The notes under the pieces: model-generated | Database searches by the model: none | Told to the model about the DNA's origin: nothing | Seen by the model: only the letters and a program-made list of their open reading frames with translations | Assembly: GCA_903822435.1 (NCBI GenBank) | Contig: CAIJPE010000226.1 | Coordinates: 1 to 40,500 of the forward strand | Direction of reading: 5' to 3' | DNA from: an uncultured beta proteobacterium | GTDB lineage: Bacteria > Pseudomonadota > Gammaproteobacteria > Burkholderiales > Burkholderiaceae_C | Length of the DNA stretch: 40,500 bases | Position numbers and translations under genes: made by a program | Part shown: one piece after another, positions 1-40,500 of the stretch | How positions within the stretch are numbered: the first letter of the stretch is position 1 | Layout: every line of letters starts with the position of its first letter

Positions 1-17
1 CCTCGTGGGGCAGTAGG

Positions 18-1184
18 GTGGGCGTCGGACCCTCGCCGTTGGAAGACCCGCACGCCATCCGGCATGCCGGCCGCGACTGGCTGTCCTTGGCCCTGATCGA
101 TTCCCGCAACCACCTGCTGCGGCTGCTGGGCGAGGACCCGAGCGCCACGGCCGTGGGCCTCGCGCTGCGGGCCGGGTGGTTCCAGGAGCACTGGATCTCG
201 CGCCACGTGCAGCGCCAACGGGGCGAGGCCTGCGACCCTGCCGGGCCGCGGCTGGCGGGCATCGAACCCCGGGCCGAGGCCTGGGTCCGCGGAGAGGCCG
301 CGTTGCCCACCCCCGAGGCGGCGCGCGGCTACCTGGCCGAGACCCTGGAGATCACGCTGGACTTGCTGGCCGCGGCCGGGGCCGACGACGCCTCGATGTA
401 CTTCTACCGACTCAGCCTGATGCACGAAGACCGCCTGGCCGAGACGATGGCCGAGGGCCTGCGGGAACGGGCCCCGCCGGTGCGCCAGGAGCGGGCGCCG
501 TTGTGGTTGCCGGCCCAGACCGTGATGCTGGGCTCGCCGCCCGACCGCGAGCCGCACGGCCTGGTGCCGCACAACGAGCGCTGGGCCCACCCGGTGGCGA
601 TGCCCGAGTTCGAGATCGATGCGCAGCCCGTGAGCTGGGGCCGCTACATCGAATTTGCCGAAGACGGCGGCTACGACCGGGCGGAATTCTGGAGCGACGC
701 CGGCTGGGAGTGGGCGCAAGCCGAAGGCCGCCGGGCGCCGCGCCATGTCGAACAGCTGCGCGGCGGGGTGGTGATCAGCCGCGGCACGCCACAGGCCCCC
801 GTGATGCAGCGCGCACCTGCCCTGCAGCCGGCCACCCACCTCAGCCGCCACGAGGCCGAGGCCTGGTGCCGCTGGGCCGGTCGCCGCCTGCCCACCGAGC
901 CCGAGTGGGAGCTCGCCGCGCGCAGCGGGGCAGGGCGCGGATTCGTCTGGGGCGATGTGCTGGAATGGGTGGGCGGCAGCGCGCGCGCCTGGCCCGGCGC
1001 CGGTTCGGCCCCGCCGGGCACGCTGGATGCATGTCCCCCCGTCGGCACGGTGGATCGCACCCGCGGTATCTTGCGGGGCGCGTCGTTCGCCACCCGACGG
1101 CGCTGGCACCATCCGATGGCGCGGCGCTTCGCCCCGCCACATGGCGATACGATGTTCAACGGTTTTCGCAGTTGCGCGCTCTGA
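18..1184 (+). CDS. SenA/EgtB-like SUMF1-domain protein, likely non-canonical
   Basis: This 388-residue protein has an N-terminal DinB-like half and a C-terminal formylglycine-generating-enzyme (SUMF1) half, starting near residue 160 and ending GFRSCAL. That architecture belongs to EgtB (ergothioneine synthase) and its selenium counterpart SenA. The C-terminal half, with HEAEAWCRWAGRRLPTEPEW and LRGASFATR, reads like Burkholderiales SenA-type proteins. The family's iron is held by three histidines, one in an AHIG-type motif and two in HxxxHxE. Here the first position is Arg51 (LRAGWFQE) and the second motif reads HEDRLAE, so only His136 remains and the other histidine is Leu140. It may be a divergent or inactive paralog. 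The GTG start lies just after a TAG at 14-16 that could end an upstream gene, but the frame is open to the window edge, so the true start may lie outside. Assignment to the SUMF1/EgtB superfamily is secure; the substrate is not. Confidence 0.75.
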   Translation: MGVGPSPLEDPHAIRHAGRDWLSLALIDSRNHLLRLLGEDPSATAVGLALRAGWFQEHWISRHVQRQRGEACDPAGPRLAGIEPRAEAWVRGEAALPTPEAARGYLAETLEITLDLLAAAGADDASMYFYRLSLMHEDRLAETMAEGLRERAPPVRQERAPLWLPAQTVMLGSPPDREPHGLVPHNERWAHPVAMPEFEIDAQPVSWGRYIEFAEDGGYDRAEFWSDAGWEWAQAEGRRAPRHVEQLRGGVVISRGTPQAPVMQRAPALQPATHLSRHEAEAWCRWAGRRLPTEPEWELAARSGAGRGFVWGDVLEWVGGSARAWPGAGSAPPGTLDACPPVGTVDRTRGILRGASFATRRRWHHPMARRFAPPHGDTMFNGFRSCAL

Positions 1185-1223
1185 CGTGCGCGCACGGCCC
1201 CCTGGTTCTCTGGAAGGTTCCCG

Positions 1224-1699
<476 letters not shown>

Positions 1700-1703
<4 letters not shown>

Positions 1704-4048
1704 GCGTCGTCATCGAAAGCACCCGCTTCGGCAGCGGGCAGTCCGTCCGCCGCGTGGAAGACCCCGCGCTGGTGCAGGGCCAGGGCCGTTTCACCGACGA
1801 CCACACCCTGCCCGGCCAGACCTACCTGGCCTTCGTGCGCTCCGACCGGGCGCACGCCCGCATCAAGGGCATCGACCTGTCGGGCGCCCAGGCCATGCCC
1901 GGCGTGGTGGCCTGCTTCACCGGGGCCGACCTCGTGGCCGCGGGCGTCAAGCCGATCGCCGTGGCCCCGGTTTTCAAGCGCCCCGACGGCCAGGCCCTGG
2001 CCAGCCCGACCAAGCGGGCCCTGGCGCACGAGTTCGTGCGATTCGCGGGGGATGCCGTGGCCGCGGTGGTGGCCGACTCGGCCGAAGCGGCGAAAGCCGC
2101 AGCCCTGGCCGTGATCGTCGACTACGACGACCTGCCCGCCGTGGGAGACGTGCTCAAGGCGGTCGAGCCTGGTGCGGCGGTGGTGTGGCCCGCTGCACCG
2201 GACAACATCGCCTGCGAGGCCTCTCACGGCGACGCCGCAGCCACGGCCGCGGCCTTCGAATCGGCCGCGCACCGGGTGAGCCTGGAGCTCGTCAACCAGC
2301 GCCTGGCGCCCAGCACGATGGAGCCGCGCAGCGTGCTGGCCTGGATGGACGCCGGCCGCCTGACGCTGCGCATGAGCAGCCAGATGCCCAGCGGTGTGCG
2401 CACGGCGCTGGCCGACACCATCCCCGGCCGCGACAAGGACAATGTCCGCGTGGTGGTCGGCGACGTGGGGGGCGGCTTCGGCATGAAGACCGGCATCTAT
2501 CCCGAGGACATCGTGGTGGCCTGGGCCGCGCTGCAGACCGGCCGGCCGGTCAAGTGGCAGGCCGAGCGGGTGGAAGATTTCCTCGCGGCCATCCAGGGCC
2601 GCGGCCAGGTCAGCCGGGCCGAACTCGCCCTGGACGCGCAGGGCAAGGTCCTGGGCCTGCGCGTGCGCACCCTGGCCAACGTGGGCGCCTATCCGTCCAC
2701 CACCGCCATCGTCATCCCGTTGATGATCGGCCCCTGGGTCAGCACCAGCATCTACGACATCCCGCTGATCAGCCTGAAGCTCACGGCGGTGCTCACCAAC
2801 ACCGCGCCCACGGGCGCCTACCGCGGCGCCGGGCGGCCGGAGGCCATCTACATCATCGAGCGGCTGTTCGACGCCGCAGCCCGCGAGATGCGTGTGGACG
2901 GCGCCGAACTGCGCCGCCGCAACATGATCCGTCCCGAGCAGATGCCCTATCGCAACCCGATGGCGCAGACCTACGACAGCGGTGCCTTCGAGCGCATCCT
3001 CGACCAGGGCCTGGTGCTGGCCGACTGGGGCGGCTACGCGGCGCGTGCGGCGGCCTCCAAGGCGCGTGGCAAACTGCGCGGCCGCGGCATCGCCACCTTC
3101 CTGGAGTGGACCGGCGGCAACGCGCTGGAAGAGAACGTGCGCGTGGACGTCACGGCCGATGGCTATATCGAGCTCACCTCGGCCACCATGCCGATGGGCC
3201 AGGGCATCGCCACCAGCTACGTGCAGTTGGCGCACGATGTGTTCGGCGTGCCCATCGAGCGCATCCGCGTTCTGCAGGGCGACACCGACCGCGCCAATGG
3301 CTTCGGCAGCGCGGGCAGCCGGTCGCTGTTCACCGGCGGCGCGGCCGTGCGGGTGGCCTCCGAGAAGACCATCGACGAAGCGAAAAAGCTGGCCGCCGAC
3401 GCGCTCGAAGCCGGCTCCGGAGACATCGAATACCGCGCCGGGCGTTTCACCGTGGCGGGCACCGACCTGGGCATCGGCCTCTTCGAATTGGCCGGCAGGC
3501 AGGAAGGCGCCCGGCTCGTCGCCAGCGCCGGCGCCACGGCCGGCGGCCCCAGCTGGCCGAACGGCTGCCACATCGCCGAGGTGGAAGTCGACGCCGCGAC
3601 CGGCGACGTGCAGGTGGTGGCCTACGCGTCGGTCAACGACATCGGCCGCGTGGTCAGCCCCACCATCGTGCAGGGGCAGGTCGAGGGCGGTGCGGTGCAA
3701 GGCATCGGCCAGGCGCTGAGCGAGCGCGTGGTGTACGACCCCGACAGCGCGCAGCTGCTGTCGGCCAGCTACATGGACTACGCCCTGCCTCGGGTGGATG
3801 GCTTCAAGGGCTTCAAGACGGCCTTCGACCAATCCGTGCCCTGCCTGACGAACACCCTGGGAGCCAAGGGCGTCGGCGAGCTGGGCACCATCGGTGCCAC
3901 GCCGGCGGTGGTCAATGCGGTGGTGGACGCGCTGGCTTCGGCGGGGCAGGGCCGCGCGGCCGAAAAGCTGCAGATGCCGCTGACCTCCGAGGTGGTGTGG
4001 CGCGGCCTGCGCGGCGATTACGGCCCGGGGATGGTCATTCCAGCCTGA
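1700..4048 (+). CDS. Molybdenum hydroxylase large subunit (CoxL/XdhB-like, AYRGAGR type)
   Basis: This 782-residue catalytic subunit of the xanthine oxidase family binds molybdopterin cytosine dinucleotide and hydroxylates a substrate carbon. The N-terminal a/b hammerhead domain begins with RRVEDPALVQGQGRFTDD. Mo-cofactor motifs include GDVGGGFGMK and AYRGAGRPEA (around residue 373). The presumed catalytic base is the Glu in GAKGVGELG (about residue 727). True CO dehydrogenases carry AYxCSFR instead of AYRGAGR, so CO oxidation is not supported. I chose the ATG at 1700 because it overlaps the small-subunit stop (ATGA) and aligns with the family N-terminus; a longer reading from 1520 would run through the small-subunit gene. 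It ends 22 bp before the stop of the convergent CoxE-like gene. Substrate unknown. Confidence 0.93.
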
Positions 4049-4070
4049 GCCTGCGGCCTGGCGCGGCGGC

Positions 4071-5297
4071 TCATCCTGCCCTTCGGGGCTGGCCGCCGCC
4101 GGCCAGCACGGCGGACAACTCCTGCAGGCTTTGCAGGTTGTGCGCCGGCAGGAACAGGTCCACGTGCGGCAGCATCGCCTTGATGCCGGCGGCCCGCGGC
4201 TGGAAGGCGTCGAAGCGCAGCAGCGGATTCAGCCACACCAGCCGGCGGCAGCTCTTGTGAAGCCGCTCCATCTCGAAGCGCAGCTGTTCGCACCGAGGGT
4301 CGTCCGGCGTGCCGTGCTCCAGCCCGTCGGAGATCAACAGCACCGTCGCCCGGCCGCTCAAGGTGCGGCGCGCCCAGTGCTGGTTGAACTCGTGCAGGCA
4401 GGCGCTGATGCGCGTGCCGCCCGACCAGTCCTGCACATCGCTGACCACGCGGGCCACGGCCACGTCCGGGTCGCGCTGGCGCAAGGCGCGCGTGGTGCGG
4501 GTCAGGCGTGTGCCGAAGACGAAGCTCTCCACCCGCGTCTGTCCGCCGCCGGTCAGGGCGTGGGTGAAGTGCAGCAGCATGCGCGAGTAGCGGCTCATCG
4601 AGCCCGAGATGTCGGCCAGCACCAGCAGCGGGGCCGGACGCACGCGGGCGCGCCGCCAGCGCATCTGCCAGAGTTCGCCGCCGTGGCGCGCCAGCGCCTG
4701 CAGCGTGGCTCGGCCATCCGGGCGGCCCGGGTGCGGCGCGGGCTCGGTGCGCCGCGTGGTGATGGGCTCCAGCAGGGGCGCCATCGTGCGCAGCAGCTTT
4801 TGCGCCGCACGCCACTCATCGGCCGTCATCGTCTCGAAGTCGGCCTTGCGCAGCAGCTCGCGGTCGTTCCAGGTCAGGCTGGCGTCGACGTCGATCTTCT
4901 CCGGCGGTGGCGGCGGGTTGGGTGCGTGCGGCTGGTGCGGGAACAGCGCCTCACCCAGGCGGCGGTTCTCGGGCGGTGGTGCCACTTCGGTCTTGGCCTG
5001 GACGCGGGGCAGCAGCAGCGCCATCATGCGGCCCGCGAGGTCGGGGTCGCGCCAGAACAGCGTGAAGGCCTGGTCGAACAGCTCGCGGTGCTCCACCCGG
5101 TCGAGCAGGCAGGCCGCCAGCGTGTCGTGGAAGTCCTGGCGCGACTCCAGCCCGGCCACCTGCAGGGCGTTCAACGCCAACTGGATGCGGTCGGTGGGCA
5201 GCGGCATGCCCGCCTGCCGCAGCACGCGGCCGAAGTGCATGACGTTCTCGGCCAGGTGGCCGGGCAGGGCGGAGCCGGGCGGGGCGCGCAGCAGCAT
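4071..5297 (-). CDS. coxE: VWA-domain protein, CoxE family
   Basis: The CoxE-type VWA protein (408 residues) works with a MoxR AAA+ ATPase, encoded immediately upstream, to mature or metallate molybdenum hydroxylases. The C-terminal half is a VWA domain with an intact MIDAS signature, LVLADISGSMSRYS (DxSxS), a TRI threonine in SGGTRISACLHEF and ISDGLEHGTPDD. The N-terminal half (about residues 1-200) is helical with a proline-rich linker (PHAPNPPPPPEK). It is the last gene of a minus-strand operon and starts 13 bp after the ATPase stop. In Oligotropha, CoxD and CoxE are needed to assemble the [CuSMoO2] centre. Here the enzyme is not a true CO dehydrogenase, so the pair presumably serves general cofactor maturation. 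That role is inference from the family. Confidence 0.88.
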   Translation of the reverse strand: MLLRAPPGSALPGHLAENVMHFGRVLRQAGMPLPTDRIQLALNALQVAGLESRQDFHDTLAACLLDRVEHRELFDQAFTLFWRDPDLAGRMMALLLPRVQAKTEVAPPPENRRLGEALFPHQPHAPNPPPPPEKIDVDASLTWNDRELLRKADFETMTADEWRAAQKLLRTMAPLLEPITTRRTEPAPHPGRPDGRATLQALARHGGELWQMRWRRARVRPAPLLVLADISGSMSRYSRMLLHFTHALTGGGQTRVESFVFGTRLTRTTRALRQRDPDVAVARVVSDVQDWSGGTRISACLHEFNQHWARRTLSGRATVLLISDGLEHGTPDDPRCEQLRFEMERLHKSCRRLVWLNPLLRFDAFQPRAAGIKAMLPHVDLFLPAHNLQSLQELSAVLAGGGQPRRAG

Positions 5298-5310
5298 CGG
5301 CGTCTGTCGG

Positions 5311-6225
5311 TCAGACCCTGGCTTCGGACTCGTGGCGCATCTGCTCCAGCAGCCGCGTGGCCTCGCTGCCTTGCACCTTGGCGATGTCGTCCTGGTACTT
5401 CAGCAGCACGCCCAGGGTGTGGTTGATGGTCTCGGGGTCCAGCACCAGCGCATCGAGTTCCATCAGGGCCCGCGTCCACTCGATGGTCTCGGCGATGCCC
5501 GGCAGCTTGTAGAGCTCGATCTTGCGCAGGCGCTGCACGAAGTCGACGATCTCAGCGGCCAGCTTCTGCGGGGCGCCCGGCACGCGGCGGGACAGGATCT
5601 CGGCCTCGCGCTGGGCGTCGGGGAATCCTACCCAGTGGTAAAGGCAGCGGCGCTTGACGGCGTCGTGGATCTCGCGCGTGCGGTTGCTGGTCAGCACCAC
5701 GATGGGCGGCTCCTTGGCCTTGACCGTGCCGAACTCGGGGATGGTGATCTGGAAGTCGCTGAGCACTTCGAGCAGGAAGGCCTCGAAGGGTTCGTCGGCG
5801 CGGTCGAGTTCGTCGATGAGCAGCACCGGCGGCACGGGCTGCGCAGGGTCGATGGCCTGGAGCAGCGCCCGTCGGATCAGGAAGCGGTCGGAGAACAGCT
5901 CCTGCGAGAGCTGCCCGCGGGTGGAGCCTTCGGCCTCGCCCAGGCGGATTTCCAGCATCTGGCGGGCGTAGTTCCACTCGTAGGCGGCGCCGGCCAAGTC
6001 CAGGCCCTCGTGACACTGCAGGCGGATCAGCGGCCGGCCCAGCATGGCGGCCAGCGTCTTGGCGATCTCGGTCTTGCCGGTGCCGGGTTCGCCTTCCAGG
6101 AACAGCGGGCGCTGCAGCCGCAGGGCCAGGAAGACGGTGGTGGCCAGTGCGCGCTCGGGGACGTAATCCAGCGCCAGCAGCCGCGCGGCCGTGTCGTCGA
6201 TGCTGGTGGGCAGGGCGGTGTTCAT
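5311..6225 (-). CDS. coxD: MoxR-family AAA+ ATPase (CoxD-like)
   Basis: This is a 304-residue MoxR-type AAA+ ATPase. Walker A is GEPGTGKTE, Walker B is LLIDELDRAD, sensor 1 is the Asn in VVLTSNRTRE, and the arginine-rich segment is KRRCLYHW. MoxR proteins act as chaperone-like ATPases paired with VWA proteins, and CoxD in CO-dehydrogenase clusters helps mature the molybdenum active site. The gene lies between the FAD subunit and coxE on the minus strand, with 97 bp to the former and 13 bp to the latter. I chose ATG 6225 (MNTALPTS) because the residues upstream of it, from 6276, do not look like family sequence. MoxR membership is sure. The CoxD name rests on gene order. Confidence 0.88.
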   Translation of the reverse strand: MNTALPTSIDDTAARLLALDYVPERALATTVFLALRLQRPLFLEGEPGTGKTEIAKTLAAMLGRPLIRLQCHEGLDLAGAAYEWNYARQMLEIRLGEAEGSTRGQLSQELFSDRFLIRRALLQAIDPAQPVPPVLLIDELDRADEPFEAFLLEVLSDFQITIPEFGTVKAKEPPIVVLTSNRTREIHDAVKRRCLYHWVGFPDAQREAEILSRRVPGAPQKLAAEIVDFVQRLRKIELYKLPGIAETIEWTRALMELDALVLDPETINHTLGVLLKYQDDIAKVQGSEATRLLEQMRHESEARV

Positions 6226-6322
6226 GTCGTTGTGGGGGTGTCGCGATCGGCAAGCCTGCAAATGGAAACGCCGCACGCGTGTGCGGCGTTTCCAGGTTCA
6301 AGTTTGCCGGAAATTGCGAAAA

Positions 6323-7108
6323 TCAGCCGACGGCCCGAGCCGCCAGCACCGGGATCAATGCCGCGCGGTATTCGGCCGAGCCGTGCAGGTCGCTGTTGAG
6401 TTCAGTCGATGGCACGGTGGCACCGGCCAGAGCCGCTGCCGACCAGTTGGCGGCCAGCTTGGCTTCAAGGCCCGTGGCGCGGAACACCCCGCTGGCGCCG
6501 GCACCCGTCACGGCCACGCGCACGCCGGCCGGGCCCTTGCTGACGAACACGCCCACCAGGCTGAAGCGGCTGGCCGGCTGCTTGAACTTCTGCCAGCCGG
6601 CCTTCTCGGCCCTGGGGAACTTCACCGCAGTGATGATCTCGCCCTCGGCCAGGGCCGTGGTGTACAGGCCTGCGAAGAATTCGTCGGCTGTCAGCGTGCG
6701 CTGGTTGGTGTGGATGGTGGCGCCCAGGCCCAGCACGGCCGCCGGGTAGCAGGCCGCCGGGTCGTTGTTGGCCAGGCTGCCGCCGATGGTGCCGCGGTTG
6801 CGCACCTGCCGGTCGCCGATGTGGCCCGCCAGTTCGGCCAGGGCCGGAATGGCGGCCTGGACCTCCTTGGAGGCCGCCACCGCGGCGTGGGTGGTGCCCG
6901 CGCCGATGGTCACGCTGGTGGCATCCACCGTGATGCCCTTGAGCTCGGCCACGCCGGCCAGGTCGACGATGGCCGAAGGCGCCATCAGCCCGAGTTTCAT
7001 CGACTGCAGCAGGGTCTGGCCGCCGGCCATCAGCTTGGCGTCTTCCTGCAGCGACATGCGGGCGGCGTCGGCCACCGTGGTGGGGTTGTGATAAGCGAAA
7101 GCTTGCAT
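6323..7108 (-). CDS. coxM: Molybdenum hydroxylase FAD-binding subunit (CoxM-like)
   Basis: The medium subunit (261 residues) of a molybdenum hydroxylase carries FAD and hands electrons from the iron-sulfur subunit to the final acceptor. It starts MQAFAYHNPTTVADA, as CoxM proteins do. Both FAD-contact motifs are present: AGGQTLLQSMK near residue 29 and the glycine-rich RNRGTIGGSLANNDPAA near residue 105. A CO-dehydrogenase flavoprotein C-terminal domain follows. It is somewhat shorter than typical CoxM (about 260-290) but looks complete. The gene sits 18 bp downstream of the large-subunit gene. The window has only one such subunit for two S/L pairs, so it might serve both enzymes; that is speculation. 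Confidence 0.92.
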   Translation of the reverse strand: MQAFAYHNPTTVADAARMSLQEDAKLMAGGQTLLQSMKLGLMAPSAIVDLAGVAELKGITVDATSVTIGAGTTHAAVAASKEVQAAIPALAELAGHIGDRQVRNRGTIGGSLANNDPAACYPAAVLGLGATIHTNQRTLTADEFFAGLYTTALAEGEIITAVKFPRAEKAGWQKFKQPASRFSLVGVFVSKGPAGVRVAVTGAGASGVFRATGLEAKLAANWSAAALAGATVPSTELNSDLHGSAEYRAALIPVLAARAVG

Positions 7109-7126
7109 GGGGAATCCTTGTTGATG

Positions 7127-9478
<2,352 letters not shown>

Positions 9479-9492
9479 GGGTACTGCTCCGG

Positions 9493-9963
9493 TTAGGCGG
9501 TCATGGCCGCGGCGCCCTGCTGGACGGCCTTGACGATGTTCTGGTAGCCCGTGCAGCGGCAGAAGTTGCCTTCCAGCGCTTCGCGGATCTTGCCTTCGCT
9601 GCTGCAGTCGTGGTTCTTCACCAGGTCGACCGCGCTCATGACCATACCCGGGGTGCAGAAGCCGCACTGCAGGCCATGGCACTGGTTGAAGGCGGCCTGC
9701 ATCGGGTGCATGGCGCCGTCGGCGGCGGCCAGCCCTTCGATGGTGGTGATCGAAGCCCCGGCGGCCTGCACGGCCAGCATCGAGCAGGCCTTCACGGCCG
9801 CGCCGTTGAGGTGGATGGTGCAGGCGCCGCACTGGCCCGTGTCGCAGCCCGAGTGGGTGCCGGTCAGGCGCAGGTGCTCGCGGATGAACTCCACCAGCAG
9901 CGTCTGTGGCGCGACGTCGCGTGAGACGGCGGCGCCGTTGACGGTCAGAGTAAGTAGGGCCAT
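9493..9963 (-). CDS. coxS: Molybdenum hydroxylase small subunit, 2x[2Fe-2S] (CoxS-like)
   Basis: This 156-residue iron-sulfur subunit is the first gene of the minus-strand operon coxS-coxL-coxM-coxD-coxE. The plant-type cluster is GCDTGQCGACTI plus the Cys in KACSMLAVQ. The second cluster is CGFCTPGMVM and LEGNFCRCTGY. ATG 9963 is preceded by a clear Shine-Dalgarno (AAGGAG read on the minus strand, about 9976-9981). The open frame upstream to 10110 encodes a Cys/Arg-rich stretch unlike the family. The promoter should lie in 9964-10154, where I see only a weak TATCCT-like -10. The protein closely resembles the + strand small subunit at 1224-1703, suggesting an old duplication or two related enzymes. 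Confidence 0.93.
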   Translation of the reverse strand: MALLTLTVNGAAVSRDVAPQTLLVEFIREHLRLTGTHSGCDTGQCGACTIHLNGAAVKACSMLAVQAAGASITTIEGLAAADGAMHPMQAAFNQCHGLQCGFCTPGMVMSAVDLVKNHDCSSEGKIREALEGNFCRCTGYQNIVKAVQQGAAAMTA

Positions 9964-10154
9964 GTCTTCCGATCTCCTTGGGGTGGGCGGCAGCCTGCGG
10001 GCGTGCCCAGCGTCAGTGGGTTGCATCCATGCACCCGAGAACCTCCGGCAGCAGCAGGCCGGATGCCGTCGAGAGCAGCGCAGGCGAGGATAGGCTTCCC
10101 ATGCTGCCACGCATCAGGGAAACCGAGGATTCATGCGGGTCGGCCGGTGGCCGA

Positions 10155-10811
10155 TCAGTCGTGCGAATGTGGAGCACGCCACCCGGCGCGCAGATCCAGT
10201 GTCTCGGATTTGCGCACCACGGGCTCGTAATCCATGTCCCCGAAATCCGCGGCGTCCAGGTGCAGGTAATCCGCCGACCGCTCGCCGGGCAGCGGCCAGA
10301 CGGCGGGCGCCGCGGGAAACTGCGCCACGAGCCGGATGCGCGTGAGCGTGCCGTCGGCCGAGCGGCGCTCCAGGTGCAGCGGCAAATCGAGGCGGCGGCT
10401 CCAGCCCACGCGCTGCCGGCTGCCGGCGGCCGCGGGCTCCTGCGGGTCGACGAAGCACGACAGCACCATCCAGTCGGGCCGGACATTCAACGTGGCCAGC
10501 TCACCGGGGCTGTAGTCCACGACCTGCCGGTCGGCGTGGAAGACGCGCTGAAAGCCGATGCGCCCGGCCGCGTCGCGGTTCCAGATCTCGTCCACCTCGC
10601 CCTTGAGCAGGGCCACCTGCCGGGCGTCGCGGATGAAGGTCCAGGTCTGCTCGCGCACAGGTGTCGCGGTGCCGGCCGGCGGGGTCACCCGCACCTGGAA
10701 GCGGGCGGCCAGCGGCGCCGCGCCGGGCTCGCAGCGCCCCGTGGGGCCCGCCGCCAGCGCCGAACCCGCCATCAGGGCTGCAGCCACCGCCGCCGCCAGG
10801 CTAGAAGCCAT
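10155..10811 (-). CDS. Exported hypothetical protein downstream of alkaline phosphatase
   Basis: I do not recognise this 218-residue protein. Its N-terminus, MASSLAAAVAAALMAGSALAAG, is a plausible Sec signal peptide with cleavage after ALA, so it probably acts in the periplasm. The mature part mixes beta-strand-like segments (TWTFIRDARQVALLKGEVDEIW) with several Trp and Asp residues and only two cysteines. Its start overlaps the last 11 bases of the alkaline phosphatase gene, so the two are probably co-translated and functionally linked, for example as an accessory periplasmic factor. That link is inference from position only. The 190 bp between it and coxS (9964-10154) hold no other gene. 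Confidence 0.7.
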   Translation of the reverse strand: MASSLAAAVAAALMAGSALAAGPTGRCEPGAAPLAARFQVRVTPPAGTATPVREQTWTFIRDARQVALLKGEVDEIWNRDAAGRIGFQRVFHADRQVVDYSPGELATLNVRPDWMVLSCFVDPQEPAAAGSRQRVGWSRRLDLPLHLERRSADGTLTRIRLVAQFPAAPAVWPLPGERSADYLHLDAADFGDMDYEPVVRKSETLDLRAGWRAPHSHD

Positions 10812-12405
10812 AGGCCTCTCGCATGACGTGGAAGATCCAGTTCTGCTCCATCGAGCCGCGCACGAGATAGGCCTTCGGGCCGCGGGCGTAGATGGCGACG
10901 TCCTCGCCGCCGTGGGTTTCCGAGGCCAGCGGCACCAGCGCTTCCTGCAGGTATTCGAGCTGGGTGGTGTCCACGCTGCTCAGGTTCGGGCGCGCACCGG
11001 GCCGCGCACCAGGGCCGTTGGCATAGGCCAGCGTGGTGAAGGGCAGCTTGTGGCTGTCCAGGGTGGGCGCCAGGGCCCCGCCATCCCTGTTGGGCACTTC
11101 CTGCACCAGGCCCAGGATGTTGTTGCCGCGGCTCGGATAGCCGGCGATGGTGAAGGTGTGGCTGTGGTCGGCCGTCACCACGATCAGGGTGTCGTCCAGC
11201 TGGCCGGCGGCCTGCAGCACCTCCACCGTGCGGCGGATGGCGTTGGAGAACTCGATGGTCTCGATCAGCGCGCGCCGGGCGTTGCCGGCGTGGTGGGCAT
11301 GGTCGATGCGGCCGCCCTCCACGTGCAGGAAGAAGCCCTTGGGGTCCTTCATCAGCATGCGCAGCGCCTTGTCGGTCATCTCGGTGAGCGAGGGTTCGCC
11401 GGCAGGGTCGGTCGATCGGTCGGCCTCGTATTGCACGTGCGAAGGCTCGAACAGACCCAGCAGGTGGTGGGTCTTGGCCGGGTCGACGGCATCGAACTGG
11501 GCCTTGTTCCAGACATAGGCGGCCTGCGTGCCGCCGCGCGTGGCGATCCACTCCTCGGTCAGGTTGCGGCCGTCCAGGCGGCGGCCCTTCTGCGTGGGGT
11601 ACTCCGGGTCGAAGACGTCGGCGCCGCCCTGCTTGGCCGGCATGAAGTAGGTTCGGCCCCCGCCCAGGGCCACCTTCAGGCTGCTGCGCACGGCGGGGGA
11701 GAGCTCGATCAGTTGGCGGGCGATGTCCTTGACAGCGCCCGGCGCGCCGCGGCAAGGTGCGCCGGTGTTGATGTCGGTGGCCGAGAGGTTGGAGTCGGCC
11801 TCCCAGTCGCGCACGGCGGTGTGGGCATACAGGGCGCCGGGCGTGGCGTGCGTGATCCGCGCCGTGGTGACGATGCCGGTGGCCTTGCCGTTCTCGGCCG
11901 CCAGCTCCAGGATGCTCTTGACCTTCTTGGCCTCGACCACCGTGGCGTTGCACTCGCCGCGCGACGTGGTGTGGTTGACCGAGAGCATGCCTTCTCGCGT
12001 CTTGTAGCCGGTGGAGATGGCCGTCATCGTCGGCGCCGAGTCCGAAGTCTGCTGATCCCACGAGTAGGTCTTGGACAGCGCGGTGTAGGGGAAGTTGTCG
12101 AAGGACAGCCGGTTCTCTTCGCCCGGCTTGCCCTGGAGTTGCCCTTCGAGGATGCGCGCGGCGGTGATGGTGGAGATGCCCATGCCGTCACCCACGAACA
12201 GGATCACATTGCGCGCCCGGCGCGCATCGTCCTTCTGCGCCTTGCTGCGCTCGATGAACGCAGTGCCGGCGTTGTACCAGTCGGCCACGGACTCCGGGCC
12301 CCGCACGGCCGGCGCGGGGGCAGCGGCCGTCTGGGCCTGTGCCAGGCCGGCCAGCGCCAGGGCCGCGGAACCCAGTGCGAGCCCGGCTGCGGTGGAACGG
12401 ATCAT
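10801..12405 (-). CDS. phoA: Alkaline phosphatase, PhoA family
   Basis: The 534-residue precursor is a periplasmic phosphomonoesterase that releases phosphate from organic esters. The signal peptide is MIRSTAAGLALGSAALALAG, ending AQAQ. Metal and catalytic residues of the PhoA superfamily are visible: the Asp in LFVGDGMG, the phosphorylated Ser in TSDSAPTMTA, EGGRIDHAHHAGN, TADHSHTF and the late His in SETHGGEDVAIYARGP. ATG 12405 is chosen because GGAG precedes it by about six bases and it starts the signal peptide; the ATG at 12423 lacks this. A -10-like TATAGT lies at 12444-12449 on the minus strand. It stands at the edge of a group of lipid-phosphorus genes, suggesting phosphate-limitation control. 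It is longer than E. coli PhoA (471), as in many proteobacterial relatives. Confidence 0.92.
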   Translation of the reverse strand: MIRSTAAGLALGSAALALAGLAQAQTAAAPAPAVRGPESVADWYNAGTAFIERSKAQKDDARRARNVILFVGDGMGISTITAARILEGQLQGKPGEENRLSFDNFPYTALSKTYSWDQQTSDSAPTMTAISTGYKTREGMLSVNHTTSRGECNATVVEAKKVKSILELAAENGKATGIVTTARITHATPGALYAHTAVRDWEADSNLSATDINTGAPCRGAPGAVKDIARQLIELSPAVRSSLKVALGGGRTYFMPAKQGGADVFDPEYPTQKGRRLDGRNLTEEWIATRGGTQAAYVWNKAQFDAVDPAKTHHLLGLFEPSHVQYEADRSTDPAGEPSLTEMTDKALRMLMKDPKGFFLHVEGGRIDHAHHAGNARRALIETIEFSNAIRRTVEVLQAAGQLDDTLIVVTADHSHTFTIAGYPSRGNNILGLVQEVPNRDGGALAPTLDSHKLPFTTLAYANGPGARPGARPNLSSVDTTQLEYLQEALVPLASETHGGEDVAIYARGPKAYLVRGSMEQNWIFHVMREAYGF

Positions 12406-12443
12406 GATGGACTCCAGAGTCATTGCCGATTTGCGACGGCGGC

Positions 12444-12449
12444 ACTATA
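12444..12449 (-). promoter_or_regulatory. Possible -10 element for phoA
   Basis: Read on the minus strand this is TATAGT, a 4/6 match to TATAAT, in the only AT-richer stretch of the phoA upstream region. A transcript from here would have a leader of roughly 30 nt before ATG 12405. I see no TTGACA-like -35 at the usual spacing, which fits an activator-dependent promoter but proves nothing. Confidence 0.3.
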
Positions 12450-12497
12450 GGCGTCCCCACTGGCTCTGCGGTGTTTCAGGCGCCCGTGCGGGGCGGG

Positions 12498-12526
12498 CGT
12501 CACCGAACCGTCGCCGTGCCGTCATG
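12498..12526 (+). promoter_or_regulatory. 11-bp-periodic GTCA repeats, possible PhoB site before lplT
   Basis: Three hexamers, CGTCAC (12498), CGTCGC (12509) and CGTCAT (12520), are spaced exactly 11 bp apart on the + strand, 52 bp upstream of the LplT-like start. PhoB binds direct repeats with this period (consensus CTGTCAT-N4-CTGTCAT). The match to the full consensus is only moderate in this GC-rich DNA, so this is suggestive. It lies between two divergent genes, both plausible Pho targets. Confidence 0.35.
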
Positions 12527-12577
12527 GGCCTGGCATGCGGTTGCGGCCCAATCGGGTGGTCGTCACTGCACCACGAT

Positions 12578-13807
12578 ATGCCGCCTGGCTTCCACTTGCT
12601 GATCGCGGCCCAGTTCGTATCTGCGCTGTCCGACAACGCGCTGCTCATCGTGGCCATCGGCTGGCTGCAGCAGCAGGGCGATCCCGCGTGGTGGGCACCC
12701 ATGCTGAAGTTCAACTTCACGATCGCCTACGTGGTGTTGGCGCCGTTCGTGGGGCCGCTGGCCGACGCCTTCATCAAGGCCCGCCTGATGATGGCCATGA
12801 ATGCCCTGAAGGTGGTGGGTGTGCTGGCGCTGCTGGCCGGGCTGAGCCCCTTGCTGGCCTTTGCGATCATCGGCGTCGGGGCGGCGGCCTACGCTCCGGC
12901 CAAGTACGGGTTGGTGACCGAGATGGTGCCCGCCCGCAAGCTGGTGGCGGCCAACGGCTGGATCGAGGTCTCGACAGTGTGCGCCGTGCTGCTGGGCTGC
13001 GTGCTCGGAGGTGCGCTGGTCAGCCCCTGGGCGGCGTCCGTGGCAGCGCGCTGCCTGCCTGGATTGACGCCCCTGCAAGCGGCCACCGGCCTGCTGTTGG
13101 CGGGCTATGCCTGCGCGGCCGCCTTGAATCGCGGCATTCCCGACAGCGGCGCGCGCTACCGCCGTGCTCACCGCGCACCGCGCGCGTTGTGGCGCTCGTT
13201 CTGGCGGGCCCAGCGCCGCTTGTGGCGGGATGCCGAAGGCGGCTTGTCGATGGCCGTGACCACCTTGTTCTGGGGCGTGGCCGCCGTCTTGCAATTCGCC
13301 GTGCTGGGCTGGGCGGAGAGCCGCCTGGGCCTGCCGCTGGAGCGCGCCGCCTACCTGCAGGCCGTGGTGGCCGTGGGCATCGTGGCGGGTGCGGCGTTGG
13401 CGGGCCGATGGGTCGGGCTGGCGCGGGCCACTGCGGTGCTGCCGCTGGGCATCCTGATGGGCCTGCTCGTGCCGATGGTGGCATGGGTCGACCATTGGCT
13501 CGTGGCGCTGCCACTGCTGGTGGCGGTGGGCGCGTTGGGTGGCGCCCTGGTCGTACCCCTGAATGCCCTGCTGCAGCACCGGGGCCACGAGCTGCTCACC
13601 GCAGGCCGGTCCATCGCCGTGCAGAACTTCAACGAGAACCTCAGCGTGCTGGTGATGCTGGCGGTCTATTCGGCCTTGCTGGCTGCAAAGGCCGACATCC
13701 GCGCGATCATGGCGGGCCTGGGTGCACTCGTCGCGGCCGTGGTGGCCCTGCTGTGGCATCGGCAGCGGCAGCAACTTTCAGGCAGGCCCGCGGCGCGGCG
13801 CGCCTGA
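12578..13807 (+). CDS. lplT: LplT-like lysophospholipid transporter (MFS)
   Basis: This 409-residue inner-membrane protein of the major facilitator superfamily is rich in hydrophobic helices, about 12 by eye. It begins MPPGFHLLIAAQFVSALSDN, very like the LplT start (PGFxxxxAAQFxSxLADN). Other LplT-like segments are VGPLADAFIKARLM, GAAAYAPAKYGLVTE and NALLQHRGHELLTAGRSIAV. LplT flips lysophospholipids, chiefly lyso-PE, inward for re-acylation by Aas. No aas gene lies nearby. ATG 12578 matches the family start; the open frame extending upstream runs antisense to phoA. It is transcribed divergently from phoA across 172 bp. With neighbouring lipid genes it would fit recycling of lipids during remodelling, which is inference. 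Confidence 0.85.
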   Translation: MPPGFHLLIAAQFVSALSDNALLIVAIGWLQQQGDPAWWAPMLKFNFTIAYVVLAPFVGPLADAFIKARLMMAMNALKVVGVLALLAGLSPLLAFAIIGVGAAAYAPAKYGLVTEMVPARKLVAANGWIEVSTVCAVLLGCVLGGALVSPWAASVAARCLPGLTPLQAATGLLLAGYACAAALNRGIPDSGARYRRAHRAPRALWRSFWRAQRRLWRDAEGGLSMAVTTLFWGVAAVLQFAVLGWAESRLGLPLERAAYLQAVVAVGIVAGAALAGRWVGLARATAVLPLGILMGLLVPMVAWVDHWLVALPLLVAVGALGGALVVPLNALLQHRGHELLTAGRSIAVQNFNENLSVLVMLAVYSALLAAKADIRAIMAGLGALVAAVVALLWHRQRQQLSGRPAARRA

Positions 13808-13831
13808 CGCAAGCGGGGCAGTGCCGCCAGC

Positions 13832-15049
13832 TCAGGCGCTGGGCAACAACGGCCGCAGGGCAGGGCGCGGCACCGCGCCCGGGCTGATCAGGGCGGCGGC
13901 GTATTCGGCCTCGATCGCCTCCAGGATGCGGCCCCAATCCAGGCGGCTCATGTCGGTGCGCGCCCGTGCCCCCAGCGCTCGAGCGGTGGGCAACTGGCCG
14001 GCCAGGCTGCGTGCGGCGTGGCAAAACGCCTGGCTGTCTTCCAGCCGGGCCAAGAGACCGTTTTCACCCGGCGTGATCAGTTGGCCCGCTGCCGCGTGGT
14101 CGAAGGCCACCACGGCCAGGCCACTGGCCATGGCCTCGGGCACCACGTTGCCGAAGGTCTCGGTCATGCTCGGGAACAGGAAGACATCGGCCGATGCATA
14201 GTGCGCCGCGAGGTCTTCTCCGCGCCGAAGCCCGGCGAAGACCGCATTCGGGCAACGCTGCATCAGGCTCTGCCGATCGGGCCCGTCGCCGACGAAGACC
14301 AGCCGCACCTGCGGGTCGATGGCGTGCATGGCCTCCACGGCATCTGCGACGGCACCCAGGTTCTTTTCCGGCGCCAGGCGGCCCACGCACAAGGCCACCA
14401 TGGTGCCCGGGCCCGCACCCCAGCCTGCACGCAAGGTCTCGCTGCGGCGCCGGGGATCGAAGAGCCTCGTATCCACGCCGCGGGCCACCACCCGCAGGCG
14501 CTGGAAGCCGACATCGGCCAGCTCGCGGCGAAGGGCCTCGGTGGGCACCATCGTGCAGGCCGTGCGGTTGTGGAATTTGCGCAGATAGGCCATCACCGGC
14601 GTGCGCAGCCACCCTACGCCGTAGTGGCGGCTGTAGGCGTGGAAGTTCGTGCGGAAGTCGCTGACCACAGGCAGCTTGAGGTGGGTTGCGGCCTGCAGCG
14701 CAGACCAGCCCAGCGGCCCTTCGGTGACGATGTGCACCACGTCTGGCCGCTGGGCCGACCACAGCCGGATCAGCGCCCGCTTGGAGGGCAGGCCCATCTT
14801 CAATTGAGGGTAGCGGGGAATGGGCAGCCCGCGCATCAACACCTGGACCAAGCCGCCGGCGTCCGCATCGGCCCCCAGGTCCTGTCGATCCTGGCGCGGG
14901 CGCACGAGCTGCAATTCGTGGCCCCGTCCGCGCAGACCTTCGACCACGCGCGCGATGGTGGCGGCGACCCCGTTCACCTCAGGAGGATAGGTTTCGGTGA
15001 CCACGGCAACCCGCAGTGACCTGCGGATGGGCAGGTAGTCGTCGACCAT
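13832..15049 (-). CDS. GT4-family glycosyltransferase, probable glycolipid synthase
   Basis: The 405-residue protein is a GT-B fold glycosyltransferase (group 1/GT4). The N-terminal acceptor domain starts LRVAVVTETYPPEVNGVA. The C-terminal nucleotide-sugar domain has CVGRLAPEKNLGAV, FVGDGPDR and the EX7E-type signature in PSMTETFGNVVPEAMASG. It resembles MgtA-type enzymes that glycosylate diacylglycerol or glucuronosyl-diacylglycerol. In phosphate-starved proteobacteria a PlcP phospholipase supplies diacylglycerol to a glycosyltransferase, and a PlcP-like gene lies 3.5 kb away. A strong PhoB-like box (15099-15116) points toward this gene. Starts at 15049 and 15076 are both possible. I prefer 15049 because GGAAG precedes it and a promoter built on the box would start transcription near 15077. 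The lipid acceptor is inferred. Confidence 0.85.
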   Translation of the reverse strand: MVDDYLPIRRSLRVAVVTETYPPEVNGVAATIARVVEGLRGRGHELQLVRPRQDRQDLGADADAGGLVQVLMRGLPIPRYPQLKMGLPSKRALIRLWSAQRPDVVHIVTEGPLGWSALQAATHLKLPVVSDFRTNFHAYSRHYGVGWLRTPVMAYLRKFHNRTACTMVPTEALRRELADVGFQRLRVVARGVDTRLFDPRRRSETLRAGWGAGPGTMVALCVGRLAPEKNLGAVADAVEAMHAIDPQVRLVFVGDGPDRQSLMQRCPNAVFAGLRRGEDLAAHYASADVFLFPSMTETFGNVVPEAMASGLAVVAFDHAAAGQLITPGENGLLARLEDSQAFCHAARSLAGQLPTARALGARARTDMSRLDWGRILEAIEAEYAAALISPGAVPRPALRPLLPSA

Positions 15050-15098
15050 GATGGAGTCGTCTTCCGGTGTCACCATCCGGAAATCATCGCGAAGCCCC

Positions 15099-15116
15099 GC
15101 AACAGTTCGATGACAG
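15099..15116 (-). promoter_or_regulatory. PhoB-like box upstream of the glycosyltransferase
   Basis: The minus strand reads CTGTCAT-CGAA-CTGTTGC, a 7+4+7 direct repeat matching the PhoB consensus CTGTCAT-N4-CTGTCAT at 11 of 14 positions, with the first half perfect. Ten bases further downstream is GATGAT, a possible -10 at the spacing usual for PhoB-activated promoters. Transcription would then start close to 15077 and run into the glycosyltransferase at 15049. This is the best Pho-box candidate in the window. Confidence 0.55.
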
Positions 15117-15153
15117 CGCTCGCCCGTCGTGCAAAAGCCGCAGCGACATGCGG

Positions 15154-15182
15154 GTGTCATGCAGGCTTCACGGCATCTTCAT
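15154..15182 (+). promoter_or_regulatory. Tandem PhoB-like half-sites upstream of the Mpo1-like gene
   Basis: On the + strand TGTCAT (15155), CTTCAC (15166) and CTTCAT (15177) recur with exact 11-bp spacing. The first extends to GTGTCAT, a 6/7 match to the Pho half-site; the other two keep mainly the TCA(T/C) core. The array points toward the gene starting at 15260. Together with the box at 15189-15206 it forms an extended Pho-like region, on the opposite strand from the box serving the glycosyltransferase. Confidence 0.45.
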
Positions 15183-15188
15183 GCGCCG

Positions 15189-15206
15189 CGTTCACGATTC
15201 CGTCAC
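15189..15206 (+). promoter_or_regulatory. Second PhoB-like box upstream of the Mpo1-like gene
   Basis: The + strand reads CGTTCAC-GATT-CCGTCAC, another 7+4+7 direct repeat with TTCAC and GTCAC cores. It ends 53 bp before the GTG start at 15260. Alone the match is moderate. Its closeness to the array at 15154-15182 and to the opposing box at 15099-15116 makes chance less likely. Confidence 0.4.
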
Positions 15207-15259
15207 GTGAATCGGCCGGGTGCGCCCTTTCGCGCAAGACCCGAACCAAGGAGCCATCG

Positions 15260-15868
15260 GTGAACGAATTTCTTCAAGCCTTGAAGACCCAGCGCTGGGA
15301 CGACCATCGCTACTACCACCACAGCCGCATCAACCAGTCGCTGCACTTCATCAGCGCCTTGAGCTTCATTGCCGCGTACGCGCTGCTGTTCGTCGATCCG
15401 GCCAGCGCCGCGCTGGTGGCCTGGGGGGTTTCGATGACCACGCGGCAAGCGGGCCACTTCTTCTTCGAGCCCAAGGGCTACGACGACGTGAACCAGGCCA
15501 CGCACGAGCACAAGGAAGAGATCAAGGTGGGCTACAACTTGCGCCGCAAGGTGGTGTTGATGGCCGCCTGGGCGCTGGCGCCAGCGGCCTTGTGGCTGTC
15601 GCCGTCGATGGGCGGCCTGATCGAGCCCGCGGTGGGCTGGCAGGGCTACCTGCACGACGTGGGCATCGCTTGGCTGGCCCTGGGTATCGGCGGCGTGCTG
15701 TTCCGTACCGTGCACCTGTTCTTCCTGTTCGACGTGCGGACCGGGCTGGTGTGGGCCACCAAGATCCTGACCGACCCGTTCCACGACGCCATGATCTATT
15801 GGCGCGCCCCGCTGCACCTGCTGCGCGGCGAGTTGATCGATCCGATGCACCACGCCCGCCGTTCGTGA
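15260..15868 (+). CDS. Integral membrane protein, Mpo1/DUF962-like
   Basis: This 202-residue membrane protein has about four hydrophobic helices, including HFISALSFIAAYALLFVD and VVLMAAWALAPAALWL. It is histidine-rich in a pattern resembling Mpo1/DUF962: YHHSRINQSLHF near residue 20 and QAGHFFFEPKGYDD near residue 70, comparable to the YHxxxxNxxxH and QxxGHxxFE segments. Yeast Mpo1 is an iron-dependent dioxygenase that shortens 2-hydroxy fatty acids. Similarity here is at motif level and the protein may be a distinct membrane family. The start is GTG at 15260, set by a perfect AAGGAG at 15248-15253. Pho-like boxes lie upstream, and a strong terminator follows, so it is probably monocistronic. 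Its location suggests acyl-chain or membrane adaptation. Confidence 0.7.
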   Translation: MNEFLQALKTQRWDDHRYYHHSRINQSLHFISALSFIAAYALLFVDPASAALVAWGVSMTTRQAGHFFFEPKGYDDVNQATHEHKEEIKVGYNLRRKVVLMAAWALAPAALWLSPSMGGLIEPAVGWQGYLHDVGIAWLALGIGGVLFRTVHLFFLFDVRTGLVWATKILTDPFHDAMIYWRAPLHLLRGELIDPMHHARRS

Positions 15869-15880
15869 CAGGCCCATCGA

Positions 15881-15913
15881 GAGCCCGCGCCTTGCAGCGC
15901 GGGCTCTTTTTTT
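15881..15913 (+). terminator. Rho-independent terminator
   Basis: A perfect 10-bp stem, GAGCCCGCGC (15881-15890) with its complement at 15897-15906, encloses a six-base loop and is followed by seven T residues (15907-15913). It starts 12 bp after the stop at 15868 and serves the + strand. The minus-strand aminotransferase gene ends at 15922 just beyond it. On that strand the stem is not followed by a T-run, so it should terminate in one direction only. Confidence 0.92.
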
Positions 15914-15921
15914 CTTGCTGC

Positions 15922-17571
15922 TCAGAAGCGGTGTTTCAGCATCTCCTTGAGCACGTGGCGGCGGATCGTCTTGTTGGTGATGCTGCCTTCGTGCCACCAC
16001 CAGCCATCGGCCTTCATGGCCTTTGCTGCAGCCACGAAGCGCGTGCACACCGCGTCGAAGTCGGCCTGCGTGTAATTCAGGCTGAATACCATGCGCCCGG
16101 TTCCCACCCAAGACAGGGCCAGGCCCTGCTCGCGCAGGTAGAACTGCAGCATCCAGTTGTAGCGCGAGGGCTGCGTGTAATACACCGTCCAGATGGTCGA
16201 CAGGTTGGCCACCTGCACCGGTGTACCGGCCTCCGACAGTGCTGCATTCAGTTGCACCGCACGGCGGTTCCACGTGTCGTCCAGCCCGTCGTACAGCGAA
16301 CGCACGGGCTCGGTCTGCAGCCGCTCGAGAAAGACCTGCATCGCGCCCATCACGTAGGGATGCGAATTGAAGGTGCCGCGGGCAAAGCAGATATCGGCCG
16401 GCCGGTCTTCGCGAAAGCGCTTCATCAGTGCGCGCTGGCCGCACACTGCGCCCACGGGGAAGCCACCACCCAGCGTCTTGCCGTAGGTGACCATGTCGGC
16501 TTTGACGCCGAAGTATTCCTGCGCGCCACCCGCGGCCAACCGGAAGCCCACGAAGACTTCATCGAAGATCAGCACGATGCCGCGCTGGGTGCATACCTCG
16601 CGGAGTTGACGCAGCCAGGCGCTGTAGGCCTCGCGGTCGAAGCGGGCCCGCCGGCCGCTGTCGATCAGGGCGCTGTCGCCGGGTGCCGAGGCATTGGGGT
16701 GCAGGGCCTGCAGCGGGTTGACCAGCACGCAGGCGATGTCGTTGCGGCTGCGCAGCACCTTCAGCGTGCGCTCATCCATTTCCTTGAGCGTGTAGGTGTG
16801 CCCGGGTGGCAGCGGATTGCCCGGGCCGGGCTGCACGTCTTCCCACCAGCCGTGGTAAGCGCCCGAGAAGCGCACCAGGTACTTCTTGCGCGTGTGGTAC
16901 CGCGCCAGCCGCACGGCCTGCATCACGGCTTCGGTGCCGCTCATGTGGAAGCTCACCTCATCCTGGCCGGCGATGCGCTGGAGTTGTTCGACGTTCCAGG
17001 CCACCGCCGGGTGGTAGCTGCCCAGCAAGGGGCCCATGTCGGCCGCGCGGGCGCTGCCTTCGGCCATGCAGGCCTTGTAGAAGTCGTTGCCGAACACGTT
17101 GACGCCGTAGGAGCCCGTCAGGTCGTAGAAGGTCTGGCCATCCAGGTCGGTGATGGTGACGCCATCCGTGCGTTGCACGAAGGCGCCCACCGACAGGTGC
17201 TGCCGGAGGTACGCGCTGTATTGGAAGGGCACGCGGTAGGCGCCGGTGAACTGCAGGTCCGAGATGGTCTCCCGTGCCTGCCGGGTCAGTGCGATGGACT
17301 TCTCGTGACGGCTGTTGAGCTGGGCGGCCAGGCGCGCAAAGCCTTGCCGACGCCGGGCCTGAAGCTCGGCAGGCGCACCGTCCGAGGCGAAGAAGGCCGT
17401 CTCGTCGTAGGTGTAGCCCGGTACGAACCGCGCTACGCGCTTGGCCATGCGGGAGTGTCCGGTCAGGGACGGGTGCTTGGCGCGCGAAAGCGCCAGCCGC
17501 TGCATCGCCAGGGGCCAGGCGGCCGCGAGGCCCGCCACCGTCAGGGCTGTCAGTGCAAGAGGTTCGATCAT
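15922..17571 (-). CDS. Membrane-anchored class III aminotransferase (GSAM-like)
   Basis: This 549-residue PLP enzyme resembles glutamate-1-semialdehyde aminomutase and other class III aminotransferases. The PLP lysine is Lys365 in DMVTYGKTLGGGFPVGAV. Other fold motifs are SGTEAVMQAVRLAR, RFSGAYHGWWED, LIFDEVFVGFR and FARGTFNSHPYVMGA. It is about 120 residues longer than GSAM (about 430). The extension begins with a hydrophobic segment (residues 4-28) that should anchor it in the membrane, followed by a charged helical part. The C-terminus ends with basic KEMLKHRF. It is unlikely to be the heme-pathway HemL. It faces a phosphatidylserine-decarboxylase-family gene across only 53 bp, which suggests action on an amino-lipid or its head group. 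No direct precedent is known to me. The start could lie slightly downstream, since the Shine-Dalgarno is weak. Confidence 0.85.
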   Translation of the reverse strand: MIEPLALTALTVAGLAAAWPLAMQRLALSRAKHPSLTGHSRMAKRVARFVPGYTYDETAFFASDGAPAELQARRRQGFARLAAQLNSRHEKSIALTRQARETISDLQFTGAYRVPFQYSAYLRQHLSVGAFVQRTDGVTITDLDGQTFYDLTGSYGVNVFGNDFYKACMAEGSARAADMGPLLGSYHPAVAWNVEQLQRIAGQDEVSFHMSGTEAVMQAVRLARYHTRKKYLVRFSGAYHGWWEDVQPGPGNPLPPGHTYTLKEMDERTLKVLRSRNDIACVLVNPLQALHPNASAPGDSALIDSGRRARFDREAYSAWLRQLREVCTQRGIVLIFDEVFVGFRLAAGGAQEYFGVKADMVTYGKTLGGGFPVGAVCGQRALMKRFREDRPADICFARGTFNSHPYVMGAMQVFLERLQTEPVRSLYDGLDDTWNRRAVQLNAALSEAGTPVQVANLSTIWTVYYTQPSRYNWMLQFYLREQGLALSWVGTGRMVFSLNYTQADFDAVCTRFVAAAKAMKADGWWWHEGSITNKTIRRHVLKEMLKHRF

Positions 17572-17602
17572 GGTCCGTTGGGAGGATGGAATGCCTGTTT
17601 GT

Positions 17603-17620
17603 ATGTCTGGACGTTGACAC
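17603..17620 (-). promoter_or_regulatory. Weak PhoB-like repeat between aminotransferase and psd genes
   Basis: Read on the minus strand, GTGTCAA-CGTC-CAGACAT gives two half-sites each matching CTGTCAT at 5 of 7 positions with the correct 4-base spacer, 31 bp upstream of the aminotransferase start. The 53-bp divergent spacer must hold control signals for both genes. The match is weak and could be chance; it is listed because three neighbouring intergenic regions show the same pattern. Confidence 0.25.
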
Positions 17621-17624
17621 CGCT

Positions 17625-18506
17625 ATGAAAACTCAAATGCCCTTTGCACAATGGCGGGATCGCCTGCTCTTGCAGGAAGACCTCAATTTCCTGCTGACCA
17701 ACCGCATCCCGCGCCTGGCCGTCACGCGCTTCATGGGCTGGTTCAGCAAGATCCGCAACCCCTGGGTGTGCCGCGCGTCGATCGCCGTGTGGCGGCTGTT
17801 CACCGACCTGGATCTGAGCGACGCGCGCAAGACCCGCTTCGACAGCCTGCACGATTGCTTCACCCGCGAGCTGGCTCCGGGCGCCCGGGCCGTCGATGAA
17901 CGCGAAGAAGCGATCGCCAGCCCCTGCGACGCGATCGTGGGCGCCTGCGGTGTGGTCAGCGCCGGCAGCGTGCTGCAGGCCAAGGGCTTTCCGTACCGCA
18001 TCGTCGATCTCTTCGGGCAGGCGGGCCGGGCCGCGCCGTTCGAAGGCGGCACCTACGTGACCCTGCGCCTCACGTCCAGCATGTACCACCGCTTTCACGC
18101 GCCGCACGACGGCACGATCGAGCACGTCACCTACATCGGCGGCGATACCTACAACGTCAACCCGATTGCATTGAAGCGCATCGAAGGCCTGTTCTGCCGC
18201 AACGAGAGGGCCGTGATCCGCATGCGGCTGAAGAACGGGCAGCCGCTGGCGATGGTGCCGGTGGCGGCCATCCTGGTGGCCAGCATCCGGCTGCACTTCC
18301 TGAACGTGCTGTTGCACGTGCGCTGGCCCGGGCCCAACGAAATGCCCTGCAGCGAAGTCGTGGGCAAGGGGCAGGAACTGGGCTGGTTCGAGCACGGCTC
18401 GACCATCATCGTGTTCGCTCCGCCGGGCTTTGCCCTGGCCGAGGGCATCGTCGCGGGGCGCCGCCTGCGCATGGGCGAAATGCTCTTGCGCATGCCGATG
18501 GGGTGA
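17625..18506 (+). CDS. psd: Phosphatidylserine decarboxylase family protein
   Basis: This 293-residue member of the Psd family is made as a proenzyme that cleaves itself to form a pyruvoyl group. The normal reaction converts phosphatidylserine to phosphatidylethanolamine at the inner membrane. The predicted Asp-His-Ser triad is Asp102 (SPCDAIVGACG), the His in YHRFHAPHDG (about 158) and Ser259 in HGST (E. coli has LGST), where cleavage would yield the pyruvoyl alpha chain. LRLTSSMYHRFH and YNVNPIALKRIEGLFCRNER are also typical. I use ATG 17625; 17586 and 17637 are in-frame alternatives, and the Shine-Dalgarno is weak for all. Whether this is the housekeeping Psd or a paralog for another amino-lipid cannot be told here. 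Its context (aminotransferase, plcP-like gene 52 bp downstream) leaves the second option open. Confidence 0.87.
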   Translation: MKTQMPFAQWRDRLLLQEDLNFLLTNRIPRLAVTRFMGWFSKIRNPWVCRASIAVWRLFTDLDLSDARKTRFDSLHDCFTRELAPGARAVDEREEAIASPCDAIVGACGVVSAGSVLQAKGFPYRIVDLFGQAGRAAPFEGGTYVTLRLTSSMYHRFHAPHDGTIEHVTYIGGDTYNVNPIALKRIEGLFCRNERAVIRMRLKNGQPLAMVPVAAILVASIRLHFLNVLLHVRWPGPNEMPCSEVVGKGQELGWFEHGSTIIVFAPPGFALAEGIVAGRRLRMGEMLLRMPMG

Positions 18507-18514
18507 GCGGCCTG

Positions 18515-18532
18515 GTGTCACAACACCGTCTT
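18515..18532 (+). promoter_or_regulatory. PhoB-like repeat upstream of the plcP-like gene
   Basis: The + strand reads GTGTCAC-AACA-CCGTCTT, a 7+4+7 repeat with a good first and a fair second half-site, 26 bp before ATG 18559. A 7-bp hairpin with a 3-base loop (18530-18546, CTTGCCG and its complement) overlaps its end. The hairpin has no T-run, so it is not a terminator. The gene may be read from its own promoter as well as from psd. Confidence 0.35.
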
Positions 18533-18558
18533 GCCGCACCGGCAAGATCAGGCTCACG

Positions 18559-19419
18559 ATGCGACGCGACGACCTGCCTGCTGCCGCCGATGACGCCCCC
18601 GCCGCGGCAGACGTGCTGCGTGTGCGCACAGTCTGGATCTCCGACCTGCACCTGGGTACGCCGGGCTGCCAGGCCACCGAATTGCTGGCCTTCCTGCGTG
18701 TCGTCGAGTGCGACACGCTCTATCTGGTGGGTGACATCATCGACGGCTGGCAACTGCGTCGGCAGTGGTACTGGCCACAGGCCCACAACGACGTGGTGCA
18801 GAAGCTCCTGCGCAAGGCCCGAAAGGGCACGCGGGTCGTCTTCGTGCCCGGCAACCACGACGAGTTCGCGCGCAAGTACCTGGGCCACAACTTCGGTGGC
18901 GTGGACGTGGTCGAGGAGTGCATCCACGAGACGGCGGACGGACGCAAGCTTTGGATCACGCACGGCGACCTGTTCGACGGCGTCATCCAGTGCGCGAAAT
19001 GGCTGGCCTACGTGGGCGACTGGGCCTATGAACTGACGCTGCGCGTCAACCGCCATTTCAATTCGATGCGCGCCCGGCTGGGCCTGCCCTACTGGAGCCT
19101 GTCGCGCTACCTCAAGCTCAAGGTCAAGCGGGCCGTCAGCTACGTCGGCGACTTCGAAGCCGCCGTGGCCCGAGAGGCCCGCTCACGCGGCGTGCAAGGC
19201 GTGGTGTGCGGCCACATCCACCATGCCGAAATCCGGCAGATCGAAGGTGTGCTGTACTGCAACGACGGTGACTGGGTCGAGAGCCTGACCGCCCTGCTGG
19301 AACATCCCGACGGGCGGCTGGAAATCATGGACTGGAGCGAACGCGTGAAGGCCTATGAACTGGCCCGCACTTCCTCGATCGTCGTCACGCCGGCCAGCAC
19401 CTTCTCGATGCCATCCTGA
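18559..19419 (+). CDS. plcP: PlcP-like metallophosphoesterase (COG2908, probable phospholipase C)
   Basis: The 286-residue calcineurin-like phosphoesterase has a complete dimetal site: DLHLGT (Asp29, His31), GDIIDGW (Asp59), GNHDE (Asn99, His100), THGD (His135) and GHIHHAE. Such proteins are often auto-annotated as LpxH (UDP-2,3-diacylglucosamine diphosphatase). The segments WISDLHLGTPGCQA, YWPQAHNDVV, GLPYWSLSRYLK and NDGDWVES match my recollection of the PlcP group, including S. meliloti PlcP, which hydrolyses phosphatidylcholine and other phospholipids to diacylglycerol when phosphate is scarce. It is longer than E. coli LpxH (240). Neighbouring psd, glycosyltransferase and alkaline phosphatase genes support the PlcP reading. 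Its last 67 bases overlap the end of the convergent ATPase gene. PlcP rather than LpxH is a judgement from motifs and context. Confidence 0.82.
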   Translation: MRRDDLPAAADDAPAAADVLRVRTVWISDLHLGTPGCQATELLAFLRVVECDTLYLVGDIIDGWQLRRQWYWPQAHNDVVQKLLRKARKGTRVVFVPGNHDEFARKYLGHNFGGVDVVEECIHETADGRKLWITHGDLFDGVIQCAKWLAYVGDWAYELTLRVNRHFNSMRARLGLPYWSLSRYLKLKVKRAVSYVGDFEAAVAREARSRGVQGVVCGHIHHAEIRQIEGVLYCNDGDWVESLTALLEHPDGRLEIMDWSERVKAYELARTSSIVVTPASTFSMPS

Positions 19420-21836
19420 CGCAGGCTGCGCATGCCGTCGCCCAGGGCGTGCTTTTGAAGGTCGTCGGCGCGGGCGCCGGTCTGGATGAGGTGGCGCAGG
19501 CCCCGGCTGATCATCATCAATTCGTGGATGCCGGCGCGCCCGCGGAAGCCGGTCCCGCTGCAGTTCTCACAGCCCGCACCCTTGTACAAGGTCACGCGGC
19601 CCTCGGTGCCGAAGCGGCGGCGCCATTCGGCCAGCACGTCGTCTGCCTTGGGAGCGCGGTCAGCGCCCTCCATCACGTGCATGTAGTCGTGCAGCAGTTC
19701 TTCCACTTCCTCGGGGCTGGCTTCGTGGCCCGTGCGGCAGCGCTGGCACACGCGGCGCACCAGCCGTTGGGCCAGCACGCCCAGCAGCGCGTCGGCGAAG
19801 TTGAAGGGGTCCATGCCCATGTCCAGCAGACGGGTCACCGTCTCGGGGGCGCTGTTGGTGTGCAGGGTGGACAGCACCAGGTGGCCGGTGAGCGAGGCCT
19901 CGATGGCCACGTGCGCAGTCTCTTCGTCGCGGATTTCACCCACCATGATCACGTCGGGATCGGCGCGCAGGAAGGAACGCAGCGCTCGCGCGAAGGTCCA
20001 CTCGATGCGCGGGTTGACCTGCACCTGGCGCAGGCCGGCCTGCGTGATCTCGACGGGGTCTTCGGCCGTCCAGATCTTGCGTTCGGGCGTGTTGATGCTG
20101 CTCAGAAGCGAGTGCAGCGTCGTGGTCTTGCCCGAACCGGTCGGACCTACGCAGAGCAGCATGCCATAGGGCCGCTGGGCGGCGGTGCGAAGGCGTTCCA
20201 GGTTGTTCGGTGACATCCCCAGGTTGTCCAGCGGGATGGGTTTGCTGGAGGCCAGCAGCCGCAGCACGGCGTCTTCCAGGCCGCCCTGGGTCGGGATGGT
20301 CGCAACGCGCAATTCGAGCCGGACACCCTGGACGAACTTGGCGAAGTTGATCTTGCCGTCCTGCGGCTTTCGGCGCTCGCTGATGTCCAGGTCGCACATG
20401 ATCTTCAGGCGGGCGATCAGGGCGTTGCGGTAGTTGTGCGGCAGTTCCATGTACGGCCGCATCTGGCCGTCCTTTCGGAAGCGCACGCGCACCTTTTCCT
20501 TGCCGGGCTGGCATTCGACGTGAATGTCCGACACATTCTGGTTGTGGGCCTCCATGATCATCGAGTTGATCAGCCGCACCAGCGTGTTGTCGCTCTGCTC
20601 GATGCCGTTGTCTTCGTGGTCGTCGGGTTGCTGCGCGTCCACCTTCTCCATGCTGGCCAGCAGCTTGCCGGCATCGCCGGGGTCGAACTCGATCGGCGTG
20701 CTGGCGTCCGGACTGATGCCGTTCGGGAAGGCCGAGCTGCCCGCCTTGGCGTAGGCGCGGTCGATGGCACCTTGCAACACGCCCGCTCTTGCCAGCACGG
20801 GCACGATCTTGCATTGGGCTGCGAACTCGAGTTCGTCGATCTTGCCGCGGTTGGAAGGGTCTTCCACCGCCACGACCAGGCGGCCGGCCCTGAGCATCAG
20901 CGGCAGGGCCGGCACGCGCGTGGCCACGGCATAGGGCAGCCGGGCGACGGATTCGATGTCGGCCGGGAACTGCATCACGTCCACCAGCGGGTAGCCCATC
21001 TTCCGGGCCAGCGCCGTTTGCAGGTCGGCCCGGGAAACCAGGCCCTTCTTCACCAGGAGTTCACCCAGCGGCACGCTGCGGTCTGCGCGCTGCTGCACCA
21101 GCGCGTCTTCCAGTTGGGCCTCGCTGATGAAGCCCAGGGCCGTGAGCGCCTGCCCGATGCGCACCATCGGCATCTTGGCCTGGTGCTCGATGGCGCCCGT
21201 CAGCTCATCGGGCGTGATCAGCTGCCGCACGACCAGGATGTCGCCCAGCTTGCGCATGCGCAGGGCTTCCTGCTCGGCCAGCGCTTCCTGGATCTGGTCG
21301 GGGGTGGCCGAGTGCTGGTCGATCAAGGTCTGGCCGATGCGGGGCCCGATCTCCACGCGCTTGTAGGCGGTGCGAGGCACGAACCAGCGGCGCAGGCCGT
21401 CGCCTTCCGTGGGTTCGAACAGGAAGACGCCGGCGGCGTCCTCGCGGTGCCCGACGGTCAGTCCGCTCCAGTTCGGGGCGGCCTTGAATTCGATGGAAAA
21501 CGGCACCGCCGCCTGCAGTACGCTGAGATCCTGCGAGTCCGGCGGGGGCGGCACCGCTTTCAAGGGCTGCGCGAGGTGCAGCCGCCTGAATTGCGTGAAG
21601 CGCAAGGGCAGCGGCTTGCGCGGTGTGCTCATGCGCAGCTGCAGCAACCCCTGGGCCGGGTCGAAGAAGGACAGGTGACCATGGATGGCGTGTCCGTTCA
21701 GCACCTCGATCTCCACTTCCAGGGCCTGGGCAACGGGCGAGGGCGCCGGATAGCCTGGGCGATCCGGTGTGGGCCACGCATAGGCTGGCCCCTCCAGGGA
21801 CAGCACCGACAACGGCGGTTGAGACAGATCGGACAT
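19353..21836 (-). CDS. GspE/PilB-family ATPase with tandem MshEN domains
   Basis: This 827-residue secretion/type IV pilus-type ATPase starts at ATG 21836 behind a good GAGGAAAT ribosome site. Residues 1-150 are a variable N-terminal domain. Two MshEN-type modules follow: 165-220 (RIGQTLIDQHSATPDQIQ, KLGDILVVRQLITPDEL) and 226-280 (RIGQALTALGFISEAQLEDA, PLGELLVKKGLVSRADLQ). Such modules bind cyclic di-GMP in MshE. The ATPase core has Walker A GPTGSGKTTT (564-573), an Asp box near DPDVIMVGEIRDEE, the His-box segment STLHTNSAPETVTRLLDMG, and a zinc-type pair CQRC and CENC. No secretin, pseudopilin or PilC gene is next to it. It probably drives a pilus or type II-like machine encoded elsewhere, under c-di-GMP control. 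That is inference. Confidence 0.9.
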   Translation of the reverse strand: MSDLSQPPLSVLSLEGPAYAWPTPDRPGYPAPSPVAQALEVEIEVLNGHAIHGHLSFFDPAQGLLQLRMSTPRKPLPLRFTQFRRLHLAQPLKAVPPPPDSQDLSVLQAAVPFSIEFKAAPNWSGLTVGHREDAAGVFLFEPTEGDGLRRWFVPRTAYKRVEIGPRIGQTLIDQHSATPDQIQEALAEQEALRMRKLGDILVVRQLITPDELTGAIEHQAKMPMVRIGQALTALGFISEAQLEDALVQQRADRSVPLGELLVKKGLVSRADLQTALARKMGYPLVDVMQFPADIESVARLPYAVATRVPALPLMLRAGRLVVAVEDPSNRGKIDELEFAAQCKIVPVLARAGVLQGAIDRAYAKAGSSAFPNGISPDASTPIEFDPGDAGKLLASMEKVDAQQPDDHEDNGIEQSDNTLVRLINSMIMEAHNQNVSDIHVECQPGKEKVRVRFRKDGQMRPYMELPHNYRNALIARLKIMCDLDISERRKPQDGKINFAKFVQGVRLELRVATIPTQGGLEDAVLRLLASSKPIPLDNLGMSPNNLERLRTAAQRPYGMLLCVGPTGSGKTTTLHSLLSSINTPERKIWTAEDPVEITQAGLRQVQVNPRIEWTFARALRSFLRADPDVIMVGEIRDEETAHVAIEASLTGHLVLSTLHTNSAPETVTRLLDMGMDPFNFADALLGVLAQRLVRRVCQRCRTGHEASPEEVEELLHDYMHVMEGADRAPKADDVLAEWRRRFGTEGRVTLYKGAGCENCSGTGFRGRAGIHELMMISRGLRHLIQTGARADDLQKHALGDGMRSLRQDGIEKVLAGVTTIEEVRASS

Positions 21837-22001
21837 GGGATTTCCTCGGAGCGGACACACGGCCACGCTGCACCGATCGTAGGCAACTGCACGGCGAGCG
21901 GCCACAGGAATTGCGGGCGCTTCAGCCGCCAGATCGGCCGAAGCTCTAGCATTGGGCCTGCCCGGTAGGCGTTCAGGCCGGGACTTCCCCGAAAGCGGCG
22001 C

Positions 22002-22940
22002 ATGAACCTGCGATTTGTCGAAGCCTTTCATTGGGTCGTGACGCTCAAGAGCATCTCGCGCGCCGCAGAGAAGCTGCACATCACGCAGTCGGCAATGTCC
22101 AGCCGCATCGCCACCCTGGAAGACGAGTTGGGCGTGCTGCTGCTGGACCGGCGCGACAAGCAGTTCCGCCTGACTGCGGCCGGGCTGCGCTTCCACGGCC
22201 ACGCGCAGCGGCTGCTGAACCTGCACCGCGAGATCCAGGGCGAGATGGGGGCGGCCGGTGCCCAGCCCCGGGCTGCCCTGCTCAGGGTGGGCGCCATCGA
22301 ATCGGTGCTGCATTCGTGGCTGGTGGATTGGCTGCAGCAGATGCGGGCCAGCCACCCGGGCATGTCGCTGGAGCTCACGGTGGAGACCACGCCGGTGCTG
22401 GTCGACCAGGTGCGCCGCGGCGCGCTGGACCTGGCCTTCGCCGCGCTGCCCGCCACCGGCGAGGGGCTGCGCAACCGCGAGCTGCCTAGCATGGAGATGG
22501 TCTTCGTCGGGCACGCCGAACACCACCGCCAGCGCCGCTACGGCATGGCCGAGCTGGCCCGCTTCGAGCTGATGACGTTCCAGCGCGGCTCGCAGCCGTG
22601 GGTCAGCTTGCTGGAGCAGTTCCGCGAGGCCGGCCTGGAACCGCGGGTGCACGCCATCTCGTCGATTTCGGCCATGGTGCAGCTGGTGGAGGCGGGTTTC
22701 GGCGTGGCCACCCTGCCGCGGGCGGCCGTGGCCCGGCTGACGCAGCGGCCGTTGCGCGTGCTGTCGGCCGACACCGCGCTGCAGCGCCTTCCGGTGCACG
22801 CCAGCCACCGCCTGGACCCGTCGTCCACGCTGGCGGCCGGCATCGTCGACGGTTTGCGCTCGGCCATGGGGCCCGAGCCCGCTGCCCGCCGTCGACGCGT
22901 TGCCGCCTTGGGTGCGTCATCGAAAAAGCCGATGACTTGA
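22002..22940 (+). CDS. LysR-family transcriptional regulator
   Basis: The 312-residue LysR regulator has an N-terminal winged helix-turn-helix (residues 1-60: [40 protein letters not shown]) and a periplasmic-binding-protein-like effector domain from about residue 90. It lies 91 bp upstream of the DUF1445 gene on the same strand, at the head of the transport and 5-oxoprolinase genes, so it is the likely local regulator. The effector may be 5-oxoproline or a related amino acid, which is guesswork. An AT-rich palindrome, AAGAA-AC-TTCTT (22943-22954), sits just after its stop and could be an operator. The 165 bp upstream (21837-22001), shared with the divergent ATPase gene, show no clear promoter to me. 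Confidence 0.93.
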
Positions 22941-22942
22941 GA

Positions 22943-22954
22943 AAGAAACTTCTT
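22943..22954. promoter_or_regulatory. AT-rich palindrome before the DUF1445 gene, possible operator
   Basis: AAGAA-AC-TTCTT is a perfect 5-bp inverted repeat in a short AT-rich patch (about 22940-22960) in otherwise very GC-rich DNA. It lies between the LysR gene and the first gene of the presumed target operon. Position and base bias fit a promoter or operator. There is no further evidence. Confidence 0.3.
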
Positions 22955-23031
22955 GTTTGATCAGCCGTGCGGGGCTGCGCAGAATGCACCGCAGCGGTGT
23001 GCCCTGGCGCATCGGTCCAGGAGCCCTTGCG

Positions 23032-23853
23032 ATGCCCGTGCCCTGCCTTCCGTCTGAATCCAAGCCCGCTGCCGGCGACGAAGCCTTCGCTGCCACCCGG
23101 ACCGCGATCCGTGAGGGCCGCTACACGGGGCACACCAGTGGCCTGGCCGCCGATCGCGTGCAGGGCAACCTGGTCATCCTGCCACAGGCCTGGGCGCTGG
23201 ATTTCCTGCGCTACTGCCAGGCCAATCGCAAGCCCTGCCCGGTGCTGGCCGTTTCCGAGCCCGGCGACCCGCGGCTGCCCACGCTGGGCGCCGGCATCGA
23301 CATCCGCAGCGACGTGCCGCGCTACAGGGTGTGGCGCCACGGCGAACTGGTGGATGAGCCCACCGACATCGGCGGCCTCTGGCGCGACGACCTGGTGAGT
23401 TTCGTGATCGGCTGTTCGTTCTCGTTCGAGCAGGCGCTGCTGGACGGGGGCATCCCGCTGCGCCATGTGCAGCAGGGCCGCAACGTGGCCATGTACCGCA
23501 CGTCCATCGCCACGGTGCCGGCCGGGCCGTTCGGCGGTCCGCTGGTGGTGTCGATGCGGCCCTTGAAGGCCGCCGCGGCCATCCAGGCGGTGCAGATCAC
23601 GGCGCGACTGCCCGAGGTGCACGGCGCCCCGGTGCACCTGGGCGACCCTGCGCTGATCGGCATTGCCGACCTGTCGCGCCCGGACTATGGCGACGCGGTG
23701 GAGGTGATGGCCGACGAACTGCCCGTCTTCTGGGCCTGTGGCGTCACACCCCAGGCCGCGCTGGCCCGGGCCCGGCCCGAGTTCTGCATCACGCATGCGC
23801 CCGGCGCCATGCTCATCACCGACCTGACCAACCCGCAGTTGGCTGCACGCTGA
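23032..23853 (+). CDS. DUF1445 protein, putative hydro-lyase / D-glutamate cyclase family
   Basis: The 273-residue protein belongs to the DUF1445 'putative hydro-lyase' family. Typical segments are [78 protein letters not shown] and [15 protein letters not shown]. The mammalian homolog converts D-glutamate to 5-oxo-D-proline reversibly. It is the first gene after the LysR regulator and precedes an ABC importer and a 5-oxoprolinase, which gives that chemistry a plausible setting. ATG 23032 is set by AGGAG 8-9 bases upstream; the open frame from 22957 lacks family sequence. The length is normal (about 260-275). Family membership is firm; the substrate is inferred from context. Confidence 0.87.
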
Positions 23854-23882
23854 CCCCCTCCACCCGCCCCAAGGAACGTGTC

Positions 23883-25160
23883 ATGAACCTCACCTTGCGC
23901 CTGAGCTTGTTCAGGTCTCTCCTCGCTGCCTGCCTGATGTGCCTGCTGCTGCCGGCGGCCCGTGCCCAGCAGGAACTGCGCATCGGGGTGATCTACCCCC
24001 TCACCGGGCCCGCGGCCTCCACGAGCGCCGAACTGCGCAGTGCACTGGAGATGGCCGCCGACATCATCAACAACGGCGCCAAGACGGTGCCGGGTCTGCC
24101 GTTCTCGGGCGGCGGCGGCATCGCGTCGCTGAAGGGCGCCAAGATCAAGCTGGTCTTCGCCGACCACCAGGGCAGCCCTCAAGTGGGCGCCACGGAGGCC
24201 GAGCGCCTCATCACGCAGGAGAAGGTGGTGGCCCTGGTGGGCTGCTACAACAGCAACGTCACGGCCACGGCCAGCCAGGTTGCCGAGCGCAACAAGGTGC
24301 CCTTCCTGAACCCCGAGTCGTCGTCGGCATCGCTCACGTCGCGCGGCTTCAAGTGGTTCTTCCGTACCACCCCGCACGATGACCTGTTCGTGCACAACTT
24401 CTTCGAGTTCCTGGCCGACCTCAAGGCCAAGAAGGGCATCAATGTCCAGCGCCTGGCCTTCTTCAACGAGAACACGCTGTGGGGCACCGAGACCGGCAAG
24501 CTGGAAGTCAAGCTGGCCGCGGACCACGCCTTCCAGGTGGGCGCCAACATTCTCTACCCGGCCAAGAGCACGCAGCTCACCTCCGAGGTGCAGACGCTGA
24601 AGGCCGGCAACCCGCAGGTGGTGATGCAGTCCAGCTACCTGGGTGATGCGCTGCTGAGCATGAAGACCTACAAGGAACTCGGTTTCACGCCCGACATGAT
24701 CCTGGCCAACGACGCGGGCTTCTCGGACACCGAGTTCGTCAAGACCCTGGGCAAGGACGCCGACTTCATCATCAGCCGCGAAGTCTGGTCGCTGGACCTG
24801 GCCGCGCGCAACCCGCTGATCAAGCAGGCGAACGACCTGTTCAATGCCCGCTACAAGATCAACTTCACCGGCAACTCGGCGCGCAGCTTCACCGGGCTGA
24901 TGGTGCTGGCCGATGCGCTGCAGCGCGCCGCGTCCACCGAGCCCGAGGCCATCCGCACGGCCCTGGCCGCCACCGACATCAAGGGCAGCCAGCTCATCAT
25001 GCCCTGGGCGGGCGTCAAGTTCGACGCCGCGGGCCAGAACACCCTGGGCTCGGGCATCCTGGTGCAGATCATCGATGGCAAGTACCAGACCGTTTGGCCC
25101 TTCGCCCTGGCTTCGCGCGATGTCGTGTGGCCCATGCCCAAGTGGGATTCAAGGAAGTGA
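23883..25160 (+). CDS. ABC transporter substrate-binding protein, branched-chain-amino-acid type
   Basis: This periplasmic solute-binding protein (425 residues with signal peptide, residues about 1-29, cleavage near ARAQQ) is of the Leu/Ile/Val-binding type I fold. It begins ELRIGVIYPLTGPAASTSAE and has the typical VGCYNSNVTATASQVAERNK and NPESSSASLTSRGFKWFFRT. It captures the ligand and delivers it to the permeases encoded just downstream. These proteins bind diverse amino acids and carboxylates, so the fold does not fix the ligand. Gene context suggests 5-oxoproline, D-glutamate or a related compound. It starts 29 bp after the DUF1445 gene and is followed by a 114-bp spacer containing a palindromic repeat. 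Confidence 0.93.
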   Translation: MNLTLRLSLFRSLLAACLMCLLLPAARAQQELRIGVIYPLTGPAASTSAELRSALEMAADIINNGAKTVPGLPFSGGGGIASLKGAKIKLVFADHQGSPQVGATEAERLITQEKVVALVGCYNSNVTATASQVAERNKVPFLNPESSSASLTSRGFKWFFRTTPHDDLFVHNFFEFLADLKAKKGINVQRLAFFNENTLWGTETGKLEVKLAADHAFQVGANILYPAKSTQLTSEVQTLKAGNPQVVMQSSYLGDALLSMKTYKELGFTPDMILANDAGFSDTEFVKTLGKDADFIISREVWSLDLAARNPLIKQANDLFNARYKINFTGNSARSFTGLMVLADALQRAASTEPEAIRTALAATDIKGSQLIMPWAGVKFDAAGQNTLGSGILVQIIDGKYQTVWPFALASRDVVWPMPKWDSRK

Positions 25161-25168
25161 CCATCCCC

Positions 25169-25236
25169 GAAGCGCCTGCGGCGCTTCCCCCTCAAAGGGG
25201 CGCCGCGAGCGGCCCGGCATAGCCGGTTCCGCGGCG
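25169..25236. repeat. Intergenic palindromic repeat element, copy 1
   Basis: The spacer contains a perfect palindrome (25169-25187, GAAGCGCC-TGC-GGCGCTTC), then a CCCC-TCAAA-GGGG hairpin, then a GC-rich segment with AGCCGGTTCCGCGGCG (25221-25236). A shortened relative lies at 34020-34084. Similar multi-hairpin elements are scattered between genes in many Burkholderiales genomes. In the transcript it may stabilise the message upstream or lower expression of the permease genes. It breaks the otherwise tight ABC operon between binding protein and permease. Confidence 0.7.
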
Positions 25237-25274
25237 ACCGCTTGAAGCCAACTGATGGATCCCGGTTCCACGCC

Positions 25275-26141
25275 ATGACCGTCGACATCCTGTTGCAGAC
25301 GCTCGCCTCGGGCGTGCTGATCGGCCTCATCTACGCCCTGGTGGCGGTGGGGCTGACCCTGATCTTCGGTGTCATGGACATCGTGAACTTTGCGCACGGC
25401 GAGTTCCTGATGCTGGGCATGTACAGCGCCTTCTGGATGTACGCGCTGCTGCATTGGGACCCGATCTGGTCGCTGCCCATTACGGCCATCGGCCTGTTCA
25501 TCTTCGGTGCGGCGCTGTACCGGCTGCTGATCTCGCGCATCGTCGCCGCACCGCCGCTGTCGCAGGTGTTCACCACCTTCGGCTTGATGATCCTGTTGCG
25601 CGGCGTGGCTCAATTCCTCTGGAAGCCGGATTTCCGCATGATCGACAAGAGCGTGGTCACGGGCACCAGCCAGATCCTGGGCATCCAGCTGGGCACGCCG
25701 CAATTGGTCGCAGGCGCCGGCGCGGTGCTCACCACCCTGGCCGTGCACCTGTTTCTCACCCGCACGCGGGCCGGGGCGGCGCTGGAGGCCACGGCCGCCG
25801 ACCGCGAAGCCGCGCAGTTGATGGGCATCGACTCGCAGCGCATGTACACGCTGGCCTGGGGCATGGGCGCGGCCTGCGCGGGTGTGGCCGGTGCGCTGCT
25901 GGCCACCTTCTTCCCGATCTTCCCGGAGGTCGGCGCGAACTTCGTGCTGATCGCCTTCGTGGTGGTGAACCTCGGCGGCTTCGGCAGCGTGGCCGGAGCC
26001 TTCTGGGCCGGCATCCTGGTGGGCGTGGTCGAGGTGATGGGTGGCCTGCTTCTCGGGCCGCCGTTCAAGATGGCCATCGTGCTGGTGCTGTTCCTGGCCA
26101 TGCTGGTGTGGCGGCCACAAGGCCTGATGGGCAAGGCCTGA
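25275..26141 (+). CDS. livH: LivH-type ABC permease
   Basis: The 288-residue inner-membrane permease is of the branched-chain-amino-acid (HAAT) type. The N-terminus LLQTLASGVLIGLIYALVAV and the motif FGVMDIVNFAHGEFLMLGMY are hallmarks of LivH. The EAA-like loop is GAALEATAADREAAQLMGID. About eight hydrophobic helices are visible. It pairs with the LivM-type permease encoded 4 bp downstream to form the channel. I chose ATG 25275, which begins MTVDILLQTL, over the in-frame 25242 because the latter lies in the tail of the repeat-containing spacer. Confidence 0.92.
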   Translation: MTVDILLQTLASGVLIGLIYALVAVGLTLIFGVMDIVNFAHGEFLMLGMYSAFWMYALLHWDPIWSLPITAIGLFIFGAALYRLLISRIVAAPPLSQVFTTFGLMILLRGVAQFLWKPDFRMIDKSVVTGTSQILGIQLGTPQLVAGAGAVLTTLAVHLFLTRTRAGAALEATAADREAAQLMGIDSQRMYTLAWGMGAACAGVAGALLATFFPIFPEVGANFVLIAFVVVNLGGFGSVAGAFWAGILVGVVEVMGGLLLGPPFKMAIVLVLFLAMLVWRPQGLMGKA

Positions 26142-26145
26142 GCCG

Positions 26146-27153
26146 ATGAGCACCGCACGCGATCCCATTCGTTACCTGCCCTGGGTGGCCCTCGGCCTGG
26201 CGGCACTCGCCGCGCCCTGGTGGCTGGCCCAACCGGCCCGGCAGAACCTGCTGCTGCTGGCGCTCATGGCGGCCCAGTTGGGCGTGGCCTGGAACATCCT
26301 GGGCGGCTACGCTGGGCAGGTCTCGCTCGGCCATGCGGCGTTCTTCGGCATCGGGGCCTATGTGTCGACGATGCTGCGGCTGCAGTTCGATCTCTCGCCC
26401 TGGTGGGGCGCGCTGGCGGGTGGCGCCACCGCGGTGGGCGTGGGCACCCTGATCGGCTGGCCCTGCTTCCGCCTGAAGGGCCACTACTTCACGATGGCCA
26501 CCATCGCCGTGGCCGAGATCGTGCAGACGCTCTTCAACAACTGGGAGCCGGCGGGCGCGGCCGTGGGCTTGACCATCCCGATGGACAAGACGGGCCTGGC
26601 CATGCTGGTGTTCGACGGCAAGGGCCCGTATCTGGTGGCCGCGTTCGGCCTGCTGGCCTTCAGCCTGGCCGTGTGCGTGGCGGTGGAGAAGAGCCACCTG
26701 GGCTACTACCTGCGCGCCATCAAGGACGAGCCCGATGCCGCCCGCAGCCTGGGCGTGAACCTCACGCGGTACAAGCTCGTGGCGCTCGGTCTGTCGAGCT
26801 TCCTGTGCGCGCTGGGCGGCACGCTGTATGCGCAGAAGGAGCTCTACATCGACCCGGCCTCGGTGCTGGGGACAGGGTTGTCGATCAAGATCGCGCTGGC
26901 GGCCATCCTCGGCGGGGTGGGCTCCCTGTGGGGCCCGGTGGTCGGTGCCCTGGCCCTGACCGTCATCGAAGAAGGCTCGCGGGCGTTGCTGGGTGGCAGC
27001 GGCCGTGGCACCGACCTCATCGTCTACGCGTCCCTGATCATCGCCATCGCCGTGTGGCAACCCGCCGGATTGGTGGGTTGGTGGCGGGCGTTGCTGCGCC
27101 GTCGCGAGCAACGGCTGCAGCAGCGGGCGGCCGCCCGGGAGCAAGCTGCATGA
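26146..27153 (+). CDS. livM: LivM-type ABC permease
   Basis: This second permease subunit (335 residues) of the importer has around nine to ten hydrophobic segments. LivM hallmarks are AWNILGGYAGQVSLGHAAFF near the N-terminus, RLKGHYFTMATIAVAEIV, and the cytoplasmic coupling loop YYLRAIKDEPDAARSLGVNL. The C-terminus is basic and extended (RRREQRLQQRAAAREQAA). The start lies 4 bp after the LivH stop, and the stop overlaps the LivG-type ATPase start by 4 bp (ATGA), consistent with one operon. Confidence 0.92.
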   Translation: MSTARDPIRYLPWVALGLAALAAPWWLAQPARQNLLLLALMAAQLGVAWNILGGYAGQVSLGHAAFFGIGAYVSTMLRLQFDLSPWWGALAGGATAVGVGTLIGWPCFRLKGHYFTMATIAVAEIVQTLFNNWEPAGAAVGLTIPMDKTGLAMLVFDGKGPYLVAAFGLLAFSLAVCVAVEKSHLGYYLRAIKDEPDAARSLGVNLTRYKLVALGLSSFLCALGGTLYAQKELYIDPASVLGTGLSIKIALAAILGGVGSLWGPVVGALALTVIEEGSRALLGGSGRGTDLIVYASLIIAIAVWQPAGLVGWWRALLRRREQRLQQRAAAREQAA

Positions 27154-27884
27154 CGCTGCTGCGCGTGGAACATCTGAGCAAGCGCTTCGGCGGCCTGGTG
27201 GCCAACGACGACGTGTCCTTCGACGTGCAGGCGGGGCAGATCGTCGGGCTGATCGGCCCCAACGGTGCGGGCAAGACCACCGCCTTCAACTGCATCGCCG
27301 GCCATGACACCCCCACGGCGGGCGACATCTGGCTGGACGACCAACGTTGCTCGGGCCGCACGCCGGAGCAGAACGCGCGTGCCGGCATCGGCCGCACGTT
27401 CCAGGTGGCCCGCACCTTCGTGAGCATGACCGCGCTGGAAAACGTCATGGTCGGCGCCTTGCTGCACCAGCGGGCCGTGCCCCTGGCCCGCCATCGCGCC
27501 CAGGAACTGCTGGCCTTCGTCGGCCTGGAGCGCCACGCGCTGCGGCCTGCCGGCAGCCTGACCGTGAGCGAACAGCGGCGCCTGGCGGTGGCCCGGGCGC
27601 TGGCCCTGCGGCCGCGCCTGCTGCTGATGGACGAGGTGATGGCCGGACTGAACCCCACCGAGGTGCGCGAGGCCGTGGACGTGGTGTTGCGCATCCGGGC
27701 ACAGGGCGTGGCGCTGCTCATCGTCGAGCACGTGCTCGAAGGCATCATGCCGATCGCCGACCGCATCGTGGTGCTCGACCGCGGCCGCAAGATCGCCGAC
27801 GGTCCGCCGCAGGAGGTGGCACGCGACCCGGTGGTGATCAACGCCTACCTGGGCGACGCACTGGAGGCCGCACATGACGACTGA
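27150..27884 (+). CDS. livG: LivG-type ABC ATPase
   Basis: The first of two ATP-hydrolysing subunits (244 residues) has Walker A GPNGAGKTT, a Q-loop in GIGRTFQVARTF, Walker B LLLMDEVMAGLNP and the switch His in LIVEHVLEG. The ABC signature is SLTVSEQRRLAVARAL instead of LSxGQ, and Walker B ends DEV instead of DEP. Both variants occur in a recognised LivG subgroup, so activity is likely. It overlaps the neighbouring LivM gene by 4 bp and the LivF gene by 11 bp. Confidence 0.92.
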   Translation: MTLLRVEHLSKRFGGLVANDDVSFDVQAGQIVGLIGPNGAGKTTAFNCIAGHDTPTAGDIWLDDQRCSGRTPEQNARAGIGRTFQVARTFVSMTALENVMVGALLHQRAVPLARHRAQELLAFVGLERHALRPAGSLTVSEQRRLAVARALALRPRLLLMDEVMAGLNPTEVREAVDVVLRIRAQGVALLIVEHVLEGIMPIADRIVVLDRGRKIADGPPQEVARDPVVINAYLGDALEAAHDD

Positions 27885-28599
27885 AGCCCAGCCCATGCTG
27901 GCGGTGCGCCGCCTGCAGGTGCGTTACGGCGGCGTGCTGGCTCTGGCGGGCGTGGACCTGGAGGTGCCGCGCGGCAGCATCGTGGCGCTGGTGGGCGGCA
28001 ACGGCAACGGCAAGTCGACGACCCTGCGCGCGATCGCCGGCTTGAACCGTGCCGACGAGGGCGAGATCCTCTTCGAAGGCAAGGCGCTGCAGACCATCCC
28101 GGCCTGCCAGCGCGTGCCGATGGGCCTGTCGCTGGTGCCCGAGGGCCGGCGGCTGTTCCCGCGGCTGACGGTACAGCGCAACCTCGAACTCGGGGCCTAC
28201 ACCCGCACAGACCGGGCCGAGGTTGCTGCCGCCCTGGACCAGGTTTTCGACGACTTTCCCATCCTGGCCGAACGGCGGCAGCAGCAGGCCGGCACCATGA
28301 GCGGCGGCGAACAGCAGATGCTGGCCATCGCCCGCGGCCTGATGGCCAAGCCACGGTTGCTGATGCTCGACGAGCCTTCGTGGGGCATCGCCCCGCGCTT
28401 CGTCACCAAGGTCATGGATACGCTGCAGCGCATCCGCAGCGCCGGCGTCACGGTGCTGTTGGTCGAACAGAACCTGCACCAGGCGCTGGCCATCGCCGAC
28501 CACGGTTATGTCATCCAGACCGGCCGGATCGTCCTGCAGGGCACGGGCCGCGAACTGCTCGCCGACAGCGGCGTGCGCCGCGCGTACCTCGGGCTGTAA
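27874..28599 (+). CDS. livF: LivF-type ABC ATPase
   Basis: This second ATPase subunit (241 residues) has Walker A GGNGNGKST, a canonical ABC signature TMSGGEQQMLAIARGL, Walker B LLMLDEPSWGIAP and switch segment LLVEQNLHQAL. With the LivG-type partner it energises uptake through the two permeases. It ends the five-gene importer set (binding protein, H, M, G, F). The next gene, the 5-oxoprolinase, begins 59 bp downstream on the same strand with no visible terminator between, so co-transcription is likely. Confidence 0.93.
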   Translation: MTTEAQPMLAVRRLQVRYGGVLALAGVDLEVPRGSIVALVGGNGNGKSTTLRAIAGLNRADEGEILFEGKALQTIPACQRVPMGLSLVPEGRRLFPRLTVQRNLELGAYTRTDRAEVAAALDQVFDDFPILAERRQQQAGTMSGGEQQMLAIARGLMAKPRLLMLDEPSWGIAPRFVTKVMDTLQRIRSAGVTVLLVEQNLHQALAIADHGYVIQTGRIVLQGTGRELLADSGVRRAYLGL

Positions 28600-28658
28600 G
28601 GCCAACGCCGCACCACTACGATGTGGCGCACCGATCTTCACGCACCTGAAGCTCCACC

Positions 28659-32342
<3,684 letters not shown>

Positions 32343-32395
32343 AGGCAGGGCCGGGACCGTCAACGGCGGCGCTTGGCAGCCGTTGTTCGGTGAGC

Positions 32396-34000
32396 ATGTC
32401 CGAGCCCCGCCTGCCTTCCACCCCCCGCCGTGCGTTCATGGCCAGCGCGGCCGTTGCCGTGTGGCCTGCCACCGTCTGGCTCGCGGGTTGTGCCTCGCCG
32501 GGCGGCGGCGGGCCGCTCGTGGCCCCTGGTGCCCCAGCCAGCCCGCCCCTGCCGTTGGCCGATGGCACGGCCTACCGCCTGGCCAACCGCCTGAGCTGGG
32601 GTGCCACCGACGCGGAGCTTGCCCGCGTGCGCCGTGCCGGCGCGGCGGGCTACATCGATGAGCAGCTGCGCGCCGCGGCCGGCCCGTTGCCGGCTTCAGC
32701 CCAGGCCCAGATCGACGCCATGCGCGTGCAACAGCGCCCGGCCCTGGAGCTGGCCATGGAGGTCGAGGCCGCGCGCAAGGCCGGCGAAGTCCAACCCACC
32801 GAGGAAGGCCGCAAGGCCGCCCAGGACGCCTACCAGCAGTCGCTGAACAAGCTGTCCCGCGAGTCGGCCACGCGGCACCTGCTCCGGGCCCTGTACTCGC
32901 CCAACCAGCTGCAAGAGCAGATGCAGTGGTTCTGGTTCAACCACTTCAACGTGCACCAGTACAAGAGCAACATCCGGGTGCTGCTGGGCGACTTCGAGGA
33001 GCGCGCCATCCGGCCGCACGGGATGGGCCGATTCCGCGATCTGCTGGGCGCCGTCACGCGCCATCCGGCCATGCTGCGCTACCTCGACAACGAGCAGAAC
33101 GCGGCCGGCCGCGTCAATGAGAACCATGCCCGCGAACTGCTGGAACTGCACACGCTGGGCGTGGACGCCGGCTACACGCAGCGCGACGTGCAGGAACTGG
33201 CCAGGGTGCTCACGGGGCACGGCGTGAACTTCAGCGACAAGGCACCCAACGTCAAGCGCGAGTTGCAGGGTCAGTACCGCCGCGAAGGTGCCTACGAGTT
33301 CAACCCCGGCCGCCACGATTTCGGCGACAAGAGCCTGCTGGGCCGCAGCGTGCGCGGCCGTGGCGCCTAAGAGCTGGACGAGGTGCTGGACGTGCTGGCC
33401 GCCCACCCCGCGACGGCGCGCTTCGTGTCGCAGAAGATCGCCCGCCAGCTGCTGGCCGACGAGCCGCCCGCTGCCGTCGTGGACGGCATGGCCGCAGCCT
33501 GGCTGCGCAGCGGCGGCCGTATCGCCGATGTGCTGGCCGTGATGTTGCGCGCGCCGGAGTTCACGGCCCCCGTGGCCCGGAAGTTCAAGGACCCCGTGCA
33601 CTTCGTGGTGTCGGCCGTGAGGGCGGCCTACGGCGAGCGCGTGGTGCTGAACACAGGCCCGATGCAGGGCTGGCTGAACCGCCTTGGCCAGGGCCTGTAC
33701 AACCGCCAGACCCCCGATGGCTACCCCAGCGGCATGGCCGCCTGGTCGGGCTCGGGCCAGTTGGCTGCAAGGCTGGACATCGCGCGCATCCTGGGCAGTG
33801 GCAGCGCCGGTCTCTTCAAGGGCGATGACCCCGTGGCCTCGCGCGATCAGCCGGCCTTTCCGCAACTCGCCCGGCCGATCTACTGGCAGGTGGTGCGCCC
33901 GCTGCTGGCAGCGCCCACCCGCGCGGCGCTGGACGCGGCCGGCTCGCCGCAGGACTGGAACACGCTGTACCTGTCGGCCCCCGAGTTCATGTACGCATGA
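32396..34000 (+). pseudogene. DUF1800 protein gene interrupted by in-frame TAA
   Basis: The frame from ATG 32396 encodes a DUF1800 protein with a signal/lipoprotein-like N-terminus (FMASAAVAVWPATVWLAGCA) and family segments LANRLSWGATDAELARVRRA, WFWFNHFNVH and NENHARELLELHTLGVDAGY. At codon 325 (33368-33370) a TAA stops it. The same frame then continues with DUF1800 sequence, from ELDEVLDVLAAHPATARFVS to a TGA at 33998-34000. Without the TAA the product would be 534 residues, a normal length. No frameshift is involved; one substitution (for example CAA, GAA or AAA to TAA) explains it. It could be a real nonsense mutation, two translated halves, or a sequencing error. DUF1800 genes usually pair with DUF1501 genes, as here. 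Confidence 0.85.
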
Positions 34001-34019
34001 AGCCTCCAAGCTCGCCTGC

Positions 34020-34084
34020 GAGCGCCTGCGGCATCCTCGCCGCAGGCCGTCCGCCTGCAGCCCGGCGAAGCCGGTTCCGCGGCG
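34020..34084. repeat. Intergenic palindromic repeat element, copy 2 (diverged)
   Basis: Between the DUF1800 and DUF1501 genes, AGCGCCTGCGGC (34021-34032) and AGCCGGTTCCGCGGCG (34069-34084) recur. They are 48 bases apart, against 50 in the copy at 25169-25236. The middle is diverged and lacks the CCCC-TCAAA-GGGG hairpin. A self-complementary CCCGGCGAAGCCGG lies just before the shared end. The 135-bp spacer holds this element and the DUF1501 ribosome site. Confidence 0.6.
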
Positions 34085-34135
34085 GGAAGCCGGGTCTGAA
34101 TGCTCGCGCGGCATCACGCGCCTGGGAGGACTGAT

Positions 34136-35380
34136 ATGCAACGCCGCCGACTCATGCAGACCGGGCTCATGGGGGCCGCGGGTCTCGGCCTGGCTGGCCG
34201 CCTGCTGGCCGCACCGGCCGGCAGCCCGCGGCTGCTCTTCGTGTTCCTGCGCGGCGGCTACGACGCCTGCAGCCTGCTGGTGCCCGGCGCCAGCACTTAT
34301 TACCGCGAAGTGCGCCCCAACATCGCGCTGCCGATGGCCGCGCCGGGCGTCAAGGGCGCCTTGGCCTTGAATGCGGATTGGGCCTTGCACCCGGCGCTGG
34401 AAACCTCGGTGCTGCCGCTGGTGAACGCCCATCAGGCCACGTTCATCCCCTTCGCGGGCACCGACGACACCACGCGCAGCCACTTCGAGACGCAGGACTC
34501 CATCGAGCTGGGGCAGCCCCTGGGCGGCCGGCGCGACTTCGGCTCGGGCTTCCTCAACCGGCTGGCCGGCGTGCTGCAAGGGCGCGACGCCATCGCCTTC
34601 ACCGACCAGTTGCCCCTGGTGCTGCGCGGCAGCGTCAACGTGGCCAACCTGTCGCTGAAGACCGAACCCAAGCCGGGCGACAAGGGCCTGCGCGATGCCC
34701 TGGCCGGCATGTACCGCGACCACCCGCTGCAGGGCCGAATGGCCGAGGCCTTCGAGGTGCGCGAAGAAGCCGCGCGCGACATCGCCGGAGCCGGCATGGC
34801 CGGGCCGACCACAGGCGCATCGGGCCCGACCGGTGCCATGGCCGGCGAGATGCTGGCCGCCAACCGCAACGCCATCAATGCCAAGGGCTTCGAGCTGGAG
34901 GCCCGGCGAATCGCCCGCCTGATGCGCGAACGCTACGCGCTGGGCTTCATCGACGTGGGCGGCTGGGACACCCACGTGGGGCAGGGTGCCGCCACAGGCT
35001 ACCTGGCTTCGCGGCTGGACGAACTGGGCCGCGGTGTGGCCGCCTTTGCCGACGAACTGGGCCAGGCTGCCTGGAGGGATACCGTGGTGGTGGTGCTGAG
35101 CGAGTTCGGCCGCACGATGCGCGAGAACGGCAACCGCGGCACCGACCATGGCCACGGTAGTGTGCACTGGGTGCTGGGCGGCAGCCTGGCCGCGGGCCCG
35201 GTGGCCGGCGAGCAAGTGCCCGTGGAAGCCCGCACGATGTTCCAGAACCGTGACTGGCCCGTGCTCAACGAATACCGCAGCGTGCTCGGTGGCCTGCTGT
35301 CCCGACAATTCGCGCTGACGCCATCCCAGCTCGACCGCGTCTTCCCTGGCGCCCGGCCGCGCGAGCTCGGCTTGATCTGA
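34136..35380 (+). CDS. DUF1501 family exported protein
   Basis: The 414-residue protein is of the DUF1501 family (alkaline-phosphatase/sulfatase-like fold). ATG 34136 follows GGGAGGA at 34124-34130. The N-terminus MQRRRLMQTGLMGAAGLGLA is a twin-arginine-like signal, so the protein is probably exported folded. Family segments are LLFVFLRGGYDACSLLVPG, GTDDTTRSHFETQDSIELG, FIDVGGWDTHVGQG, VVLSEFGRTMRENGNRGTDH and VLGGSLAAGP. The biochemical role of DUF1501 proteins is unknown; they almost always pair with DUF1800 proteins. Here the partner gene is interrupted while this one looks intact and has kept its reading frame. Confidence 0.9.
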   Translation: MQRRRLMQTGLMGAAGLGLAGRLLAAPAGSPRLLFVFLRGGYDACSLLVPGASTYYREVRPNIALPMAAPGVKGALALNADWALHPALETSVLPLVNAHQATFIPFAGTDDTTRSHFETQDSIELGQPLGGRRDFGSGFLNRLAGVLQGRDAIAFTDQLPLVLRGSVNVANLSLKTEPKPGDKGLRDALAGMYRDHPLQGRMAEAFEVREEAARDIAGAGMAGPTTGASGPTGAMAGEMLAANRNAINAKGFELEARRIARLMRERYALGFIDVGGWDTHVGQGAATGYLASRLDELGRGVAAFADELGQAAWRDTVVVVLSEFGRTMRENGNRGTDHGHGSVHWVLGGSLAAGPVAGEQVPVEARTMFQNRDWPVLNEYRSVLGGLLSRQFALTPSQLDRVFPGARPRELGLI

Positions 35381-35420
35381 GTCTCAAGGGCGGCCGGCCC
35401 GTCCCGGCTAGGATGGGCGC

Positions 35421-36065
35421 ATGGCCATCATCCTGCTCACCGGTTTCGAGCCCTTCGGCGGCGAGGCCGTCAACCCGTCCTGGCAGATCGCGCACAGCCT
35501 CGATGGTGAAGTCATCGAAGGTGCCCGCGTCGTCGCGCAGCAATTGCCCTGCGTCTTCGGTGAATCGCTGCGGGTGCTGCGCCGCGCACTGAAGGACCAT
35601 GCGCCGCACCTAGTGCTGGCCCTGGGCCAGGCCGGCGGCCGCACCGACCTGACGCCCGAGCGCATCGCCATCAACGTGAACGACGCCCGCATGCCCGACA
35701 ACGCGGGGCAGCGGCCGATCGACACCCCCGTGGTGCCCGGTGCCCCGGCGGCACGCTTCTCGACCTTGCCGATCAAGGCGATGGTTGCGGCCATGCAGGC
35801 CGCCGGCGTGCGGGCATCGGTCTCGCAGACGGCGGGCACCTACGTCTGCAACCACGTCTTCTATGGCCTGATGCAGGCGCTCCACCGCCAGGCCGGCGTG
35901 CGGGCAGGTTTCATGCACGTGCCGCTGGTGCCCGAACAGGCGGCGGCGCTGGGCGGCCAGCCCAGCATGACGCTGGCCGAGATGCAGCACGGCGTGCGCG
36001 TGGCGCTGGCGGCTGCGCTGACCGCGGCTTCCGACCTGCACATCAGCGGCGGCGCCGAGTCGTGA
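35421..36065 (+). CDS. pcp: Pyrrolidone-carboxylate peptidase
   Basis: This cytoplasmic cysteine peptidase (214 residues) of family C15 removes N-terminal pyroglutamate from peptides, releasing 5-oxoproline. The catalytic triad is visible: Glu80 in DLTPERIAIN, Cys143 in GTYVCNHVFYGLM and His166 in GFMHVPLVPEQ. The N-terminus ILLTGFEPFGGEAVNPSW is diagnostic and the length is standard. Its product is the substrate of the 5-oxoprolinase encoded 3 kb upstream, which strengthens the case for a pyroglutamate island. Its stop overlaps the GTG start of the next gene (GTGA), so the FAD oxidoreductase is translationally coupled to it. Confidence 0.96.
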   Translation: MAIILLTGFEPFGGEAVNPSWQIAHSLDGEVIEGARVVAQQLPCVFGESLRVLRRALKDHAPHLVLALGQAGGRTDLTPERIAINVNDARMPDNAGQRPIDTPVVPGAPAARFSTLPIKAMVAAMQAAGVRASVSQTAGTYVCNHVFYGLMQALHRQAGVRAGFMHVPLVPEQAAALGGQPSMTLAEMQHGVRVALAAALTAASDLHISGGAES

Positions 36066-37189
36066 CCGCCGGCCTGCCGCGGCTGGTGCTGCTGGGCGGT
36101 GGGCACGCGCACCTGCACGTGCTGCAGGACCTGGCCCGCACGCCGTCCGCGGTGGCTGCTGCCGTGCTGGTCAGCCCGCATGGCACGTTGAGCTATTCCG
36201 GCATGGTGCCCGGCGTGGTCGGTGGTGTCTATGCACCCTCGGCCTGCACCATCCCGCTGGTGCGGCTGGCCGCGGCGGCCGGCGTGCGGTACGTGGCCGC
36301 AGAGGCGGTGGGGCTGGATGCTGCGGGCCGCCGCGTGGTGCTGGCCGACGGCAGCAGCCTGCCGTATGACGTGCTGTCGCTGGACATCGGCGGCCAGCAG
36401 GATGTGCAGGCCTTGCCCGGAGCGGCCGGGCATGCGGTGTTCGTGCGGCCGCTGGGCGCTTTCGTGCAGCGGCTGGCCTCGTGGCTGGGTGCCGCGCGGC
36501 CCGACGGGCCCGGCCGGGTGGTGATCGGCGGTGGTGCCGCAGGCTTCGAGTTGGCCATGGCCCTGCGCCGCCGGCCGTTGCCGGTGGCGCTGGTGACCGG
36601 AGGCGCGCAGTTGCTCGCGGGCTACCCGCCCGGCGTTGTCCGGCGCGCCGAGCGGGCCCTCGCCCGCGCCGGCGTCGAGGTGCTGCGGTCGCGTGCGCTG
36701 TCGGTCGGTCCTGCGTTCGTCGAACTCGAAGGCGGTGTGCGCCGGGCCTGCGAGGGCTGCCTGATCGCCACCGGCTCCACCGCGCCGCCCTGGTTGGCCG
36801 GCAGCGGGCTGGCGCTGGACAGCCAGGGTTTCGTGCGCACCGGACCCACCCTGCAGAGCGTGTCGCACCCCGAGGTGCTGGCGGCGGGCGACGTGGCCAC
36901 GCGGGTGGACGTGGACCGCCCGCGCAGCGGCGTCCAGGCCGTGCGCGCCGGCCTGCCGCTGGCGCGCAACCTGCGCCTGCTGCTGGCCGGCCGTCCGCTT
37001 CGGCCCTACACGCCCCCGCGGCGCACGCTCAACCTGCTGGCCTGCGGCGATGGCCGGGCCATCATGTCATGGGGCGGGTGGTCGGCCGAAGGCCGGTGGG
37101 CCTGGTGGTGGAAGGACCACATCGACAGGGCCTTCGTGGCGCACCACGGCGGGCCGGCAGAGGCGCAAGGGCTCATTCGCGCGGCTTGA
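36062..37189 (+). CDS. FAD/NAD(P) oxidoreductase of the SelD-N-terminal-domain family
   Basis: The 375-residue flavoprotein is related to type II NADH dehydrogenases. The first Rossmann motif is LVLLGGGHAHLHVLQDLA, with SYSGMVPGVVGGVY soon after. The second nucleotide site is VVIGGGAAGFELAMAL near residue 160, and the FAD-closing motif is HPEVLAAGDVATR near residue 280. The GGGHAHLHVL...YSGMxPG pattern is that of the family (TIGR03169) fused to the N-terminus of some SelD selenide-water dikinases, but here there is no SelD domain. The function of stand-alone members is unknown. The start is GTG overlapping the pcp stop; its final 17 bases overlap the end of the convergent tolA gene. A link to pyroglutamate or to selenium is open. 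Confidence 0.85.
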   Translation: MTAGLPRLVLLGGGHAHLHVLQDLARTPSAVAAAVLVSPHGTLSYSGMVPGVVGGVYAPSACTIPLVRLAAAAGVRYVAAEAVGLDAAGRRVVLADGSSLPYDVLSLDIGGQQDVQALPGAAGHAVFVRPLGAFVQRLASWLGAARPDGPGRVVIGGGAAGFELAMALRRRPLPVALVTGGAQLLAGYPPGVVRRAERALARAGVEVLRSRALSVGPAFVELEGGVRRACEGCLIATGSTAPPWLAGSGLALDSQGFVRTGPTLQSVSHPEVLAAGDVATRVDVDRPRSGVQAVRAGLPLARNLRLLLAGRPLRPYTPPRRTLNLLACGDGRAIMSWGGWSAEGRWAWWWKDHIDRAFVAHHGGPAEAQGLIRAA

Positions 37190-38126
37190 AGTCGATGATG
37201 AGGGTTTCGGGCACCTTGCCGTCCACGTTGGCCGGCAGGGTGCCGGTGCGGTCGATGGCGCGCAGCACGGCCTCGTCCCAATCGGGGTGCCCGCTGCCGC
37301 GCAGCACGCGCCGGCTCAGGATGGTGCCGCCGGCGGCGGTGCGCACTTCCACCACCACGGGTATGTTGTCGGGCGGGCTGCCGGAGTAGATCGTGTTGCT
37401 GCGGATGAGGGCGGCCAGCCGCTCGGGGTAGGCGGCCATCGCAGCGGCGCTGGGGGCGCCCGGGCGTGCGGCGGCGCCGCTCGTGCCCGTGGCCTTTCCG
37501 GCTTCGCCCATCATGCGCTTGAGGTTCTCTTCGCGCTGTTGCGCCAGGCGCTTGTCGGCGGCTTCCTGCGCTTGCTGCTCCTGGCGCTTCTTGTCGGCCT
37601 CGGCCTTCTCCAGCGCCTTCTCCAGGGCCAGCTTGCGGGCCTTCTCTTGTTTCTCCAGCTTCTCGAGCTTCTGCTCGGCCAGTTCGCGCTGGCGGACGGC
37701 CTCGGCCTGCGCTTCGGCTTTCTGGCGCTCGGCTTCCAGACGTCGGCGCTCGGCGCGTTCGGTGGCGATGTCGGGCTCGGGCGGGGGCTTGGGGGCTTCC
37801 ACGGGCGGCGGCGTCGGCTTCGGCGGCGCCGGCTTGGGTACCTCGGGCGGCGGCGGAGGCGTGGGCTCGGGCGTGGGTGCCGGGGTGGGCGAGGCCATCG
37901 GGGACTTCGGCGGCGCTGCTTCGGGCGCCAGCGCGCGGGGCACGTTGGCCCACAACTCGGCGCTGACCGGCTCGGGGTCGCGCGTGCGCCAGTCCACGGC
38001 GAAGGTCAGCGCGGCGATCAGCAGGGCGTGGGCCAGCACCGCCAGCAGCGCGCCAGCGCCGAAGCCGCCCGGTGAACGCGGCAACAGCTCGTCGTGCGAG
38101 CGCGCCAGGACCCCGGCCTGCGTCAT
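37173..38126 (-). CDS. tolA: TolA, cell-envelope integrity protein
   Basis: TolA (317 residues) spans the periplasm in the Tol-Pal system that constricts the outer membrane during division. A single membrane helix lies at about 24-43 (GALLAVLAHALLIAALTFAV), followed by a proline-rich stretch (70-115, many PxP repeats). A long charged coiled coil (about 118-210) is rich in Ala, Glu, Lys, Gln and Arg. A C-terminal TonB/TolA-like domain (about 230-317) ends LIIDFKPRE. It is the last gene of ybgC-tolQ-tolR-tolA and starts 4 bp after tolR. The usual next genes, tolB and pal, are absent; the convergent oxidoreductase gene overlaps its 3' end by 17 bp. Confidence 0.92.
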   Translation of the reverse strand: MTQAGVLARSHDELLPRSPGGFGAGALLAVLAHALLIAALTFAVDWRTRDPEPVSAELWANVPRALAPEAAPPKSPMASPTPAPTPEPTPPPPPEVPKPAPPKPTPPPVEAPKPPPEPDIATERAERRRLEAERQKAEAQAEAVRQRELAEQKLEKLEKQEKARKLALEKALEKAEADKKRQEQQAQEAADKRLAQQREENLKRMMGEAGKATGTSGAAARPGAPSAAAMAAYPERLAALIRSNTIYSGSPPDNIPVVVEVRTAAGGTILSRRVLRGSGHPDWDEAVLRAIDRTGTLPANVDGKVPETLIIDFKPRE

Positions 38127-38130
38127 GGGC

Positions 38131-38558
<428 letters not shown>

Positions 38559-38559
<1 letters not shown>

Positions 38560-39260
38560 CAGCGGGTCGCCGGCCCGGAGGCCGAGCCGCTGGCCTGCAC
38601 GGCATTGCGCTGCAGGATGTTGCTGAATTCCTCGATGAAGGTCTCGAGCTGGATGGCGATGCGGTCGATGTCGCGGGCAAAGCGGTTGTAGGCGATGACG
38701 GCCGGGATGGCCGCGAACAGGCCGATGGCCGTGGCCACCAGGGCTTCGGCGATGCCGGGGGCCACGGTGGCCAGGGTCACCTGCTGCATGTTGGACAGGC
38801 CGACGAAGGCATGCATGATCCCCCACACCGTGCCGAACAGGCCCACGTAGGGGCTGACCGAGCCGACGCTGGCCAGGAAGCTGAGGTTGCTCTCGATCAC
38901 GTCGAGTTCCCGTTGGAAGCTGGCCCGCATGGCGCGGCGCGCGCCGTCGAGCTGCGCTCCGGCATCCAGCCGCTTCTCGCGCAGCTTCAGGAACTCGCGC
39001 ATGCCGCTGGCAAAGATGCGTTCCATCGAGGCCGTCTCGGTCTTCTGGGTCAGCGCGTGGTTGAGTTCGGTCAGGCTGCGCCCCGACCAGAAGTCACGTT
39101 CGAATTCGTCGTTGCTGGCGCGCACCTTCCGCAGTCCGAAGAGCTTGCCGAAGATCACGGTCCAGCTCGTCAGCGAGGTGAGTGCCAATCCGGCCATGAC
39201 GAGCTGCACGACAAAGCTGGCGTGCAGGACCATTGTGGTGATCGAGAGATCCTGATTCAT
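38559..39260 (-). CDS. tolQ: TolQ, Tol-Pal proton-channel subunit
   Basis: The 233-residue MotA/TolQ/ExbB channel protein has three membrane helices: near the N-terminus (HASFVVQLVMAGLALTSLTS), and two in the C-terminal half (SVSPYVGLFGTVWGIMHAFV and LVATAIGLFAAIPAVIAYN). GLFGTVWGIMHAF and APGIAEALVATAIGL are signature segments. It gates protons with TolR to energise TolA. ATG 39260 overlaps the ybgC stop in an ATGA. The C-terminal tail (NAVQASGSASGPATR) is short and polar. Confidence 0.95.
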
Positions 39261-39679
39261 CCGATCCGTTCCATGACTTCGGCCGGAATCCGGCGCGGTT
39301 TGAAGGTGGCTGCGTCCACGCAGCCGATGCGGATGTCGCCTTCGGCCAGCAGCGTGCTGCCCCGCCAAGCCTGTTGGGACAGCGCCAGGCTGGCACGGCC
39401 AGCGCTGCCCAGGGCCACGGTGGCTTCGATCCAGTCGTCCAGGCGGGCCGGCGAGCGGTAGCTGACCTGCGTGCTGGTGACGACGAAGACCGCGCCTGTC
39501 CTCTCGCGCAATGCATGCTGCTCGACGCCCAGCGCTCGCAGCCATTCGGTGCGGGCGCGCTCGAAGTACTTCAGGTAGTTGGCGTAGAACACGACGCCGG
39601 CTGCGTCGGTGTCCTCCCAGTACACGCGCAAGGCGTGCCGGAACACCACGGCAGGGGCAGTCGGTGCATCGGGCGACAT
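39257..39679 (-). CDS. ybgC: YbgC-type acyl-CoA thioesterase (Tol-Pal associated)
   Basis: The 140-residue hot-dog-fold thioesterase has the YbgC/4HBT signature RVYWEDTDAAGVVFYANYLK (catalytic Asp in EDTDAAG) and YFERARTEWLRALG. YbgC acts on acyl-CoA or acyl-ACP and is the usual first gene of tol operons, perhaps linking phospholipid metabolism to the envelope machine. It overlaps tolQ by 4 bp. A CATAAT -10-like sequence lies on the minus strand at 39691-39696, but no -35 is evident and the leader would be very short. Confidence 0.94.
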   Translation of the reverse strand: MSPDAPTAPAVVFRHALRVYWEDTDAAGVVFYANYLKYFERARTEWLRALGVEQHALRERTGAVFVVTSTQVSYRSPARLDDWIEATVALGSAGRASLALSQQAWRGSTLLAEGDIRIGCVDAATFKPRRIPAEVMERIG

Positions 39680-39735
39680 CGGTGCCTCGGATTATGCAGT
39701 CCGATAGGCCCCCGCCCCGTGCGGTGGGCGTCGCA

Positions 39736-40137
39736 TCACATCATGACTTTTCGATACACCGGCCCCCACAACGGGTGGCCCGATTCAGACCGGTTCAGCG
39801 AGAAGGCCGGGTCGGCCGAGCGAGCTGCGCGGAACTCGGCTTCGCATTGCGCCATGCGTTGCGATGTGCAGGTGATGAAGGCCAGCAACTTGTGCGCGTT
39901 GGCCTTGTCGCGACCGCTGGCCAGGCCCATGCCCAGCGCCCGGCGCAACGCGATCTCGGCCTGCGGGTACTGGCCGTCGTCGTAGGCGCGGATGCCTTCG
40001 AACAGGGCGCGTTCGGCCGGCCGCTCCATCAGGTCCGACAAGCCGTTGCTGGCCGGCGGCGGAGGCGGGTTGATCACGGCGCAGCCGGTCAGCAACAGTG
40101 CACCGATATGCAAGAGGAAGGTGTTGGCGGTCTTCAT
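39736..40137 (-). CDS. TssQ-like lipoprotein (type VI secretion-associated)
   Basis: This 133-residue protein has a lipoprotein signal, MKTANTFLLHIGALLLTGC, with a lipobox LLTGC (Cys19), so it should be lipid-anchored. The mature part is proline-rich (INPPPPPAS) and then helical with a tetratricopeptide-like repeat (FEGIRAYDDGQYPQAEIALR). The C-terminus has two cysteines (FITCTSQRMAQCEAEF) and ends SGHPLWGPVYRKVMM. It resembles the TssQ family of type VI secretion-associated lipoproteins in Burkholderiales; I recall that family by pattern only. Its start overlaps the end of a PEGA-domain gene by 4 bp. No core type VI genes are in view; they would lie beyond 40500. Confidence 0.72.
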   Translation of the reverse strand: MKTANTFLLHIGALLLTGCAVINPPPPPASNGLSDLMERPAERALFEGIRAYDDGQYPQAEIALRRALGMGLASGRDKANAHKLLAFITCTSQRMAQCEAEFRAARSADPAFSLNRSESGHPLWGPVYRKVMM

Positions 40138-40500
40138 TGTCCAAACCGGTGTTTGATCATCACCGCGCGCTCTGACGAGATCTGCACGGTGGTGGCGAAG
40201 GGCGGGAAGTCCGCGTTGCGGACGGTGACGGTGTGCGTGCCCTCTGGCAGGCTCAATCGGGCCAGCGGCGGTGCGGTGCCGGCGGATACGCCATCCACCT
40301 CGACCTGGCCCCAGGGGCTGATGGCCAGTTGCAGCGTGCCGCTCGTCGGCGCTGCAGACGCGGCCACCACGGGTTGGCGTGCGTCGCGCGCAATGGGCAA
40401 GGGGGTGGAGCGCGGCCGCGGCGCAGGCCGTACGACGTGCGCGGGCGCCGGGGCCGCGGCGGTGGCCTGCGGTGCGGTGGCTGCCGCCGCGCTGGCCGCC
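40134..40500 (-). CDS. PEGA-domain protein, C-terminal part (cut by window edge)
   Basis: Only the last 121 or so codons are visible; the frame is open to the window edge and the start lies outside. The visible part begins with an Ala/Pro-rich linker (about 40 residues) and ends in a PEGA domain: LQLAISPWGQVEVDGVSAG, PEGTHTVTVRNADFPPF and MIKHRFGQ. PEGA domains often end bacterial serine/threonine kinases or cell-surface proteins. Next to a TssQ-like lipoprotein, a type VI-associated kinase such as PpkA is one possibility, but the kinase part is not seen. The stop overlaps the downstream lipoprotein start (ATGA), so the two form an operon. Confidence 0.75.
   Translation of the reverse strand, partial: AASAAAATAPQATAAAPAPAHVVRPAPRPRSTPLPIARDARQPVVAASAAPTSGTLQLAISPWGQVEVDGVSAGTAPPLARLSLPEGTHTVTVRNADFPPFATTVQISSERAVMIKHRFGQ

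Follow-up and report, generated by a model that had tools for sequence, protein, structure and literature searches.

The genes for a class III aminotransferase (Amt), an Mpo1-like membrane protein (Mpo) and a second Psd-type decarboxylase (Psd) make up a conserved module, and not a mere chance grouping, in DNA of an uncultured beta proteobacterium (the window, 40,500 nt in all; GCA_903822435.1, contig CAIJPE010000226.1). Our main reading, with a probability of roughly 0.45, is that this module (positions 15260–18506) would be controlled by PhoB and produce a phosphorus-free, amine-bearing membrane lipid at low phosphate. Profile searches of the window located every gene named in an earlier note on this DNA; these genes and the Pho-box-like repeats between them are arranged as follows.

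10801–12423, minus strand: PhoA-family alkaline phosphatase (PF00245, 437.7 bits)
12508–12536, plus strand: Pho-box-like repeat in the phoA/lplT gap, with three heptamers spaced at 11 nt (p=0.003 for two heptamers; 0 of 300 shuffles for three)
12578–13807, plus strand: lysophospholipid transporter LplT (NF008397, 494 bits, passing the cut-off of 297)
13832–15160, minus strand: GT4 glycosyltransferase, a predicted lipid glycosyltransferase (profile matches)
15099–15116, minus strand: Pho-box-like repeat in the gt4/mpo gap (0 of 300 shuffles)
15143–15171, plus strand: second Pho-box-like repeat in the gt4/mpo gap, three heptamers (three-heptamer p=0.020)
15260–15868, plus strand: Mpo1-like integral membrane protein, 202 aa, module core (PF06127, 20.6 bits, below the gathering score of 24)
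15922–17571, minus strand: class III aminotransferase Amt, predicted membrane-anchored, 549 aa, module core (PF00202)
17603–17631, minus strand: Pho-box-like repeat in the amt/psd gap, overlapping the psd start codon (two-heptamer p=0.053, borderline; three-heptamer, 0 of 300 shuffles)
17625–18506, plus strand: second Psd-type pyruvoyl decarboxylase, 293 aa, module core (PF02666, 191.5 bits; TIGR00163, 147.5 bits, above the cut-off of 111.75)
18515–18532, plus strand: Pho-box-like repeat ahead of the plcP-like gene (p=0.013 for two heptamers, p=0.123 for three)
18559–19419, plus strand: PlcP-like metallophosphoesterase, a predicted phospholipase C (PF00149, 48.2 bits)

The complete core of amt, mpo and psd, all no more than 5 kb apart, is present in 93 of the 102 loci found through Amt; most loci were gathered by similarity to this protein and are mutually related. 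Taken singly, psd and mpo are each found at no more than 5 kb from amt in 97 of the 102 loci, and 7 of the 9 misses of the full core are cut by contig ends. These counts rule out a chance neighbourhood, and for the three core genes they answer in the affirmative the earlier question of co-occurrence in related genomes. The same 5-kb limit is kept by gt4, or an N-terminally extended form of it, in 83 of the 102 loci, and by plcP in just 24. The order amt–GT4–psd–mpo occurs as a same-strand run in L022, L133, L134, L138–L140 and L144, and GT4 is missing nearby in L141–L143 and on a Sphingomonas plasmid. In a phylum-wide sample, 27 of 398 genomes contain a match, which in two of them is a frame of PKS size. 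Of the 25 other genomes, 18 had their neighbourhoods examined; psd, amt and mpo occur together in 17, the last being a 4.4-kb contig. Named isolates are among the module carriers, for instance the cultivable Roseateles saccharophilus DSM 654 (L084) and Curvibacter gracilis ATCC BAA-807 (L043).

When tandem-heptamer sites are ranked over the 40.5-kb window, the top four are all located in upstream regions of the locus. Thirteen sites exceed the threshold in the window, 8 of them in 553 bp, and the convergent control region between lplT and gt4 (41 bp) gives p=0.027 with a low score. Among upstream regions of relatives, Pho-box-like repeats are found in 50 of 79 and in 48 of 57, versus 2 of 52 control regions. 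The repeats noticed beforehand are thus above chance in the window and recur in relatives, and we infer from them that the module is under PhoB control.

Psd keeps the HGST cleavage motif with its G-S site, the D-H-S triad and His144, and differs from E. coli Psd at two phosphate-contact positions (Tyr137 to Arg and Ser166 to Asn). The other Psd copies of the carrier genomes have Asn at the second position in 8 of 19 cases and Arg at the first in 2 of 19 (19 of 21 loci were parsed and two were left unparsed), and Arg occupies the Tyr137 position in 15% of a published alignment of the Psd family. The idea that Arg148 and Asn177 prove a phosphate-free substrate looked decisive against 11 comparable copies and was abandoned when all eight added short-type copies (8/8) were found to have Asn. 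Because the canonical active site is kept and neither of the changed contact residues is decisive, the Psd of the cluster may simply make phosphatidylethanolamine. A less likely alternative follows these lines: the enzyme would be a phosphatidylserine decarboxylase of the ordinary kind, replenishing phosphatidylethanolamine in membrane turnover, and also phosphatidylcholine together with a PmtA-like enzyme, with Amt and Mpo tailoring something else, such as acyl chains. The preserved catalytic residues and autocleavage site agree with it, as does the partner methyltransferase, a neighbour in 12 loci and on the Sphingomonas plasmid that is nearest to the phospholipid N-methyltransferase PmtA, though below the cut-off (161 versus 390 bits). 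It is also favoured by the lack of psd in the btaA-linked loci and in L021. The latter locus reads plcP–gt4–amt–mpo in a genome (G085) without BtaA whose single PF02666 gene is of the housekeeping type and lies on another contig, so that it is likely a true miss, unless a copy fell in an assembly gap. Against ordinary turnover stands the copy number: the cluster psd is an extra copy, since 18 of 20 carriers hold at least two PF02666 genes (another Psd is encoded elsewhere in the genome of the window), and more phospholipid has no obvious use under phosphate starvation. The proximity of psd to amt in nearly all loci likewise speaks against it.

The model of Amt opens with a helix (residues 2–31) that is predicted to anchor the protein in the membrane, and Lys365 of its YGK motif is invariant across 36 aligned sequences. 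The nearest solved relative, by both profile and fold, is the aminotransferase domain of MycA from mycosubtilin synthase (6kfm): Amt scores 236.2 bits with the MycA family profile and 154.2 bits with the next family, and a Foldseek search with the Amt model ranks the MycA domain first, at 26% identity. GSAM and the beta-transaminases come next. These enzymes aminate beta-keto or aldehyde groups, and the MycA domain acts on an acyl-bound beta-ketone. Amt itself is not a PKS/NRPS domain; unlike MycA, it stands alone as a protein, predicted to be membrane-anchored, and in some relatives it is fused to Mpo. The database label HemL was rejected, as Amt reaches 175.7 bits with TIGR00713, below the cut-off of 527.3, while a true HemL is encoded elsewhere in the genome (575.4 bits). 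The likeness to MycA raises the improbable alternative that Amt is a beta-aminotransferase making the beta-amino acyl chains of a glycolipid or sphingolipid-like lipid that lacks phosphorus and that the GT4 enzyme would glycosylate. The rank of MycA in both comparisons is in its favour; the identity, however, is low and computed over a model, and this scheme leaves Psd without a role.

Mpo is a helical protein with a model pLDDT of 87.6 and a best start at the GTG codon at 15260. PF06127 is the sole Pfam family at E≤0.01 for 52 of 54 Mpo homologs, the best of which has an E value of 1.8e-5; a Foldseek search of the Mpo model against the PDB gave no match at E≤0.001. The protein contains invariant His, Asn and GHxxxE residues, which we take to resemble those of yeast Mpo1. 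It shares with this 2-hydroxy fatty acid dioxygenase a weak profile match and the character of a small helical membrane protein, but scores below the Pfam gathering score and is partnered with an aminotransferase. In one family, all four btaA-linked loci encode Amt and Mpo fused into a single protein, and the same fusion, judged by length and motifs, occurs in the 120 best-scoring of 7973 database relatives. When the fusion served as query against another class (289 genomes), three genomes matched, with the aminotransferase part alone. Because the two proteins are fused in the btaA-linked clade and in the 120 best relatives, Amt and Mpo probably catalyse linked steps.

The gene neighbours in relatives, clustered from reading frames of at least 80–90 aa, include several members of known phosphorus-free-lipid families. 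BtaA, with BtaA/BtaB-type genes among the neighbours, adjoins the module or the Amt–Mpo fusion in L023, L156–L158 and L050, and in L050 it stands next to the whole module. The betaine lipid DGTS made by BtaA/BtaB is likewise an amine-bearing phosphorus-free lipid made beside plcP; the enzymes of the module, however, are different, and BtaA (PF11899) was found neither in the genome of the window (G000) nor in 19 of the 20 carriers tested. Mutual exclusion of the module and BtaA is suggestive at most: among the 398 genomes, the 25 with the module and the 30 with BtaA do not overlap, an outcome with a chance probability of 0.13, and L050 has both. OlsB-type genes accompanied by an OlsF-like acyltransferase lie near the module in L133, L134 and L020, and without the acyltransferase in L018 and a cluster of seven loci (L048 tested). 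The OlsB/OlsF-like genes that follow or adjoin the module belong to ornithine-lipid synthesis, which also yields a phosphorus-free aminolipid, whereas the three core proteins come from other families. MGDG-synthase-like GT28 and UDP-glucose dehydrogenase genes are each neighbours in 13 loci (one tested for the dehydrogenase), and 5'-nucleotidase genes in 7 (one tested). These surroundings bear on a catabolic scheme, which we consider quite unlikely, in which Amt would deaminate the head groups of phosphatidylethanolamine, phosphatidylserine or diacylglyceryl-homoserine and Mpo would oxidise the rest, for nitrogen recycling or phosphate release. Aminotransferases are reversible, yeast Mpo1 oxidises 2-hydroxy acids, Psd- and BtaA-type neighbours would both yield primary-amine head groups, and the 5'-nucleotidases indicate phosphorus scavenging nearby; all of this would suit degradation. 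The recurrent neighbours named by profile, on the other hand, are mostly biosynthetic (BtaA, OlsB/OlsF-like, GT4, GT28 and UDP-glucose dehydrogenase).

The remaining genes of the locus are less constant. The plcP-like gene lies 3.4 kb from that of GT4, with the core module in between, and its homologs adjoin btaA in L023 and L156–L158. An assignment of the phosphoesterase as LpxH is ruled out, since it scores only 38–46 bits with the LpxH models, far below their cut-offs, and TIGR01854 is passed by a different gene of this genome, at 194.1 bits. Genes like plcP and lplT are found in a minority of loci. LplT, proposed beforehand as a member of the locus, is a frequent neighbour (31 of 86 loci) but not a constant one, and the alkaline phosphatase, proposed likewise, hardly recurs at all and was discarded as a member (three weak matches among 86 loci, at 29–31% identity). 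It is highly improbable that this is an ordinary PlcP–glycosyltransferase locus with unrelated neighbours: PlcP and GT4 are a known pair, but Amt, Mpo and Psd are more conserved than PlcP, and the first two are fused throughout a clade.

The main reading, a PhoB-controlled route to an amine-bearing lipid, can be laid out as a series of predicted steps. When phosphate runs out, PhoB would switch the genes on, and the PlcP-like enzyme would free diacylglycerol from phospholipids, likely the starting material of the module. Part of this diacylglycerol would be turned into glycolipid by the GT4 enzyme. On a lipid bound in the membrane, the Mpo1-like oxygenase would introduce a carbonyl, which Amt, in the same membrane layer, would convert to an amine; Psd would remove a carboxyl group adjacent to a head-group amine. 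In carriers that have a PmtA-like enzyme (Bradyrhizobium, Sphingomonas and kin), this enzyme would methylate the head-group amine. The product would take the place of phosphatidylethanolamine or phosphatidylcholine, a role that betaine lipid fills in other systems. Of the earlier claims, phosphate-starvation lipid remodelling is supported by the gene content, the recurring Pho-box-like repeats and the phosphorus-free-lipid neighbours in relatives; for a further, amino-modified lipid, sequence evidence is favourable, since Amt, Mpo and Psd are conserved as a module, its product being predicted.

Excerpts of two papers (PMC4796936; PMC8528852) already describe plcP–btaAB and plcP–agt neighbourhoods with Pho boxes. 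Like the PlcP–Agt remodelling systems of Phaeobacter, SAR11, Pseudomonas aeruginosa and Methylosinus, the locus of the window combines a PlcP-like enzyme, a GT4 and Pho-box-like repeats, but it adds a conserved aminotransferase, an Mpo1-like protein and a second Psd, three components that the excerpts of the PlcP–Agt literature do not name. No description of the module was found in the titles and abstract openings of the open-access literature; some lipids observed when phosphorus is scarce still await characterisation, and a figure legend in PMC4796936 lists aminolipids and a betaine lipid as uncharacterised. We tentatively propose that a membrane-bound pair of Amt and an oxygenase, sometimes fused, together with a repurposed Psd-family decarboxylase, could form under PhoB an undescribed route to a phosphate-free lipid that substitutes for phosphatidylethanolamine or phosphatidylcholine, in groups that include Burkholderiales, rhizobia and sphingomonads but are not limited to them. 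Phosphorus-limited waters and soils drive bacteria to swap phospholipids for phosphorus-free lipids, and a conserved, Pho-box-linked module with a sometimes fused aminotransferase–oxygenase pair is a direct and testable candidate for an uncharacterised lipid of low-phosphate growth.

The locus at 10155–19419 lies on contig C226 (genome 6.07 Mb; G+C 69.6%) and comprises, in order:

first gene of the locus: apparently secreted protein (by eye), no Pfam or NCBIfam match
10801–12423, minus strand: PhoA-type phosphatase (phoA)
12578–13807, plus strand: lysophospholipid transporter LplT (lplT)
13832–15160, minus strand: GT4 glycosyltransferase (gt4)
15260–15868, plus strand: Mpo1-like membrane protein (mpo)
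15922–17571, minus strand: class III aminotransferase (amt)
17625–18506, plus strand: Psd-type decarboxylase (psd)
18559–19419, plus strand: PlcP-like metallophosphoesterase (plcP)

Profile matches (Pfam/NCBIfam) and codon-position G+C, which backs the reading frames of all locus genes, bear out the gene list of the earlier note. LplT scores above the curated cut-off of its model. The Psd-type protein exceeds the TIGR00163 cut-off and retains the catalytic residues; the genome has at least one further Psd gene. The Mpo1-like protein reaches 20.6 bits against PF06127, below the gathering score; this family is its sole match, as it is for 52 of 54 homologs. The database name of Amt is glutamate-1-semialdehyde aminomutase, but as HemL it obtains 175.7 bits against a required 527.3, and the genome's own HemL, encoded elsewhere, passes at 575.4. 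By family profile, the aminotransferase domain of mycosubtilin synthase emerges as the closest solved relative of Amt (236 bits; next family, 154), and it again ranks first for the predicted structure. The phosphoesterase was rejected as LpxH (38 bits, versus 194 for another gene of the same genome).

Elsewhere in the window, 1224–10110 holds two molybdenum-hydroxylase gene sets (large subunits, [2Fe-2S] subunits and one FAD subunit), accompanied by genes for an AAA protein and a CoxE-like VWA protein; the sets resemble relatives of carbon monoxide dehydrogenase or of xanthine dehydrogenase. On the minus strand, 19353–22808 is a frame of 1151 aa that includes a type II secretion ATPase domain; it is convergent with the PlcP-like gene, their ends overlapping by 67 bp. 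The region 22002–36065 (LysR regulator, D-glutamate cyclase, branched-chain-type ABC transporter, 1227-aa oxoprolinase fusion, pyroglutamyl peptidase) is likely a cluster for 5-oxoproline/hydantoin use.

The core of the locus, amt with psd and mpo, is conserved as a module. Through Amt similarity we gathered 102 loci: 185 genomes sampled across the class gave 6 (7 matches, the own genome among them), named public genomes gave the best 80 of a larger number, and 398 genomes sampled across the phylum gave 16. The gene set proposed in the earlier note held in part: by tblastn anywhere in the first 86 loci, psd (83), mpo (82) and gt4 (73) recur in most, plcP (35) and lplT (31) in fewer than half, and phoA (3) hardly at all. 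Across the 102 loci, complete genes lying no more than 5 kb from amt are psd in 97, mpo in 97 and both in 93, GT4 or an extended form in 83, lplT in 29, plcP in 24, MGDG-synthase-like GT28 in 13 and PmtA-like methyltransferases in 12. Psd or mpo is missing in nine loci, seven of which (L046, L054, L072, L081, L100, L102, L105) have 0.02–1.3 kb of contig on the relevant side; another, L023, lacks psd and belongs to a btaA-linked clade. Locus L021 (plcP-gt4-amt-mpo) probably lacks psd, since its flanks extend 9.7 and 1.0 kb and the only PF02666 gene of its genome (G085) lies elsewhere and is of housekeeping type; BtaA was not found in that genome.

In the phylum-wide sample, 27 of 398 genomes matched Amt; two (G329, G473) were set aside, their frames of 2600–2800 aa resembling PKS domains. 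Neighbourhoods were inspected in 18 of the remaining 25, and psd, amt and mpo lie together in 17, the other being a 4.4-kb contig. A plasmid of Sphingomonas parapaucimobilis carries psd-amt-mpo-methyltransferase. One group of loci shows a single-strand run amt-GT4-psd-mpo; in such runs (L022, L133, L134, L138–L140, L144) GT4, which lies at 10344–13052 in L022, bears an N-terminal extension of ~500 aa, PHP-like by eye and without a Pfam match, so that a phosphoesterase–glycosyltransferase fusion is possible. In genome G577 (L161, 10392–10981) the mpo match is in two pieces and the amt frame has one TAG; this copy is possibly decaying.

A single open frame of 738–799 aa, with no intervening stop, encodes both Amt and Mpo in the btaA-linked clade. 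When 5.8 billion proteins were searched with this fusion, 7973 relatives were scored; the best 120 of these (702–771 aa) all combine YGK, DHxxxHx4Nx2-3H and RQxGHxxxEP in one chain, with source names including Gammaproteobacteria, Burkholderiales, Candidatus Binatia and an incomplete "Candidatus Tecto". Fusion in one chain is good evidence that the Amt and Mpo activities would act in sequence.

In relatives, genes of phosphorus-free-lipid families neighbour the module. The btaA-linked clade (L023, L156–L158), from one gammaproteobacterial family, has plcP, btaA (PF11899, 369 bits), the amt-mpo fusion and gt4 without psd in 4/4 loci; genes assigned to the btaB type lie in L023, L156 and L158, and the corresponding position of L157 gives a methyltransferase match. 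Three of seven other matching genomes of this family were inspected: L160 and L161 have psd-amt-mpo, and L159 (3.8-kb contig) psd-amt. Locus L050 unites psd-amt-mpo-gt4-plcP-btaB-btaA. BtaA was not found in 19 of 20 carriers of the module, nor in any of the 25 module-bearing genomes from the phylum-wide sample (probability by chance alone, 0.13). OlsB-type genes occur in 16 of the 20 carriers, in three of them no further than about 10 kb from the module; in L133 and L134 the gene after the amt-GT4-psd-mpo run has OlsB-type and acyltransferase domains, the domain composition of OlsF. UDP-glucose dehydrogenase, present in 13 loci (one tested), would supply UDP-glucuronate for a glycosyltransferase. 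GT28 lies near psd in L026–L029, L031, L034, L041, L060, L091, L094, L097, L098 and L132, in several between plcP and psd; the L094 copy is barely above the PF06925 cut-off. A 5'-nucleotidase-type gene near the module (L023, L066, L072, L077, L088, L093 and L102, the last tested) is another sign of phosphorus scavenging.

Tandem heptamers were scored at an 11-nt period against the E. coli Pho box consensus. The Pho-box-like repeats reported in the earlier note reappeared: the four top-scoring sites of the window (12519, 15099, 18515, 12508) all fall within this locus, and 8 of 13 above-threshold sites lie inside 553 of 40,500 bp (binomial 1.5e-12, an optimistic value, as sites partly overlap and regions were self-chosen). 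They recur upstream in relatives, at p ≤ 0.05, in 50/79 divergent amt|psd and 48/57 divergent mpo|gt4 regions, against 2/52 convergent amt|mpo and 0/6 convergent gt4|lplT controls. These p values come from 100 dinucleotide shuffles of mutually related loci, with 30 bp of coding sequence included per side; orientation or length excluded 18, 19, 45 and 20 loci, respectively.

Published systems already combine PlcP with Agt or with BtaAB under Pho boxes (PMC8528852, PMC4796936, PMC9239053). The passages considered from these papers name no aminotransferase, Mpo or Psd, which are present in this module, and the words aminotransferase and phosphatidylserine are absent from PMC8528852. No description of the module was found among the open-access papers searched, a scope that is no proof of novelty.

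The gene module was observed together with its conservation, its repeats, its neighbours and the Amt-Mpo fusion; the scheme that follows is inferred. Phosphate starvation, via PhoB, would switch on PlcP-like hydrolysis of phospholipids, and GT4 would form a glycolipid. Mpo would generate a lipid carbonyl that Amt then aminates, and Psd would strip a carboxyl group beside an amine. The role of Psd is the weakest link. Two positions of E. coli Psd contact phosphate (PMC7952604); module Psd proteins have Arg (98/98) and Asn (97/98) there. Ordinary phosphatidylserine is still a possible substrate, because other Psd copies share the Asn in 8/19 and the Arg in 2/19. In the proposed scheme, PmtA-like enzymes, where present, would add methyl groups.
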